Shown: positions 1 through 64,000 of the stretch, piece after piece
Layout of the letters: each line of letters begins with the position of its first letter
Position numbering within the stretch: the stretch's first letter is position 1
Source: Campylobacter hyointestinalis subsp. hyointestinalis
Lineage (GTDB): Bacteria > Campylobacterota > Campylobacteria > Campylobacterales > Campylobacteraceae
Direction: 5' to 3'
DNA: 64,000 bases
Assembly: GCF_013372145.1 (NCBI RefSeq)
Contig: NZ_CP053827.1
Location: forward strand, 1,426,001 to 1,490,000
Notes under the pieces: model-generated
The model's input: the letters and a program-made list of their open reading frames with translations, nothing else
What the model was told of the DNA's origin: nothing
Database searches by the model: none
Position numbers and translations under genes: made by a program

Positions 1-334
1 AGTATGCTTTTTGTTCGTCTTCACTTTTATCTTTTCTACTACAGATTATGGATTTAGCATAGTCTGAACTAGCTCTTAGATCATCTATTTTAGCATATAT
101 CACTACAACTTTTGAAGCAGTTGTGATCTGGACTTGATCCCAGCACGCCTTCTTCAAATCTTGCAAAAGCTCTTTATCTTCAACTACTTCAAATTCCCAC
201 GGCTGCATACCCATAGAAGAAGGGGCTAGTCTACCAGCTTCTAAAATATCATCAAAATCTGCACTGTTTATTTTTTTATTTTCATCAAAAACTTTACACG
301 CATGACGAAAGTTTAAGGCTTCTTTGAAATTCAT
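1..334 (-). CDS. Nitroreductase family protein (3' part cut by window edge)
   Basis: The reverse strand is open from an ATG at 334 to the window edge, so only about the first 110 residues are seen. It starts MNFKEALNFRHACKVFDEN and contains APSSMGMQPWEFEVVED, typical of the FMN-binding N-terminal half of NAD(P)H-dependent nitroreductases; the Arg near residue 9 and the APSS..QPW segment contact FMN in this family. An AAAGGA ribosome binding site lies 5 nt upstream. The gene starts 10 nt after the selD stop, so it is probably the last gene of yedF-selD-nitroreductase. The substrate cannot be inferred. Confidence 0.85.
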   Translation of the reverse strand, partial: MNFKEALNFRHACKVFDENKKINSADFDDILEAGRLAPSSMGMQPWEFEVVEDKELLQDLKKACWDQVQITTASKVVVIYAKIDDLRASSDYAKSIICSRKDKSEDEQKAY

Positions 335-344
335 CTTAATCCTT

Positions 345-1376
345 TTAAATCAAATTTATCTTATACTCTTTTTCTTTTGTTACCACGCCTATTATCTCAG
401 CTTTTTCATAACCGGCATTTTTTAAATTCGTTAATGCTCTATAAGCATCTTTTTCGGCTATGCTTAAAATTAATCCGCCACTAGTTTGTGCGTCGCAAAG
501 CAATATATCTGGGCTTGTTTGGCAAAATCTGGATATAAATTTAGCATTTTTGTAGCTACCTTCTGGTATTAGTCCAAGATCTGCGTATTTTCTTGCACTA
601 TTTAAGATAGGAACTAAACTTTGATATATATCAAAGCAAATATCATCTCTTAACATCTCGCTTAAATGCCCTAAAAAACCAAATCCAGTAACATCAGTAG
701 CAGCATTTACTTTTATATCTTCTAAAGCTTTAAGTGCATAAAAATTAAGCTGCGCCATTACACTTACTACTTCACAGGTCTCATCTATGCTTAAAAATCC
801 ACCTTTTAAAGCCGTGCTTAAGACACCACTTCCGAGAGGTTTGGTAAGTATAAGCAAATCACCTAATTTAGCCGTATTGTTCGCCCAAAAATCATTTGGA
901 TTTACGATGCCAGTTACGCTTAGGCCATAAATATTTTCTACTGTTTCTATACTATGTCCACCGACTAAAACAGCGCCGCATTCGCTTATTTTATTTTTGC
1001 CTCCAACCATAATCTCTTTTAAAATATCTCCGCTAAAATGACAACTATCAAAACCTACTATATTCATAGCTGTTATCGCTTTTGCACCCATAGCAAAGAT
1101 ATCGCTGAGCGAGTTTGCAGCTGCTATCTGTCCATATAAAAACGGATCATCGACCACCGGGGTAATAAAATCCAAAGTCTGAACGATAGCCGTATCGGCA
1201 TCAAGCTTAAATACTCCTGCATCTTCATTGCTATTTAGCGATGAAATGAGTCTGGGATCGCGCCTGATTATGTCGCCGATACTCTGTGTTAGACCCAACG
1301 GGTCTAGTTTGGCTGCACAACCTGACGCTTTTATAAATTTAGTAAGATTTTTATTATTATAAACTAACTGTTTCAT
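345..1376 (-). CDS. selD: Selenide, water dikinase SelD
   Basis: A 343-residue selenophosphate synthase, which makes selenophosphate from selenide and ATP for selenocysteine and selenouridine synthesis. Near the N-terminus SGCAAKLDP corresponds to the catalytic Cys/Sec-x-x-Lys loop: the catalytic position is Cys, not selenocysteine, and the second Cys found in E. coli (CGCK) is Ala. The AIRS-type ATP-binding core follows (FITPVVDDPFLYGQIAAAN, VGGHSIE, TDVTGFGFLGHL, AQTSGGL). The start overlaps the end of yedF by 20 nt, indicating translational coupling. Formate dehydrogenase is the usual selenoprotein client in this group; an fdhC gene lies far away at 54.5 kb. Confidence 0.95.
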   Translation of the reverse strand: MKQLVYNNKNLTKFIKASGCAAKLDPLGLTQSIGDIIRRDPRLISSLNSNEDAGVFKLDADTAIVQTLDFITPVVDDPFLYGQIAAANSLSDIFAMGAKAITAMNIVGFDSCHFSGDILKEIMVGGKNKISECGAVLVGGHSIETVENIYGLSVTGIVNPNDFWANNTAKLGDLLILTKPLGSGVLSTALKGGFLSIDETCEVVSVMAQLNFYALKALEDIKVNAATDVTGFGFLGHLSEMLRDDICFDIYQSLVPILNSARKYADLGLIPEGSYKNAKFISRFCQTSPDILLCDAQTSGGLILSIAEKDAYRALTNLKNAGYEKAEIIGVVTKEKEYKINLI

Positions 1377-1953
1377 TTTCTAAAAGTATATTCATTATCT
1401 CAAAAGCATTGCTCATACTTCCTACTCCTAGTCTATCTACAAGCCCCATAGCTTCTAAACAACTACCACAACTCAAGATCTTGACGCCTAAACCCTCTAA
1501 CTCTTTTAAAGCGGCATAGCTAGGATGAGATCTACCAGTAGTCATTAAAACTGCTTCATTCACGCATACTATATACGCTGGTCTTTTACTCTGTTCTAAA
1601 GAATGGATAGAGCCTAAAAACTTAGCTAAAAGCCCTCTTCCGATAGGATCGCTTCCGACTTTATCTTCTTTTAAAAATAAAACTTTATCTTTAAATTTGA
1701 TATCGCAATTATAGTTTTGAACGTTTTGGTCTATCAGCTCGTGAGTTTTTTTAAGAATAAGAGTATGATCGCCACCTTTTGAACTAACGCTAAACTCAAA
1801 TTTATTTGTACTCAAAAATTTTTTAACATTTGTAAATGAAGCTTCACTATTTAGTAAAATCTCTAAATCATCACCTATATTTAAATTCTCTATGCTATAT
1901 TTTGTCCTGATGATCGGCTCTGGACAATCTAAATTTCTACAATCTATTTGCAC
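1357..1953 (-). CDS. yedF: Selenium metabolism protein YedF (TusA-like plus DsrE-like)
   Basis: A 198-residue two-domain protein. Residues 1-70 form a TusA/SirA-like domain with the CPEP motif (RNLDCPEPIIRTK), whose Cys carries persulfide or selenium in this family. Residues about 90-195 form a DsrE-like domain ending LSCGSCLEAMGLVDRL. YedF commonly accompanies selD and is thought to take part in selenium delivery; its biochemistry is poorly defined. The start codon is GTG, with AAGGAG 6 nt upstream. It overlaps selD by 20 nt and is the first gene of its operon. Confidence 0.92.
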   Translation of the reverse strand: MQIDCRNLDCPEPIIRTKYSIENLNIGDDLEILLNSEASFTNVKKFLSTNKFEFSVSSKGGDHTLILKKTHELIDQNVQNYNCDIKFKDKVLFLKEDKVGSDPIGRGLLAKFLGSIHSLEQSKRPAYIVCVNEAVLMTTGRSHPSYAALKELEGLGVKILSCGSCLEAMGLVDRLGVGSMSNAFEIMNILLENETVSL

Positions 1954-1997
1954 TATTTCTCCTTAAATTTTGTATATTCAAACCTTGAATCAAAAGA

Positions 1998-2003
1998 ATT
2001 ATA
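1998..2003 (-). promoter_or_regulatory. -10 box for yedF-selD operon
   Basis: TATAAT on the reverse strand in the 86-nt gap between nspC and yedF, about 45 nt upstream of the GTG start. No clear -35 box, as usual for Campylobacter sigma-70 promoters. Confidence 0.6.
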
Positions 2004-2039
2004 ACGAATTTTTATATCGATAACGATTAAGAAAAAAGA

Positions 2040-3173
2040 TTAATTTCTCCTAGCGTAATCTTCATAGCCAAACTCACGCACGGTCTTTATCTCTCCGCTT
2101 TTACCTATCATAACTAAATTTGGAAGTTTTACGCCATTAAACGTACTGTTTTTGACTATGGTGTAGTGAATTTGATCTTCAAAAATAACCTTATCGCCGA
2201 CTTTGATCTCATTATCAAATTTAAAAATAGGATCGCCGGCAGCCGCTCCTACGATATCTCCAGCAAGACAAGTAGCACCACCAAAACGATAAGCAAATTT
2301 ACCATTACTGCTCTCACCACGCATTTTTGGGCGGTAAGGCATAAGAACGGTATCTGGCATATGACACTCCGCAGAAGCATCTATTATACAAGTTTTTTCT
2401 TCGTTTTCTACGATATCAAGCACACTTGAGATCAAAAATCCGCATTGCCAACCTACTGCTTCGCCTGGTTCTATGAAAACCTCTACGCCGTATTTTTTTC
2501 TAAATTTTTTTATAAGATCTATGAGCAAATTTATATCGTATCCGCTTTTTGTAATGTGATGCCCACCACCGAAATTTATCCATTTCATTTTTGGTATAAG
2601 ATTTCCAAACTGTTCTTCAAATTTACATAAAACAAGCTCTAAACTTTTAGCACTCTCTTCACAAAGTGCATGAAAATGAAGTCCGTCGATACCATCTATA
2701 TCTGTCTCATTAAAATTTGCTTTTGTTATACCAAGCCTTGAAAACTTACTGCAAGGATTATACATATCAGTCGGACTTGATGAAACTTCAGGGTTTATTC
2801 GCAGTCCTATACTTTTACCGCTTTTTATAGCTTTTACTTTAAATTTATCCCACTGCGCAAAACTGTTAAATACCACGTGATTAGATAGACTTAGAACCTC
2901 GTCTATATCATCATCGCTAAATGCTGGACAATAGGTATGTATCTCTTTAAATCCGTGGAATTTAGCGTATTTTGCCTCATGCAAACCGCTACAAGTCGCA
3001 CCGCTGAGATACTTTGCGACCAACTCCATACCTCCACTAAATGCAAAACCCTTTAAAGCACAAAGCACCTTTGTTCCGCTTTTTGTAGAAACATCTTTTA
3101 AAATTTGTAAATTTTTTTCAAGTTTAGCTTCTTCACAGACATAGGCTGGAGTTTTTATCTCATCAAATTTCAT
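2040..3173 (-). CDS. nspC: Carboxynorspermidine decarboxylase NspC
   Basis: A 377-residue PLP-dependent decarboxylase of the alanine racemase/ornithine decarboxylase fold type. It removes CO2 from carboxyspermidine or carboxynorspermidine in the alternative spermidine pathway used by Campylobacter. The PLP lysine is in CALKGFAFSGG. HFHALCEES and NFGGGHHITKSGYD match NspC, and EPGEAVGWQCG and DASAECHMPDT are the C-terminal active-site segments. The partner carboxyspermidine dehydrogenase is not in this window. The gene stands alone, with its own TATAAT upstream. Confidence 0.95.
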   Translation of the reverse strand: MKFDEIKTPAYVCEEAKLEKNLQILKDVSTKSGTKVLCALKGFAFSGGMELVAKYLSGATCSGLHEAKYAKFHGFKEIHTYCPAFSDDDIDEVLSLSNHVVFNSFAQWDKFKVKAIKSGKSIGLRINPEVSSSPTDMYNPCSKFSRLGITKANFNETDIDGIDGLHFHALCEESAKSLELVLCKFEEQFGNLIPKMKWINFGGGHHITKSGYDINLLIDLIKKFRKKYGVEVFIEPGEAVGWQCGFLISSVLDIVENEEKTCIIDASAECHMPDTVLMPYRPKMRGESSNGKFAYRFGGATCLAGDIVGAAAGDPIFKFDNEIKVGDKVIFEDQIHYTIVKNSTFNGVKLPNLVMIGKSGEIKTVREFGYEDYARRN

Positions 3174-3198
3174 ATACTCTCTTTTTTATTTTTGAAAG

Positions 3199-3204
3199 AT
3201 TATA
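3199..3204 (-). promoter_or_regulatory. -10 box for nspC
   Basis: TATAAT (reverse strand, within TAGTATAATC) about 26 nt upstream of the nspC ATG at 3173. Confidence 0.6.
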
Positions 3205-3268
3205 CTAAAAAATATCTGAAATTTTGGAATGTTTTTTTGTGATAATAAATTTAAAATATTAGTCTATT

Positions 3269-3829
3269 TTACAGACCAAAGTCAGCAGGTTTTCTCGTAA
3301 AATCAGAAGAAATTTGTTTGATATCATTTGTCTGTATGAGCCTTAAAATAGCCTCTTTGCAGTGAGCCAAGATCTCTTTTAGTGCTACTTTTTCTTCTTG
3401 AGTAAACTCACCTAAAACATAGCTGATAACTCCGCCTTTTGTGCGTCCTATACCTATGCGAACCCTATCGTAATCATTTCCTATAAGACTATCTATAGAT
3501 TTTATACCGTTGTGTCCACCACTACTTCCACCATTTTTAAATCTTACACTTCCAAAAGGAAGATCAAGATCATCGTGAACAACTATTATATGGTCAGGTT
3601 TATAAAAATCGTTGATAGGTTTGACGCAAAGTCCGCTAGCATTCATAAAAGTAGTCGGTTTTGCAATGAGTTGTGAGCCTTTTTTAAAAAGCTCACCTTT
3701 AAATTTCGCAGAGCTAACATCGGTAAATCCACCGTCAAGAAGTAGCAGATCGGCTAACATAAAACCTACGTTATGGCGAGTATTTTCATACTCTTTACCG
3801 ATATTTCCAAGCCCTACGACTAGAGTCAT
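3269..3829 (-). CDS. pth: Peptidyl-tRNA hydrolase
   Basis: A 186-residue Pth, which recycles peptidyl-tRNA in the cytoplasm by cleaving the ester bond. Family motifs: [19 protein letters not shown] with the catalytic His in [22 protein letters not shown] with the catalytic Asp, and [13 protein letters not shown]. Length is normal. Its ATG overlaps the rplY stop by one base (TAATG), so translation is coupled to rplY; the pair is conserved in many bacteria. Confidence 0.97.
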
Positions 3830-4365
3830 TATTTTGCTTTGATAACGCCTACTACAGCAACACGTCCAGCTTCAACTATACTAACGCCCTCAGGAACTTT
3901 AATATCACGAACAAGGACTGTGTTATCAACATCAAGCGGACTTACGTCTATATCAAAACTATTTGGTAAATTTTTACCAGTACATTTAACGGTTAAACGT
4001 TTTTTAGATTGCAATAAAACACCTTTATTTTTAAGACCGATTGGAGTTCCAAATACTTTAACAGGAACCATGTATTTTGACACTTCATCATCAAGCACAA
4101 CTTTTAGATCTACGTGTTTTAAAGCACTTGTTACTGGATGTTTTTGATAATCAACAACCACGACATTATAAGTTTTGCCGCCAACATTTATAGGGAATTT
4201 CAAATCGCTTTTGCTTTTTACGGCTTTGATGAAATCATTTACTTTGAATGCAGCATTGATATTTTCAATACCTTTTGCGTAAATGTTAGCGATTAGATAA
4301 CCATCTTTCCTAAGAGCTTTTGTACTTCTCTTATCCATACTCTCTCTAACGATACCTTCTAACAT
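3829..4365 (-). CDS. rplY: 50S ribosomal protein L25 (CTC form)
   Basis: Ribosomal protein L25/TL5, which binds 5S rRNA. It has the N-terminal L25 domain and a C-terminal beta domain (CTC form), 178 residues. The frame is open further upstream, but I place the start at [18 protein letters not shown]. That ATG has AAAAGGA just upstream and matches the expected N-terminus; the upstream extension would overlap the promoter -10 box. It is followed directly by pth. Confidence 0.95.
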
Positions 4366-4396
4366 CGTATTTCCTTTTAAAATAAAATAGTCGTGG

Positions 4397-4402
4397 ATTA
4401 TA
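4397..4402 (-). promoter_or_regulatory. -10 box for rplY-pth
   Basis: TATAAT (reverse strand) about 32 nt upstream of the chosen rplY ATG, in the short gap after pilT. It suggests rplY-pth can be transcribed independently of the long upstream operon. Confidence 0.55.
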
Positions 4403-4425
4403 TCCAAATTTAGTTAAATTTAGAC

Positions 4426-5619
4426 TTAGTCTATAGGTTTTAGAGGTATGATGTCATCATCTATCTCACAGCTTTTTGACCCATCTTTGTCGCCCAAAGT
4501 TCTGTTAAGATCGGCATTTTTTAGCCTTAGTTCTAGATCGTTTGAATTTGAAGCATTTTCTAATGCTTCTTTTTTGTCTATGATGCCTTTTTTATAAAGT
4601 TCTAACAGATGAGCTTCAAATGTTTGCATACCGCTATTTCCGCCAGACTCGTTTATAGCATCATAAATTTCGTCGTCTCTTCCTTCTAAGATCATATTTG
4701 AAATTCTAGGACTTGAAAGCATAATCTCAAGTGCTGCTATCCTACCTTTGCCATCTAAAGTTTTGCAAAGTCTTTGGCTGATTATGCCTTTTAAGACAGA
4801 AGCTAGTGAGAGCTTTATACGGTTTTGTTCTTTTCCTGGGAACATTGCGACTATTCTATTTATAGTATCTTTTGCATCTACGGTGTGAAGAGTAGAAAGT
4901 ACAAGGTGTCCTGTCTCAGCTGCGTGCATAGCTGTTTCTATAGTCTCAAGATCACGCATCTCACCGACTAATATAATATCTGGATCTTCTCTCAAAGCTC
5001 CTCTAAGAGCGTCCGCAAAATTTACCGTATCTTGTCCTACGCTTCTTTGATTTATAATACAATTTTCATCTCTATAAACAAATTCGATAGGATCTTCTAT
5101 CGTTATGATATGTGCTTTTCTATGCTTATTTATGTAGTTTATCATACTTGCTAAAGTCGTGGATTTTCCACTTCCAGTAGGTCCAGTAACTAGCACGATA
5201 CCTCTATAGACTTTTTTACATATATCTTCAACTGCGCTTGGAAGTTTAAGATCTTCAAACGAAGGCGGATTTACTGGAATAGTTCTAAAAACAGCACTTA
5301 CACCTTCCATTTGAAAAAAAATATTTACCCTAAATCTATAATCTTTATTTAATTTATAAGTAAAATCCACACTCTTTTTTTCTACTAATTCACCAAATCT
5401 ACCGCGAAGTAGCTCTTTAGCAAGAGTGAGTGCTTCTGAAGGGTCTAAAACCCTTTTATTTTCTACTGGGATTATCTCGCCTTTGACTCTTTTTCTTATA
5501 ACACCGCCGGCTTTTACGTGAAGATCGCTTCCTTTGGTATTTATGAGTTCCAAAAGATACTCATCCAACTCGGCTTTTAATTTAAAATCAAGCTCATTTA
5601 TGTTTATATCATAATTCAT
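4426..5619 (-). CDS. pilT: Type IV pilus retraction ATPase PilT/PilU family
   Basis: A 397-residue secretion/retraction ATPase. N-terminal PAS-like domain (ELINTKGSDLHVKAGG), then a RecA-like core with Walker A GPTGSGKST, Asp box ITIEDPIEF, Walker B DPDIILVGEMRD and His box LSTLHTVDA. AAETGHLVLSTLH is typical of PilT/PilU rather than PilB/GspE, which also carry a tetracysteine zinc motif absent here. The C-terminus is a charged tail. It is the distal gene after tal (6-nt gap); the ribosome binding site is weak. With the pilin-like genes at 52-53 kb it suggests a pilus or pseudopilus, possibly for DNA uptake or twitching. Confidence 0.88.
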   Translation of the reverse strand: MNYDININELDFKLKAELDEYLLELINTKGSDLHVKAGGVIRKRVKGEIIPVENKRVLDPSEALTLAKELLRGRFGELVEKKSVDFTYKLNKDYRFRVNIFFQMEGVSAVFRTIPVNPPSFEDLKLPSAVEDICKKVYRGIVLVTGPTGSGKSTTLASMINYINKHRKAHIITIEDPIEFVYRDENCIINQRSVGQDTVNFADALRGALREDPDIILVGEMRDLETIETAMHAAETGHLVLSTLHTVDAKDTINRIVAMFPGKEQNRIKLSLASVLKGIISQRLCKTLDGKGRIAALEIMLSSPRISNMILEGRDDEIYDAINESGGNSGMQTFEAHLLELYKKGIIDKKEALENASNSNDLELRLKNADLNRTLGDKDGSKSCEIDDDIIPLKPID

Positions 5620-5625
5620 AATGTT

Positions 5626-6624
5626 TTATCTTAAGCTTTTGAGTATCTCTTCAAAAGCATCGCAAAACGCTTTTAATCCATCATCAAGTAATATTTTGCA
5701 AGTATCATCATAATCTATATCCGCATTTTTTGCATCTGCAAAGAATTTATCCAAAACACTATCTTCTAAAATCTCTTTTGGAGTGTGATCTGATTTTATA
5801 AACGCTTTGATAGTATCAAGCGGAGCCGTATTTATCACATTTGGGTATAAAAGCTCTTTTATATAATAATCGCTTTCTAACTCGTTTCCTTTTACACCAG
5901 TACTAGCAAATAAAGCTCTGACATTGCTAAGTCCTGCGTTTTCTATCATTTTATAAGCTTTTGTAGCATTATAAATACCATATTTTGACGCCTCTAAATT
6001 TGCCTCTTTTAGCTTGCTATCAAGCAATCTATCAAAACGGCTTACAAATATGCTTATAACGCCTTTTGGTAGAGGTGCTCCGGGAAATCTTTTAGAGTAA
6101 GCTTTGCTTCCTTGTTTAAAGGCTTCTAGGCATTCATTTACAGCAGAGGTATTGAATATAAGAGTAGCATTTACGCTTATACCTTTTTTCATAAGTTCGC
6201 TCATAGCCTCAAATCCAGCCTTAGTAGCAGGGACTTTTATCATCACGTTCGGCATTTTTATAGTGTTAAATAGCCTTTTTCCCTCTTTATAAGTTCCTTC
6301 GCTATCATCATATAAATTCGGATCGACTTCTAAACTCACAAAACCATCATCACCGTCCGCATAATTTTTAAGCAGCTTATTTGCAGCGTTTTTAATATCT
6401 GATGTAGCTAAAATTTCATAAAGCTCTTTTGGGCTTTTTCTTTTATAATCATTCTTCATCTCTTCATAAGCGTTTGAAGAGCAAATGGCTGATTTAAAAA
6501 TAGCAGGATTGCTTGTAGCTCCATTTATAGTAGAGTTTTGTATCAAATTTAAAAACTCGCCGTTTATAAAATCTCTTTCTAAAAAATCACACCACAGTGA
6601 AAATTTAATATCATCCATATACAT
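5626..6624 (-). CDS. tal: Transaldolase
   Basis: A 332-residue transaldolase of the non-oxidative pentose phosphate pathway, which transfers dihydroxyacetone units between sugar phosphates. The substrate loop NSTINGATSNPAIF is near the N-terminus, and the Schiff-base Lys is in MIKVPATKAG. ISIFVSRFDRLLD and ALFASTGVK are further family segments. The ATG has AGGGG 5 nt upstream. It lies between serB and pilT in a tightly packed run. Confidence 0.94.
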   Translation of the reverse strand: MYMDDIKFSLWCDFLERDFINGEFLNLIQNSTINGATSNPAIFKSAICSSNAYEEMKNDYKRKSPKELYEILATSDIKNAANKLLKNYADGDDGFVSLEVDPNLYDDSEGTYKEGKRLFNTIKMPNVMIKVPATKAGFEAMSELMKKGISVNATLIFNTSAVNECLEAFKQGSKAYSKRFPGAPLPKGVISIFVSRFDRLLDSKLKEANLEASKYGIYNATKAYKMIENAGLSNVRALFASTGVKGNELESDYYIKELLYPNVINTAPLDTIKAFIKSDHTPKEILEDSVLDKFFADAKNADIDYDDTCKILLDDGLKAFCDAFEEILKSLR

Positions 6625-6632
6625 AAAAACCC

Positions 6633-7256
6633 CTATAAAATTTGTTTAATTTCCCTTAGATCTTTTACATCTACTATGTGAGTTGCTGCTTTTTTAAGTA
6701 TTTCGTTTGCGCAAAATGCTATACCAGTGCTTGCTTCTTTAAACATAGAAACGTCATTTGCCCCGTCTCCTACGCAAGCCACTTCTTCGTCTTTTAAATT
6801 TAAAAATTGCTTTAAACGTGCTAACATTTTACCTTTTGAGTCACTAAACATCATCTCTCCGCCAACGGCTCCTGTAAGAATCCCGTTTTTATGATGAAGT
6901 TCGTTTGCGAAGTTTATATCAAATCCAAGTTTAGCTTGTGCCGCGTCAGTTGCGATATGAAAACCGCCGCTAAATACAACCGTTTTTATACTTTTGGATT
7001 TTAAATAAGCTATGATCTCTTTTGCGCCATTTATAAATGGTAAATTTGAAGCTATATGTGTAGCATCTTCAAGTTTTAAACCTTCTATAAATTTTACTCT
7101 TTTCACTAAACTTTCATAAAAATCAAGCTCTCCAGCCATAGCTCTTTTTGTGATATCACAAACTTCTTTATCTTTTCCAACTGCTTTTGAAAGGATGGTG
7201 ATAGTCTCACCATCCATCAAAGTAGAATCAAAATCAAATACGCAAAGTTTTATCAT
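6633..7256 (-). CDS. serB: Phosphoserine phosphatase SerB
   Basis: A 207-residue HAD-superfamily phosphatase for the last step of serine synthesis. HAD motif I is FDFDSTLMDGE (nucleophile Asp8, acid Asp10), motif II is VVFSGGFHIATD, motif III Lys is in SDSKGKML, and motif IV is CVGDGANDVSMF. It lacks the N-terminal ACT domain of E. coli SerB, which is usual for short epsilonproteobacterial forms. It follows cheW with an 8-nt gap. Confidence 0.94.
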   Translation of the reverse strand: MIKLCVFDFDSTLMDGETITILSKAVGKDKEVCDITKRAMAGELDFYESLVKRVKFIEGLKLEDATHIASNLPFINGAKEIIAYLKSKSIKTVVFSGGFHIATDAAQAKLGFDINFANELHHKNGILTGAVGGEMMFSDSKGKMLARLKQFLNLKDEEVACVGDGANDVSMFKEASTGIAFCANEILKKAATHIVDVKDLREIKQIL

Positions 7257-7264
7257 CTAAAGCC

Positions 7265-7762
7265 TTAAAAATCACGTTTTAAAAGCGCTTCGACTTTTAA
7301 TATAGTAAGGATATTATTGTCCCTTTTACCTATACCTTGGATCATTCCTTTATCTCTTGCTAAAGTCTCAGGCGGCTGATCTATGCGGTTTTTATTTATC
7401 CTGATAGCCTCTGTAAGCCTATCTATAACAAAGCCTGCGATATTATCATCATCTTTCATAACTATGTAGCGTGTATTTGCAGTCATCTTTGTCGGATTTA
7501 GATTAAATTTGATTCTCAAATCTATAAGAGGTATTACGCTACCTCTTAGATTGAACACACCTAAAACATAGTCTGGAACACTAGGCACTCTAGTGTATTC
7601 TATAGGTTTGATTATCTCTTTTATGTACAAAATAGGAATCGCAAATTCTTCCTCGCCAACTATAAAGCCAACAAGTTGTTCAACTTCTTCTTTATCTCTA
7701 GCAGTAGGCTCTTTTATTTGTTGCTTCTGTTTTTGTAAAACTTGTTCTAATTTATCGCTCAT
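7265..7762 (-). CDS. cheW: Chemotaxis coupling protein CheW
   Basis: A 165-residue CheW that links chemoreceptors to the CheA kinase at the inner membrane. A charged 25-residue N-terminal extension is followed by a CheW fold (FIVGEEEFAIPILYIKEI, VLGVFNLRGSVIPLIDLR, AGFVIDRLTEAIRI). The order cheV-cheA-cheW with 3-nt and 10-nt gaps is the Campylobacter chemotaxis operon. Confidence 0.96.
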   Translation of the reverse strand: MSDKLEQVLQKQKQQIKEPTARDKEEVEQLVGFIVGEEEFAIPILYIKEIIKPIEYTRVPSVPDYVLGVFNLRGSVIPLIDLRIKFNLNPTKMTANTRYIVMKDDDNIAGFVIDRLTEAIRINKNRIDQPPETLARDKGMIQGIGKRDNNILTILKVEALLKRDF

Positions 7763-7772
7763 TTTACTTTCC

Positions 7773-10097
7773 TTACATTAGCTTGATGTTTTTTCTAACA
7801 ACATTTTCAAGGTATTCTGGAGAGTAAGGTTTTGTTATATACTCAGTCATACCAACTTCTACACCTCTTAAGCGATCGCTCTTACTGGTTCTACTAGTAA
7901 CTGCTATGAGAGGTAAATTCCTATATTTAGAGTATTTTCTGATCTCTCCAGCTAGTGTATATCCGTCCATTCTTGGCATTTCTATATCTATTAAGATAGC
8001 ATCAAGCGCATGCTCGCCTGATTTTACTAAATTTAACGCTTCAACGCCGTTTGTCGCCTCTATAACCGTTATGCCTAGTGGTTCTAATGATTTTTGCATT
8101 ATAGTTCTATCCATTTTCGAGTCATCAACTATAAGAACTTTATAATCACTAGGTTTTTCTTTCGTCACAGCTTTAACAGTGGATTCTATGCTGGCTCTTA
8201 TATCTATCTTGATCTCTTTTGCCATATCCATTATCATACCGACATCTACTATAAGCGTTACTTTACCATCTCCTCTTATCGTACCACCGGCTATTCCTCT
8301 AATGTTTTGCAAATAATTTCCAAGCGATTTGATAACTATCTCTTCTTGACCTATCAAGTGATCAACGATGATACCTAGCTTACTTTCAGCTACATTTATA
8401 ACTACTACGTAAGTTTGATCTCCACTTTCAAATACCTGCTTTACGCCAAACAGATCGCTAAGCCTAACAAGACTAAGCACCTCATCTCTAAGGCGAAGAA
8501 CGTTTTTACCTTCTATAGTGTAGATGTCTTCTACAGGTACTCTGACTGTCTCTTTGACGCTTGCTAAAGGAATAGCGTAAAACTCTTCTTGCGAACCTAC
8601 TAGAAGCGATTGTATGATGGCTAGAGTTAGAGGTATTTTTAGTTTGATTATAGTACCACGTCCTGGCTCGCTATCTATATCTATAATACCATTTAGCTTG
8701 TCGATATTTGTTTTAACAACGTCCATTCCGACGCCACGTCCGCTTACGTTTGTAACTTTTTTAGCCATAGAAAATCCAGGTTTAAATACAAGAGCATAAG
8801 CCTCTTTATCACTCATAGCATCTGCTTCTCTCTCAGTGATGATACCACGCTCTACAGCTTTAGCTTTTACAGCTATAGGGTCTATTCCCTTACCATCATC
8901 GACTATTTCTATGACTATGTGATTTCCCTCATTATAAGCTTTTAGCTGGATGGTGCCTTTTTCTGGTTTGCCAACTTTAATCCTATCTTTTGGCTCTTCG
9001 ACGCCGTGGTCGCAAGAATTTCTAATGATATGAACTAATGGATCGCCTATCTCTTCAACGATGGACTTGTCAAGCTCAGTCTCTTCACCACTGATCTCTA
9101 GATCTATCTGCTTGCCTAGCTCACGGCTAAGGTCTCTTACCATTCTTGGGAATTTGTTAAACACTTTAGCTATCGGAAGCATCCTTGTTTTCATAACAGC
9201 AAGCTGTATATCTGTGGTAACTAGACTTAAGCTTGAAACAACTTGATTTAACTCTTCGAGGAATTTTTCACCCTCATATCTCTCTTCTACATCATCATAT
9301 ATCTTAAGAAGTCTATTTTTACCTAAAACAAGCTCACCGATCAAGTTCATAAGATTATCGAGTCTTTTTACCTCAACACGTATGGTTTGCTCCATCGCCG
9401 CGCCCCCGCTTTGAGCTACTTGATTAGCAGCCGGTTTTTCTTTTGGGGACGGTGCTGGTTCAGGTTTTTTGATATCAGGCTCTGGTTTTGTCTCTTGTTT
9501 TGGAGCTTCGTTTTTCTTATTTTCTTTTCTCGCTTTATCTTCGGCTTTTCTAACTTTTAAAAGTCTTTCTATCTCTGCTTCTACTTCTGCTTCGCTAAGA
9601 TTATTCACGTTTATATCTTCATCGTTAGATTCTGGCGCTTCTTGCGATACTTCCTCACTTACTTGCTCTTGTTCGCTTTGTTTTGCTTGTTCAGTAGGCA
9701 AATCTTCACCTTCACTTATCGCAGTAAGTCTTGTGCAAATATCGCTGATATCGATACCAGCACTCGCATCGCTGCCATTGTCTCTGATGCTTTTTAATAG
9801 AGCTTTCATCATATCTACAGATTCAAGTACAACATCCATGATATCAGGAGTTATCTTTAAGTCTCCATGGCGTGCTTTATTTAAAACGTCTTCCATATGA
9901 TGAGTAAGTTTTGTGAGTATATCAAAATTTAAAAAAGATGAACTCCCTTTAACAGTATGCGCAACACGGAATATACGATTTAAAAGCTCCAAATCTTCCG
10001 GATTTGCTTCAAGTTCTACTAGATCGTGATCAATCTGTTCAATAAGTTCAAACGCTTCAACTAAAAAGTCTTCGAGTATTTCTTGCATATCGTCCAT
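7773..10097 (-). CDS. cheA: Chemotaxis histidine kinase CheA with C-terminal receiver (CheAY)
   Basis: A 774-residue hybrid kinase. Domains: HPt about 1-105 with phospho-acceptor His47 (RVAHTVKGSSSF); an acidic/Pro-rich linker; dimerisation domain about 240-300; HATPase_c (N-box IIRNSCDHGVEEP, G-boxes VDDGKGID and VSGRGVGMDVVKTN); a CheW-like domain (GSQEEFYAIPLASVKE); and a receiver from about 650 (VLIVDDSKMD, LIDIEMPRMDGY, TSRTSKSD, ITKPYSPE). The receiver fusion is characteristic of Campylobacter/Helicobacter and is proposed to act as a phosphate sink. No CheY or CheB/CheR gene is in this window. Confidence 0.97.
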   Translation of the reverse strand: MDDMQEILEDFLVEAFELIEQIDHDLVELEANPEDLELLNRIFRVAHTVKGSSSFLNFDILTKLTHHMEDVLNKARHGDLKITPDIMDVVLESVDMMKALLKSIRDNGSDASAGIDISDICTRLTAISEGEDLPTEQAKQSEQEQVSEEVSQEAPESNDEDINVNNLSEAEVEAEIERLLKVRKAEDKARKENKKNEAPKQETKPEPDIKKPEPAPSPKEKPAANQVAQSGGAAMEQTIRVEVKRLDNLMNLIGELVLGKNRLLKIYDDVEERYEGEKFLEELNQVVSSLSLVTTDIQLAVMKTRMLPIAKVFNKFPRMVRDLSRELGKQIDLEISGEETELDKSIVEEIGDPLVHIIRNSCDHGVEEPKDRIKVGKPEKGTIQLKAYNEGNHIVIEIVDDGKGIDPIAVKAKAVERGIITEREADAMSDKEAYALVFKPGFSMAKKVTNVSGRGVGMDVVKTNIDKLNGIIDIDSEPGRGTIIKLKIPLTLAIIQSLLVGSQEEFYAIPLASVKETVRVPVEDIYTIEGKNVLRLRDEVLSLVRLSDLFGVKQVFESGDQTYVVVINVAESKLGIIVDHLIGQEEIVIKSLGNYLQNIRGIAGGTIRGDGKVTLIVDVGMIMDMAKEIKIDIRASIESTVKAVTKEKPSDYKVLIVDDSKMDRTIMQKSLEPLGITVIEATNGVEALNLVKSGEHALDAILIDIEMPRMDGYTLAGEIRKYSKYRNLPLIAVTSRTSKSDRLRGVEVGMTEYITKPYSPEYLENVVRKNIKLM

Positions 10098-10100
10098 AAA

Positions 10101-11063
10101 TCACCTCTTATCTAAATATTTTTTATGAGCATCTATCACTTTTATGACCTCTTTGTAAAGCTGAGTAGCGTTAAATTTAGTCAAGTATCCATCAGCTCCA
10201 GCCTCTTTTCCGTGCATTTCACTAAATTCATTGCTAAGAGACGAGTTGAAAATAATAGGAATATTTGCAAATCTCTTGTCTTCTTTCAAGCTAGCTGCAA
10301 AGTGAAAACCGTCCATCTGAGGCATCTCGATATCACTTATGATAACTCTTAAGTTTTGCTCTAGATCTTCTTTATAAAGAGCGTAAAGATCATTTATCTT
10401 TTCTAGCCCCTCTGCTCCGTCTTTTGCTTCAACAACCCTAAGTCCCATTTTCGTAAGAGCATCACCGACCAAACGTCTTGCAGTAAGACTATCATCTAAC
10501 ACCAAAGCCATACCGCTAAGTTGAGTCATCTCATCTACTTCCATCTCGATCTTTGGCTGATAAATTCCAAGTTCTTCAACTATGCTTTCTAAATCCAAGA
10601 TCAAAAGAACTTCATCATTTTCTATCCTAGTTACGCCGGTTATCTTTGATTTATCAAGAGTACCATTTCCGACGCCGCCGCTAAAATTTGCCGGTTCGAT
10701 ATCTTTCCAGTTTATACGACGAATTCTTTTTGCTTCATGGACGATAAATCCTATAAATATATCGCTAAACTCAGCGATGATAACACGAGGTTTTAATATA
10801 CTATCTTTTGGCTCGATTATATTCATCCATTTTGCTAAATTTATAACAGGGATAACCACACCGCGAAGATCAAAAATACCTTCTATATAGTCTGGGACTC
10901 CCGGAAGTTCGGTAAGATTTGGCATTTTGATGATTTCTTTAACTTTGGCAACATTTACTCCGTAAATTCCTTCATAAACTCTATCTTCGCCTTGTTTAAA
11001 TATACGAAAATCAACAAGCTCCATCTCATTCGAACCCGTTTTAAGAATATTATCATCAAACAT
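10101..11063 (-). CDS. cheV: Chemotaxis protein CheV (CheW-receiver fusion)
   Basis: A 320-residue coupling protein with a CheW-like domain (about 10-165: VAKVKEIIKMPNLTELPG, IEGIFDLRGVVIPVINL) and a C-terminal receiver (about 180-315: LVLDDSLTARR, ISDIEMPQMDGF, FNSSLSNEF, LTKFNATQ). CheV adapts receptor-kinase coupling through phosphorylation. It is first of the three chemotaxis genes and overlaps the upstream metallophosphoesterase by 8 nt. Confidence 0.96.
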   Translation of the reverse strand: MFDDNILKTGSNEMELVDFRIFKQGEDRVYEGIYGVNVAKVKEIIKMPNLTELPGVPDYIEGIFDLRGVVIPVINLAKWMNIIEPKDSILKPRVIIAEFSDIFIGFIVHEAKRIRRINWKDIEPANFSGGVGNGTLDKSKITGVTRIENDEVLLILDLESIVEELGIYQPKIEMEVDEMTQLSGMALVLDDSLTARRLVGDALTKMGLRVVEAKDGAEGLEKINDLYALYKEDLEQNLRVIISDIEMPQMDGFHFAASLKEDKRFANIPIIFNSSLSNEFSEMHGKEAGADGYLTKFNATQLYKEVIKVIDAHKKYLDKR

Positions 11064-11778
11064 TTGGGCTCCTTAAGATTTGAAATTTCATTTCATCTGT
11101 GTATTCTACTATAAAATACCTTTGTTCACACGCAAAACAAGGTAAATTTATATAAATTTTATCATCAAACCGTAAATTTACACCTTGATGATAGTGTCCT
11201 TCGATGATTTTTGGAGTTTGGTAGTTATAAATCTTAGCTCCAATAACAAACTCAAAATCAACTATTTTATAATCAAGTCGCTTTATAGCTTGAGCTGCTA
11301 AAATCAGCTTTGATATCTTAAATTTAAAAAATCTATCTATGAGATCCATTATCCATAAAAATGATTTATTTCTCAAAAATCTAAGAGCCAAGCTCTCAAA
11401 CGGCTTTAAAAAAATATCGCCGTGTGCTAAACTGACTTTTTGTCCAAATTTATCTGTAAAAATTTGAGGCTGAGCATAAATGTTAAACACTTCTATGTTT
11501 GGGAAAATTTCAGCAAGATTATAATCATGATTTCCCTCGAAATAATAAATTTTCATCTCTTTACTAAGTTCGTTTAAAAGCTCAATTTGGTCTTTAAAAA
11601 ACTCTTTAGAATAAGTCGTATTTGAGAGATAATCAAACATATCTCCCATTATAAAAAGCTGTGGCGGCGTAGAGATGGCTCCATTTTTTAAAGATTTTAG
11701 AAAATTTAAAAAACCTTTTTTGTTTGCATTATCATGAGCATCGGCTATAAACAAAGCGCCGTCTAGAATTTCTCTCAT
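11056..11778 (-). CDS. Calcineurin-like metallophosphoesterase, LpxH-like
   Basis: A 240-residue phosphoesterase with the metal-binding set: ADAHDN (D-x-H), MGDMFDYL (GDxxD), EGNHDYN (GNHD), SLAHGDI, and GHYHQG at the C-terminal side. The arrangement resembles UDP-2,3-diacylglucosamine hydrolase (LpxH), and lpxB lies three genes upstream, so a lipid A role is plausible. Sequence inspection cannot separate LpxH from other phosphoesterases. It overlaps argC by 4 nt and cheV by 8 nt. Confidence 0.8.
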   Translation of the reverse strand: MREILDGALFIADAHDNANKKGFLNFLKSLKNGAISTPPQLFIMGDMFDYLSNTTYSKEFFKDQIELLNELSKEMKIYYFEGNHDYNLAEIFPNIEVFNIYAQPQIFTDKFGQKVSLAHGDIFLKPFESLALRFLRNKSFLWIMDLIDRFFKFKISKLILAAQAIKRLDYKIVDFEFVIGAKIYNYQTPKIIEGHYHQGVNLRFDDKIYINLPCFACEQRYFIVEYTDEMKFQILRSPNV

Positions 11779-12803
11779 ATAGAGTCGCCGACTAAAGGAA
11801 GCCCTAAGCTTTCATCAAAACCAAACATCAAATTTGCATTTGCTAAGGCCTGAGATGAAGCGCCACGAAGAAGATTATCTATGCCACTATTTATCCAAAT
11901 CTTACCATCATTATTTATCGCAAAAATATCACAAAAATGTGTTCCGGCGACATCTTTGATACTAACAGGCTCACGCCTAATGCGTATAAACTTCTCATTT
12001 TTATAAAAATCTCTTAAAATCTGAAGTGGATCAATACCCTTAAACTCATCTTTAAGAACCAAAAAACTACTCACTAACATTCCACGAGTAAGCGGTACTA
12101 AATGCGGCACGAACATTACATCAATATCATCTTTTAAACAGTCTTTGCGATTTTTATTTAAGTGCTCTTTTATCTCGCCCTCATGACGATGCGTAAGAGG
12201 ACTATAAGCATTTACGTTTTCATTTACGCTTACAAAATGGCTAGTTTGTTTTAAGCTTTTTCCAGCACCGCTAAGACCGCTTTTTGCATCTATCATTACA
12301 CCAAATTTAGGCTCTAACATATCTGCAAACGGTAGTAAAGCTAAAAGTGAGCAAGTAGGATAACATCCCGGATTTGCTATCAAATTTGCGGTTTTTATCT
12401 TATTTCTATTTATCTCTACTAGTCCATAAACAGCATCTTTTAATCCATCTTTATCTAAATGAGGACAATAATTTCTCTCATAATTTTCTAAACTCACTCG
12501 GTAATCAGCAGAAAGATCGACTATCTTTACGCCTGAGCCTCTCAACTCTTTAGCCACTTTCATACCTTCAGTATGAGGAAGCGCTAAAAATAGAAGTTTG
12601 CAACGCTTTTTTGCTTCATTTGTATCTGCGACTTCAACTTTTAAATTTAGTACATTTTTAAGACTTGGAAATATATCTTCAAGCTCATTTTGACTAGTTG
12701 CCCCTGCATAGCAAAGCTCAAAATTTGGATGATTTATCAAAAGTTTTACTAATTCAAGTCCGGTATATCCACTGATTCCTATTATGCCGACGCTTATTTT
12801 CAT
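11775..12803 (-). CDS. argC: N-acetyl-gamma-glutamyl-phosphate reductase ArgC
   Basis: A 342-residue NADPH-dependent reductase for the third step of arginine synthesis. N-terminal Rossmann motif VGIIGISGYTGLELVKLL, catalytic Cys in ANPGCYPTCSLLAL, a substrate His in SPLTHRHEGEI, and the HLVPLTRGM segment. Length is normal. It is embedded in the operon 8 nt after greA and overlaps the metallophosphoesterase by 4 nt. Confidence 0.96.
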   Translation of the reverse strand: MKISVGIIGISGYTGLELVKLLINHPNFELCYAGATSQNELEDIFPSLKNVLNLKVEVADTNEAKKRCKLLFLALPHTEGMKVAKELRGSGVKIVDLSADYRVSLENYERNYCPHLDKDGLKDAVYGLVEINRNKIKTANLIANPGCYPTCSLLALLPFADMLEPKFGVMIDAKSGLSGAGKSLKQTSHFVSVNENVNAYSPLTHRHEGEIKEHLNKNRKDCLKDDIDVMFVPHLVPLTRGMLVSSFLVLKDEFKGIDPLQILRDFYKNEKFIRIRREPVSIKDVAGTHFCDIFAINNDGKIWINSGIDNLLRGASSQALANANLMFGFDESLGLPLVGDSI

Positions 12804-12811
12804 CTTTAACC

Positions 12812-13297
12812 TTAACTAAATTTGATCGGTTTATAGAATACTGAAACTATCTCTATCTCGCTTCTTCCATTTGGCAAAGTTAGTACCACGTCATCGCCTT
12901 CACTTTTGCCTATGAGTTGTTTTGCAAGAGGAGTATTTATGCTGATAAGACCCAACTCTAGGTTACTTTCGCTGATACCCACTATAGTATAAGTCGTTTC
13001 AAGCTCGGTATCAACATCCATTATAGTAACTGTTGAGCCAAATTTAACCTTGTCGTGTTCATACTCGCTAGGATCTACGACTTTTGCCCTACTTACTATA
13101 TCGCTAAGCTCGGCTATACGGTTTTCTATAAAAGCTTGTTTTTCTCTAGCTGCGTGATACTCTGAGTTTTCTTTTAGATCGCCATGACCTCTTGCAATGT
13201 CGATTTCTTCAACGATAGCAGGTCTTTGGACGAGCTTTAGATCTCTAAGCTCCGCAGTGATTTTCTCATAACCATAAATTGTCATCGGTTCGGTCAT
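12812..13297 (-). CDS. greA: Transcription elongation factor GreA
   Basis: A 161-residue Gre factor that rescues backtracked RNA polymerase. It has an N-terminal coiled coil ([20 protein letters not shown], with the acidic tip D..E) and a C-terminal FKBP-like domain ([20 protein letters not shown]). It lies between lpxB (40-nt gap) and argC (8-nt gap). Confidence 0.96.
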
Positions 13298-13337
13298 TTT
13301 TCACCTCTATTTACATTTTAAACTGACCCTATTTTAT

Positions 13338-14369
13338 CTAAATTTGGCTTAAAAGTATATCGGCGACTTTTTTAGCGCTTCCATGTTTTAAGTAGTCTCT
13401 AAGCTCTTTGCAAGCTCGTAAAAACTTACTTTTATCACAATTTTTATACTCATCAAGCAAAGCTTTTTTACTAACTTGCTCTTGGATCAACTCAACATTT
13501 AGCGCCTCTTTACCCATAAAATCAAATATAATATTTGCAAGTCCTACGTGTTTTAGTTTTACAAGCTTTCTAGCAAGCCATATATCGATCGCTTTTGCTT
13601 TATAGCAAAGCACAAAAGGAGTTCCTATAAGAGCCGCTTCAAGAGTAGCAGTTCCAGAACACACAAAGGCAAATTCACTTTGTAAAAGGGCTTTATGAGT
13701 ATCAAAAACCACTTGAAACTCACTCACGTCGCCATAAATTTCATCTATATCATTCTTTAAATTTGGCGGCACTACTAAAAGTTTTTTACCATTTAAGCTT
13801 AATGCGACTTCTTTATATACAGGCATTAGTTTAGTTATCTCTGATTTCCTTGAACCCGGTAAAAACGCTACGATTTGGCTATTTAAAAGTTCTCTTTTTT
13901 GCACCTTTATCTCATCAAGCAAAGGATGACCTACGTAGTTTGAGCGCGAATAAAATGAAGCGTCAAAAGGTAAGATAGAAGCTAGATTGTCGCAGTATTT
14001 CTCCACTTTAGCTACGCGTCCACTTTTCCACGCCCAAACTTGTGGAAGTATGTAGTAAGTTATCTCACATTTTAAACCGGCTTCTTTTATAGCTTTTGCT
14101 AAAGGTAGGTTAAAAGCAGGACTATCTATAAGCAAAACCTTATCGCAGTTTTCAGCAAGCAAAACCATCTGTTTTAAAGCTTTTTTTGCCTTAAAAATTA
14201 GCGGTAAGATCTCCACAAATCCCATAGCTGAAAACTCTTTACTATCGTAAAGCACCTCACCGAATTTCTTATCAAAAATCCCACAGATTTCGCTATTTTT
14301 TAAATGCTTTAAAACCTCTGCTAAATGTAAATTCGCCGAAGCTTCAAGGCAAGAAACTAAAATTTTCAT
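13338..14369 (-). CDS. lpxB: Lipid-A-disaccharide synthase LpxB
   Basis: A GT19 glycosyltransferase that joins UDP-2,3-diacylglucosamine and lipid X at the inner membrane. Markers: CLEASANLHLAEVL at the start, VLLIDSPAFNLPLAKAI, YILPQVWAWKSGRV, VGHPLLDE, LPGSRKSEI and CSGTATLEAALIGTPFV. An ATG nine codons further upstream overlaps the TATAAT promoter box. I therefore chose MKILVSCLEAS at 14369 (AGGA 8 nt upstream), giving 343 residues. It is the first gene of a run reaching pilT or pth. Confidence 0.93.
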   Translation of the reverse strand: MKILVSCLEASANLHLAEVLKHLKNSEICGIFDKKFGEVLYDSKEFSAMGFVEILPLIFKAKKALKQMVLLAENCDKVLLIDSPAFNLPLAKAIKEAGLKCEITYYILPQVWAWKSGRVAKVEKYCDNLASILPFDASFYSRSNYVGHPLLDEIKVQKRELLNSQIVAFLPGSRKSEITKLMPVYKEVALSLNGKKLLVVPPNLKNDIDEIYGDVSEFQVVFDTHKALLQSEFAFVCSGTATLEAALIGTPFVLCYKAKAIDIWLARKLVKLKHVGLANIIFDFMGKEALNVELIQEQVSKKALLDEYKNCDKSKFLRACKELRDYLKHGSAKKVADILLSQI

Positions 14370-14394
14370 AAAAGGCGTCCTATCTTTTTGTTTC

Positions 14395-14400
14395 ATTATA
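14395..14400 (-). promoter_or_regulatory. -10 box for the lpxB operon
   Basis: TATAAT on the reverse strand about 25 nt upstream of the chosen lpxB start, in the divergent lpxB/surE region. It overlaps the alternative upstream ATG, which argues against that ATG being used. Confidence 0.6.
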
Positions 14401-14447
14401 TCAAAAATTTAAAAAGTTCGGGTAAAATGACTATAAAGGGGTAATAA

Positions 14448-15218
14448 TTGAAAGAAATTTTAATAACAAACGATGATGGATTTGAAGCTTTAGGCATCAG
14501 AGCTTTAAGAAATGCTTTAAAAGACATAGCAAAAGTAACCGTAGTCGCTCCAAGTAGCGAAAAATCAGCTTGTTCGCACTCCATAACATTAACTCGTCCA
14601 CTTAGATTTATACAGCTTGATGATGGCTTTTTTAAGCTTGATGACGCAACGCCGAGCGATTGTATATACCTTGCGCTTGAAACGATGTATAAACATAAAA
14701 AACCAGATCTTATCATAAGTGGTATAAATCACGGAGCAAATTTGGGCGAAGATATCACGTATTCAGGAACTTGTGGAGGTGCTATGGAAGGTACTTTACA
14801 AGGCGTAGCGTCTATGGCGATATCTCTTTTATATAAAAACGATAGCATAGACAAATACGGTTTTGATCTAGCTTGCGAGATCAGCGCAGACATAGTAAAG
14901 AGTATATTTGAAAAAGGCTTTCCGCTAAATGGTAGAGAGTTTTTAAATTTAAACATTCCAGCAGTCCCAAAAAGCGAATACAAAGGGCTAAAAATAGTCC
15001 CAGCAGGACATCAAGCATATAATACAAACGCCGAACTTCATAGAAATCCAAGAGGACTAGAGTACTACTGGCTAGGAACGCCAAATATCCACTATCACGA
15101 AGATAACGAAAACGAGTGTGATTTAGTAGCCGCATTTGATGGATATGCATCTCTAACCCCTATAAAGCTTGATATGACGGCTCATCATAGTATAAATAGA
15201 CTAAAAAGCTGGATCTGA
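14448..15218 (+). CDS. surE: 5'/3'-nucleotidase SurE
   Basis: A 256-residue SurE-family nucleoside monophosphate phosphatase. N-terminal LITNDDGFEALGI gives the metal-binding Asp pair; PSSEKSACSHSIT, SGINHGANLGEDITYSGT and LNLNIPAVP are family motifs. The start codon is TTG with AAAGGGG (14435-14441) 6 nt upstream. It is transcribed divergently from lpxB and overlaps tcdA by one base (TGATG). Confidence 0.95.
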   Translation: MKEILITNDDGFEALGIRALRNALKDIAKVTVVAPSSEKSACSHSITLTRPLRFIQLDDGFFKLDDATPSDCIYLALETMYKHKKPDLIISGINHGANLGEDITYSGTCGGAMEGTLQGVASMAISLLYKNDSIDKYGFDLACEISADIVKSIFEKGFPLNGREFLNLNIPAVPKSEYKGLKIVPAGHQAYNTNAELHRNPRGLEYYWLGTPNIHYHEDNENECDLVAAFDGYASLTPIKLDMTAHHSINRLKSWI

Positions 15219-15865
15219 TGCAAATAGCAGATAGATTTACAAGAGCAAAATGGCTCTTTGGAGATAAATTTGATAAATTAAGCAAAGCAAAGATTCTTGT
15301 ATGCGGATGTGGCGGCGTAGGTGGCGTATGTGCGGACGCGCTTTATAGGAGCGGAGTAACAAATTTAACCCTTATCGACTGCGATAAATTCGACATAACA
15401 AATCAAAATCGCCAAATAGGAAGCGAGTTTGTAGGAGAACTCAAAACAGACGTATTTGCTAGGCTATATCCAGGCATAAAAACGATAAATTTAAGACTAA
15501 CTCCTGAAGTAATAAACGAGTTTAATTTTGACAACTTCGACCTTGTCATCGACTGCATAGACGATATCCCAGCTAAAATAGCAATAGCTAAAATTTGTTA
15601 TAAAAAACTACTTAGCTCAATGGGTGGGGCAAAACGCACTGATCCAGCGCAAATAAAAGTCGCAAGTATCTGGAAAACCATAAACGATCCATTTGCTAGA
15701 AAAATTAGATATGAGCTTAAAAAAGCGGGATTTAAGGGAGATTATAAGGTAGTTTTCTCAACAGAAGCACCAAATTGCGTAAATTTAGGAAGCTTTATAG
15801 GCGTAACAGCGAGTTTCGGACTAAACTTAGCAAGCCTAGCTATAAAAAAGATCATAAATGCTTAA
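15218..15865 (+). CDS. tcdA: tRNA threonylcarbamoyladenosine dehydratase TcdA-like (ThiF/E1 family)
   Basis: A 215-residue E1-like adenylating enzyme. Nucleotide-binding CGCGGVGGVCADALYRSGV, then LIDCDKFDITNQNRQ (the D..D..N..R set) and DCIDDIPAKIAI, as in YgdL/CsdL/TcdA, which cyclises t6A37 in tRNA with ATP. The family also includes MoeB/ThiF, but the absence of C-terminal zinc CxxC pairs and the short length favour TcdA. It overlaps surE by one base and the next gene by 8 nt. Confidence 0.85.
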   Translation: MQIADRFTRAKWLFGDKFDKLSKAKILVCGCGGVGGVCADALYRSGVTNLTLIDCDKFDITNQNRQIGSEFVGELKTDVFARLYPGIKTINLRLTPEVINEFNFDNFDLVIDCIDDIPAKIAIAKICYKKLLSSMGGAKRTDPAQIKVASIWKTINDPFARKIRYELKKAGFKGDYKVVFSTEAPNCVNLGSFIGVTASFGLNLASLAIKKIINA

Positions 15866-16742
15866 TTTTTGGCAAAATTTTATGGTTTTACATAATCCAG
15901 TAAAAACAGAACCAAACTTAAGCAAAGTAGCAGGAAATAACGGCGAAAGCGAGTTTGCCGAGCTACTTGGGCAGATAAAACGAATTCGCGTATTTAAAAA
16001 CAAACGCATAAAAGATGATGGCGCAGGTCTTCACGAGATAGATTTTATCGTGCTTGATGGTAAAAAAATTTATCTCATAGAGATCAAAAACTGGTCTGGA
16101 AGTGTCAGCGTAAATGAAGATGATCAATGGATACAAAATAGCAAACAAAAAAGTATAAATCACTCAAATCCACTCAAAAAACTACTTAGAAATACGTCAT
16201 TTTTCGTCGCTCACTTAAGATCTCTTGGCTTTGATCTAAAAGGTTATGAAATATATCCGCAAGTTATTTTTATGAATAACTCTTTAAGGCTCGCAAAGGA
16301 GCTAAAAAACAGCATTTATATAAAAACTGGTAGAGATTTTTTAGCTATGCTAAACAGAAAAAAGAGATTTTTAAAATTCAAAAAGCAAGTAACGTTTGAT
16401 GAAAAATTAGTAAATATCCTAAACTCTCTAACAATATTTTCAAAACTACACTTATACGGTGGTGCTGAGCTTTGCGGAAATATCAGGTACTTTGTGATAA
16501 ACGGTAAAAGAACAAGGTTGCCAAAACATTTTAGAACAAATTGTTCTCTTAAATGGAACAGAAAAATTCCATTTAGCTTTTTAAGCTCACTGATAGGTAA
16601 AAAGAAAAAACTAAAGATAAAATCAAAAATATTTAAAGTAAAACCAAACGATAGCGTTGGATTTGTAGAAGCAGGGAAAAGTGGCGTTAAGCTCATAAAG
16701 TTTGGAATAATAGAAAAAATAGTCAAAGACGACGAAACTTAG
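15858..16742 (+). CDS. NERD-domain nuclease-related protein
   Basis: A 294-residue protein whose first half is a NERD domain: NNGESEFAELLGQI, then HEIDFIVLDGKKIYLIEIKNW. The last segment has the D..E-x-K pattern of PD-(D/E)xK nucleases (IDF...LIEIKNW). The C-terminal half is basic and Phe/Lys-rich with no domain I recognise. It overlaps tcdA by 8 nt and ends 34 nt from the convergent YrdC-like gene. NERD proteins are presumed nucleases in DNA processing; the role here is unknown. Confidence 0.8.
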   Translation: MLNFWQNFMVLHNPVKTEPNLSKVAGNNGESEFAELLGQIKRIRVFKNKRIKDDGAGLHEIDFIVLDGKKIYLIEIKNWSGSVSVNEDDQWIQNSKQKSINHSNPLKKLLRNTSFFVAHLRSLGFDLKGYEIYPQVIFMNNSLRLAKELKNSIYIKTGRDFLAMLNRKKRFLKFKKQVTFDEKLVNILNSLTIFSKLHLYGGAELCGNIRYFVINGKRTRLPKHFRTNCSLKWNRKIPFSFLSSLIGKKKKLKIKSKIFKVKPNDSVGFVEAGKSGVKLIKFGIIEKIVKDDET

Positions 16743-16776
16743 TGCCAAATTTTTCAAAAAACGGATACTATATGGC

Positions 16777-17199
16777 TTATCTGATTTTTAATAAATTCGT
16801 GGTTGAAAGTCTATAAATTTTTGAAGGTGCAAGCTCCTTAAAATCACTGTCTAAAATAACGTCTGCACTATTTTTTGCAAATTCTAAGTCAAATTTTTGC
16901 CCATGAAGATTTGCACTACTTGAATACACCCAGCCTATTTTATCTAAAAATTTAGCATGATCGCAGTCTTTGATAACACGAAGAGCTTTTGAATTTGGAT
17001 AAATAAAAGTCGTTTTTTTAGCACGTCTGACAAGGTTTTTAAACTTGCAAGGAACCCTAGCAAAGTTTTTTAACATTTTAAATTTACTTACGCAAATAAG
17101 GCAAGGCTGATCCAAAGGGCGATTTTTAAGTCTATTTAGCTCTTCTAAATCTTGGCTTAAAAAGCCGACCGTAGTATCTGTCTGAGCCAAATAAATCAT
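16777..17199 (-). CDS. Sua5/YciO/YrdC family protein (short)
   Basis: A 140-residue protein related to threonylcarbamoyl-AMP synthases. It starts [17 protein letters not shown] (DTT.G motif), contains KNRPLDQPCLI (KxRP) and SSSANLHGQKFD (S.SAN..G). It is shorter than E. coli TsaC (about 190 residues), as often in Campylobacter/Helicobacter. Whether it is the t6A enzyme or a paralogue is unsettled. It overlaps modD by 4 nt as the last gene of the fabZ run. The t6A-related tcdA lies nearby on the other strand. Confidence 0.8.
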   Translation of the reverse strand: MIYLAQTDTTVGFLSQDLEELNRLKNRPLDQPCLICVSKFKMLKNFARVPCKFKNLVRRAKKTTFIYPNSKALRVIKDCDHAKFLDKIGWVYSSSANLHGQKFDLEFAKNSADVILDSDFKELAPSKIYRLSTTNLLKIR

Positions 17200-18035
17200 A
17201 AAATCTCTATCCTAGCCCTCAAATCAGCAACGCCCTCATAAACCGCACTCGTAACTATAGCGTTTATGCCTGTTTTTGCGTACTGCGCGGCATTTGACTC
17301 ATTTATACCACCAGCAGCTAAAATGATGGCATCGATGAAATTTGTATTTTTAAATTCAACCACTCTTTTTACTTCATCTACGCTCATCTTATCACACTGC
17401 ACACCATCACTTCCGGCTTTTAAAGCCGCTTTTGCAAACTCTAAATCACTAGCCTCGACGATGATTTTTCTCTCGCAAAGTCTCTTTTTAAATTTAGAGA
17501 TATCAGATAAAAACTCATCTAAACTCTTATAAGCATTTGTATGGTTTTCAAAAAACAAAACACTATCGCTAAGCCCAAGCCTATGCACTTTTGCCCCACC
17601 CTCAAGCGCAGCTTTTAAGCAGAGTTTCTTTGCAAAAGGAAAAACTTTCCTAGTAACCAAAACTTCGCAGTCTGGACTAGCTTCTTTTACTATTTTTACT
17701 ACCATATTTGCACTAGTTGCGATACCACAAGCATATTCGAGTAAATTTTGAATAGTCTTATATATGGCGTGAAGCTCACTAAAATCGCCGATCACGCTTA
17801 AAACTTGAGTGCCACTTTTTACTTCCATAGAGTTTTTAAAATCCGAATAAAACTCAAGCTCTCTTGCTTTACAAATTTGACTCACTGCATCTAAACAACT
17901 AAGCGTTATCTCTCCTCTGGAGCTTATGGAAAGCTCTGCTTTTGCTCCAGTTTCCATAAGCTCAGTGGTAAGATCGTTAAAAGGGATATCGCTTTTTACG
18001 AGATCTTCTAGCTCCAAACTACTAAATTTAATCAT
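17196..18035 (-). CDS. modD: ModD protein (nicotinate-nucleotide pyrophosphorylase family)
   Basis: A 279-residue protein of the NadC fold (quinolinate phosphoribosyltransferase-like). [12 protein letters not shown] at the start and [43 protein letters not shown] are typical of ModD, a protein of unknown activity usually linked to molybdate transport genes. No mod transporter genes are nearby; modD lies between carB and the YrdC-like gene with 4-nt overlaps on both sides. A true NadC is less likely because its RKT/substrate set is replaced by TRKVFP. Confidence 0.85.
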
Positions 18036-21000
18036 TTTCCTAGATACTCTTGTAAGCTTTTTACTTCCAAAGCCGCTTCATTTGCACTGATCGAGCTAGC
18101 TGCGACTAAAGCTGCGTTCATATTTGTAAAATACGGGATCTTAAATCTAAGCACAGCTTGACGAATTTTATGTGCATCACTTGAGCTTGATTTGTTATCA
18201 CTGGTATTTACAGCTAAAGCTATCTCGCCGTTTTTCAGTTTATCTTCTATATTTGGACGGCCTTCGCTTATTTTATAAACCATTTCACAAGGCACATTTG
18301 CAGCATTTAAAAATTTATACGTTCCACCAGTTGCAAGTACCGTAAATCCTAAGCTAACAAATTCTTTGGCTAGCAAAACTCCGCGCTCTTTGTCAGCGTC
18401 GGCTAGGCTGATAAAGACTTTTCCGCTGCTTGGAAGGCTGTTTTTGGCTGCGATCTGAGACTTCACAAAGCTCTTTGCAAAGCTATCACTTATGCCCATA
18501 ACTTCGCCTGTGCTCTTCATCTCAGGACCCAAAATCAGATCGGCTCCGCTTAGTTTATTAAATGGAAATACACTCTCTTTTACACATATATGAGAGCTAA
18601 TACTAGGCTTATAAATGCTTCCGCTTTTGCTAACTACACCAAATTTATCATAGAATTTAAGTGCTTCAAGTAAATTTCCTTGCCACATAACTCTAGTTGC
18701 TACTTTTGCCATAGGAATGCCTGTAGCCTTACTCACAAACGGCACCGTACGACTTGCGCGCGGATTTACTTCGATAATATAAAGCTCGTTTTGATACACT
18801 GCAAATTGTATATTCATAAGTCCGATTACGCCTAAATTTAGCGCGATATCTTTAGTACAAACCTCAACTTGACTTATGATATCTTTGCTTAAGTTTTGTG
18901 GTGGAAGTATGCTCGCGCTATCGCCACTGTGAATTCCCGCCTCTTCTATATGCTCCATAATAGAGCCTATATATACGTCTTTACCGTCACTTATCGCATC
19001 TACGTCTAGCTCAGTAGCGTCTTGTAAGAATTTATCTAAAAGTACCGGAGAGTGATTGCTCACTTTTACGGCTTCATTCATATACTCTTTAAGCTCACTC
19101 TCACTATGTACTCTTCTCATAGCGCGTCCGCCTAAAACATAGCTAGGACGAACAAGAACTGGATAACCTATAACAGAAGCTTTTTGCACGGCTTCTGATT
19201 CGCTAGTTGCTGTATCATTTTGTGGCTGTTTTACGCCTATTTTGCTTATAAACTCACTAAATTTCTTTCTATCTTCTGCTACGTCGATGACTCTGGCGCT
19301 CGTGCCTATTATCTTAGCGCCTATCATTGTAAGGCGTTTTGAAAACTTAAGAGGAGTTTGACCACCAAAATGCACTATAACGCCATCTGGTTTTTCACGT
19401 TCTATCACGGCTCTTAAATGTTCAAAATCTATCGGCTCAAAATACAAAATATCACTAGTATCATAGTCCGTTGAGACGGTTTCTGGGTTACAGTTGTACA
19501 TTATAGTAGTGACGCCAAGATCGCGCAGAGCGTAGCTCGCATGTACACAACAATAGTCAAATTCTATGCCTTGACCTATTCTATTTGGACCACCGCCGAT
19601 GATGAGAACTTTTTTATTTCCGTTATCTACTTTTAAATTTGGTAAATTCGGCGTGATATTAGTACTACTATAAAGATATGGCGTAAGCGCTTTAAACTCA
19701 CCGCTACAAGTATCGACTTCTCTGTATTCTAAATCTAGATTATGCTTCATTCTAGCGTAATATATATCGTTTTGGCTAAGCTCGAGATTGTCTTTTTCAT
19801 TTATAAGGATCGCTAACATCTTATCACTAAATCCCCAAGTTTTGGCTTTTCTTAGAAGTTCTTTATCATTTAAGATATCCATATCTACGCTTTTTTCAAA
19901 TTCAGTTATTTCATAAATTTGATTTAAAAACCACGGATCGATCTTAGTTAGTTCATAAACTTCATCTACGCTTTTACCATTTCTAAAAGCTTGAGCTACA
20001 TAAAGAATTCTCTTTTCATGTGCATTTCTAAGTCCAAATATGAGTTTTTCATCATCTAAATTTAGAAAATCAAATCCAGCATAGTCCTTTTCTAAAGAAC
20101 AAAGAGCTTTTTGGATACTTTCTTTAAAGCTAGAACCTATCGCCATTACTTCGCCTACGCTTTTCATCGCAGTACCTAAGTAAGGGTTTGAGCCTGGAAA
20201 TTTTTCAAATGTAAAGCGCGGGATTTTTGTTACTATATAATCTATCACTGGCTCAAAACTCGCTGGAGTACCGGTAATATCGTTTTTTATCTCATCAAGA
20301 GTAAAACCGACTGCAAGCATAGTAGCGACTTTGGCTATCGGATATCCTGTAGCTTTTGACGCAAGAGCCGAGCTTCTACTAACGCGCGGATTCATCTCAA
20401 TCACGGTCATTCTGCCATTTTTTGGATTTATAGCAAACTGAACGTTGCTTCCGCCTGTATCTACGCCTATCTCACGTAGAATTTTAAAGCTAGCGTCTCT
20501 CATATGCTGATATTCTTTATCCGTAAGCGTTAAAGCCGGAGCTATAGTGATACTATCTCCAGTATGTACGCCCATAGGATCAAAGTTTTCTATAGAGCAG
20601 ACGATTATGCAGTTATCATTTCTATCTCTGATAACTTCCATCTCAAACTCTTTCCAACCAAGCAAGCTCTCTTCTATCAAGATCTCACTTATAGGACTTG
20701 CGTCAAGTCCCCCTTGAGCTAACTCGCGAAAATCATCTATATTATAAGCTACACCGCTACCTGCTCCTCCAAGAGTATAACTAGCTCTTATAATAAGTGG
20801 AAATCCTATGTCAGTAGCTGCATTCATAGCCTCTTCCATATTGTAAGCATACATTGATTTTGGAAGATCCATACCTATTTTTAACATAGCTTCTTTAAAT
20901 GCCACCCTATCTTCGCCTTTTTTGATGGCAGCCGGATTTGCACCTAGGAATTTAACATTTCCGAGCATATCTGCTTCATAAAGTTCCATAGCCACGTTTA

Positions 21001-21286
21001 GTGCTACTTGACCACCCATAGTAGGCAAGATAGCATCAACGTTTTCTTTTTTTATTATACGACTTATGCTCTCTTTTGTTATCGGCTCTACGTAAGTTGC
21101 GTCCGCAAAATCAGGATCGGTCATTATAGTAGCTGGATTTGAGTTTATAAGTACGACTCTATATCCTAACTCTTTTAATGTTTTTGCAGCTTGTGTCCCG
21201 CTATAGTCAAACTCACAAGCTTGACCGATAACTATAGGTCCACTTCCTATAAGCAAAATTGTCTTGATGTCTTCTCTTTTTGGCAT
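18032..21286 (-). CDS. carB: Carbamoyl-phosphate synthase large subunit CarB
   Basis: A 1084-residue CarB, which makes carbamoyl phosphate from glutamine-derived ammonia, bicarbonate and two ATP for arginine and pyrimidine synthesis. The two homologous ATP-grasp halves each begin with a Rossmann segment ([36 protein letters not shown]), and the allosteric MGS-like domain is C-terminal ([10 protein letters not shown]). The small subunit carA is not in the window. It overlaps modD by 4 nt and mreC by 1 nt. Clients argC and pyrB/pyrC are elsewhere in this window. Confidence 0.98.
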
Positions 21287-22038
21287 TAATCTTCCTTTAT
21301 AACAACATATAAATATGATGGAACCTCTATTTTATTATCCGGCTCAACTATAACACTTTTATACAGATCTTCTTCATTTACACTTATGACTTTTCCTACT
21401 GGAATACCTCCGAAAAATATACCATCCAATCCCGTAGTATACACCATATCTCCAGGCTTAGGATTTAGCCATCTAGATATGTATTTTATAACTATATTTT
21501 TATTATTTCCTTTTGCGATACCAGCTATTTTATTATTTCCTATATATACGGAAAATATCGAATTTGGATCAGTCTGCAAAAGACCTTGTGGGCTGCCGTC
21601 TTTATTTACAATGATACCAGCAGTCTTTCCTCTATATATCAACCCATAAATTTTATCCGGATCAAAATCTTTGAAATCTAACCAAACTTTATCATAATCG
21701 CCTATATTTACATAAGATAACGCTCTTGTTTGTTTGATTTTTGGTGAGTACTGCCCCACATTTCTATCGCTTAAGATATTGTTTAGTTCGTATGCAAAAG
21801 TAGATAGCAATGCGGCTGATTTTTCTAGTTCCGCATTTTGAGCCCTTAAAGCTCTGATTTCTTCAACTTGACGAAAGTGTTCGTTTATTTTGTTTTTTAT
21901 CGAATTTATGAAATTATCATAAAAACCTATTGAAGAATTTGTACTATTTACAAAAATAGATCTCACATTTTCGCTAAAATATATAGAGGATAAAACAAAA
22001 AAACCGATAACTAAAATAAATTTTATCTTATTCTTCAT
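21286..22038 (-). CDS. mreC: Rod shape-determining protein MreC
   Basis: A 250-residue bitopic periplasmic protein: short cytoplasmic start, one transmembrane helix (about 7-24), a coiled coil ([20 protein letters not shown]), then beta domains with [20 protein letters not shown], the MreC hallmark. It links MreB to cell-wall synthesis. It starts 11 nt inside the end of mreB. No mreD gene follows; carB comes next. Confidence 0.95.
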
Positions 22039-23065
22039 TCATAAGTTGCTGAAGTAAGCCTATCTCCTCTAAAGCTTTTCCTGTTCCTTTAGCTACTGCT
22101 AAAAGCGGCTCATCTGCGACATAGACCGGAAGTTTTACTACATCTGCAAGATATTTATCTAGTCCACGTATCAAGGCTCCTCCTCCAGTTAGTACGACGC
22201 CTCGTTCTACTATGTCACCTGCTAAATCAGGCGGCATCATCTCTAAAACCGTTTTTAAAGCATCAGCTATCTCTTTTAGCGGCTCTCTCATAGCTTCTCT
22301 TACATCTTCGCTAGTAAGCTCTATCCTACTTAAAAGTCCGCCTACTTGATCTCTTCCTTTTACTACTATAGAAAGCTCTTTTGGAAGTTGGATAGCAGAG
22401 CCTATTTTGATCTTTATCTCTTCTCCGGTTCTCTCTCCGATCAATAAATTATACTTTTCTTTTATGTAATTCACTATGCTAGAATCAAGTTTATCCCCAG
22501 CAGTTCTTACAGACTTACTGATGACAAGACCGCCTAAAGATACAACTCCTATCTCAGTAGTACCACCACCGATATCTACTACAAGGCTACCTTGAGGCTC
22601 ACGTATAGGTAAATTTGCTCCTATAGCTGCTGCCATAGGTTCTTCTATCAAAAATACCTCTCTTGCTCCTGCACTTAAAGCACTCTCACGAACAGCCTTT
22701 CTCTCTACTTGAGTAAGACCATAAGGCACAGAGATGATAATCCTAGGACGCAAAAAGCTTTTTCTTTTATGAGTTTTTTCTATAAAATACCTGATCATTT
22801 TTTCAGTCATATCAAAATCAGCTATCACACCATCTCTCATAGGACGGATAGCTTCTATATCACCCGGAGTTTTGCCGACCATTTCTTTAGCGTCATGTCC
22901 AACTGCTAAAATCTTTTGTTTTCCATATTTTTCTCTTTGAACTGCAACAACACTTGGCTCGTTTATAACAATGCCTTTGTCTTTTACAAGCACAAGAGTA
23001 TTTGCAGTACCAAGATCTATTCCCATATCGCTTGAAAAAAATCCAATAATTTGATCTAAAATCAT
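22028..23065 (-). CDS. mreB: Rod shape-determining actin homologue MreB
   Basis: A 345-residue bacterial actin. DLGTANTLVLVKDKGIV is phosphate loop 1, VVDIGGGTTEIGVVSLGG phosphate loop 2, and LTGGGALIRGLDKYL the adenosine motif. It polymerises at the inner membrane to direct lateral wall growth. A typical N-terminal membrane-associating segment (MILDQIIGFFSSDM) is present. It follows clpX with a 9-nt gap. Confidence 0.97.
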   Translation of the reverse strand: MILDQIIGFFSSDMGIDLGTANTLVLVKDKGIVINEPSVVAVQREKYGKQKILAVGHDAKEMVGKTPGDIEAIRPMRDGVIADFDMTEKMIRYFIEKTHKRKSFLRPRIIISVPYGLTQVERKAVRESALSAGAREVFLIEEPMAAAIGANLPIREPQGSLVVDIGGGTTEIGVVSLGGLVISKSVRTAGDKLDSSIVNYIKEKYNLLIGERTGEEIKIKIGSAIQLPKELSIVVKGRDQVGGLLSRIELTSEDVREAMREPLKEIADALKTVLEMMPPDLAGDIVERGVVLTGGGALIRGLDKYLADVVKLPVYVADEPLLAVAKGTGKALEEIGLLQQLMNEE

Positions 23066-23074
23066 AATCGTCCT

Positions 23075-24295
23075 TTAAATTTGTGTTTTTATTAGCAGTG
23101 GTTTATCTTTACCTAAGACTACGTCTTTTGATATCACGACGTCATAGTCTTTGAGTTCTGGAAGGTCAAACATAATATCAGTCATCATCTCTTCCATAAT
23201 GCTTCTAAGTCCCCTAGCACCTGTTTTTCGCTTGATAGCTAGTTCTGCTACTGCGCGAACGGCGTCATCATCGAATTTAAGATTTGCGCCATCTATCGAA
23301 AATAGTTTTTGGTATTGTTTTAAAAGTGCATTTTTCGGCTTAGTTAGAATTTGAACCATATCATCTATGGTTATCTCATTTAAAGTTGCAATCGCGTGCA
23401 AACGTCCTATAAGCTCTGGAATTAGTCCAAAATGAACCAAATCGTCTGGTTCAACTAAATTTATCAAATTTATCTTATCGTTACGACCTCGTTTTTCTTG
23501 TCCAAAGCCAAGCACGTTTTTACCGATCCTTCGCTCTATGATATCGCTTAATCCATCAAACGCTCCGCCGCAAACAAACAGGATATTTGTAGTATCTATC
23601 TGGATAAATTCTTGATTTGGGTGCTTTCTGCCACCTTTTGGAGGGATATTTACTTGGCTTCCTTCTATGATCTTAAGAAGTGCTTGCTGGACTCCCTCTC
23701 CGCTCACGTCACGTGTGATAGAACGATTTTCGCCCATTCTAGCTATCTTATCTACTTCATCGACAAAAACTATACCTTGCTGCGCCCTTGTTACATCGCC
23801 ATCAGCTGCTTGCAAAAGCTTCGTAAGTATATTTTCAACATCTTCTCCGACGTATCCCGCTTCTGTTAAGCTAGTAGCGTCACAAATCGCTATAGGAACA
23901 TCTAAAAACCTTGCTAAAGTCTGAGCCATAAGCGTTTTACCGCTTCCAGTAGGACCGATAAGCAAGATATTTGATTTTGATATTTCCGTATCGTCATTGG
24001 CGTCTGTTTGTTTAAAAATTCTTTTATAATGATTATAAACACCTACGCTAAAAACTTTTTTTGCTTTTTCTTGACCTATCACATAGCTATCTAAAACTTC
24101 TTTTAAAAGTTTTGGGGTTATATCTTTATAATTTTTATTTGTATCATTGCTGGTATAGTCACTTTCTTCTCCGTGTATAGCAGCGTAACCCGCGTCTATA
24201 CAATACTCGCATATGAAAGCGCTATCGGTTTCATTTGCTAAAAGCTTTCTATCGCTTCCTTCGCTTTCTCCGCAAAAACTACACTTTCTAGCCAT
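23075..24295 (-). CDS. clpX: ATP-dependent Clp protease ATP-binding subunit ClpX
   Basis: A 406-residue unfoldase. N-terminal C4 zinc domain (Cys5, Cys8, Cys30, Cys33 in CSFCGES...ICEYC), Walker [15 protein letters not shown], Walker [14 protein letters not shown], pore loop AGYVGEDVE and sensor [10 protein letters not shown]. It works with ClpP, which is not in the window. ATG/stop overlap with lpxA is 1 nt. Confidence 0.97.
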
Positions 24296-25083
24296 TAATC
24301 TTTTCCTTTTTCAAGCGGGATTCCCCTTTTTGTATTGATTATAAATTCACACATTTTTTTTGCATATTCATTCGGATTTGAGCTCAAAAGTTCCGCAGCT
24401 CTATCTTTCAAGCCTCCACCGCTTCTAAATAAAAATTTATAAGCTTTATTTATCTCTTCAACGATCTCTTTATCAAATCTACGACGAATTCCTACTAAAT
24501 TTAAACTTCTTATGTAAGCCCTATTTCCTTCTGCCAAACAAAATGGCACTATGTCTTGAGATAGAGCCGAAGCACCTGCTATCATACAGCTTTCGCCTAT
24601 CTTTACAAACTGATGTACTGGAGTAAGTCCACCGATAACGACGTGGTCATCTACTTCGACATGTCCGGCTAGAGTTACGTTATTTGCTAAAATTATATTA
24701 TCTTTAAGTATGCAATCATGTGCGATATGAACGTATGCCATTATAAAAGCATTATCGCCGATCCTCGTAAAACCATCACCTTTTTTTGTTCCTGAGTTGA
24801 TAGTACAAAACTCGCGGATAGTAGCATTTGAACCTATCCTAACACCGCCTAGATCTTCAGGCGAGTAACTTACGTCTTGAGGTATATCGCCTACGATAGC
24901 ATAGCTGTAAATTTTACTTTTACTTCCTATATGCGTATCTCCGACTATCCTAGCGCCTTGTTTTACCACTACTTCATCGCCTAAAACCGCGTCTTTGCTT
25001 ATAAACGCATAAGGCTCGACCACGCAACCTTCACCTAAAATCGCACCGTCTTGTACGACTGCTGTTTTGTGGATATTATTCAT
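24295..25083 (-). CDS. lpxA: UDP-N-acetylglucosamine acyltransferase LpxA
   Basis: A 262-residue left-handed beta-helix acyltransferase that puts an acyl chain on UDP-GlcNAc in the first step of lipid A synthesis. Hexapeptide repeats run through the first about 180 residues; the catalytic His is in [15 protein letters not shown], and [13 protein letters not shown] is the conserved turn. The 3-helix C-terminal bundle follows. It forms an operon with fabZ, as in most Gram-negatives. Confidence 0.97.
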
Positions 25084-25094
25084 GTAAACCAGTC

Positions 25095-25541
25095 TTATTT
25101 ATCGACTATCATAGCTTTTAGTTCGGCTTCAGCTACTAACTTATCATCTACAAAAGCAAGACCGTCCAAAACCCAGATATTTCCTTTGTGTTTTAAAACC
25201 TCTAAACGATACTCTAGTCTATCTCCTGGACGAACCGGATTTCTAAATTTAGCCCTATCTATGCTCATAAAATATACTACTTTATTTTCTATGCTCATAT
25301 TGCTTGTATCTTCTACGCTTTTAAATGCTAGAATTCCACCTGCTTGAGCCATACCTTCTATTATCATAACGCCCGGATATATAGGATGTCCTGGAAAATG
25401 ACCTTGAAAAATTTGCTCTCCTATGGTCACGTTTTTATATGCTTTTACACTTTTGCCCACTTCTAGTTCGCAAACTCTATCTATCAGCAAAAACGGATAT
25501 CTGTGCGGTAAAATTTTTTGGATTTCGACTACATCTATCAT
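25095..25541 (-). CDS. fabZ: 3-hydroxyacyl-ACP dehydratase FabZ
   Basis: A hot-dog-fold dehydratase of fatty acid synthesis. [33 protein letters not shown] (catalytic His and Glu), and [14 protein letters not shown] are the family core. The frame is open five codons upstream, but AAGGG lies just before the internal ATG at 25541 and [16 protein letters not shown] is the expected N-terminus, giving 148 residues. First gene of the fabZ-lpxA-clpX-mreB-mreC-carB run. Confidence 0.95.
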
Positions 25542-25782
25542 AAATACGCCCTTCATTGATATAAACTCTGAATTTTATCAAAAATTAGCAAATAGTTACA
25601 TAAAACGAAGTGTAAAATAGATAAAAAAATGAAAAATTTATATATGTTTTATATTTAAATTTGTCGTGTTATTTAAATTTAAAATCACACAAGTAGTATT
25701 TTAAATTTGAATATTTTTTAAATTTTGTAGGATTAGGCAAGTGATCTGGAGAAATATTCTATCGTAAATTTAAATAGTAGGT
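25542..25782. other. AT-rich divergent intergenic region
   Basis: Upstream sequence shared by fabZ (leftward) and the alcohol dehydrogenase gene (rightward). Apart from the promoter signals and AAATTTAAA-type words I see no RNA gene, repeat or small reading frame. Confidence 0.5.
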
Positions 25783-25788
25783 TATAAT
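25783..25788 (+). promoter_or_regulatory. -10 box for alcohol dehydrogenase gene
   Basis: TATAAT 36 nt upstream of the ATG at 25824, followed by a strong AAGGAG at 25813-25818. Promoter and ribosome binding site look intact although the reading frame is broken. Confidence 0.65.
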
Positions 25789-25823
25789 ATATCCATATAA
25801 AATCCAAAATCTAAGGAGATATT

Positions 25824-26992
25824 ATGGAAAATAAACATAATGATAAAGATAGAAGAAATTTCATCAAAAAAACAGCTACGATAACTGCTGCAGTAGCGCT
25901 TGGCGGAACATCAAACGTATTTGGTGCGTCGAACTGGGATAGTTCAAAAGCAGGTGTAAGATCTCGCGGATGGGCTGCTTTTGTGAAACGGGAATTCTAA
26001 GACCTTGGGAATTCACAAGGAGACCACTAGGAGATGATGATATACTTATAGATATCAAATTTGCTAGTATTTGTCACTCAGACATTCATCAGATGAAAGG
26101 CGACTGGGGTAAACAAGTCTATCCACAAGTCCCCGGCCACGAGATAGTAGGTATCGTTAGAGAAATAGGCAAAAACGTTACCAAATTCAAAGTCGGCGAC
26201 AGAGCAGGAGTCGGCTGTATGGTAGATACGGATCTAAACAGCTGTAAAAACGGTGGCGAGCAGTACTGCAAAGATGCTATCTTTACCTACGGATATCCAG
26301 ACAAAAGAGAGCCTACTACCATAAGTCAAGGCGGTTACTCTACAAATTTAGTCGTAAATGCTCACTTTGCAGTACATATCCCTGAAAACATCAGCTTTGA
26401 GCAAGCAGCGCCGCTACTTTGTGCAGGAGTGACAACATACTCACCACTTATGAAATACAAGATAAAAAAAGGCGACAAAGTCGGCGTAGCTGGTATCGGA
26501 GGACTTGGACATATGGCTGTTAAGATAGCCATTAGCAAAGGCGCCGAAGTCATCGCATTTACCACTACTGCAGACAAAGTAAAAGACATACTAAGTTTTG
26601 GCGCAAAAGAAGTAGTAGTCGTAGATAATCTCTCGAAGCTAGAAGCTTATAATCAAAAATTAGATTATATGATAAGCACTATTCCAGCGCAATTTGACAT
26701 CGCAGCTTACGCTAGTTGCGTAAAACCATTTGGGACATTTACTCAAGTAGGAATGCCTCCTAAATTTGAGCTAACATTGCAAAACCTAGGACTAGCCGCT
26801 ACTAGAGTAAATTTCACAGCTTCGCTCATCGGCGATATGCGTGAAACACAAGACGTCGTGGATTACTGTGCTAAAAAAAAGATATATCCAAATATAGAGA
26901 TCATAGATGCAAAAGAGATAAACGACGCGTGGAAAAAAGTACTGAACAAAGAAGCCAGATATAGATACGTGATCGATTCGGCTACTATATAG
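25824..26992 (+). pseudogene. Tat-exported zinc alcohol dehydrogenase (frameshifted)
   Basis: Read from 25824, the frame gives a twin-arginine signal (DRRNFIKKTATITAAVALGG) and then SRGWAAF, but stops at 25998-26000. The rest continues in another frame from about 25979 (CETGILRPWEFTRR... to 26992) as a medium-chain Zn-dependent NAD(P) alcohol dehydrogenase of the YahK/cinnamyl type: ICHSDIHQMKGDWG, VPGHEIVG, GVAGIGGLGHMAVKIA. One extra T in the TTTT run at 25979-25982 would restore WAAFCETGILRPW, so a single-base deletion is the likely lesion. Without it, only a 340-residue protein lacking the signal could be made from the ATG at 25970. The structural-zinc loop keeps only two of four Cys. Sequencing error is possible. 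Confidence 0.8.
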
Positions 26993-27003
26993 ATAGGAAA
27001 TTT

Positions 27004-27407
27004 ATGAAAAAGTTTATATTTTTATGGTATTAACTTTAGGAGTAGCTATGAGTGCTGGCGAAGTCATCAAGCTCAAATTCAACAATATCCAAACATTAGT
27101 AGATATGGAAGAAAGTGAAGCTTCAAAAGAGTTTATAGCTATGCTTCCTTTAAGCCTAAAATTTAGCGACTATGCAAATAAAGAAAAGATAGCGAATTTA
27201 CCTACTCCGCTCACGGCTAAAGGCTCGCAATACTACACTCCGCAAATCGGCGATCTGTTTTACTTTTCGCCCTGGGGAAATATAGGTATATTTTATGATA
27301 AACAGTTGCCAAATAGCGCCCTTGTACCACTTGGCAAGCTAAGAGATAAGATAAAAGAGCTAAGCCTTATAGAAAATGATTTTGAAATCACTTTCACAAA
27401 AGACTAA
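27004..27407 (+). pseudogene. Cyclophilin-like fold protein with broken signal peptide
   Basis: After AGGAAA, the ATG at 27004 begins a signal-like MKKFIF but stops at 27031-27033. The frame from 27024 carries VLTLGVAMSAGEVIKLKF and the whole mature domain (SASKEFIAMLPLSL-like core, then QIGDLFYFSPWGNIGIFYDK), a cyclophilin-like domain of the small secreted/cytosolic type. One more T in the TTTTT run at 27019-27023 would join both parts into one secreted protein. Alternatively the ATG at 27048, with AGGAG 5 nt upstream, could give a cytosolic 119-residue form. It follows the alcohol dehydrogenase by 11 nt, so they form one operon. Confidence 0.7.
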
Positions 27408-27412
27408 CACAT

Positions 27413-27438
27413 AAAGCCAAATTCAAATTTGGCTTTTT
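27413..27438 (+). terminator. Hairpin terminator after cyclophilin-like gene
   Basis: Inverted arms AAAGCCAAAT / ATTTGGCTTT with a 4-nt loop and a T run, directly after the stop at 27407. Confidence 0.7.
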
Positions 27439-27520
27439 CAAATTTAAATCAAATTTAATTCAATTCAAATTTAAACCCAAAAATCAAATAAAATAGAAAA
27501 TAAATAAAAATATGAGTGTC

Positions 27521-27552
27521 AAAACGGCCAAATTCTAAAATTTAGCCGTTTT
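27521..27552. terminator. Bidirectional hairpin between convergent genes
   Basis: AAAACGGC at 27521-27528 pairs with GCCGTTTT at 27545-27552; after one C/A mismatch the stem continues AAATT/AATTT around a 4-nt loop. A-run on one side and T-run on the other allow termination in both directions. Confidence 0.6.
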
Positions 27553-27555
27553 CAA

Positions 27556-27582
27556 AGGTCGCTAAAACTCATTTAGCAACCT
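27556..27582. repeat. Third inverted repeat in the convergent gap
   Basis: AGGTCGCTAAA (27556-27566) and TTTAGCAACCT (27572-27582) pair over 11 positions with one mismatch around a 5-nt loop. No T run follows, so it is not a standard terminator. Confidence 0.5.
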
Positions 27583-27622
27583 AAGCTTAAATTTATCATT
27601 TTAAAATCAAATTTTAAGCCAT

Positions 27623-28106
27623 TTAAAACATTGTGTTGTTATTTTGACTTTTTTCAGGGATATCTTGGATCCCAGTGCTCTACTATCTTGCCATCTTTAA
27701 CACGGAAAATATCCATAGCCGCTTGTCCCCTATCATCAGCATTTAGCTTGATATGGTTGTGGATGAAGACCAAATCGCCATCTGCGCCGATATGCTTGAT
27801 CTGTGCACTGCTGTCTGGAAATTCTTTGAAAAAGCCGCTTATACCATCTTTAAACGCACTTCTGCCATCTTTGAAGTATGGATTGTGTTGAATGTATTTT
27901 TCATCGACAATTTCATCTATAACAGAAATTTTGTGTTCGTTAAAAACAGCATTCCAGAAATTTTGAACTAAAATTTTGTTTTTAGCAGCACTAAATTGCG
28001 AACTTGTTAGCAAGGTCGCCCCGCTCATACTTTTGCCGTGCATATCTATCTCAGACGCCGCTATAATGCAAACTGTAGTGATAAAACAAAGAATAAATTT
28101 TTTCAT
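27623..28106 (-). pseudogene. Secreted SnoaL/NTF2-like protein with frameshifted C-terminus
   Basis: The frame encodes 150 residues: a signal peptide (MKKFILCFITTVCIIAAS) and a SnoaL-like NTF2 fold (LVQNFWNAVFNEHK, YIQHNPYFKDGR, FRVKDGKIVEHWD), then ends abruptly with PRYP at 27654. In another frame the DNA immediately continues IQDIPEKSQNNNTMF to a stop at 27623-27625, which is the usual C-terminal tail of this family (HWDVIQ..PE.S.N.NTMF, remembered from COG4922-type proteins). A deletion of 2 or 5 nt around 27665-27671 explains this. The function of the family is uncertain. It converges with the alcohol dehydrogenase operon. Confidence 0.75.
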
Positions 28107-28141
28107 TTTTGTCCTTTTTTTGGTTGATTTTTTAAGATGGG

Positions 28142-28147
28142 ATTATA
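28142..28147 (-). promoter_or_regulatory. -10 box for SnoaL-like gene
   Basis: TATAAT (reverse strand) about 36 nt upstream of the ATG at 28106, followed by an AAAGGA ribosome binding site. The remainder of 28148-28324 is AT-rich with nothing else recognisable. Confidence 0.55.
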
Positions 28148-28324
28148 TTAAATTTAACTAAATAATGCCAATCATAAAAGTGTAATTTTATGCTTTAAAT
28201 AATTTAAATTTATCGATTAAATATTGGTTTTATCAGATTTGGTCTTGGTAGAAATTTTTGGAATTACAAGATTTTTGAAATGGTTTTGTTAATTATGAAA
28301 TTCAAAAAAGTACAAAAAATCAAT

Positions 28325-29248
28325 CTAAATTTTATAAAACATAACTCCAGCTAGATCAAATTCTTTTGCTTCACCATTACTAAGCAAGATATCTAAATTT
28401 GCTTTTGAGCTAGGCGAGAAATTGTTCTCTATGTCAAATTTGCTTTGAGGTCTTAGTTTTAGAAGTTTTCTTAGCTCATCAAGGCTAAAATCAAGCTTTT
28501 CTCCGAGTGCTTTTTTTGTAGCTACGCAAACTTTAGACGCCGTTATAAGGCTAGAAAGCTTGTACAATAAATCGCTCGAAATACCTTTGACATCGTGCGC
28601 AGGCGGTCTATCAATGCTGCTTATATCCACTCTATCAGGACGGATACTTTCGTAAGCTTTATTTAGAGCTTTAAACTCACTCTCATTGTCGTTAAAACCA
28701 CTTACTACAAGGACTTCTAAGATGAGTTTTCCTCTGAATTTATCTCTAAATTCACTCATCTTTTCTACTATCAAGTCGGTGCTATAGTTTTTTATAGCTC
28801 TGTCTATTTTCCTAAAAGTCTTTTGGACAACGCTATCAAGACTAAATTTGACTATATCTAAATCTAAGAGCGCATCAAATTTATCACTATGCAAGACTGC
28901 GGTTCCATTGCTCAAAATAAGTGTTTTTTGTGTAGTTTTAATGGCATTTAACTCTTCTATCAGCTCTTTTAAATTTGGATAAAGGCTCGGCTCTCCGTTT
29001 GCGGTAAGCGTGATAACATCTACGTTTGGAAACTCTTTTAAAGCTTCTTTTAGCTCGCTTATGATGTCTTTTACTAAAGGCGGCTCTTCTATCATAGAAA
29101 CGACTTTTGCACGGCTTAACTCACAATAAACACAGTCGAAATTACAGCACTTTTTAAATGGGCTTAAGTCGATCCCGAGTGAGCTACCAAATCTCCTGCT
29201 ACTCACTGGACCGAATATATATTTGTATGATTTTTTAGGATAGCTCAT
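28325..29248 (-). CDS. Radical SAM protein
   Basis: A 307-residue radical SAM enzyme with the CX3CX2C cluster CNFDCVYC near residue 35, preceded by [20 protein letters not shown], a signature of the COG0731-like group. [12 protein letters not shown] and LSNGTAVL bind SAM. The substrate is unknown; members are often misannotated as MoaA-like or tRNA-modifying (TYW1-like). It overlaps hemE by 4 nt (ATGA). Confidence 0.87.
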
Positions 29249-30276
29249 TTACAATATTTTGCTGATTTTTCTTGAACTGATTTTATGAAGTATTTTGCAT
29301 TTTCAACAGGAACATCAGGAAGTATGCCATGACCTAAGTTGAAAATATGCCTTGATCCACGCATAATGCTTAATATCTCACTTACGCCCTCATCTATGGC
29401 GTCTTTATTGTAAAGCCTTGTCGGTTCCATATTTCCTTGTAAAACATAGTTTTTACCAAGTATCTCTTTAGCATTCTTAAGTGGAGTACTCCAATCCACG
29501 CCAAATACGTCAAATTTACCTGTTATCTTACTCAAAAATCCACTGATCCCTTTTGGAAATACGATAACTGCGATATGCGGATAGCGCTCTTTTATATAAT
29601 CAACTATCTCATTTATATAGCTAAATCCAAACTCCATATACGCACTCTCTTCTAACGCACTAGCCCAGCTATCGAAAATCTGCACCGCATCTACTCCGGC
29701 TTTTATCTGTTCTTCAAGGTAAAGCTTTAGAGCGTTCGTGACCTTACGAAGTATGGCGTGAAGAAGTTGCGGATTGTCATAAACCATCTTTTTGCTGATG
29801 TTATAAGTCTTTGTGCTACCACCTTCTATCATATATGTAGCTATCGTCCATGGAGCGCCACAAAATCCTATAAGAGCCTTATCCTTAGCTAGTTTATCTC
29901 TAGTTAGCTTTATAGTATCATATACATAATCTAGATGTTTTACGGCTCTTTCGGTGCTTAGTTTATCAAGATCTTCCATAGAGTTTATAGGATTTTCAAA
30001 CACAGGACCTTCGCCTTTTACAAATTTAAGATCCATACCCATTTCAAGAGGAACAACTAAAATATCACTAAACATTATAGCAGCATCAACGCCTAAAATA
30101 TCGACTGGTTGAAGCGTTACTTCACTAGCTTTTTTATAGTCTTTACATAAAGATAAAAAGTCGCCTGCTTGCTCTCTTACTTTCATATATTCTGGCAGAT
30201 AACGTCCTGCTTGTCTCATCATCCATACCGGAGTATAGTCTGTGTGCTTTCCAAAACATGCGTCTATAAATATCAT
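29245..30276 (-). CDS. hemE: Uroporphyrinogen decarboxylase HemE
   Basis: A 343-residue HemE that converts uroporphyrinogen III to coproporphyrinogen III in heme synthesis. [15 protein letters not shown] is the N-terminal signature with the substrate Arg; [29 protein letters not shown], and [13 protein letters not shown] are further conserved segments. It follows the UPF0114 gene with a 9-nt gap and overlaps the radical SAM gene by 4 nt. Confidence 0.97.
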
Positions 30277-30285
30277 TTTAAATCC

Positions 30286-30795
30286 TTAATGAGTTGAACT
30301 TTTATGTAAAAAATATAATCCCAAGCAAAGTGCCAGTATAGAAACTGCCAGATACGCCATCTCAAGCGGAGTAGTAAATTTAGCGTGCAATACTCTTTGA
30401 AAAAAATTTACAACCAAAACCATAACGATAACTTTACCTATTTTATCTTTTAGCTGATCTAAACTATGGACTTCCAAAACTCTAGCTTGTCTTGTATTTT
30501 TTATGCCATCTATCTCACTGATAAAAAGCTCATAAATTCCAAAACTAAATATAAAAAACACCAAAGCCATAAGATAAAGATCAATCGCCCCTATGATAAG
30601 CCCTACGGCATCACTGTGCAAATCTATGCTATGATCGCCTAAAACTAGGTATTGCCATGCTTGAAGCATAACTTTGATGATATCATAGCTTGCTACCATA
30701 AACATAACAAATGAGCCGATAAGCCCAAAGACGACTGGTAAGATCGTTACAAATCTTGAATTCCAAAGTAATTTTTCAAAAATTTTTTCCAGCAT
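30286..30795 (-). CDS. UPF0114 (YqhA-like) membrane protein
   Basis: A 169-residue integral membrane protein with three or four hydrophobic segments (TILPVVFGLIGSFVMFMVAS; LIIGAIDLYLMALVFFIFSF; KVIVMVLVVNFFQRV; MAYLAVSILALCLGLYF) and the conserved LWNSRF and FELYELFISEI-like regions. Function is unknown. I prefer the ATG at 30795 over one four codons upstream because GAGGA lies 5 nt before it. It precedes hemE. Confidence 0.82.
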   Translation of the reverse strand: MLEKIFEKLLWNSRFVTILPVVFGLIGSFVMFMVASYDIIKVMLQAWQYLVLGDHSIDLHSDAVGLIIGAIDLYLMALVFFIFSFGIYELFISEIDGIKNTRQARVLEVHSLDQLKDKIGKVIVMVLVVNFFQRVLHAKFTTPLEMAYLAVSILALCLGLYFLHKSSTH

Positions 30796-30864
30796 TAAAA
30801 TCCTCATATATTTTTTAGTATAGCATTGTATAAAAATAAATTAAATATTTTTTAAGACAAGCGG

Positions 30865-30896
30865 CAAGAAGCTAGGGCTTAAACCCCAGCTTCTTG
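30865..30896 (-). terminator. Long hairpin spanning the asd stop codon
   Basis: CAAGAAGCTAGGG (30865-30877) and CCCCAGCTTCTTG (30884-30896) pair with one mismatch; the 6-nt loop contains the asd stop codon (30879-30881). No T run follows on the transcribed side, so it may act as a 3'-end stabiliser or atypical terminator. Confidence 0.5.
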
Positions 30897-31913
30897 TAGT
30901 TCGCACCATTTTTGTGCGATTCTTACTGCATTTGTAGCTGCTCCTACTCTTATTTGATCAGCCACGCACCAAAGATGTAAAATATTATCTTGATAGTTAT
31001 CTTTTCTGATACGTCCAACATATGTTTCATTGGTATCACTAGCAAATATCGGCATAGGATATAGATCGTGCGCAGGATCGTCTTGAACTACTACGCTTGG
31101 CGCATTTTTTAAAACCTCTACTGCTTTAGCTACATTTACGTCTTTTTCAAAATGTATAGTTATACTCTCACTATGACTTCTAAGAACAGGAACACGAACG
31201 CAAGTAGCGCTTACTTCCATATTTCTATGTAATATTTTTTGTGTTTCATTGACCATTTTCATCTCTTCTTTTGTATAGTCGTTGTCTAAAAACACATCAA
31301 TATGAGGTATAACATTTAGCGCGATTTGATGTTTAAATGCTTTTGGTTCGCACTCGTCTAGTTTAAACTCAAAAAACTTTTGCATTTGATAGACTAGCTC
31401 TTCCATACCTTTTTTACCAGCACCACTAGTAGCTTGATATGTACTCACATCTACTCTTTTTATACCAAATGTATCATCAAGGGGTTTTAGCACTTGAACC
31501 ATTTGTATGGTTGAACAGTTTGGATTTGCTATGATGCCTTTTACATTCCACTTAGTTATATCCTCAGGATTACACTCAGGAACTACCAAAGGGACATCTG
31601 GATCCATTCTAAAATGGCTGGTATTGTCTATGACGACAGCTCCGCTAGCAGCCGCCAAAGGAGCAAAATGAGCTGAAATACTTCCACCTGCACTAAAAAA
31701 TGCGATATCTATCTCATGTTCTTCAAAAACGCTATCTGTTAGCTCAAGAATAGTATAGTTTTGTCCCATAAATTCGATACTTTCTCCAGCACTTCTGCTG
31801 CTTGCTAGAGGCAAAATGCTACTAACTGGGAAATTCATCTCGTCTAAAACCCTAAAGATCTCTTCGCCGACTGCGCCTGTAGCGCCGACTACGGCTATTT
31901 TATATTTTCTCAT
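30879..31913 (-). CDS. asd: Aspartate-semialdehyde dehydrogenase
   Basis: A 344-residue NADP-dependent Asd, branch point for lysine/diaminopimelate, threonine and methionine. Rossmann start VAVVGATGAVGEEIFRVL, catalytic Cys in IIANPNCSTIQM, and VPVLRSHSESITI with active-site residues. It sits downstream of flgR, as in C. jejuni (Cj1023c-Cj1024c). The 3' end lies inside a strong hairpin. Confidence 0.97.
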   Translation of the reverse strand: MRKYKIAVVGATGAVGEEIFRVLDEMNFPVSSILPLASSRSAGESIEFMGQNYTILELTDSVFEEHEIDIAFFSAGGSISAHFAPLAAASGAVVIDNTSHFRMDPDVPLVVPECNPEDITKWNVKGIIANPNCSTIQMVQVLKPLDDTFGIKRVDVSTYQATSGAGKKGMEELVYQMQKFFEFKLDECEPKAFKHQIALNVIPHIDVFLDNDYTKEEMKMVNETQKILHRNMEVSATCVRVPVLRSHSESITIHFEKDVNVAKAVEVLKNAPSVVVQDDPAHDLYPMPIFASDTNETYVGRIRKDNYQDNILHLWCVADQIRVGAATNAVRIAQKWCELQEAGV

Positions 31914-31974
31914 TAATTCTACCTTAATGCAAATTTAATGGCTTATTCTATCTAAATTTAACTTAAATTTAAGG

Positions 31975-33114
31975 CTATTTTTTTGAGTATATAAACAAAT
32001 CATCTTTTGAGATCTCTAACCCATCACTTAGTATAGCGGCGCGTTCGACTATGCTGATAAGCTCTCTGATATTGCCTGGATAATCATAGTTTTTAAGCTC
32101 GTTTAAAGCTTCCTCATCAAAACTCTTTTCTCCAAGAGAGTACTCATCGCAAGCTTTTTTGAGAGCAAAAAGCGCGATGCTTAGTATCTCGTCTCTTCGC
32201 TCACGAAGCGGTGGCACTAAAAGCGGGACTGTATTTAGTCTATAAAATAGATCTTCTCTAAACTCGCCATTTTTTATCTTATCTTGTAAATTTGCGTTGG
32301 TTGCACAAACGATGCGAACATCTATCTTGATAGGCTTGCTAGCTCCTACTCGCACGATCTCCCTCTCTTGCAAAGCTCGTAATAATTTTGGTTGTAAATT
32401 TATAGGCATCTCGCCGATTTCGTCTAAAAACAGAGTGCCACCATTTGCCAGCTCAAAAAGCCCTTTTTTGGTTGAAGTCGCGTCAGTAAATGCACCTTTT
32501 TCATAGCCGTAAAGCTCACTTTCAAGCAAATTTTCAGGGATTGCTGCCATATTTATAGCCATAAATGGCTCGTTTTTTCGTTTCGAGTTTTTATGTATAA
32601 AATTTGCAAAAAGCTCTTTACCCACACCGCTCTCGCCCATAATCATAACGCTTACATCAGTTCTTGCAGCTTTAGCTGCGATATCTAAGACTTTTTGGAG
32701 ATTTGGTGAATTTCCTATAAAACTGCTTTCATCATCTACGTGCTCTTTTTTGACTTTTTGTTTTTGGCTTAAAACCTTAGTCCTTTTGATAGCAGTTACC
32801 AGCGTTTCAACGTCAAATGGTTTTGTAAGAAAATCTTTTACGCCAAGTCGTACGCTTTCTATAGCACGACTCAAAGTAGCATTTCCAGTCATAATGATGA
32901 CATCAAATTTACCACCAAGCTCTTTTATAAACTCAAGGCCGTCGAGTCCTGGCATATTTATATCAGTCACTATAATATCAACATTATCATCAAGCTTTTT
33001 TAAAGCTTCAAGAGCGCTTTTATAGGCTTTTACATTAAACTCGTCATAATCCCCAAGAGCTATCTCTAAGGATTTTCTCATATTTATATCATCTTCAACT
33101 ATTACGATATTCAT
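31975..33114 (-). CDS. flgR: Sigma-54-dependent flagellar response regulator FlgR
   Basis: A 379-residue NtrC-type regulator. Receiver at 1-120 with phospho-acceptor Asp51 (VTDINMPGLDG); AAA+ domain with Walker A GESGVGKELFANFIH, sigma-54 contact GAFTDA and Walker B LFLDEIGEM. It ends just after the AAA+ lid (GNIRELISIVERAAIL...), so a C-terminal Fis-type DNA-binding helix-turn-helix is missing, as in H. pylori FlgR and unlike longer C. jejuni FlgR (about 430 residues). In C. jejuni the cognate kinase FlgS is encoded elsewhere. It drives rod-hook genes of the sigma-54 class. Neighbours flgP/flgQ and asd support the assignment. Confidence 0.92.
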   Translation of the reverse strand: MNIVIVEDDINMRKSLEIALGDYDEFNVKAYKSALEALKKLDDNVDIIVTDINMPGLDGLEFIKELGGKFDVIIMTGNATLSRAIESVRLGVKDFLTKPFDVETLVTAIKRTKVLSQKQKVKKEHVDDESSFIGNSPNLQKVLDIAAKAARTDVSVMIMGESGVGKELFANFIHKNSKRKNEPFMAINMAAIPENLLESELYGYEKGAFTDATSTKKGLFELANGGTLFLDEIGEMPINLQPKLLRALQEREIVRVGASKPIKIDVRIVCATNANLQDKIKNGEFREDLFYRLNTVPLLVPPLRERRDEILSIALFALKKACDEYSLGEKSFDEEALNELKNYDYPGNIRELISIVERAAILSDGLEISKDDLFIYSKK

Positions 33115-33120
33115 CTTTTT

Positions 33121-33516
33121 TTACCTATTTATTTTGCTTATTATAGCGCCTAAGGGCTTAAAATCCACTATAAATCTTATAGGCAAAAGTGTCACACTAG
33201 TATGTGAATACATACGGTTCATATTCAATTTAACAGTATCATTTAATAAAATATCGCTGCTAGCAAAACATTCAAAAAGTTTTTCTTGATTTCGTTTTAA
33301 AAATGAGAGTGTGGATTCGTTTTCAAATTTAAACGAATCTATCTCGCATAAAAAAGTTCTTCTATGCGCGGGGCTTAAAACCATAGCTTTTGATATAGCT
33401 ATGTTTTGGGATTTTATAAGATTATTTGATGATGAGTATTTTGCCCAAAAGATGAACTCCTCACCACCAAATACAAATACACAAAGCGCTATTAATAAGC
33501 AAAAAGCTCTTGCCAC
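33121..33516 (-). CDS. flgQ: Flagellar motility protein FlgQ
   Basis: A 131-residue exported protein with a signal peptide (MARAFCLLIALCVFVFGGEE) and no domain I can name. Position identifies it: it overlaps flgP by 25 nt and precedes flgR, matching Cj1025c (FlgQ), which with FlgP is needed for motor disk assembly and motility in C. jejuni. Sequence alone would support only a secreted hypothetical protein. Confidence 0.8.
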   Translation of the reverse strand: MARAFCLLIALCVFVFGGEEFIFWAKYSSSNNLIKSQNIAISKAMVLSPAHRRTFLCEIDSFKFENESTLSFLKRNQEKLFECFASSDILLNDTVKLNMNRMYSHTSVTLLPIRFIVDFKPLGAIISKINR

Positions 33517-33977
33517 TTGTCTTTATCTAGTTTTAGTTCCATTTCAACACGGTAAAGACCGTCTTTGAAATCCTGATTTATAACAGCAGCGTTTTTTATA
33601 AGACCATTTACTCTAGCTTCTATTACGGAACTTTTTAGCATCGCATCTTTTACTGTTTCTTTACCATTTACCTTAACGCCAAAAAGTTTGCTGGCGAGCT
33701 GTCTATAACCATCGACCATAGCAGCTCTTTTTGCCAAGGCCTTAGCTTGAGCTGGGCTAACTGTATCCATAGGAGGAATTCCTTCTCCAATTACTGAAAA
33801 TATAGCTTCTGGGGCTATTTCCATATCGGCTAGCATCTTATCTTCTTTGATGATATTTCTTAGGTCATCTTTATCTACTTTTTGGATCACTACTTCTTGA
33901 TTTTCCGGACTTGAGCTAGATCCAACACAACCTGCAAAAATACCTGCCATAACTAGTAAAAATACTAACGGTTTCAT
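33492..33977 (-). CDS. flgP: Outer-membrane lipoprotein FlgP (flagellar basal disk)
   Basis: A 161-residue lipoprotein with lipobox FAGC near residue 17 and an LPP20-like domain (QAKALAKRAAMVDGYRQLAS, then VNGKETVKDAML). In C. jejuni FlgP forms the large basal disk that helps produce high motor torque. It follows gyrA, as does Cj1026c, and overlaps flgQ by 25 nt. Confidence 0.9.
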   Translation of the reverse strand: MKPLVFLLVMAGIFAGCVGSSSSPENQEVVIQKVDKDDLRNIIKEDKMLADMEIAPEAIFSVIGEGIPPMDTVSPAQAKALAKRAAMVDGYRQLASKLFGVKVNGKETVKDAMLKSSVIEARVNGLIKNAAVINQDFKDGLYRVEMELKLDKDKWQELFAY

Positions 33978-34024
33978 ACTTTTCTACCTTAAATTTAAAT
34001 TAATTTATCTATTCTAAGCAAAAT

Positions 34025-36616
34025 TTATTCCAAATTGCTTTCTTCTATTATTTCACTTTCTAAAATCTCATCATCAGACTCTTCTTTAGGACATCTTGCT
34101 ATGCTGACGACTTCATCACCTTCTACATTTACGACTATTACGCCGCTTGTATTACGTCCAGCTTTTCTTATACTTTGCATATCGACTCTTATCATCTTGC
34201 CGCTTGATGTTAGCGCCATAAGATCCATCTCTTCATCGACCATCACGACACCTACTAACTCTTTTGTTTTTGGAGTTAGCTTCATACAAATGACACCTTT
34301 ACCACCACGACTTTGCAAACGGTATTCATCAGCAGTCGTACGTTTACCGATACCTTTTTGGCTTACGCTTAATATCTCTTGAGAGTCATTTTCTATGACT
34401 ACGGCTCCTACGACTTCATCGCCCGCTTCTTTAAATCTTATGCCGGTGACACCTCGACTAACTCTTCCTATCTGTCTTACTTTATGAAGAGCGAATTTGA
34501 TACACATACCTTTTTTAGTCACGATAAACAGCATCTTACCAGAGTTGTCATCATCTTCTTCTATCTCATCATTTAGCACTTCAAGACTGTTTTCATCATC
34601 TTCTACGCCTTCAGCCCTTGTTTCGTAGAATTCGCCCGGTTCGCTATTTGCGATAAGAACTGTAACAAGCTCATCATCTTCATCTAAATTTATAGCTTTT
34701 ACGCCGATTGAACGGATATTTTTGAACTCGCTTAAATTTGTACGTTTTACTATACCATTTTTAGTAAAGAATGCTAAAGATTTGCTCTCATCAAAATCTG
34801 TAGTAGGAATGATAGCCTTTATCTTTTCATCTGCTTGAAGCTGGATCAAATTTACCACCGCTTTGCCTTTTGCAGTGCGGCTACCTTCTGGTATTTTATA
34901 GACTTTGAGCCAGTAAAGCTGTCCGCGATCTGTTACAAACATAAGCGTATCATGGCTCATACAAGTAAAGAAACTCTCGATAAAATCATCTTCATAAGTA
35001 GTCACAGCTACTTTGCCTTTTCCACCTCGTTTTTGCTTTTCATAGCTCTTGCTAGGAACGCGTTTTATGTATCCGCGGTGAGTTATGGTAACTACCATAT
35101 TTTCATTTGGTATAAGATCTTCTATATCGATATCATCATAATCATCGACTATCTCAGTGATGCGAGGGCATTTAAATTTAGATTTGATCTCTAAAAGCTC
35201 TTCTCTTATGATATTTTCTATCAAAGTTTCACTTTTTAGTATCGCATCTAGTTTTTCTATAAGTTCTAAAATCTCTTTTAGCTCTGCTTCTAATTTTTCT
35301 CTTTCAAGTCCAGTGAGTTTGCTGAGCCTCATATCGAGTATAGCGTTACTTTGTAACTCTGAAAGTCCAAATTTAGCCATCAAACCATCTCTTGCAGAGT
35401 TTGTATCTGCACTAGTTTTTATCAGATTGATAACCGCATCTATGTTATCAAGCGCTATTTTTAGCCCTTCTAGTATATGAGCTCTTGCACGCGCCTTTTG
35501 AAGTTCAAATATAGTACGTCTAATTATGACGGTTTTTCTATGATTTAAAAATAATCTTAAAAGCTCCATAAGAGAAAATACTTTTGGCTCTTTGTTGTTT
35601 ATAGCAAGCATTATGACGCCAAAAGTTACTTCCATTTGAGTGGATTTAAAAAGATTATTTAGCACAATCTCGCTCATCGCGTCACGTTTTAGCTCGATGA
35701 CTAGACGAATTCCATCCCTATCGCTCTCATCTCTGATCTCACTAATCCCATCGATCACTTTATCTTTTACAAGATCTGCTATGTCTGAGTGAAGTTTGGC
35801 TTTATTTACTTGATATGGGAGCTCATCGACTACGATCACGTCTTTGTTTGGTTTTTTTTCTATGTGAGTTTTGGCTCTTAGTTTTATACGCCCACGACCT
35901 GTTTTATAAGCCTCTAAAATACCTTTTTTACCAAATATTATTCCGCCTGTTGGAAAATCAGGCCCTTTTATATGAGTCATGATCTGATCTAAAGAGGCAT
36001 CTTTATCATCTAAAAGAACAAGCAAACCATCTATTAATTCATCAAGGCTATGTGGAGGGATATTTGTAGCCATACCTACTGCGATACCACTACTACCATT
36101 TAGTAGCAAATTCGGTACGCGTGCAGGTAAAACATCAGGCTCACTTAAGCTATCATCATAGTTTGGGATAAAATCAACAGTATCTTTATCTAGATCTCTT
36201 AAAAGCTCTTCAGCCAAAACTGTCATTCTAGCTTCTGTATAACGCATAGCAGCCGCGCCATCCCCGTCGACTGAGCCAAAGTTTCCCTGTCCATCAACTG
36301 CAGGAACTCTCATAGAAAAGCTCTGAGCCATTCTAACTAGCGCGTCATATACGGCAGTATCGCCGTGTGGGTGATACTTACCGATAACATCTCCAACGAT
36401 ACGAGCAGACTTTTTGTACGGGCTACGACTTCCCACGCCAAGATCGTTCATAGCATAAAGTATGCGACGATGCACAGGCTTTAAACCATCCCTTGCATCT
36501 GGCAAAGCACGACCTATGATAACACTCATCGAATAGTCTAAGTAGCTAGTTTTTATTGAATCTTCGACATCTATAACATCGATATCTTGATTTGTATTAA
36601 AAATATTTTCTTCCAT
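34025..36616 (-). CDS. gyrA: DNA gyrase subunit A
   Basis: An 863-residue type II topoisomerase A subunit. The catalytic Tyr is in [10 protein letters not shown]. The quinolone region reads [14 protein letters not shown] with Thr87 and Asp91 (equivalent to Thr86/Asp90 of C. jejuni), the unmutated state. C-terminal beta-pinwheel blades contain the GyrA box region [15 protein letters not shown] box and AAGGA lie upstream. In C. jejuni it directly follows the comF-like gene; here 4.5 kb of accessory genes intervene. Confidence 0.98.
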
Positions 36617-36642
36617 TTTTATCCTTGAAAATAACTACAAGG

Positions 36643-36648
36643 ATTGTA
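36643..36648 (-). promoter_or_regulatory. -10 box for gyrA
   Basis: GATACAAT on the reverse strand (TACAAT) about 27 nt upstream of the gyrA ATG, in the 93-nt gap after the AAC(3)-like gene. Confidence 0.5.
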
Positions 36649-36709
36649 TCTTAAATTTAATAAAAACTTGCTAAATAGCCATCTGCAAATCTCAAAATCA
36701 AATTTGCCG

Positions 36710-37492
36710 CTACATTTTTAGTAGTATTTGTTCATCTTTTCTTAATGCACTTATTGTGTCTTTAAAATATTTATCTGCCTTTATCAAAGTTATGGTTGAA
36801 CCTCCGATAGACGAGGTATGGAAGTTATATGTAGATTTGAGTATTGATACTTGTTTTTCTACGGCTAAAATACTTCTTTTTTTAATATCTCTCACAAAAT
36901 ATAATATGCTCTTACTAGATATTTTGCCGTTTTCATCCACTATTTTTCCGCTAAACTCCTTAAAATATCTATAGCTTACTTCTGCTTGCTCTTCGATGTA
37001 ATGAGTAAATGTATATCCGAGTTTTTGATTACCCAAGAGAACTATTTTGCCTTCCATTTTTTTAAGCACGTCATAGACTGAGTTTTTACCAAAACAACTT
37101 TTCGTATCGCTTAAAAAAGCATCTTTATTAGCTCCATTAATTGCAAAAGAAAAAATCGGATCATTTGTGCGAACAACACCATTTTGATGTCTGAAAAACT
37201 CAGTCAAAACGCCCATAGTGCTTCTTGAGTTTAGCTTATCATAAATTTTATTTTTACAAAAACTATATGTAAATGTAGGCATAATGAGCGTTCCATTTTT
37301 ACCTATAACTTCATAAAAACACTCCAATAAAACTCTCAAAAACTCATCTTTTGGTAAAAGTGGTTTGCCAAGAGTAAAAAGCTCGGTATGAACGCAAACA
37401 GCATCACCACTTTTTATACCGATTTGCTCTAAAGCATCTAAAAAATCGCTTTTTTTAACAAGCTTTCCATTTGCTTCTAAGATAGCTTTCAT
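36710..37492 (-). CDS. AAC(3)-type N-acyltransferase of the glycan-like cassette
   Basis: A 260-residue protein of the aminoglycoside 3-N-acetyltransferase superfamily: GIKSGDAVCVHTELFTLG, LIMPTFTYSF, RSTMGVLTEFFR and an active-site-like THYIEEQAEVSYRYFKEF. Chromosomal members often N-acylate amino sugars in surface glycans; drug resistance is not implied. Cj1296/Cj1297 of the C. jejuni flagellin-glycosylation locus belong to this family. It overlaps the carrier-protein gene by 4 nt and is the last gene of the cassette. Likely role: transferring an acyl group from CoA or the carrier to a sugar amine (inference). Confidence 0.85.
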   Translation of the reverse strand: MKAILEANGKLVKKSDFLDALEQIGIKSGDAVCVHTELFTLGKPLLPKDEFLRVLLECFYEVIGKNGTLIMPTFTYSFCKNKIYDKLNSRSTMGVLTEFFRHQNGVVRTNDPIFSFAINGANKDAFLSDTKSCFGKNSVYDVLKKMEGKIVLLGNQKLGYTFTHYIEEQAEVSYRYFKEFSGKIVDENGKISSKSILYFVRDIKKRSILAVEKQVSILKSTYNFHTSSIGGSTITLIKADKYFKDTISALRKDEQILLKM

Positions 37493-37713
37493 CTCATCGC
37501 TTTATCTATCATATCTTTTAAACTAGCAAAACTCTCAAAACTCTCATTTGTTATGAACTCTGCACGCAATGGTTTTTTATACGCTTTTTCTATCGCCGCA
37601 ACAAGAGCCATTATATCCATACTATCGATAATTCCGCTGCTTAAAAGCTCGCCCATACTCTCATTTACATCATCTCTACCTATTTGGTTAAAAAGCTCTT
37701 TGATCTTATTCAT
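37489..37713 (-). CDS. Acyl/aminoacyl carrier protein
   Basis: A 74-residue four-helix carrier protein with the phosphopantetheine Ser in SGIIDSMDIMALV (Ser31). The frame is open further upstream from a TTG, but AAAGGAG 5 nt before the ATG at 37713 fixes the start. It is not the housekeeping AcpP, which has the DSLD motif and fatty-acid gene neighbours. Its place between the GNAT and AAC(3) genes and near a DltA-like ligase suggests it carries an activated amino acid. Confidence 0.88.
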   Translation of the reverse strand: MNKIKELFNQIGRDDVNESMGELLSSGIIDSMDIMALVAAIEKAYKKPLRAEFITNESFESFASLKDMIDKAMR

Positions 37714-37754
37714 TTTTACTCCTTTATAATATTTAATTTTTGACAAATATGTTT

Positions 37755-38495
37755 TTAAATTTTATTTTTCCTCTTATAAAATAAAATTTGTATATCGTTA
37801 AACTCAAACCCGAATTTTTTATAAAATTCTATAGCTTTTATATTCGTATCTCTTACAAATAGTTTAAAATGCCAAGCGTTTAATCCCAAAAAACAGCTCA
37901 TCAGCTTACGCCCGATTCCACTTTTTCTAAATTCATTGCTAACTGCCATAAAATCCAAATGAGCCGAGTTTAAATTTAAAAAATATACCAAAGCGCCTAC
38001 TATTTTCTTATCTTGTTTTATGATGAGTACTTGACCTTGTTGTATTCTATTTTTAAGTTCAGTTTTGCTTATAAAAAGATAGTTTTTATCAAAATAATTT
38101 ATAAAAAAATCATAAATCTCACCCATATCATCAAGCAAAGCTTTTTTAACCTCATCATAACTTTGAAAACCAAAACCGCTATTTTTTAAACTCATACCGA
38201 TATATCTATCAAAAATACTAAATTTATTAATACTCAAAAATCTATTTTCAAGCTCACAAATAGGCGTTTTACGTATAATTTTTATATAGCTTCCTTGCAT
38301 ATCAAATTTTGCTATATCATTTATAAAATATGTGATAAAATCGTTTTGGGTTAGAAAAAAGTTATCTGCACTCTGCTTTAAATAAATTTGATTTTGGTCT
38401 AATTTATTTTTGATGCTATCTATGCTAAACGTGCTATTGCTAAACTTAAATCCGCCGTTATAAAAATAGCTTAAAAACTCATTATACAAGTCCAT
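37755..38495 (-). CDS. GNAT-family N-acetyltransferase with unknown N-terminal half
   Basis: A 246-residue protein from the ATG at 38495 (AAAGG 6 nt upstream; an ATG nine codons earlier is less likely). The C-terminal 110 residues are a GNAT domain: VGALVYFLNLNSAHLDFMAV, then the acetyl-CoA loop RKSGIGRKL and KAIEFYKKFGFE. The N-terminal about 130 residues have no domain I recognise. It overlaps the ligase by 14 nt. Cj1298 of C. jejuni is a cassette-type acetyltransferase of similar context. A plausible job is N-acetylation of the carrier-bound amino acid or of a sugar; this is inference. Confidence 0.8.
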   Translation of the reverse strand: MDLYNEFLSYFYNGGFKFSNSTFSIDSIKNKLDQNQIYLKQSADNFFLTQNDFITYFINDIAKFDMQGSYIKIIRKTPICELENRFLSINKFSIFDRYIGMSLKNSGFGFQSYDEVKKALLDDMGEIYDFFINYFDKNYLFISKTELKNRIQQGQVLIIKQDKKIVGALVYFLNLNSAHLDFMAVSNEFRKSGIGRKLMSCFLGLNAWHFKLFVRDTNIKAIEFYKKFGFEFNDIQILFYKRKNKI

Positions 38496-39966
38496 AAAGC
38501 ACCTTTCGATCAATTTTGCCATTTTGATTTAGCACAAATTTATCTACTAAAATAAACTTTTTTGGCACCATATAATTAGGTAGTTTCTCTAAAAGATAAG
38601 TTTTTAAATTTATCTCATTTTTCGCCTCGTAAAAGCATATTATTTCGCTATTTTTAAATATACAAACTGAGTTTAAAACTTTTTTATGAGAATTAGTTGC
38701 AGTTTCGATCTCGCCAAGCTCTATCCTATGCCCCATAAGTTTTATTTGATTATCGATCCTTCCATAGCAAATCAACTCTCCAAGATCGTTAAAAGCCACT
38801 ATATCGCCTGTTTTATAAAGGATATCTTGATAATTATTATGCAGTGGATTTTGGATAAAAGCTTCTTTTGTTTTTTGGCTATTTGCAAAGTATCCTAGGC
38901 TAAGGCTCGTCCCTCTAACATAAAGTTCGCCCCTAACAAACGGCTCTTTTATCAAATTTAGTTCATCATCAAAAACCAAAAGTTCGGTATTTTGACAAGC
39001 CTTTCCTATAGGAAGTGGCTCATCATCACTAAAACTCCTATCACAAATGTAAAAAGCACAAACATCAGTTATCTCAGTAGGCCCATAAAGATTTGCAAAA
39101 AGAGCGTGTGGAAGAGCTTTTCGCCAGATATTTAGCTGTTTATTAGGCATTATCTCTCCGCAAAATAGTACTTTTTTGAGACTTAAAAGCCTAAAATTAG
39201 CAAGTGCATTTACGTTTGCAAAATACGTAAGCACTGAAGGCACCCAAAAAATCAAACTAACGCCGTGTTTTTCTAAATAATCTAACACTTTATTTGGAAA
39301 AGCAAAAATAGAAGTCGGCAAGATATGCAAAGTAGCGCCAACTTTAACGCAAGAAAAAATATCCAAAATAGAGTTATCAAAATAAAACGGCGCTTGATTT
39401 GCCAAAATTTCGCTTGAGCTTAGCTCAAAAGTCTCACAAACCCAAAAAGTATAATCGATCACGCTTTTATGGCTTATGCTTACACCTTTTGGCACGCCAG
39501 TGCTTCCGCTAGTAAAAAATACATAGAGTAAATTTGTATCTATATGAGCATTTCTAGCCTCTTTTAGCGTACTTTTATCTACGTCAAATTTACCAAAATC
39601 CTCACAAAATATCTTTTTAGCATTCACAAAATCAAATTTAAAATCCTTTTGCGTAATAATAACCTTTGGTTTTAGAATTTTAACAACTTGTTCTATACGC
39701 TCTTGTGGCGTTTGAGTATCTAGCAAAGTATAGAAATTCCCACTTTTTGCCACGCCAAAAAATGAAACTAAAGTCAAAATGCACTTTGGCAAGATGATTA
39801 AAACAGCATCTTTATTTAAATTTAGCCTTAAAATTTCACTAGCTAGTCTATCCGTAATCTCATCAAATTCAGCATAAGTCATACTCTCATCGCCAAAGAC
39901 AAATGCTTTTTTAAATGGATTTTTTGCAACCGAAATATCTAAAAAGTCACAAATATTTCTTATCAT
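38482..39966 (-). CDS. DltA-like amino acid:carrier protein ligase
   Basis: A 494-residue stand-alone adenylation domain. Core motifs: A3 FFTSGSTGVPKG (151-162), A4 FYFDNSILDIF with Asp197 that binds the alpha-amino group, A5 NLYGPTE (292-298), A7 YKTGD (384-388), A10 NGKIDRK with catalytic Lys484. VLFCGE places a Cys at residue 269, the position of the Cys that selects D-alanine in Bacillus DltA. It lacks a condensation or carrier domain, so it should load the separate carrier protein encoded two genes downstream. Start overlaps the DUF4910 gene by 4 nt. Cj1307 of C. jejuni is a comparable amino-acid-activating enzyme. Confidence 0.88.
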   Translation of the reverse strand: MIRNICDFLDISVAKNPFKKAFVFGDESMTYAEFDEITDRLASEILRLNLNKDAVLIILPKCILTLVSFFGVAKSGNFYTLLDTQTPQERIEQVVKILKPKVIITQKDFKFDFVNAKKIFCEDFGKFDVDKSTLKEARNAHIDTNLLYVFFTSGSTGVPKGVSISHKSVIDYTFWVCETFELSSSEILANQAPFYFDNSILDIFSCVKVGATLHILPTSIFAFPNKVLDYLEKHGVSLIFWVPSVLTYFANVNALANFRLLSLKKVLFCGEIMPNKQLNIWRKALPHALFANLYGPTEITDVCAFYICDRSFSDDEPLPIGKACQNTELLVFDDELNLIKEPFVRGELYVRGTSLSLGYFANSQKTKEAFIQNPLHNNYQDILYKTGDIVAFNDLGELICYGRIDNQIKLMGHRIELGEIETATNSHKKVLNSVCIFKNSEIICFYEAKNEINLKTYLLEKLPNYMVPKKFILVDKFVLNQNGKIDRKVLYGLV

Positions 39967-41237
39967 CTGGCTTCCTTAATGAGCTCAAATTTAAGTAAAT
40001 TTTCTATGACATCTTTTAGATTTTTTGCTTCTACGCTAAGCTTATCGGCTATGTCTATGACGCTTCTTTTGCCGTTGCAATACGCTAAAAAATCACGAAT
40101 TATCATAGTACTTTTGTGGATACCTTTGGTATTTATGGTGCTTATTATTCCTCTTGAGCCAAGATTTGGTTCGCAAGTCGTGTTTAGGCGGTAGATTTTG
40201 TTTATTTCTAAATTTAAGATCATATTTTTAGCATAGTTTAGTCCATCTTCAAGTCCCTTTTTAGTAACTAAACTCATATCATCCAAGCTTGTATGATACT
40301 CTTTATATTCGCCAAACCTACTCTTGCAAAGTGTCACGATACCTAAATTTAAATTAGGCGTATTAAATTGTCTTTCATCACTTCCACGGTATAAAAATGA
40401 GTAAATTTTTGGGTTTTTACTAAGAAATTTAATCGTATGAAGTGCGGCTTTATCGCTTAAAGTGTCTTCATCAGGACTTAAAATCACACTATAAGCTCTC
40501 TCATCACCTATACAACTAAGCACAAATCCAGCCTTTACATTTTGTTTTAAGGCTTCATAATTTTTACTGATATAACAGATCGATCCGATAGTCTCAGGAA
40601 CTATGATAAAACGATAATTAAAACGTCTATTTTCTAGCGTTCGCACCCATTTTATGAGCTCACTCATCACAACAGGTCCGCTTAGCTCGTTGTTTGCCAT
40701 TTGCGGATGACAAAGATATGTGCTAATCAAAATCTCATCGCTAGTCTGTTTTGTTGCAGAAATGAAATATTCGCCATAATTTAGCTCGCCATCACTTTTA
40801 AACTCAGTATCTATAAAAACCTTATAAATGCCATCTTTTAAAGTTTTTCTTTGATTATGGCTGATACAAAATCCCCACCTTTTTTCATAATAACTAGTAA
40901 CATATGGAATTGCACCTGGCAAGTTTGGAAGCGAATACAAGTGAGCTTGCAGCTCATCAAGACTAATGGCTTGATTTATAGCGGTTGAGTAATTTAAAAG
41001 ATGTAGGTTGTGTTTTTTAAATTCGCAGATTTTTTCACCGCTTGGGGTGATGATATAAGCGTCCCTTACTATCCATTCAGCAGGAACTACCCAGTCAAAA
41101 CATTTGCTGCCACTTTTTACGCTAAAACGCTCAACCCCCCCCCCAACAGCTGAATTTAAGATATCTAGACTACGCCTAAAACCTTCTCCTGTTATACTTC
41201 TTGGAATGGTAAATAGCTTTTTTGCAAGTTCATACAT
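39963..41237 (-). CDS. DUF4910 aminopeptidase-like protein, phase-variable
   Basis: A 424-residue protein resembling Cj1295 of C. jejuni. An aminopeptidase-like DUF4910 domain (1-360) carries zinc-site segments LCHPQMANNELSGP, VPETIGSICYI, DERQFNTPNLNLG and EYHTSLDDM; a winged-helix domain follows (about 370-424: IIRDFLAYCNGKRSVIDIAD). A G10 tract at 41135-41144 encodes V31-GGG-V35; the present length keeps the gene in frame (ON). Cj1295 has a similar poly-G tract and affects flagellin glycan modification. The gene starts 9 nt after comF and overlaps the ligase by 4 nt, so switching may also affect downstream genes by polarity. Whether it is a peptidase is unproven. Confidence 0.9.
   Translation of the reverse strand: MYELAKKLFTIPRSITGEGFRRSLDILNSAVGGGVERFSVKSGSKCFDWVVPAEWIVRDAYIITPSGEKICEFKKHNLHLLNYSTAINQAISLDELQAHLYSLPNLPGAIPYVTSYYEKRWGFCISHNQRKTLKDGIYKVFIDTEFKSDGELNYGEYFISATKQTSDEILISTYLCHPQMANNELSGPVVMSELIKWVRTLENRRFNYRFIIVPETIGSICYISKNYEALKQNVKAGFVLSCIGDERAYSVILSPDEDTLSDKAALHTIKFLSKNPKIYSFLYRGSDERQFNTPNLNLGIVTLCKSRFGEYKEYHTSLDDMSLVTKKGLEDGLNYAKNMILNLEINKIYRLNTTCEPNLGSRGIISTINTKGIHKSTMIIRDFLAYCNGKRSVIDIADKLSVEAKNLKDVIENLLKFELIKEAR
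41135..41144 (-). repeat. Poly-G(10) contingency tract
   Basis: Ten consecutive C on the plus strand, hence G10 in the coding strand of the DUF4910 gene, codons 32-35. It is the only G/C run of this size I saw in the window. Gain or loss of one G would shift the frame and truncate the protein; such tracts slip at high rates in Campylobacter. Confidence 0.95.
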
Positions 41238-41246
41238 TTTTATCCT

Positions 41247-41816
41247 TTATTCTCTAGCATCAGCTAAAACTAGTCCAAAAAGTGGCAACTTACCACAACT
41301 AAGAAGTAAATTTTTAGCTTCTTTCATACTAGATCCAGTCGTTATGATATCATCTACTAAAATTATTGGATTGCTAATTTCTTTTAAAAGTTTAAAATTT
41401 CGTGGATTGTTTTTTCTAAATTCAAGAGTTTTTCCTTGGTATTTTACTTTGTTTGTAGCTCTTAATGCACCATATATCGGCTTTAAAGATTCGCTTTTCA
41501 TAGAGTGAGCAAGAACTGCAGTATGAGAGTATCCACTACTAATTTGATCATCAAGAGCGATGATATTTACTACACTTTTAAATTTAAAAGTATCAGCAAA
41601 TTTAGAAAAACTTAGCTTTGCTAGCTCACGAAATACAAAATGTCCGTGCATCTGATGTTTAGAGTAGATAAGAGATCTTATATCATCATATTTATAAAAG
41701 CTATACACTTTAAAGCCATCAATATCCCTAGCTCTGCTTTCAAATTCACTCAAAACCATCTTGCAGTTTTTACATATAAATTTAAACGTAAATGAGCCAC
41801 ATTTTAAGCATCGCAT
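41247..41816 (-). CDS. ctsW: ComF/CtsW-type phosphoribosyltransferase-like protein
   Basis: A 189-residue ComF-family protein with an N-terminal C4 zinc finger (Cys3, Cys6, Cys15, Cys18) and a PRTase fold with PRPP loop IILVDDIITTGSSM. The C. jejuni homologue Cj1028c (CtsW) is required for natural transformation. It overlaps the upstream lipoprotein by one base and is followed after 9 nt by the DUF4910 gene. The symbol rests on synteny with gyrA and mapA. Confidence 0.82.
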   Translation of the reverse strand: MRCLKCGSFTFKFICKNCKMVLSEFESRARDIDGFKVYSFYKYDDIRSLIYSKHQMHGHFVFRELAKLSFSKFADTFKFKSVVNIIALDDQISSGYSHTAVLAHSMKSESLKPIYGALRATNKVKYQGKTLEFRKNNPRNFKLLKEISNPIILVDDIITTGSSMKEAKNLLLSCGKLPLFGLVLADARE

Positions 41817-42361
41817 CAGTTTGCGGCTATCGCCTTGGCAGTGCGAACAACCATATCATTTAACAAGCTTTGGATAAATGGCTCAAAAGCGCCGCCTGTC
41901 AAGATAGGAGCAAATTCTGTCTGAGGCTGAGCTATACGCTTTGTCGTAGTAACTCCGTCTTTATAAATTTTGATATAAACTTCACAATTTCCTTTGAGAT
42001 TATCTCTTGAATAACCGCTCAAATTCGCTTTTAGCTCTGTTATAGTTATATCTACGATCTTAGGATCTTCGCCGCCAAATTTAACTCCGCTTTTTGTAAG
42101 CTCGGCTATAAGTGCGTCACCAAACCATTTTGTAAGATTTGTCCCCATAGTAACGTACTCGCTAACTGTTCCTTGCTTGTCACTTATAGTAGCTACAACG
42201 CTCTGGTTTTTTCTCTTGTCGACTATGGAATTTATGACGATGCTATTAGCGCTACTTCCTACGCCTTTTGCTTGATACGGTGATAGTGAAAGAACTGAGT
42301 TCGAGCTAGAACATCCGACCATAAATATACAAAAACTCACAATAGACAATAATCTTTTCAT
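41816..42361 (-). CDS. YajG-like lipoprotein
   Basis: A 181-residue lipoprotein: signal with lipobox MVGC near residue 16 followed by SSSNSV, then a YajG-like domain (SIVINSIVDKRKNQS, WFGDALIAELTKSG, ITELKANLSGYS). Two ATGs are adjacent; the second (42361) has better spacing from AAGGA. Function unknown. It lies 6 nt after mapA and overlaps comF by 1 nt, so envelope and competence genes are co-transcribed. Confidence 0.82.
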   Translation of the reverse strand: MKRLLSIVSFCIFMVGCSSSNSVLSLSPYQAKGVGSSANSIVINSIVDKRKNQSVVATISDKQGTVSEYVTMGTNLTKWFGDALIAELTKSGVKFGGEDPKIVDITITELKANLSGYSRDNLKGNCEVYIKIYKDGVTTTKRIAQPQTEFAPILTGGAFEPFIQSLLNDMVVRTAKAIAAN

Positions 42362-42370
42362 CATAGATCC

Positions 42371-43039
42371 TTAAAATTTACTTATTTCTTCAGCTGCTTT
42401 GTTTGCTGCTTGTTTTACAAGAAGATCCATATATATACCAAAATCACCAGTACCACTTAAACCTCTTACGCTTTGAGTTGTAGAAATTTTGATATGTCTA
42501 GTATAGTTGATATTTTTTATGTTGAGAATTCCGTATAATTTTGAATTTAAATTCTCATATTTAGGATTATATACGCCTTTAAAACCTGTAAAATCAAAAT
42601 CAACTCTCAAAGTATAAGGCGAAGTTTGATCATCTACTAGCACAATTCCTCTATTTTTTAGCTCCTCTTTTAGAGATAAATAAAACAAAGAATCTATCCT
42701 CTTATTTAAGTCATAAGCTTCTTTTGAGCCATTTACAAATATAGCCTTTTGGTTTTCTCTTAGATCTGAAACTCTATGTAGATAAACCTTTGTAAGTCCT
42801 GCACTTGTGTCTATCTTGCGCATATTTGGACAACAGTTTATGGCAACATCGCTTTTGTAATATTTACCGTTTATCGTAGTTTCATAGTTTGATTTATTGC
42901 ACGGCTGACAAGCGACTTTTATCTTCATTATAGTTTCAAACGACCTTTTAGCGCTAGTGTCTGAATACAGATCTAAATTCTTGCTAGAACATCCTATAAA
43001 AAATATAGCAAAAGCTAGCGTAAATAATAAACCTTTCAT
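42371..43039 (-). CDS. mapA: Outer-membrane lipoprotein MapA
   Basis: A 222-residue lipoprotein with lipobox FIGC near residue 17 and a Cys-rich segment (VACQPCNKSNY...INCCPN). Its position between lepA and comF matches mapA of C. jejuni (Cj1029c), a surface lipoprotein used as a species marker. The rest has no recognised enzyme motif. Two nt separate it from the tautomerase gene. Confidence 0.85.
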   Translation of the reverse strand: MKGLLFTLAFAIFFIGCSSKNLDLYSDTSAKRSFETIMKIKVACQPCNKSNYETTINGKYYKSDVAINCCPNMRKIDTSAGLTKVYLHRVSDLRENQKAIFVNGSKEAYDLNKRIDSLFYLSLKEELKNRGIVLVDDQTSPYTLRVDFDFTGFKGVYNPKYENLNSKLYGILNIKNINYTRHIKISTTQSVRGLSGTGDFGIYMDLLVKQAANKAAEEISKF

Positions 43040-43041
43040 TT

Positions 43042-43251
43042 TTATCCTTTCATCTGTCTTTTTACTCTTATACTCTCACCGCCAAGACCGTAATTCTCAG
43101 TTTCTATCTCATCTATGATCACGACTGTGCTTGCTCTATTTCTACCTAAAACATTGTGCAATAGCTCAGTCACGCCTTTTATGAGCTCTTCTTTTTGAGC
43201 TATTGTCGGCTCACCGTTTTCTTTTGTAACTTTTATATTTACGTATGGCAT
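43042..43251 (-). CDS. 4-oxalocrotonate tautomerase family protein
   Basis: A 69-residue tautomerase. The protein begins MPYVNIKV, so removal of Met exposes the catalytic Pro1. QKEELIKGVTELLHNVLG and IDEIETENYGLGG match the DmpI/4-OT subgroup. The physiological substrate in Campylobacter is unknown. It lies 29 nt after lepA and 2 nt before mapA. Confidence 0.9.
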   Translation of the reverse strand: MPYVNIKVTKENGEPTIAQKEELIKGVTELLHNVLGRNRASTVVIIDEIETENYGLGGESIRVKRQMKG

Positions 43252-43280
43252 ATTTTTCCTTAAGCAAATTTCGTTCTATT

Positions 43281-45071
43281 TTAGTCTATCTTTAAAACAC
43301 TTAAAAACGCCTCTTGTGGAAGCGTTACCTTACCTATAGCTTTCATACGTTTTTTACCTTCTTTTTGTTTTTCAAGAAGTTTTCTTTTACGAGTTATATC
43401 GCCGCCATAACACTTTGCGGTCACGTTTTTACCCATAGATTTTACCGTTTCTCTAGCTATAACCTTATTTCCGATGCTCGCTTGTATAGCAACTTCAAAA
43501 AGCTGTCTTGGAACTAACTCTTTCATAGTTTTTACAAAGTCCCTACCCTTACTCATCGCTTTTTCTTCAGGTACTATGATAGAAAGAGCATCGACAGTTT
43601 CGCCTGCTACTTTTATATCGAGTTTAACCAAATTTCCAACTCTATAATCACTTGGTTCATAGTCAAAGCTAGCGTAGCCTTTTGTCGCGCTTTTGAGTTT
43701 ATCATAAAAATCCATAACTATCTCGTTCATCGGTATATCATACTCAAGCAAAACTCTTGTAGTGGTGATATAATCCATCTTGGTTTGAACCCCGCGGCGG
43801 CTATTAAGCAAAGTGATGATATTGCCTAAAAACTCAGTCGGTGTGATTATAGTAGCCTTTACGTAAGGCTCTTTTATAAACTCTATTTTATTTACTGGTG
43901 GTAGTTCGCTAGGATTTTGAATTTCTACGCTAACGCCATCAGTCTGCACGACTTCATAAGTCACAGTCGGAGCAGTAGCTATCAGATCTAGCCCAAACTC
44001 ACGCTCAAGTCTCTCTTTTACCACTTCCATATGAAGCAAACCTAAAAATCCCACGCGAAAGCCAAAGCCTAGAGCTGCTGAAGTCTCAGGCTCATAGCTT
44101 ATAGAGCTATCATTTAGCTTAAGTTTATCTAAAGCGTCTCTTAGATCTTCAAATTTATCCGTATCTATAGGATAAAGTCCGGCAAAAACAAATGGTTTTG
44201 CTTTCTCAAATCCCCCTATTGCCTCCAAAGCTCTATTTTTAGCTAAAGTTATCGTATCACCAACACTTACATCGCTTACGTTTTTAAGACCTAAAACTAT
44301 GATGCCGACTTCGCCTGTTTTTAGCTCATTTGTTTTTATAGGCGCTATCGGATTTGGGTACATTAGATCTAAAACAGTATGCTTTTTATCCGTTCCCATG
44401 ACATAAACCTCATCGCCTTTTTTTACCACGCCATCATAAACTCTCACAAGAGCCAAAGCTCCTAAATAATTATCAAACCAGCTATCGTAAATGAGAGATT
44501 TAAACGGCTTATCTTCATCATATTTTGGCGGTGGTATTTTGCGGATTATAGTTTCTATCAGCTCTTTTATACCAACTCCTGTTTTTGCACTCACCTCTAT
44601 AGCCTCACTGCAATCAAGCCCGATGATATGCTCTATCTCGTCTTTAACTCTTTGCGGTTCGGCTGCTGGGAGGTCTATTTTGTTTATAACTGGAATTATC
44701 TCAAGGTTATTTTCAAGCGCGATATAAACATTTGCTATAGTCTGAGCTTCTACGCCTTGAGATGCATCTACGACAAGTAAAGCCCCCTCGCAGCTTGCTA
44801 GTGAGCGTGAAACTTCATAGCTAAAATCCACGTGTCCTGGAGTATCTATCAAATTTAATATATAAATTTGCCCATCAAGCTTATAAGTTAGCCTTACACT
44901 TTGAGCTTTTATAGTGATGCCACGCTCTTTTTCTATATCCATAGTATCCATGACTTGAGCGCTCATCACTCTAGCTTCTACCGCTCCGCATTCACTGATA
45001 ATGCGATCTGCTAATGTGCTTTTACCGTGGTCGATATGCGCTATAATGCTAAAATTTCGTATGTTATTCAT
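43281..45071 (-). CDS. lepA: Elongation factor 4 (LepA)
   Basis: A 596-residue translational GTPase. G1 [10 protein letters not shown]2/switch [11 protein letters not shown]3 DTPGHVDF, G4 NKIDLPAA; then domains II-V and the LepA-specific C-terminal domain ending [17 protein letters not shown]. It acts on stalled ribosomes. A TATAAT lies just upstream, and all genes down to the cassette follow without a clear terminator. Confidence 0.98.
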
Positions 45072-45097
45072 AAAATTCCTAAAATTAACGTAGCGGT

Positions 45098-45103
45098 ATT
45101 ATA
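45098..45103 (-). promoter_or_regulatory. -10 box for the lepA operon
   Basis: TATAAT on the reverse strand (CTATATAATACC), 26 nt upstream of the lepA ATG, with TAGGA as ribosome binding site. It may serve lepA through the accessory cassette. Confidence 0.6.
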
Positions 45104-45188
45104 TAGAATTTTCTGTTAATTTTTGCAAAAATTAATTAAATTTATGATTTAAAACGCCATTTAAAAAGCTTTCAAAAAGCGTTTAAAT

Positions 45189-46229
45189 TTAGATTGCTTT
45201 TTTAGTCTGCTCTATAATTTTATCTTTTAGCTCTATCACACCTTTTATGCTGGTCTTTTGCACCCCACTGATAAAACTCTCCATAAAATCAAAATCTATC
45301 TCGCCGTTAGTGGTTATGGGTAGTTTCATTGTAAAATCTAAACTTTGAGAGCTTCTTAATTTTTTACCAAAATCAAATTTTCCATAAACAGATTTAGCCA
45401 TAGAAGTAGCAAAAAATAACATTACAAGCTTTGAATAATCTTTCATATCGTTCCAGTAAATACCTGTATCATCACCAGCACCATAAACATAATTTCTATA
45501 AAAAGTATTACCAAAAATGTCTATTGTTATTGAATTTTTAGGATAAATTTCAATAGGATTAGAAATATTTTTTACAAAACCTGTATTTGTTATGCCAGAC
45601 ATTATAAAAGGTATATCGCCATCTATTTGGTCATCTTTTTTAACTCTTCTGCCTTGTTTGATATTGTTAAATATATCTTTAAATTTAAACTCTTGCCAAA
45701 TTTTTGAATTCAAAGTGTTTAAAGCGTTTTGCTCATCAGCACTAAGCGTGGTATCTGCCAAGTCTGCGGCTTTCAAATACGCTTCTAGCTCACGCATACG
45801 CTCCGCTTCCAGCTCCGCTATAAAACTCTCTATGAATTCAAAATCGATTTCGCCGTTAGCTGTGATAGGTAATTGAATTTTTAAATTGTTAAAGGTTTTA
45901 TCTACATCTCTAACTAGAACAGAAAGTAAAATTTTCTTTTGACAATTTAAAAGCGTAGTAAAAAATAAAACAGAATTTTGAGTTAGTTTTATTTTTGGGA
46001 TAATTTTTCTTACGAATTGCCCAGCATACCACTGCCTTTTTCTATAAAAAAAGTCCATTTGTAGAAGCCCCAAACTCCACACACCTGCTTCATTTAAATT
46101 TCTTTTATTTACAAAGCCAGTTGATTGTAAAATTCCTTGATTTAATGAAGTCCTTGTAACATAGTCGTATTCGTCACCATTAGTTAATTTTTCTTTATTA
46201 AAACTAAAAGTATTTTTAATCTCAAACAA
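45189..46229 (-). CDS. Restriction-modification specificity subunit (BcgI-B/HsdS-like)
   Basis: A 346-residue specificity protein with two target-recognition halves. The spacer motif is repeated: QLPITANGEIDF at 119-130 and KLPITTNGEIDF at 302-313. The second half begins WQEFKFKDIFNNIKQG. The first usable start is TTG at 46229, yet the same frame is open to 46295 and encodes KWSEFRIGDLFEIKN just before and across it, the equivalent of that half-start. The true N-terminus therefore lies upstream, where no ATG or GTG exists. The gene may use a rare start, be read by frameshift from the upstream methylase gene, or have lost its start. Confidence 0.8.
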   Translation of the reverse strand: MFEIKNTFSFNKEKLTNGDEYDYVTRTSLNQGILQSTGFVNKRNLNEAGVWSLGLLQMDFFYRKRQWYAGQFVRKIIPKIKLTQNSVLFFTTLLNCQKKILLSVLVRDVDKTFNNLKIQLPITANGEIDFEFIESFIAELEAERMRELEAYLKAADLADTTLSADEQNALNTLNSKIWQEFKFKDIFNNIKQGRRVKKDDQIDGDIPFIMSGITNTGFVKNISNPIEIYPKNSITIDIFGNTFYRNYVYGAGDDTGIYWNDMKDYSKLVMLFFATSMAKSVYGKFDFGKKLRSSQSLDFTMKLPITTNGEIDFDFMESFISGVQKTSIKGVIELKDKIIEQTKKAI

Positions 46230-46275
46230 ATCCCCAATCCTAAACTCACTCCACTTTATTTTTTCTAGCTCTTTG

Positions 46276-48306
46276 CTAAAGTAAATCCTTTTGGTTTAAA
46301 TTTTGTGTTGTTTCATTTTTTATGATTTGAGCTACTTCCCAAGCTAGATAGTCGCTTACGCATTTTTTAAAGTCGTTTAAAGTAGGCGTTGTATCAATCT
46401 TTTTATGCTGTGCAAATGTCCAATCCTTGCCATTTAAGCTAATCGTATCTAAAATCAAAGTGCCATTAGCTTCGTTATAAAAATCGCTTGATTTTTTGCG
46501 GTCTAAGACTATATCTACGATTTCGGCGTATCTTAATTCGGCGTTGTCAGCGTCTTTTAAATTTACATTTAGACCGCTTTTTTTGCGGTTTTGGCGAGAG
46601 TAGCCGTCATTACTAAAATCAATAAATTTTACTATGGATTTTTCATTGTGTGGTCTGCCTACTTCAAAAAGATAAATAGCAGTCTGAACTCCAGCTTTTC
46701 CGCAGAAAATATCGCTCATTTTTATACTTGCTTTTAGTGTTGAGTGTTTTAAAATTTCTTTTGTATATGGCAAGCCGTTTGCGCTTCCTGCGTTTTCTTG
46801 TATCAAGACGGCTGCTTTTCCACTTTTCATTTTGCTTAGGGCTTTTTCTACAAAGTTAAAGCCTTTTCCGTCTGCTGAATAAGGCGGATTTAGCAAAAAT
46901 ACATTTGCTGGGAATGGGGTGGATTGGTCTTGGTAATTCCCTTCGTAGTTCATCAAACTATCTGTATTTATCACATTTGCTGAGCCATCGCCCATTAAAA
47001 TCATATTTAAAATCGCAAGAAGACAAATATCAGGGCGAAGCTCGACACCTAAAAGCTGTTTAGACTTGATATGAAAAAGCTTATCTTCAAGCTCACTGCT
47101 TGAATTTATGCTATTTTTCGCATCGGCTAACATTAATTTCAAAGATGAAATCAAAAATCCACCACTTCCCATCGCATAGTCCCAAACAAAGCTATCTTTA
47201 TTTACTTCGCAAAGTTTTGCCATGAGATCGGTTACATAGCGTGGAGTTAGGACAACATCGTTTTTCTCGCCATCTGGGATATCTACATAGCGGTTTAAGA
47301 CATTGAAAAGCTGACCGGTAAAATCTAAATGGTATTTGTTGTTTTTAAGATATGGCATTACATTTTCAAGTACGATTTTATAAATTTGCTTTAATCTGCT
47401 TTGGCCGTTTTGGCTTTTCCATAAATTTGTATCTATAAAAACTTTTGTAAGTTCGCGTAAAATCATATCTTTTTTAGCTGAGTTTAGATTTTTGTGTTCT
47501 AGGTAGTCGCTAATTTTGTTAAGAATAATTTTGCCATCGTTTGAATTTGGGGTATTTTCGCCTTTTAAGTCATTTAAGGCAAGTGGTGAAATGTGATTAG
47601 CAATGCCTAAATTTGCCATGATTATACCAACTACTATTTCTACTCTATATTGAACAGCAACGCCGTAAGTGTGGTGTATGGTCTCATTTAAATTTTTAAG
47701 GCGAACTTCCATTTCGTTTTCTATCTGGGCAGTTTTGGCTTCGATCTCTTCTTGCGAGAGTTCGCAGTTTTTGATAAGATCATCTAAATCGCTACTTGCT
47801 AAAAAGCTTAAATCGCTAAAATCGCCAAGCTTTTTGTAAATTTTAGGGTTTGAGACGAGATAAACGGCGTATTCTATGGTGATTTTACCCGAATTTTCAT
47901 AGCCATTTATACCAATAGCGATACAATCTGCAAAATCGCTATAAAAAGTTACGGCATCTGCGTAATGAATAGCGCCATTTAGTGCGTATTTGCTTATATT
48001 TGAGTAATTTGGCTCGTTTTTTGCGTTTTGGTTTGCGATATTTCCATCATCGTCAAATTTTGCAAGGTCGCCTTTTGTACCTTTGACTTCTATCATTACA
48101 GGTAGATTTTTGAGCGTTGCTGTCTGGATAAAAAGCTTAATATCTGGGCGATTTACGCCATCGCCACCTTTTTTGCTTGGGGCTTTATTTAAAGCTTCAT
48201 CAATGCTTTCATTTATGATTTCAGTTTTTGTGTAGTATGTTAAATTTAGCTTTTTAAGCTCAGCTTTTGCGTGGTCTTCGATTTTTTCTTCTATACTTTT
48301 TGCCAT
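46276..48306 (-). CDS. Fused nuclease/N6-adenine methyltransferase subunit (type IIB-like)
   Basis: A 676-residue restriction-modification protein. The N-terminal part has a PD-(D/E)xK-like site: RPDIKLFI (Asp55) and MIEVKG (Glu73-Val-Lys75). The methyltransferase domain has SAM motif I VWDYAMGSGGFL (374-385) and catalytic motif IV LLNPPYS (471-477) of gamma-class N6-adenine enzymes. A nuclease-methylase fusion with a separate S-type subunit resembles BcgI (A about 640, B about 340 residues). A solitary type I HsdM is less likely because no hsdR is present. AAAAGG lies 6 nt before the ATG. The system separates lepA from prs. Confidence 0.85.
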   Translation of the reverse strand: MAKSIEEKIEDHAKAELKKLNLTYYTKTEIINESIDEALNKAPSKKGGDGVNRPDIKLFIQTATLKNLPVMIEVKGTKGDLAKFDDDGNIANQNAKNEPNYSNISKYALNGAIHYADAVTFYSDFADCIAIGINGYENSGKITIEYAVYLVSNPKIYKKLGDFSDLSFLASSDLDDLIKNCELSQEEIEAKTAQIENEMEVRLKNLNETIHHTYGVAVQYRVEIVVGIIMANLGIANHISPLALNDLKGENTPNSNDGKIILNKISDYLEHKNLNSAKKDMILRELTKVFIDTNLWKSQNGQSRLKQIYKIVLENVMPYLKNNKYHLDFTGQLFNVLNRYVDIPDGEKNDVVLTPRYVTDLMAKLCEVNKDSFVWDYAMGSGGFLISSLKLMLADAKNSINSSSELEDKLFHIKSKQLLGVELRPDICLLAILNMILMGDGSANVINTDSLMNYEGNYQDQSTPFPANVFLLNPPYSADGKGFNFVEKALSKMKSGKAAVLIQENAGSANGLPYTKEILKHSTLKASIKMSDIFCGKAGVQTAIYLFEVGRPHNEKSIVKFIDFSNDGYSRQNRKKSGLNVNLKDADNAELRYAEIVDIVLDRKKSSDFYNEANGTLILDTISLNGKDWTFAQHKKIDTTPTLNDFKKCVSDYLAWEVAQIIKNETTQNLNQKDLL

Positions 48307-48332
48307 TTTATGCCTTTTAAATTTGATTGCAG

Positions 48333-48338
48333 ATTATA
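48333..48338 (-). promoter_or_regulatory. -10 box for restriction-modification genes
   Basis: TATAAT on the reverse strand (ACTATAATCTGC) about 27 nt upstream of the methylase/nuclease ATG. Confidence 0.6.
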
Positions 48339-48473
48339 GTAAAAAAATTTAAAAAGCAAGATAAAAATCTTTGATAAATTTAGATAGCTTTTATAAAATT
48401 TAAACTCTTAAAAATGAAGCATACATAATAGTATAAAAAATCTGTAACATATAAATTTAAATATTTTTTAATG

Positions 48474-48551
48474 ATAAATCAATGTTGCTATATTTTCAAG
48501 CCTACGCCAAACAAAAAGTCTGCTAAGCGATGAAAACTCATTGATTTATCG
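48474..48551. repeat. Perfect 12-bp inverted repeat downstream of prs
   Basis: GATAAATCAATG (48474-48485) and CATTGATTTATC (48540-48551) are exact inverse complements 54 nt apart. A nested pair TTTTCA (48494-48499)/TGAAAA (48532-48537) lies inside. No T run follows either arm. It could be a structured RNA, a prs 3'-UTR element, or a site linked to insertion of the restriction-modification genes. Confidence 0.55.
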
Positions 48552-48565
48552 CAAAAAGATTAAGT

Positions 48566-49495
48566 TTAGCTAAATAGGCTATTGACGCTTTCATCGTGAT
48601 ATACACGTCTTATCACCTCTCCAAAAAGCGGTGCTACGCTTATCACTTTTATATGTTCATTTTGCTCTTTTAAAGGTATAGTGTCAGTTACGACTAGTTC
48701 GTCTAATGCCCCAGTAGATAGTCTTTCATACGCAGGTCCGGACAAAACTGGATGAGTACAAAACGCCATAACGCTAGTTGCGCCTTTTTTCTTAAATATC
48801 TCAGCAGCTTTTACGATAGTTCCAGCAGTATCTATCATATCATCGATCAAGATCACGTCTTTGCCATTTACATCGCCGATGACATTCATGACTTCACTTT
48901 CGTTTGCTTTTTCACGGCGTTTGTCTACTATAACCATATCTAAATTCATAGTTTTTGCTAGAGCCCTTGCACGTGCCACACCGCCTACATCAGGACTAGC
49001 GACGATAGGATTTGGCAAGTTTTTGCTCTTTACGTAGTCTGTAAATACCATAGTTCCGTATAGATTATCGACTGGTATATCAAAAAATCCTTGAATTTGT
49101 CCGGCGTGAAGATCCATTGTCACAACTCGGTCTATGCCTGCAGTTTGCATCATATTAGCAACTAATTTTGCAGTTATTGGCACTCTTGGAGCTGCTTTTC
49201 TATCTTGCCTTGCATATCCAAAATACGGCACCACAGCAGTTATCGAGCTTGCACTGCTTCTTTTTAAAGCGTCAGTTAGTATAAGAAGCTCCATCAAATT
49301 TATATTAGCCGGAGCACAAGTCGGCTGTATGACAAACACGTCTTTACCACGCACGCTCTCGCCTACTTGTACGCTTATCTCACCGTCGCTAAAACGCTTT
49401 ATACTAGCCTCGCTCAGAGGAATTCCTAAATATTTGGCAACCATTTTCGAAAACTCGATATTCGCCGTTCCAGAAAAAATCTTATAACCTCGCAT
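48566..49495 (-). CDS. prs: Ribose-phosphate pyrophosphokinase
   Basis: A 309-residue PRPP synthetase supplying nucleotide, His and Trp synthesis. MRGYKIFSGTANIEFS at the start, FVIQPTCAPANINLMELL, FGYARQDRKA, DLHAGQIQGFF, and PRPP loop VILIDDMIDTAGTI. Of two adjacent ATGs, the second (49495) has the better 6-nt spacing from GAAGG. It is transcribed divergently from pyrB. Confidence 0.97.
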   Translation of the reverse strand: MRGYKIFSGTANIEFSKMVAKYLGIPLSEASIKRFSDGEISVQVGESVRGKDVFVIQPTCAPANINLMELLILTDALKRSSASSITAVVPYFGYARQDRKAAPRVPITAKLVANMMQTAGIDRVVTMDLHAGQIQGFFDIPVDNLYGTMVFTDYVKSKNLPNPIVASPDVGGVARARALAKTMNLDMVIVDKRREKANESEVMNVIGDVNGKDVILIDDMIDTAGTIVKAAEIFKKKGATSVMAFCTHPVLSGPAYERLSTGALDELVVTDTIPLKEQNEHIKVISVAPLFGEVIRRVYHDESVNSLFS

Positions 49496-49619
49496 CATAT
49501 ACCTTCGCAAAATATTTATCGCAATTTTAACTCAAAAATGCTTAAATTAACAACGATTAAATTTAAATATTAAGCTATTTTTTTGTAAAATTCAAAATCT
49601 ATTCACGCAAGGGCAAACT

Positions 49620-50552
49620 ATGACCTACACAAAAAAAGACTTGATTTCTACAAAAGACCTGAGTAAAGAAGATATATTTTCTTTTTTAAATTTAGCCAAA
49701 CACTACAAAGCTCTAAATTTGGAAAAAGTAAAAAAAGATCCGATCTTAAAAGGCGTTACTGTAGTAAATACGTTTTTCGAAAACTCGACTCGCACAAGAA
49801 CCAGCTTCGAGATAGCTGCAAAAAGACTAGGAGCAGATGCGATAAACTTTAGCTCTAGCACTTCTAGCACAAACAAAGGCGAAACTCTCATCGACACCAT
49901 TCACAATATAGAAGCTATGAAAGCAGACGTCTTCATCGTTCGCCACTATAGCTCTGGTGCAGCAAAGTTCGTATCTAAAAACACTCCATCGTGTGTGGTA
50001 AATGCAGGCGATGGCTGCAACGAGCATCCGACTCAAGCCTTGCTTGACTTGCTTACCATATATGAAGCAAAAGGTAGCTTTGAAAATCTCACAGTCACTA
50101 TAATAGGCGACATATTTCACTCAAGAGTTGCCCGCTCAAACATATACGCTATGCAGACTTTAGGTATAAAAGTAAAACTTTTTGGACCACCGCAGTTTTT
50201 GCAAAATGCTGAAATTTTTGGTTGTGAAATTTGCAAAGATATGGATGAGGCAGTTAGGGGAAGCGACGCTATCATTATGCTTAGAATTCAGCTCGAAAGA
50301 AGTGATGGCGAAGTAGCATTTCCAAGCGTTAGAGAGTATAGCAGGTATTTTGGGCTTACTAAATCACGTATGCAAGTAGCTAAAGATGACGTTATCATCT
50401 TGCACCCAGGACCTATAAACAGAGGCGTTGAGCTAAACTCGGACGTGGCTGACGACGCTAGATTTTCAAGCATACTTGACCAAGTAGAAAACGGCGTGGC
50501 TATCAGAATGGCTGTTTTAAAAACGCTCTATCAAAATAAATTTAAGGCTTAA
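49620..50552 (+). CDS. pyrB: Aspartate carbamoyltransferase catalytic chain
   Basis: A 310-residue ATCase that condenses carbamoyl phosphate (from CarB) with aspartate. Carbamoyl-phosphate site NSTRTRTSFE, Lys/Ser loop SSSTSSTNKGET, NAGDGCNEHPTQALLDL, and MLRIQLERSDG. No regulatory chain pyrI is seen. TAAAAT at 49586-49591 and AAGGG precede it. pyrC follows after 3 nt. Confidence 0.97.
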   Translation: MTYTKKDLISTKDLSKEDIFSFLNLAKHYKALNLEKVKKDPILKGVTVVNTFFENSTRTRTSFEIAAKRLGADAINFSSSTSSTNKGETLIDTIHNIEAMKADVFIVRHYSSGAAKFVSKNTPSCVVNAGDGCNEHPTQALLDLLTIYEAKGSFENLTVTIIGDIFHSRVARSNIYAMQTLGIKVKLFGPPQFLQNAEIFGCEICKDMDEAVRGSDAIIMLRIQLERSDGEVAFPSVREYSRYFGLTKSRMQVAKDDVIILHPGPINRGVELNSDVADDARFSSILDQVENGVAIRMAVLKTLYQNKFKA

Positions 50553-50555
50553 ACT

Positions 50556-51836
50556 ATGACAACACTTATAAAAAACGGAACTATCATAAATCAAAACGGC
50601 ACACTAAAAGCAAACGTTTTGATAGACGGCGAGATGATCAAATCCATAACCGTGGACGAACCAAAAGCTGATCTAGTCATAGACGCCACAGACAAACTCA
50701 TTATGCCAGGACTCATCGATATGCACGTACATTTTAGAGATCCAGGGCTTGAGTATAAAGACGATATCATAACAGGAAGTATGAGCGCGGTCGCTGGTGG
50801 CGTAACCACAGCTTGTCCTATGGCAAATACAAATCCCGTAAATGACAACGCCGTCATCACTCGCGATATGATAGCCAAAGCTAAAAAACGAGGTCTCATA
50901 GACCTGCTTCCTATAGGAGCTATAACAAAAGGTATGGGAGGCAAAGGTATAACCGAGATGGGCGATATGAGTGAAGCTGGTTGCGTCGCGTTTAGCGATG
51001 ATGGACTTCCTGTTAGCTCAAGCGATGTTATGAGAGCCGCTCTTGAATACTCAGCATTTCACAAAAGTTTTATCATAAACCACTCTCAAGACTGCTCGCT
51101 TTGTCGTGGTGGCCATATGAATGAGGGTAAAATGTCTATGCTTTTAGGTATAAAAGGTATGCCAAGAGAACAAGAAGAGATAATGATCTCACGAGATATG
51201 CTTTTAGCAAAACTAACAGGCGGTCATATACACGTCGCTCACGTAAGTAGCGCGTACTCTCTAAAACTCATCGAACAAGCTAAAAAAGATGGGATTAACA
51301 TCACTTGTGAAGTCACACCGCACCATTTTACCTTTAGCGAAGATGAGCTTATAAACTACGATACAAATTTCAAAATGTCTCCACCTCTTCGTACAAATGG
51401 CGACGTAGAAGCTATGAGAAATGGGCTTAAAAACGGGCTTATAGATGTCATCTGCACAGACCACGCTCCACATAGCACAGATGAGAAATTTTTGGAATTC
51501 GATAAAGCACCATTTGGGATCTTAGGGCTTCAAACGCTCATTCCACTTACTTTAAATTTAGTTCGCCAGGGCGTCATAGACTACGAACAAATGGTAAAAC
51601 TCACTAGCTTCAACCCTGCAAAAATACTAAATTTAAAAAACAAAGGTAGGATTGAAGAGGGATTTTTAGCCGATATCGCTATCATTGATCCGAATTTAGA
51701 GTACGTTTATGATGAGAATTTAAACAAATCAAAGTCAAAAAACTCTCCATTGCTTGGCAAAAAGCTAAAAGGCGCTTGCGCTTTGACTATCAAATCAGGC
51801 AAAGTCGTATTTGACTTTCCAAACGTAATAGCCTAA
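50556..51836 (+). CDS. pyrC: Dihydroorotase
   Basis: A 426-residue class I dihydroorotase. The metal site HxH is in GLIDMHVHFRDPGLEYKDD; further ligands occur in HVAHVSSAYSL and CEVTPHHFTFSE, and the catalytic Asp in CTDHAPHSTDEK. It closes carbamoyl-aspartate to dihydroorotate. Three nt separate it from pyrB and a hairpin terminator follows. Confidence 0.96.
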   Translation: MTTLIKNGTIINQNGTLKANVLIDGEMIKSITVDEPKADLVIDATDKLIMPGLIDMHVHFRDPGLEYKDDIITGSMSAVAGGVTTACPMANTNPVNDNAVITRDMIAKAKKRGLIDLLPIGAITKGMGGKGITEMGDMSEAGCVAFSDDGLPVSSSDVMRAALEYSAFHKSFIINHSQDCSLCRGGHMNEGKMSMLLGIKGMPREQEEIMISRDMLLAKLTGGHIHVAHVSSAYSLKLIEQAKKDGINITCEVTPHHFTFSEDELINYDTNFKMSPPLRTNGDVEAMRNGLKNGLIDVICTDHAPHSTDEKFLEFDKAPFGILGLQTLIPLTLNLVRQGVIDYEQMVKLTSFNPAKILNLKNKGRIEEGFLADIAIIDPNLEYVYDENLNKSKSKNSPLLGKKLKGACALTIKSGKVVFDFPNVIA

Positions 51837-51847
51837 ATTTCATTTAG

Positions 51848-51880
51848 AATTTACGCCGATTTAAATTTGGCGTAAATTTC
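51848..51880 (+). terminator. Hairpin terminator after pyrC
   Basis: AATTTACGCC (51848-51857) pairs with GGCGTAAATT (51869-51878), followed by a T-rich stretch. Confidence 0.6.
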
Positions 51881-52017
51881 TCCATTTTAATCAAATTTTT
51901 TTGCAAAATATCTAATTTAAATTTGTAAAAATTTAAATTTTTCTAAGTTTATAACTGCTAATATTATTTATAACTTTATATAAAAGTATATAAAGCAAAT
52001 TTTCTTAAGGAGAAACG

Positions 52018-52518
52018 ATGAAAAAAGGTTTTACAATGATCGAACTTGTGTTCGTTATCGTTATTTTAGGTATTTTGGCGAGCCTTGCAGTGCCAAAACT
52101 AGCAGCTACAAAAGATGACGCTGAAGCAGCAAAAGCAGCAGTAGAGATCAAAGACGCTATCAATCAACTCACTACTTACTATATAGTAAATGGTTCATTT
52201 CCAGATAATGGTAATGGTACAGACAAAATAAATGGAGCAGATGTTACTACTGTAAATAAAGATAAAATTAAGGATATTTCCCCTACTATAGTAGAAGTCC
52301 TTGGAAGAACAGGAAACAAATGGACTGATTGTATAAAAATCACTCCGTCAAATGGCGATGCAACAAAAGGAGCAAATATCAAAATAGAAAAGAAAGATAA
52401 TGGTACTTCATCATTTTGTTCAGCTGTAAGAGGAACTCAAGCTGTCAAAGACTGGAGCAAACTAACAGATGGTATCCAAGTAGGCGGCTCTAGTATATTT
52501 AAAGAACAAACTAATTAA
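52018..52518 (+). CDS. Prepilin-like protein (type IV pilin/pseudopilin)
   Basis: A 166-residue prepilin. Short leader MKKG, then FTMIELVFVIVILGILASLAVPKL: cleavage after Gly with N-methylated Phe1 and Glu5, the type IV pilin signature. The globular part has two Cys (DCIK and SFCSAV) that may form the C-terminal disulfide. TAAGGAG precedes the ATG. A paralogue follows. No assembly ATPase or prepilin peptidase gene adjoins; pilT lies at 4.4 kb. Confidence 0.9.
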   Translation: MKKGFTMIELVFVIVILGILASLAVPKLAATKDDAEAAKAAVEIKDAINQLTTYYIVNGSFPDNGNGTDKINGADVTTVNKDKIKDISPTIVEVLGRTGNKWTDCIKITPSNGDATKGANIKIEKKDNGTSSFCSAVRGTQAVKDWSKLTDGIQVGGSSIFKEQTN

Positions 52519-52526
52519 TAACAATA

Positions 52527-52560
52527 AAAGTCTCTCCCTTTATGGGGAGGGGCTTAATTT
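52527..52560 (+). terminator. Hairpin terminator after first pilin gene
   Basis: AAGTCTCTCCC (52528-52538) pairs with GGGAGGGGCTT (52545-52555), with G-T pairs, followed by AATTTTAT. Confidence 0.7.
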
Positions 52561-52598
52561 TATACATTATTTATCCCCATTTTTTACTATCTAAACAC

Positions 52599-52604
52599 TA
52601 TAAT
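52599..52604 (+). promoter_or_regulatory. -10 box for second pilin gene
   Basis: TATAAT 48 nt upstream of the ATG at 52652; an AAGGAC ribosome binding site precedes that ATG. The second pilin thus has its own promoter after the first gene's terminator. Confidence 0.55.
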
Positions 52605-52651
52605 ATTATGGAGCCAAATTTTGTATAAAATATACAAAATAAGGACGATAT

Positions 52652-53166
52652 ATGAAAAAAGCATTTACTATGATAGAACTTGTATTTGTTATAGTTATAA
52701 TAGGTATCCTAGCAAGTCTTGCAGTTCCAAAACTAGCCTTAACAGCAACAGATGCAAAAGCTACTAGTCAAGCAGGAACCCTAAAAGATGTCTTAATGCA
52801 GCTAAAAACATACTATATAGCTAATGGCAAACTTCTAGACCATAAAGACTCAAGCTGGCAAGAAGCTGTAAAAACAATGTCTCCACAATACAAACTATCA
52901 TCTGAGAAAAATGAAAAAGATCCAACTAAAGAAGAGTGGGTAGGATGCGTGAATCTTTGGCCTACAAACAATCAAAACGCACAAGGCACAAATAAAGCCT
53001 CAAGAGCAATATTCACGTAGAAGCATCTAGCAATAATAGCTCTTTTTACAAAGTTTTTAGAAATCTAGAAGCAGTTAAAAAATGGATATCATACGGAAAT
53101 AATGGTGTTTCTATGGCAGATTCAAATATATTTTCTGATGGTAGTTGGAAAGAAGATCAAAGATAG
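52652..53166 (+). pseudogene. Second prepilin-like gene (frameshifted)
   Basis: Leader and N-helix MKKAFTMIELVFVIVIIGIL are nearly identical to the first pilin. The frame stops at 53018-53020 after 122 residues. From about 53002 a second frame continues KSNIHVEASSNNSSFYKVFR...LEAVKKW...DSNIFSDGSWKEDQR to a stop at 53164-53166, which aligns with ANIKIEKKDNGTSSFCSAVR...QAVKDW...GSSIFKEQ of the first pilin. One extra A in the TCAAGAGC region (53000-53007) would join them into a protein of about 170 residues. Either a real 1-nt deletion or a sequencing error. Confidence 0.82.
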
Positions 53167-53173
53167 TAATCTT

Positions 53174-53199
53174 GATAAAAGGCAAATTTGCCTTTTATC
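53174..53199. terminator. Perfect palindromic bidirectional terminator
   Basis: A 26-nt perfect palindrome: 13-bp arms GATAAAAGGCAAA / TTTGCCTTTTATC, between the convergent second pilin gene and mnmA. Confidence 0.75.
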
Positions 53200-53252
53200 T
53201 TTCTAGCCTATCTCATTTTTTAGTTTTTAATATTTTTTAAAATAATTCAAAT

Positions 53253-54272
53253 TTACTTTATAAATCCACTTGCCAAAACTCTATCAAATTCATCATAAAA
53301 TACCGCAAGTTGTCCACTCGCAACTCCTGAAGCGTTATTTTGTTTAAGATTTACTTTTAAACCACTTTCAAATTTACTTACTGAACAAGGCAATTTCTCG
53401 CTACGATAGCGGATCTTTACGAAGCATTCAAAACTATCTTTATCCGTAAAGTTGTTAAAATTTGAAGTCTTAAATTCGTAGTTTTCAAGCTCATTTTTTA
53501 GCCCTACGATTATCTCGTTTTTGGCTGCATCGATACCTAGAACATAGTGTGGCTCGTGAGCTCCACTAATGCTAAATCCACGTCTTTTTCCTATAGTGTA
53601 GTGCATATAACCGTTATGTTTTCCGATAGCCTTTCCGCTTACGTCTCTAACTACTCCTGGTAAGTTTGTATCGAAATACTCTTTTAAAACGTCAATGTAA
53701 GTAGTCTCGACAAAACAAATTTCACTACTCTCTTTTTGCAAAGCTAGTTCGGATATTTGAGGTATTTTTGCAGCTGCTGCTTTTATGTCTGATTTTAGTT
53801 TATCGCCTAAAGGAAATATGATATGAGGTAGTATCTGCGGATCTATATTTGCTAAAAAATAGCTTTGATCTTTGCTTTTATCGACTGCTGATTTTATAAG
53901 ACCGTTTTCTATCCTAGCGTAATGTCCTGAAGCTATTTTATCACAGCCTAAGCTTTTAGCAAATTCCCATAAAGCGCCGAATTTGATCATTTTATTACAA
54001 ATCGCACAAGGATTTGGAGTGAGCCCTGTTTTATAGGCATTTATAAATGGCATAAAAACTTCTTTTTTAAATTCATCTTCTAAATTTAAAACGTGTGTTT
54101 CTATCCCTAAAAAATCTCCTACTTTTTTTACTTTTCTTATATTTTCTTCGTGATATCCGGGCTTTGTATGTAACTTCATATAGCAACCTACTATATTATA
54201 TCCCATATCTTGCAGATACTTAGCAGACATCGAACTATCCACGCCTCCGCTAAGAGCAACTAAGACTTTCAA
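53253..54272 (-). CDS. mnmA: tRNA-specific 2-thiouridylase MnmA
   Basis: A 339-residue enzyme making s2U34 in tRNA Lys/Glu/Gln. PP-loop ALSGGVDSSMSA, catalytic Cys pair in NPCAICN and ESSEICFVET, and HYTIGKRRGF. The start codon is TTG at 54272 (N-terminus KVLVALSGG) with AAAGGA upstream. Confidence 0.96.
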   Translation of the reverse strand: MKVLVALSGGVDSSMSAKYLQDMGYNIVGCYMKLHTKPGYHEENIRKVKKVGDFLGIETHVLNLEDEFKKEVFMPFINAYKTGLTPNPCAICNKMIKFGALWEFAKSLGCDKIASGHYARIENGLIKSAVDKSKDQSYFLANIDPQILPHIIFPLGDKLKSDIKAAAAKIPQISELALQKESSEICFVETTYIDVLKEYFDTNLPGVVRDVSGKAIGKHNGYMHYTIGKRRGFSISGAHEPHYVLGIDAAKNEIIVGLKNELENYEFKTSNFNNFTDKDSFECFVKIRYRSEKLPCSVSKFESGLKVNLKQNNASGVASGQLAVFYDEFDRVLASGFIK

Positions 54273-54308
54273 ATTTATTCCTTTAAATTGTATTGTAAAA
54301 TAGTTGAT

Positions 54309-54314
54309 ATTATA
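54309..54314 (-). promoter_or_regulatory. -10 box for mnmA
   Basis: TATAAT on the reverse strand about 37 nt upstream of the mnmA TTG start. Confidence 0.5.
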
Positions 54315-54396
54315 AAACGTTTATTTAAAGTTTTTGTAAATAAGAGCGTAATATTTTTACATATTTTAAATTTTTAGCAAATGATTTTATCATAAC

Positions 54397-54494
54397 CGCT
54401 TATAAAAACATAAAAGTATTTTAATTAAATTTATATATTTTGATATAAATATAAATTTAATAAATTAAGATACAAACCAAGCGATTTATAAGCG
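54397..54494. repeat. 10-bp inverted repeat upstream of fdhC
   Basis: CGCTTATAAA (54397-54406) and TTTATAAGCG (54485-54494) are exact inverse complements 78 nt apart; the right arm lies at the -35 region of a TAAAAT box (54504-54509) before fdhC. Possible regulator-binding sites. Confidence 0.4.
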
Positions 54495-54535
54495 CTATTT
54501 TTGTAAAATCAACACAAAATTAACAAGGAATTTTA

Positions 54536-55489
54536 ATGAAAAAACTTCTTTTGTTTTTAGTATCAGCTTGTGTTATGCTCGGAGCTAACGGAGCAAATCA
54601 ACTAGAAGGTACAAACCAAGGTATGAGCCCTATATGGGACGATAACCGCCTAGTCGGCATAGACAGATACGATAGCTATTTTGGTTCGCTTTGGACATAC
54701 TTGCAAGGAAACGACTACTTTTCTTACGGCGTGGCTATAGCGATAATAGCCGTTTTAGTTGCATTTAGCGCACATTATATGGTTGTAGGTCCAAAACATT
54801 TTGATCATCATAGTGGAAAAGTGTATGCTTTTTCAAAATACGTTCGTTTAGTACATTTGATCGCTGCTATCTCGTGGGTGATCCTAGTGCCTACTGGCGT
54901 GATAATGATGTGGGGAGATCTGTTTGGTGGTGGATTTTTTGTTCGTTTGATGAAAAACTTGCACGGGATAGCAACTATATTATTTGCTATAAGCATCGTT
55001 CCTATGTTTTTAATGTGGGGCAAAAGAATGCTTTTATCTCTTTATGATATAAAATGGATGATGATAGTGGGTGGATATTTATCTAAAATCAAAAATCCAG
55101 TTCCAGCAGGCAAATTCAACGCAGGTCAAAAAGCGTGGTTTTGGGTAGCGATGTTAGGCGGATTTGTGATGATACTAACAGGCGCGGCGATGTATTTTTT
55201 AAACTTCAACACTCCTGTTTTAAGTAGCGTCTTTGGACTAACTCAAGTAGAAGTCTTAAGACTCGCAGCGATAGTTCATAACATCATAGGCATAGTGTGT
55301 GCTGTCTTTTTACTAGTGCATATCTATATGGCTGTTTTTGCGATAAAAGGCGCGATACACTCCATAATAACAGGATATAAAGAGGAAGAAGAAGTCTATA
55401 TACTGCACCATTATTGGTATCAAGAGCTTGTGAAAAATGGACTTATGAAGCCGTCTAAATTTGAAGTAAGCTATACGAATTTAAAATAA
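54536..55489 (+). CDS. fdhC: Formate dehydrogenase cytochrome b subunit (FdhC/gamma)
   Basis: A 317-residue membrane cytochrome b. N-terminal signal-like segment (MKKLLLFLVSACVMLGANG), a periplasmic stretch, then four transmembrane helices with heme-ligand His candidates in RLVHLIAAISW, KNLHGIATILF, AIVHNIIGIV and LLVHIYMAVF. It passes electrons from formate dehydrogenase to menaquinone. Unlike the fdhABCD arrangement of C. jejuni, no fdhA/B adjoins. AAGGA lies before the ATG; the next gene is convergent. Confidence 0.88.
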   Translation: MKKLLLFLVSACVMLGANGANQLEGTNQGMSPIWDDNRLVGIDRYDSYFGSLWTYLQGNDYFSYGVAIAIIAVLVAFSAHYMVVGPKHFDHHSGKVYAFSKYVRLVHLIAAISWVILVPTGVIMMWGDLFGGGFFVRLMKNLHGIATILFAISIVPMFLMWGKRMLLSLYDIKWMMIVGGYLSKIKNPVPAGKFNAGQKAWFWVAMLGGFVMILTGAAMYFLNFNTPVLSSVFGLTQVEVLRLAAIVHNIIGIVCAVFLLVHIYMAVFAIKGAIHSIITGYKEEEEVYILHHYWYQELVKNGLMKPSKFEVSYTNLK

Positions 55490-55516
55490 AATAGCCTAAT
55501 TTTAGGCTATTTGCTC
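55489..55516 (+). terminator. Hairpin terminator after fdhC
   Basis: AAATAGCCTA pairs with TAGGCTATTT around a 4-nt loop at the fdhC stop, followed by GCTCTTTTG. Confidence 0.65.
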
Positions 55517-55551
55517 TTTTGTTTAACTGACAAATAAAAAATACTCTAATT

Positions 55552-56082
55552 TTATGATTTTAAATACTTAACTATTTCATCTATATCATCAATTACCGCA
55601 TAAAGCTCTAAGCTAGAAGGAGATATCGCTTTACTAGGCAAAAGTTTTGTTTCAAAAAAATCCAAAAGAGGCTTCCAAAAATCACTGCAACAAAATATTA
55701 TCTTATGTTTTCTAAGTCCTGTTTGAGCTAAAGTTAACACTTCAAAAAGCTCATCAAGCGTACCAAAACCACCTGGCATAATAACAAAAGCAAAACTTTT
55801 TTCTATGAGTTCGTCTTTTCTTTTTGATAAATTTGGTATAACTTTTGAGCTAGTACAGTATGGATTTGTCTTTTGCTCAAACGGTAGCATAACGTTTATC
55901 CCGATACTCTCGCCACCGTTTAAAAAAGCTCCTTTGTTTGCAGCTTCCATAATACCGCCACTTCCACCACTCACTATACCATAACCTGCTTTTGATATTT
56001 TATTTGCTAGTTCTACAGTTTTTTTATAGTAAATACTATCTTCATCAAATCTTGCAGAACCAAAAATAGTTACAAAATCCAC
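55552..56082 (-). CDS. LOG family protein (cytokinin riboside monophosphate phosphoribohydrolase-like)
   Basis: A 176-residue Rossmann-fold protein of the TIGR00730/LOG family. VSGGSGGIMEAANKGA and PGGFGTLDELFEVLTL (PGGxGTxxE motif) are diagnostic. Members hydrolyse nucleoside monophosphates such as AMP; the bacterial role is mostly undefined. It stands alone between fdhC and gltD. Confidence 0.9.
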   Translation of the reverse strand: MDFVTIFGSARFDEDSIYYKKTVELANKISKAGYGIVSGGSGGIMEAANKGAFLNGGESIGINVMLPFEQKTNPYCTSSKVIPNLSKRKDELIEKSFAFVIMPGGFGTLDELFEVLTLAQTGLRKHKIIFCCSDFWKPLLDFFETKLLPSKAISPSSLELYAVIDDIDEIVKYLKS

Positions 56083-56165
56083 GTTTTTTCCTTCATTTTT
56101 TTCGTAATTATATCAAAAGTTAGACTAAAGAACTTCACGCCAAAAATATTAACGCACGGATAAAT

Positions 56166-57524
56166 TTAAATCCCAAGATCCTTTATGATAGTCATAGCTA
56201 CTTTTTTTCCTTCACTTGCAGCTGTTACGACAAGGTCGCTTCCTCTCTTACAATCACCACAAGCATAAACTCCTGCTTTACTAGTCCTGAGCTCATCATC
56301 AGTTGCGATCCTACCTTTTTTATCTAGTTCTATACCATTTGCACTTAAAAACTTTAGATTTTCAACGTCAAATCCCAAAGCACACACGATCACATCAGCA
56401 TTTAGCATAGTTTCGCCACCTTTTACTATCTCTACACTTGTTCCTTTCAAGATCGTTTTTGAGATATTTAAAGCCACGACTTCGTTATTGTCATTTACGA
56501 CTATATCTTTTGGGGCAGCGTTAAATATAAAGCTTGCTCCCTCTTCTCCTGCATTTACATACTCTTTTTTGCTTCCTGGCATACTAGCAAGATCTCTTCT
56601 ATATATGCAAGTAGCACTAGTGGCGCCTTTTCTAAGAGCGCTTCTTAAACAGTCCATAGCAGTATCGCCACCGCCTATAACTACTACTTTTTTACCGTTT
56701 AGATCTAAGCTTACACCATCTTCTTTGTACTGCTCTTTTTGTATGATACTTAGAAAATCAAGAGCTTTATAGCAACCATTAGCGCTCTCGTTTGCAAGTC
56801 CTAAAATCTTGCCTGTTCTAGCTCCATAAGCTAAAACTACGGCGTCAAATTCGCTGATAAGTTCTTCAAATTTAGCGTCATCTACAAAAGTATCCGTATG
56901 AAAAGTACAGCCTGCTTCACTTAGTAAGTTTACTCGTCTTTCGACCACGCTTTTATCTATCTTAAATCCAGGAATTCCATAAGCCAAAAGTCCGCCTGCT
57001 CTCTTACTAGCTTCGTAAATTTGTACGCTCACGCCCTCTCTTATAAGATAAGTTGCAGCTGAAAGTCCTGCGGGACCTGAGCCGATGATAGCTACTTTTT
57101 TGTTTTTAGGCTCTACTTTTGTAAATGGCTTCATACCGTTGTTTAAACCATTTTCGCTTATAAAAGTCTCGATAGCACCTATCGTTATAGCGCCAAAATT
57201 GTCATTTAAAGTACAAGCGCCCTCACAAAGTCTATCTTGCGGACACACGCGTCCGGTGATCTCGGGATAGGGATTTGTTTCGTTGCTAAGCTTAAAAGCC
57301 ATATCAAAATTCGAAGTAGCAACGTTTAAAAGCCAAAACGGTATGTAATTATGAAGCGGGCACGTAAAATGACAAAATGGATTTGCACACTGTACGCATC
57401 TGCTAGCTTGCTCAGTAGCGTTTTGCAAGTTAAAAATTTGATATATTTCTTTGAAGTCTTTTACTCTTTCGTTCTCATCTCTTTTTATTATCTTCGCTCT
57501 TGAGCGTTTTATAAATTCTTGCAT
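56166..57524 (-). CDS. gltD: Glutamate synthase small subunit GltD
   Basis: A 452-residue NADPH-oxidising subunit. N-terminal [4Fe-4S] Cys cluster (CVQCANPFCHFTCPLHNY; CPQDRLCEGAC), FAD motif VAIIGSGPAGLSAATYL and NADPH motif KVVVIGGGDTAMDCLRSA. It supplies electrons to GltB for glutamate synthesis. The gene starts 1 nt after the gltB stop. Confidence 0.96.
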   Translation of the reverse strand: MQEFIKRSRAKIIKRDENERVKDFKEIYQIFNLQNATEQASRCVQCANPFCHFTCPLHNYIPFWLLNVATSNFDMAFKLSNETNPYPEITGRVCPQDRLCEGACTLNDNFGAITIGAIETFISENGLNNGMKPFTKVEPKNKKVAIIGSGPAGLSAATYLIREGVSVQIYEASKRAGGLLAYGIPGFKIDKSVVERRVNLLSEAGCTFHTDTFVDDAKFEELISEFDAVVLAYGARTGKILGLANESANGCYKALDFLSIIQKEQYKEDGVSLDLNGKKVVVIGGGDTAMDCLRSALRKGATSATCIYRRDLASMPGSKKEYVNAGEEGASFIFNAAPKDIVVNDNNEVVALNISKTILKGTSVEIVKGGETMLNADVIVCALGFDVENLKFLSANGIELDKKGRIATDDELRTSKAGVYACGDCKRGSDLVVTAASEGKKVAMTIIKDLGI

Positions 57525-57525
57525 A

Positions 57526-60500
57526 TTAGTCTCCCTCGGCTGGATTTAGTGGAAGTTTGGTCATATCTTTTGGTTTAACCATCCAAAACTCTCTTATGGT
57601 ATCTCTAAAATTGTCAAGTATATACTTTGCTCGTACGCTTTTAGTCTCATTATAATACACTTTTAAAAGCCTTTTAAAGAAATGACGAACTTCATCTAAC
57701 TCATCTGTATCTATACGCAAAGCGATGACTAGCTCTTGGTTTAGTTTGTCTATAAACTCTCTTTTTTCATCCCACACAAAAGCGATACCGCCAGTCATTC
57801 CTGCACCGAAATTTATACCTGTTTCACCGAGTATCGCTACAACTCCGCCAGTCATATACTCACAAGCGTGATCTCCCACGCCTTCTACAACAGCAGTTGC
57901 TCCAGAATTTCTTACGCAAAATCTCTCTCCTACTATACCACTAGCAAAAAATTTACCACCCGTAGCACCGTAAAGACAAGTATTTCCCGCAACTGCAAAG
58001 TAGTTTTGAGGATCATTTGGGGCGATCACTATACGACCGCCATTCATACCTTTTCCGACATAATCATTTGCGCTTCCTTTTAGATAGATAGCCATTCCAC
58101 TAGCTAAAAACGCTCCTAAACTTTGACCAGCGATACCGTTTAAATTTATTCTTATAGTTTGGCTAGCAAGACCTTTATTGCCGTAAAATTTAGCTATCTC
58201 ACCGCTGATAAGAGTGCCAAAGCTTCTATTTTGATTGCAAATTTTCTTATCTACTACAACTCTTTCGCCTGGGTTTTGTATAGTTTTATATATTTCTTTA
58301 AGTACGCTTTTTTCAAATTCATTCTTATCAAACGGCTCATTTTTCTTACCGCTACTTTTATTATCACCAGGAACTACTCTAGTAAGCTCACTTAGATCAA
58401 ATTTAGAACTATTTGGCACTAAAAGCTCGTTTCTACCGATGATATCATCTAAACTCTCATATCCCATTTTAGCTAGTTCGAGTCTAACGTCCTCAGCTAA
58501 AAGAGTAAAATAATTAACCGCTCTATCTACACTTCCTACAAATTTATCTCTCAAAGCCGGATCTTGAGTAGCCACGCCCTCGCTGCAACGATTTAGATGA
58601 CAAATTTTTAAAACCTTACAGCCAAGTATCACTAAAGCCAAAGTTCCAAAAGCATAGCTCTCTGCGCCTAATAGTGCTGCTTTTATGATATCGGCTCCTA
58701 TCTTTAGTCCGCCATCAGTTTGAAGATGAACATTGCTCCTTAGATTATTTACTTTTAAAGCGTTATGAGCTTCGATGAGACCAAGCTCCCATGGATTGCC
58801 AGTAAATTTGATACTGCTCCAGTTTGCCGCGCCCGTTCCTCCATCTCCTCCGCTTATCACTATCTTGTCGGCGTAACACTTCGCAACTCCAGCAGCTATA
58901 GTTCCTACTCCAGCACTCGAAACAAGTTTGACTGCGATAACCGCTCTAGGATTTATCTGCTTAAGATCAAAGATAAGCTGAGCAAGGTCTTCTATACTAT
59001 AGATATCATGATGAGGCGGTGGCGATATGAGAGTAACGCCAGGAGTCGTATAACGAAGCGTAGCTATAAGCCCAGTTACTTTATATCCCGGAAGTTGTCC
59101 GCCCTCGCCCGGTTTTGCACCTTGAGCAAGCTTGATCTGAATTTCATCTGCACTTGCAAGATACTCAGGTGTTACGCCAAATCTTCCACTAGCGATCTGT
59201 TTTATACGTGAGTTTGCCGCACTTTTTAGTCTATCTTCAGCCTCTCCGCCCTCGCCTGAGTTGCTCATAGCTCCTAGTTTATTCATAGCTAAAGCTAATG
59301 TTTCGTGCGCTTCTGGAGATATAGATCCAAGGCTCATAGCAGCACTATTAAAACGCTTTAAAATGTTACTGATAGGCTCGACTTTATCAAGACTGATAGG
59401 CTCACGATCGCTTTTGATATCCAAAAAGTCCCTTATCATCTTTTTACCGCGATTTAAAACCGCATCTCTTACTTTAGCAAAATCATTCATATCCGCAGTT
59501 ACACTGGTTTTATGAATTTGATTTATGATAAATGGCGTATAATCGTGGAATTCGTCTTTATCAAGGTATTTATAAAAGCCACCAAGTTTTAAAGGCAACA
59601 GATGATTTGTATAGTTAAAAGCTTCTTTGTGATACTTAAGAACTCTATTTTCTATATCTTCGTAGCCAAGACCGGCTATAAGAGCAACCGAAGGAGAAAA
59701 ACACTCATCTACTATATTTTGACTAAGACCTAAGATATCAAATAAAGCCGAATTTTTATAGCTTCCGACTGTAGAAATTCCCATTTTTGACATAGTTTTT
59801 AGAAGTCCTGCATTTAGCGCGTGATGGATATTTTTAAGTCCGGCTTTTATATTTGTACTATCTTGCGATCTCAAAATCTCATAACCGCTGGCAAAAAGCA
59901 AATACGGATAAACAGCGCTTGCACCGTAGCTTATCATCATAGCAGAGCTATGAGAGTCTAACAACTCACCGCTTACGGCGATGATACTGACTTTGTATCT
60001 AATACCTTCTTCTATCAAGGCTTGATGGACTCTACCTACTGCCATAGCCATAGGGATGGCGGCATTTTTCTCATCTAGCCCTCTATCGTCTAGTATGATG
60101 ATATGGATACCGTTATTTACGGCATTTATGACATCATAAACAAGATCTTCTAAACTGCCTTTTAAATTCTCGCTAAATAATGTACTAAAAGTTTGATTTT
60201 TAAATTCACTTTGATATCTGGGACTAGACTCGTCACCAAAGCTCTTTAGAACTTCAAACTTTTCTTGCATAAGGATAGGAGATATCGTTTTTATACGCTT
60301 TGCATGTAGCTCACTCTCTTCAAGGAAATTTCTATTTTCGCCAAAAGTCACGTTTAAGCTCATTACTACCATTTCACGAAGTGGATCGATAGGCGGATTT
60401 GTTACTTGAGCAAATTTTTGTTTGAAAAAGTCGCTAAATCTCCTTTGATGCTCACTAAATGCAGCCAAGCTCGTATCATCCCCCATAGAACCAGTTGCTT

Positions 60501-61932
60501 CTTTACCGCTAGTTAGCATTGAGTTTAAGATCATCTCTTTAAATTCATTAGTTACGCTAAAGTTTCTTTGCATCGCGTGTAAATTTGGTAACTCGTAGTC
60601 ACTGTAGCTTTCAAAAGGCACTTCTACGAATTCTTCAAGATGTATCATATTTTCATTTAGCCATTTAGTATAGTTTTGGCTATTTTTGATATAGTCGTTG
60701 ATCTCGTCGTTTTTCATAATCTTACCATACTTTAGATCTAGCCCTATCATCTGACCGCTTTGAAGTCTGCCACGCTCTTTGATACTTTCTTCATCTATAT
60801 CAAGAACGCCATACTCGCTAGATATCAAAACTCTATTGTCTTTTGTTATGATGTATTTTGCTGGACGAAGACCATTTCTATCCAAACAACAAGCTATAAA
60901 TCTACCGTTTGTAAAAGATACTGCAGCTGGTCCGTCCCAAGGAGCGAAGTTTGGGCTCGTGTATTCATAAAACGAACGAATTTTTGCATCCGTATAAGGG
61001 CTATTTTGCCAAGGTGCAGGCACTACAAGCCGAACAGCTTTGAAAAAATCCACATCGTTCTCTATCAAAAACTCAAACATATTATCTAAGCTTGCGCTAT
61101 CGCTTCTATCACTTTTTGTGATAGGAAGCATTGTATTTAGCTCTTCAGTGGTAAATACACGACTTTTTAGACATTTTTCTTGAATACTCAAATTTACACG
61201 GTTTGAGCTGATAGAGTTTATCTCTCCGTTGTGAGCGATAGTACGAAATGGCTGCGCTAAACGCCATTTTGGAAGTGTATTTGTAGAAAACCTCTGATGA
61301 AATAGAGCAAAACTTGTCGTAAAATCAGGATCGTTCAAGTCTTTGAAAAAAGTCTTTATATAAGTAGGCATAATAAGACCTTTATACACTATGACTTTAT
61401 CTGAAAATGAACATATATAAAAGTCGTCATCTTCTTGCAGTGTTTTTTGGATCTCGCGTCTAGCTAGATAAAGTAATGATTTAAAATACTTTTTGGCGAT
61501 TATGGTATTTGGCGTGATAAAAAACTGAACTATCCTAGGAAGAGTTTCAAGAGCCAACTTTCCAAGTGCGTCTTCATTTATAGGAACTTCTCTTTTTAGG
61601 ATAACTTTTAGATCGTTTTTTAGACAGATCTCTTCAAATTTATCTATATGCTCTTTGGTTTTTAGAAAAACCATAGCCACGCCAAATTGCTCAGGAAGCG
61701 ATACTCCATAAGCCTTTGCGGATTTTTTCATAAAATTTACGGGCATAGAAAAAAGCAGTCCGCAACCATCACCGCTTTTACCATCGCTGGCTATAGCCCC
61801 TCGGTGCATCATACGCTCAAGTGCAGTTATGGCGTCGTTTGTATTTTGATAGCTAGGAATATTATTTAAATTTGCTAGCAAGCCAAACCCGCAATTGTCT
61901 TTGAAAGAGTAAAGCCTATCCATATTGTTCAT
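57526..61932 (-). CDS. gltB: Glutamate synthase large subunit GltB
   Basis: A 1468-residue GOGAT. The N-terminal nucleophile amidotransferase domain starts at Cys14 (KDNCGFGLLANL), so a 13-residue propeptide is removed. Central and FMN domains follow (GEGGEAEDRL, GQLPGYKVTGLIATLRYTT), with [3Fe-4S] Cys in GCKVLKICHLNRCSEGVATQ, and a GXGXG beta-helix domain at the end (GMNGGRIVIAP, GATGGKFFASGIVGERF). AAGGGG lies 5 nt before the ATG. Size is usual. Confidence 0.98.
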   Translation of the reverse strand: MNNMDRLYSFKDNCGFGLLANLNNIPSYQNTNDAITALERMMHRGAIASDGKSGDGCGLLFSMPVNFMKKSAKAYGVSLPEQFGVAMVFLKTKEHIDKFEEICLKNDLKVILKREVPINEDALGKLALETLPRIVQFFITPNTIIAKKYFKSLLYLARREIQKTLQEDDDFYICSFSDKVIVYKGLIMPTYIKTFFKDLNDPDFTTSFALFHQRFSTNTLPKWRLAQPFRTIAHNGEINSISSNRVNLSIQEKCLKSRVFTTEELNTMLPITKSDRSDSASLDNMFEFLIENDVDFFKAVRLVVPAPWQNSPYTDAKIRSFYEYTSPNFAPWDGPAAVSFTNGRFIACCLDRNGLRPAKYIITKDNRVLISSEYGVLDIDEESIKERGRLQSGQMIGLDLKYGKIMKNDEINDYIKNSQNYTKWLNENMIHLEEFVEVPFESYSDYELPNLHAMQRNFSVTNEFKEMILNSMLTSGKEATGSMGDDTSLAAFSEHQRRFSDFFKQKFAQVTNPPIDPLREMVVMSLNVTFGENRNFLEESELHAKRIKTISPILMQEKFEVLKSFGDESSPRYQSEFKNQTFSTLFSENLKGSLEDLVYDVINAVNNGIHIIILDDRGLDEKNAAIPMAMAVGRVHQALIEEGIRYKVSIIAVSGELLDSHSSAMMISYGASAVYPYLLFASGYEILRSQDSTNIKAGLKNIHHALNAGLLKTMSKMGISTVGSYKNSALFDILGLSQNIVDECFSPSVALIAGLGYEDIENRVLKYHKEAFNYTNHLLPLKLGGFYKYLDKDEFHDYTPFIINQIHKTSVTADMNDFAKVRDAVLNRGKKMIRDFLDIKSDREPISLDKVEPISNILKRFNSAAMSLGSISPEAHETLALAMNKLGAMSNSGEGGEAEDRLKSAANSRIKQIASGRFGVTPEYLASADEIQIKLAQGAKPGEGGQLPGYKVTGLIATLRYTTPGVTLISPPPHHDIYSIEDLAQLIFDLKQINPRAVIAVKLVSSAGVGTIAAGVAKCYADKIVISGGDGGTGAANWSSIKFTGNPWELGLIEAHNALKVNNLRSNVHLQTDGGLKIGADIIKAALLGAESYAFGTLALVILGCKVLKICHLNRCSEGVATQDPALRDKFVGSVDRAVNYFTLLAEDVRLELAKMGYESLDDIIGRNELLVPNSSKFDLSELTRVVPGDNKSSGKKNEPFDKNEFEKSVLKEIYKTIQNPGERVVVDKKICNQNRSFGTLISGEIAKFYGNKGLASQTIRINLNGIAGQSLGAFLASGMAIYLKGSANDYVGKGMNGGRIVIAPNDPQNYFAVAGNTCLYGATGGKFFASGIVGERFCVRNSGATAVVEGVGDHACEYMTGGVVAILGETGINFGAGMTGGIAFVWDEKREFIDKLNQELVIALRIDTDELDEVRHFFKRLLKVYYNETKSVRAKYILDNFRDTIREFWMVKPKDMTKLPLNPAEGD

Positions 61933-62067
61933 ATTCGCCCCTTTTTTAAATTCAAAAAATTGCGAAATATTACCAAAAAAATACTTAAAATTTACTAAAT
62001 ATGATAAAATCGTTATTTAAAATTTTTATATATCTTATTTTTACTTAAAAATAAATAAAATAGTATT

Positions 62068-63078
62068 TTATTCTATAATTTTACACCAGAGAAGCTCATC
62101 ATTATCAAATTTTGTAGTGTGAAGTATATGGATCTTTAGATCTAAGCTTATATTTTTACCAGATTTAAACTCGTTTGATCTATATATCAAAAGCCATTTT
62201 ATTCTTTTATCTAAATTTGAAAGTGCGTTTCCACCTCCTTCGTACATAACAAATTTACGCTCAAAAGCAGGGTCTAAACTACTTGAAATCTCAACATTTC
62301 TATCTTTTACGCTAAATAAAGGAATGCTTTTATCAAAGTCCTTGCTATGAGAATATACTAAAATATCAGGATCCACGCCACCGCTTATGAGTCTAGTATC
62401 AAGAGTAGGCAGATCGGTTCTAACACTATTTCCACCGATGATGAGCATATCTACTAAAGATCTTAGTTTATGAGTGTGAGTACGGCTTAAAAGATTTGAT
62501 ATCGTGCCGCCACTCGCGACTCCATTTTGGCTAAGAGCTATCTTAAAAAATGTAAAATTTCCATTGCTCCAAGTCCAAAACGGCTCTAAAAGTGAATCCG
62601 CTTCACTCTTACAAACTCCTAGTTTTGTTTGAATTCCGTGTTTTCTTAGTATGTCTTCACCACCGCTTGCTTGCTTACTAGTATCTTTTGCGCCTATAAC
62701 AACTCTTTTAAATCCAAGTTTGCTTAAAAGCATAGCACAAGATGGAGTGCGTCCTTGATGAGAACAAGGCTCAAGCGTTACATAAGCCACCATATCTTTG
62801 AGCAAATTTGAGTGATTTTGTAAAATAAAATCATAAATTTCATTTGCATTTTTAAGACGTCCTAAACTATTTACGTAATCACTATTTATCTGACAAAGCG
62901 CTGATTTTACGGCATTTAACTCGGCGTGAGCGTTTCCTGCTTTTTCGTGTGCTTCTATAGCGAGTATCTCGCCACTGCTTGAAACTATGACGCATCCAAC
63001 CGCTGGATTTGGGTAAGTAAGGAGCTGAAACTCCCAAGCTCTGTTTATAGCTAAGCTCATATAAAATTCATCACACAT
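62068..63078 (-). CDS. ribD: Riboflavin biosynthesis protein RibD
   Basis: A 336-residue bifunctional enzyme. The deaminase domain has zinc motif HAELNAVKSA (His51, Glu53) and LEPCSHQGRTPSC; the reductase domain follows from about 155 (FFKIALSQNGVASGG, DMLIIGGNSVRTDLPTL). It carries out the second and third steps after GTP cyclohydrolase II. The reductase part is a little short and diverges near the end, so NADPH binding should be judged by alignment. A TATAAT lies 30 nt upstream. Confidence 0.92.
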   Translation of the reverse strand: MCDEFYMSLAINRAWEFQLLTYPNPAVGCVIVSSSGEILAIEAHEKAGNAHAELNAVKSALCQINSDYVNSLGRLKNANEIYDFILQNHSNLLKDMVAYVTLEPCSHQGRTPSCAMLLSKLGFKRVVIGAKDTSKQASGGEDILRKHGIQTKLGVCKSEADSLLEPFWTWSNGNFTFFKIALSQNGVASGGTISNLLSRTHTHKLRSLVDMLIIGGNSVRTDLPTLDTRLISGGVDPDILVYSHSKDFDKSIPLFSVKDRNVEISSSLDPAFERKFVMYEGGGNALSNLDKRIKWLLIYRSNEFKSGKNISLDLKIHILHTTKFDNDELLWCKIIE

Positions 63079-63107
63079 TTTTTATCTCTTTTTTTCTAGT
63101 TTTTATT

Positions 63108-63113
63108 ATTATA
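63108..63113 (-). promoter_or_regulatory. -10 box for ribD
   Basis: TATAAT on the reverse strand, 30 nt upstream of the ribD ATG. Confidence 0.5.
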
Positions 63114-63422
63114 ATTTATTAATGATTAAAAAGCTATAGTAGATGGGAAATTTAATTTTTATATGATATTTATTGTAACTTATATAAATTTTGCTTACTT
63201 TGTTTTAATAATTTGTCAAATTTAAGCATTACTATAAGATAAGATTTTGGTTTTTATTTTTTCAATTATATAAAGTTTTCATATCTACTGGTCATAATTT
63301 TTCATATAGAATATAATAAAAATATCTTGTATATTCGGCAAAGAAATTATTTCTGTATTTTGTAAATAAATAATGAAATATTACTTTTTCTATTTTTAAT
63401 ACTAAAAAATATAAATATATGT

Positions 63423-63428
63423 TATAAT
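63423..63428 (+). promoter_or_regulatory. -10 box for small hypothetical gene
   Basis: TATAAT 29 nt upstream of the ATG at 63457; AAAGG at 63444-63448 lies 8 nt before that ATG. Confidence 0.6.
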
Positions 63429-63456
63429 TGCACTCAAAAATTTAAAGGTGTAGTTC

Positions 63457-63696
63457 ATGGAATATATACTTGATTGCGAGAACAATGACGGATTAAAAAA
63501 ATATTTTATAGCAGAAACAAAACGAAACGCGCTACCGATAATTGTAAAATGCAACGGAGCTATATTTAAAGTAAAGAAATATATAAAAGCTTCTAAGAGT
63601 ATAAAGAAAAGTAAAATAGTAGAAAAAGTCTATAACGGCTTTTTCTATGATGTGTGTGCGTTAAACGTGAATAAGTGGCAAGAAGTAGAATGGTAA
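63457..63696 (+). CDS. Small hypothetical protein
   Basis: A 79-residue Lys-rich soluble protein (MEYILDCENNDGLKKYFIAE...NKWQEVEW). It has no signal peptide, membrane helix or known motif. A promoter box and ribosome binding site at proper distances support a real gene. Its stop codon directly abuts the convergent rimP stop (63697), leaving no room for a terminator. I do not recognise its family. Confidence 0.65.
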   Translation: MEYILDCENNDGLKKYFIAETKRNALPIIVKCNGAIFKVKKYIKASKSIKKSKIVEKVYNGFFYDVCALNVNKWQEVEW

Positions 63697-64000
63697 TCAC
63701 CACTCTATATATGTTTTTGCCTTTTTGATATCTACAAATTTTATATCGTTAGAAACCCCATCTATATCTACAGTAATTTTATCATCAGTAGCAGATAAAA
63801 CCTTACCTTTTAGCTCACTTTTATCATTTAAGCTTATTTTTACCAGCTCGCCGACGCTAGCTTTAAAATGCTCTATTTTGCTAAGTTTTCTTTCGATTCC
63901 TGGACTTGAAACTTCTAAAACCCAGTCTCCACTAACTGGAGGCATAACATCATAAATAGGCGAAAGTAGTCTGCTGACGGCTTCGCAATCATCTAAATTT
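63697..64000 (-). CDS. rimP: Ribosome maturation factor RimP (5' part cut by window edge)
   Basis: The reverse frame is open from the edge to 63697 (about 101 residues seen), beginning NLDDCEAVSRLLSPIYDV and continuing SGDWVLEVSSPGIERKL, the RimP signature, then an Sm-like C-terminal domain (VGELVKISLNDKSELKGKVL). RimP is needed for 30S assembly. The Met at 63945 is internal, not the start. Confidence 0.93.
   Translation of the reverse strand, partial: NLDDCEAVSRLLSPIYDVMPPVSGDWVLEVSSPGIERKLSKIEHFKASVGELVKISLNDKSELKGKVLSATDDKITVDIDGVSNDIKFVDIKKAKTYIEW

What the first reader, a model, noticed from the sequence alone, without database searches (positions are those of the whole stretch)
36710..41237. 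Five-gene carrier-protein cassette inserted between comF/ctsW and gyrA
Seen: DUF4910 protein, DltA-like ligase, GNAT, carrier protein and AAC(3)-type acyltransferase, with 4-14-nt overlaps at most junctions, lie between two genes adjacent in C. jejuni (Cj1028c-gyrA). Known: similar families occur in the C. jejuni flagellin glycosylation locus (Cj1295-Cj1299, Cj1307-Cj1308). Inference: a compact pathway in which the ligase loads an amino acid on the carrier, the GNAT may acetylate it, and the AAC(3)-like enzyme transfers it to an amino sugar of flagellin, LOS or capsule. I know of no description of this minimal set at this locus.
Basis: partly seen in the sequence, partly recalled or inferred. 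Interest (0 to 1): 0.85.

Follow-up and report, generated by a model that had tools for sequence, protein, structure and literature searches.

The report
Phase-switched flagellar-sugar acylation cassette
Five Campylobacter genes between comF and gyrA look like a relocated, switchable toolkit that activates an amino acid on a carrier protein, caps it, and puts it on pseudaminic acid, the sugar that decorates flagella; close relatives show a formyl-capping sixth gene that this genome has lost.

Summary
In detail: five co-directional genes (DUF4910, adenylating ligase, GNAT, carrier, AAC(3)-like) lie at 36710-41237 between comF and gyrA, a site that is empty in other species. Ligase, DUF4910 and AAC(3)-like genes lie within 10 kb of each other in 40 of 153 family genomes, and in many the cassette sits inside the pseudaminic-acid operon (pseB-pseC-[cassette]-pseF-pseG-pseH).

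(1) A G10 tract near codon 32 of the DUF4910 gene, the only poly-G of 8 or more in the window, is in frame here and out of frame in several relatives: phase variation, as in C. jejuni Cj1295. (2) The set is a reduced form: 59 bp between GNAT and carrier are the two ends of a deleted formyltransferase gene, intact in the closest relative. Formyltransferase, adenylation enzyme and carrier is the logic of linear gramicidin synthase A. (3) The comF-gyrA site was occupied at least twice.

Cj1295 is already known to be needed for exchanging an N-acyl group on pseudaminic acid, so this is a new variant of a known kind. The amino acid, the sugar position and flagellin as target are inferred.

The parts
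39963..41237 (-). DUF4910/DUF2172/HTH_47 protein, 424 aa, homologue of Cj1295 family and of PDB 3k9t; first gene of the cassette
41135..41144 (-). G10 homopolymer near codon 32 of the DUF4910 gene, in frame here (predicted ON); phase-variation switch
   Evidence: expected number of G8 words in shuffled window 0.05; orthologues carry G8 (ON), G9 (OFF), G10 (OFF), G10 (ON), G8 (OFF)
38482..39966 (-). stand-alone amino-acid adenylation enzyme (ligase), 494 aa
   Evidence: Asp197 (binds the amino group in A domains) and core motifs invariant
37755..38522 (-). tandem-GNAT-fold N-acyltransferase; likely start 38495 (246 aa) from orthologues
   Evidence: (AlphaFold2 pLDDT 90)
37710..37768 (-). scar of a deleted formyltransferase gene: first 26 bp (85% identical) joined to last 35 bp (91%) of the gene that is intact in G005; overlaps the GNAT 3' end and the carrier start
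   Evidence: same junction in G014, a different junction in G002
37489..37713 (-). carrier protein, 74 aa (ORF open from 37746), motif GIIDSMD with the serine for phosphopantetheine
36710..37492 (-). AAC(3)-fold acyltransferase (PF02522), 260 aa
41247..41816 (-). flank: comF/ctsW-like phosphoribosyltransferase gene; cassette starts 9 nt after it
34025..36616 (-). flank: gyrA

Best explanation
The cassette is a relocated copy of the acylation module of the Campylobacter pseudaminic-acid (Pse) flagellar glycosylation pathway. Proposed steps: the ligase adenylates an alpha-amino acid and loads it on the phosphopantetheine arm of the carrier; the tandem GNAT acetylates the amino group (before or after transfer); the AAC(3)-fold enzyme moves the acyl-aminoacyl group from the carrier to an amine of Pse or a nucleotide-linked precursor; the DUF4910 protein acts at the acceptor step (freeing the amine by removing N-acetyl, or assisting the acyl exchange). 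Slippage of G10 in the DUF4910 gene switches the modification on and off. Shown here by sequence: gene set, order, tract, in-frame/out-of-frame states between species, conserved linkage to pse genes, formyltransferase scar. Inferred: every enzymatic step, the amino acid, the sugar position and flagellin as the final target. The five-gene form is a reduced version of a six-gene cassette (with an N-formyltransferase) and is expected to make the N-acetyl form only.
For: Co-occurrence: of 153 family genomes 62 have the AAC(3)-like gene, 59 DUF4910, 57 the ligase; 57 of 59 DUF4910 genomes also have AAC(3)-like (Fisher p 2e-33); 40 genomes have all three within 10 kb. Window-type GNAT is next to the ligase in 21 of 29 hits. 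Context: G110 has pseB-pseC-[D4910-ligase-GNAT-carrier-AAC3]-KASIII-pseF-pseG-pseH, the window's exact order; G111, G086, C. troglodytis and others are alike; G011's cassette is beside legionaminic-acid genes; a Lachnospiraceae locus has the module split around pseF and pseI. Own genome has pseB (73% identity), pseC, pseF, pseI and a Maf transferase. Cj1295, same family with a G tract, is required for di-O-methylglyceroyl replacing the C5 N-acetyl of Pse on C. jejuni flagellin (m/z 391 against 317; PMC3068675). N-acetylglutamine-substituted Pse is known from C. jejuni 81-176 with no genes assigned (PMC3068675), a chemical precedent. Ligase: best PDB match by sequence is LgrA, formyltransferase-adenylation-carrier; ligase-formyltransferase fusion in G015.
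Against: In this genome the cassette is about 80-120 kb from the pse genes, so linkage is only by homology. No enzyme was assayed. DUF4910 does not keep the standard M28 catalytic residues (PMC4000134), and the cassette type has Asn where 3k9t has the zinc ligand Asp195 (33 of 36 readable sequences), which weakens a simple deacetylase role. A third DUF4910 gene lies beside a neuB-like gene in a different, tract-rich surface-polysaccharide-like locus of the same genome, so the family is not restricted to flagellin. Carrier scores below the Pfam cut-off. ON/OFF states were compared between species, not within one strain.
Confidence: 0.66

Rival explanations
1. Same chemistry, different target: the acyl-aminoacyl group goes on an amino sugar of LOS, capsule or another surface glycan, not on flagellar Pse.
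For: The cassette is unlinked from pse genes here; DUF4910 homologues occur in surface polysaccharide loci of many phyla (PMC4000134); a DUF4910 gene is beside a neuB-like gene in a second locus of this genome; G006 carries the cassette outside any pse or leg locus.
Against: In another Campylobacter genus nearly all fetched cassettes are inside the pse operon, the closest characterised homologue acts on flagellar Pse, and Lachnospiraceae loci combine the ligase and carrier with pse genes and flagellin.
Confidence: 0.2
2. DltA/DltC-like aminoacylation of a cell-envelope polymer, or a small diffusible metabolite made by a mini-NRPS.
For: Ligase and carrier resemble DltA and DltC among known families.
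Against: Both fall far below the Dlt cut-offs (310 against 560; 19 against 68 bits), no DltB or DltD neighbour is present, no condensation or release domain is present, and the neighbours in relatives are sugar genes.
Confidence: 0.06
3. Alternative order of steps: the aminoacyl group is first transferred to the sugar and the GNAT then acetylates it, as mycothiol synthase MshD does with Cys-GlcN-Ins.
For: The AlphaFold2 model is a tandem GNAT whose PDB matches include MshD and sugar N-acetyltransferases.
Against: GNAT and formyltransferase share the gene slot between ligase and carrier, and the formyltransferase is fused to the ligase in G015, which fits capping on the carrier. Matches are of fold only (8-15% identity).
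Confidence: 0.3
4. Aminoglycoside resistance by the AAC(3)-like gene.
For: PF02522 family and fold.
Against: All curated AAC(3) models are missed by a wide margin (best 68 against 270 bits); the conserved neighbourhood is glycan biosynthesis.
Confidence: 0.01

Closest known systems
Cj1295-Cj1308 segment of the C. jejuni flagellin glycosylation locus (Cj1295 = DUF4910)
   Different: Here the module is compact, outside the pse operon, has a GNAT directly after the ligase, and lacks the glyceric-acid, methylation and KASIII-like genes; donor predicted to be an N-acylated amino acid.
Linear gramicidin synthase LgrA, formyltransferase-adenylation-carrier initiation module
   Same: Adenylation enzyme most similar in the PDB to LgrA; relatives of the cassette have formyltransferase + ligase + carrier genes, fused formyltransferase and ligase in G015.
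   Different: Stand-alone proteins, no condensation domain; the formyltransferase is deleted in the window and a GNAT does the capping.
CA_C2195 neighbourhood of Clostridium acetobutylicum (PDB 3k9t, PMC4000134)
   Same: DUF4910 with carrier protein, amino-sugar N-acetyltransferases, NeuB-type synthase and Maf-type protein; a role in modified-sugar biosynthesis was already proposed in 2014, including transacylation to an amino sugar.
   Different: No AMP-binding ligase, formyltransferase or tandem GNAT is listed there; an ATP-grasp ligase is; no phase variation.
PhasomeIt 'cj1295' phase-variable homology group (PMC6321876)
   Same: C. fetus (8 of 8 genomes), C. jejuni and C. coli carry G7-10 tracts in this group; formyltransferase-domain genes with tracts listed in C. 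fetus and C. coli.
   Different: That survey catalogues single genes; it does not describe the cassette, its site, or the formyltransferase loss.

Membership tests
Cj1295-type Pse acylation module | DUF4910 protein with 5' poly-G tract | tested here: met
Cj1295-type Pse acylation module | AAC(3)-like partner, carrier and ligase in one direction | tested here: met
Cj1295-type Pse acylation module | located inside the pse operon | tested here: not met
   window cassette is between comF and gyrA; pse genes about 80-120 kb away; met in related genomes
Cj1295-type Pse acylation module | acyl group found on flagellar Pse | not testable with these tools
   needs mass spectrometry
LgrA-type F-A-T module | amino-acid adenylation enzyme | tested here: met
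   passes TIGR01733 (325.2 against 317.4 bits); LgrA top PDB match
LgrA-type F-A-T module | formyltransferase present | tested here: not met
   only a 26 + 35 bp scar in the window; intact in G003, G005 with invariant N/H/D residues
LgrA-type F-A-T module | carrier with phosphopantetheine serine | tested here: inconclusive
   DSM motif and conservation, but Pfam PF00550 18.5 against 20.8 bits
Dlt D-alanylation system | DltA and DltC above curated cut-offs, with DltB and DltD | tested here: not met
   (310/560, 19/68 bits); no DltB/DltD among window ORFs by inspection
AAC(3) resistance enzymes | score above NCBIfam AAC(3) equivalog cut-off | tested here: not met
   67.9 against 270 bits; fold family PF02522 met
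M28 zinc peptidase | standard catalytic and metal residues | tested here: not met
   cassette DUF4910 has NNE where 3k9t has zinc ligand Asp195; 3k9t itself lacks the M28 catalytic Asp and Glu (PMC4000134)

The most novel reading that the evidence does not exclude
In the six-gene relatives a stand-alone LgrA-like module carries two competing N-capping enzymes, a constant acetyltransferase and a formyltransferase with its own poly-G switch, so cells toggle both whether the flagellar sugar carries an aminoacyl group (DUF4910 tract) and whether it is N-formylated or N-acetylated (formyltransferase tract). The window's lineage has fixed the acetyl state by deleting the formyltransferase. Support: formyltransferase tract at the same place (nt 484-510) in loci of three genera; tracts in 16 of 26 DUF4910 and 9 of 14 formyltransferase ORFs, but none in 29 ligase or 20 GNAT ORFs.
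Probability: 0.3. Interest if true: 0.75.

Novelty: new variant of a known kind. Interest (0 to 1): 0.52.

Why it matters
The genes that make most of the known pseudaminic-acid variants on Campylobacter flagella are unassigned. A compact, complete and phase-variable set in a species with few moving parts gives a testable route: which amino acid is loaded, which cap is added, and what DUF4910, a widespread protein of unknown chemistry, does. If right, it links antibiotic-style carrier-protein chemistry (as in linear gramicidin) to antigenic switching of flagella, and the acetyl-only and acetyl-plus-formyl species form a natural comparison.

Tried and rejected
Dlt system and aminoglycoside resistance: rejected by curated cut-offs. 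First AlphaFold2 run on GNAT with 8 sequences gave a poor model (pLDDT 53) and was not used; 22 sequences gave pLDDT 90. Naming the species failed: the one genome-contig scan leaves out very near records; size and relatives suggest the C. fetus/C. hyointestinalis group, but this is not shown. Amino-acid specificity was read off by eye by aligning the ligase to LgrA and, from memory, PheA (D197 N198 L201 F240 L267 C269 L293 D301 V302 K484); it matches no code I can name with confidence, so no amino acid is claimed. Literature searches for Cj1307/Cj1308/Cj1299 and for formyltransferase plus pseudaminic acid found no description of this pathway. Looked for integrases or transposases in the cassette: none seen among ORFs; GC 32.2% against 35.6% for the window is not diagnostic. 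A ligase relative (54%) with a carrier in an operon after rpoD in C. lanienae-like species was considered as the same system and set aside: different neighbours (KASIII, CDP-alcohol phosphatidyltransferase) and a separate clade.
Full report
WHAT IS THERE. The window is part of a 1.75-Mb single-contig Campylobacter genome (G000; window = C1:1426001-1490000). On the - strand, in transcription order, are comF-like (41816-41247), DUF4910/DUF2172/HTH_47 (41237-39963), an AMP-binding adenylation enzyme (39966-38482), a GNAT (38522 or more likely 38495 to 37755), a 74-aa carrier (37713-37489), an AAC(3)-fold protein (37492-36710) and gyrA. The ligase is a general amino-acid adenylation enzyme, not DltA by curated cut-off, and the AAC(3)-like protein is far below all resistance models.

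THE SWITCH. A run of ten G lies near codon 32 of the DUF4910 gene (41135-41144). It is the only run of 8 or more G or C in the 64 kb; shuffles give 0.05 expected matches. The reading frame is open through it. In orthologues at the same site the run is G8 (open, G014), G10 (open, G005), G9 (shifted, G002), G10 (shifted, G003) and G8 (shifted, G015, with a second G9 upstream of the start), with the rest of the gene intact in every case. That is the mark of translational phase variation. It matches the published tract in Cj1295 (PMC3068675) and the 'cj1295' homology group that is phase-variable in all eight C. fetus genomes examined (PMC6321876). The comparison is between species, and homopolymer lengths in assemblies can be wrong by one; I saw no within-strain series.

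A LOST SIXTH GENE. In G003 and G005 a formyltransferase gene (about 244 aa, residues N, H and D of the catalytic triad invariant in the alignment) lies between GNAT and carrier. In the window this interval is 41 nt. Aligned to the G005 gene, window 37710-37768 is its first 26 bp (85%) joined directly to its last 35 bp (91%), with the start codon changed to ATA. G014 has the same junction; G002 has a different one (36 bp + 112 bp). G005 is the nearest relative by comF (97%), so the deletion was either recurrent or has moved by recombination. The 'minimal set' is therefore a reduced six-gene cassette. No formyltransferase of this type is found elsewhere in the window's genome.

DISTRIBUTION. In 153 genomes of the family, AAC(3)-like, DUF4910 and ligase profiles hit 62, 59 and 57 genomes; 57 of the 59 with DUF4910 also have AAC(3)-like (Fisher p = 2e-33; related species are not independent, so this is descriptive), and 40 genomes in five genera have all three within 10 kb. 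The window-type GNAT lies directly after the ligase in 21 of 29 hits, the formyltransferase next to ligase or GNAT in 19 of 27. The exact five-gene order recurs in G014, G002, G131 and G110; the six-gene order D4910-ligase-GNAT-formyltransferase-carrier-AAC(3) in G003, G005, G051 and G111, and in G086 with one extra gene. Outside the family, formyltransferase or GNAT again follows the ligase in Lachnospiraceae, Bacteroidales and Anaerosphaera loci. In G015 ligase and formyltransferase are one 739-aa ORF.

THE PATHWAY IT BELONGS TO. In a second Campylobacter genus (g4 in the searches) the cassette lies in the pseudaminic-acid operon. G110 reads pseB-pseC-D4910-ligase-GNAT-carrier-AAC(3)-KASIII-pseF-pseG-pseH; C. 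troglodytis reads pseB-pseC-D4910-ligase-formyltransferase-carrier-AAC(3)-...-pseF-pseG-pseH. The G011 cassette is beside legionaminic-acid genes, and the G015 one is beside pseC at the comF site. In three relatives without the cassette, comF is followed directly by pseC. The window's own genome has pseB (73% identical to C. troglodytis), pseC, pseF, pseI and a Maf-type transferase. Gene names for neighbours rest on my own small profiles and reading, not on a curated scan.

THE SITE. comF and gyrA are adjacent with 40-104 bp between them in G132, G085, G104 and G110. The site holds the cassette in six genomes of this genus and in G131 of another genus, whose sister G132 has the empty site; G016 has only D4910 + AAC(3)-like there. 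A ligase tree puts the cassettes of the lepA-comF-gyrA neighbourhood from three genera in one clade (support 100/98), next to the pse-operon ones, while the G015 cassette at the same site groups with the legionaminic-locus cassette of G011 (100/100). So the neighbourhood has been occupied at least twice. No integrase was seen; exchange by transformation through the conserved flanks is a plausible but untested route.

MECHANISM, AND WHAT SUPPORTS EACH STEP. (1) Ligase + carrier: adenylation motifs and the Asp that binds the alpha-amino group (Asp197) are invariant in the family, so an alpha-amino acid is expected; its identity is not. (2) Cap: the GNAT model (AlphaFold2, pLDDT 90) is a tandem GNAT; fold matches include mycothiol synthase, sugar N-acetyltransferases and other tandem GNATs. 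Its place in the slot that also holds the formyltransferase, and the closeness of the ligase to LgrA, suggest capping of the aminoacyl group, on the carrier as in LgrA or after transfer as in mycothiol synthesis. (3) Transfer: the AAC(3) fold transfers acyl groups to sugar amines (established for the family). (4) DUF4910: in C. jejuni, Cj1295 is required for Pse carrying a di-O-methylglyceroyl group in place of the C5 N-acetyl (m/z 391 against 317), and its authors proposed that it removes that N-acetyl (PMC3068675). Das et al. showed that DUF4910 lacks the standard M28 catalytic residues and proposed transacylation to an amino sugar (PMC4000134). The cassette type departs further: Asn in place of the zinc ligand Asp195 in 33 of 36 readable sequences, while DUF4910 copies outside such cassettes keep Asp. 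I leave deacylation against assisted acyl exchange open; the near-perfect co-occurrence with AAC(3)-like, and the two-gene D4910 + AAC(3) form in G016, say the two act together.

NOVELTY. The kind is known: acyl variation of flagellar pseudaminic acid under a Cj1295-type switch. What I did not find described is the donor pathway as a unit, its LgrA-like logic, the exchangeable or double N-capping slot with a conserved tract in the formyltransferase (9 of 14 ORFs; none in ligase or GNAT), the comF-gyrA location, and the formyltransferase scar. A specialist would find this useful and somewhat surprising, mostly because N-acetylglutamine on Pse is known in C. jejuni 81-176 (PMC3068675) with no genes assigned. 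The library holds open-access papers only, so absence of a description is not proof.

Noticed in passing
L024 (G000:C1:1305000-1324900), 3124-9027: Second, more distant cassette in the same genome: AAC(3)-like broken or out of frame at a G8 tract and fused with DUF4910, ornithine-cyclodeaminase-like gene, carrier, ligase (39% to the window's) and a split PLP decarboxylase; G005 has AAC(3)-DUF4910 as one 709-aa ORF and an intact decarboxylase.
   Followed up: partly
L162 (G000:C1:24000-42000), 1600-14300: Tract-rich surface-glycan-like locus with six G8-G11 runs, a neuB-like gene and a third DUF4910 gene carrying a G9 tract; this copy keeps the zinc-ligand Asp (ND instead of NN).
   Followed up: partly
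L033-L037, e.g. L035 8124-13694: Another phase-variable operon after rpoD in five genomes of the genus: ligase (54%), carrier, YkgJ-like protein, CDP-alcohol phosphatidyltransferase, SDR, KASIII-like, carrier, GNAT, with runs of 7 to 10 G before the ligase and in or next to the phosphatidyltransferase and SDR genes. Function unknown.
   Followed up: partly
L032 (G005) about 8670-8690: The ligase of the nearest relative is split by a frameshift although both its tracts are in frame: pseudogene or assembly error.
   Followed up: no
L160 (G000:C1:1540000-1559900), 6864-10276, and L068 15035-18747: Radical SAM, nucleotidyltransferase-like and phosphonopyruvate/AEP-type decarboxylase genes shared next to pse genes in the window's genome and in C. 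troglodytis, hinting at a further Pse or glycan modification.
   Followed up: no
L074 11529-14722 (Lachnospiraceae MAG): Ligase and carrier in a locus with pseB, pseF, pseI, pseG and a flagellin gene: the module may act in Gram-positive flagellar glycosylation too.
   Followed up: partly
L247 (G016:C1:228000-240000), 6514-8361: At the comF-gyrA site only DUF4910 and an AAC(3)-like gene are present, a two-gene form without ligase, GNAT or carrier.
   Followed up: partly
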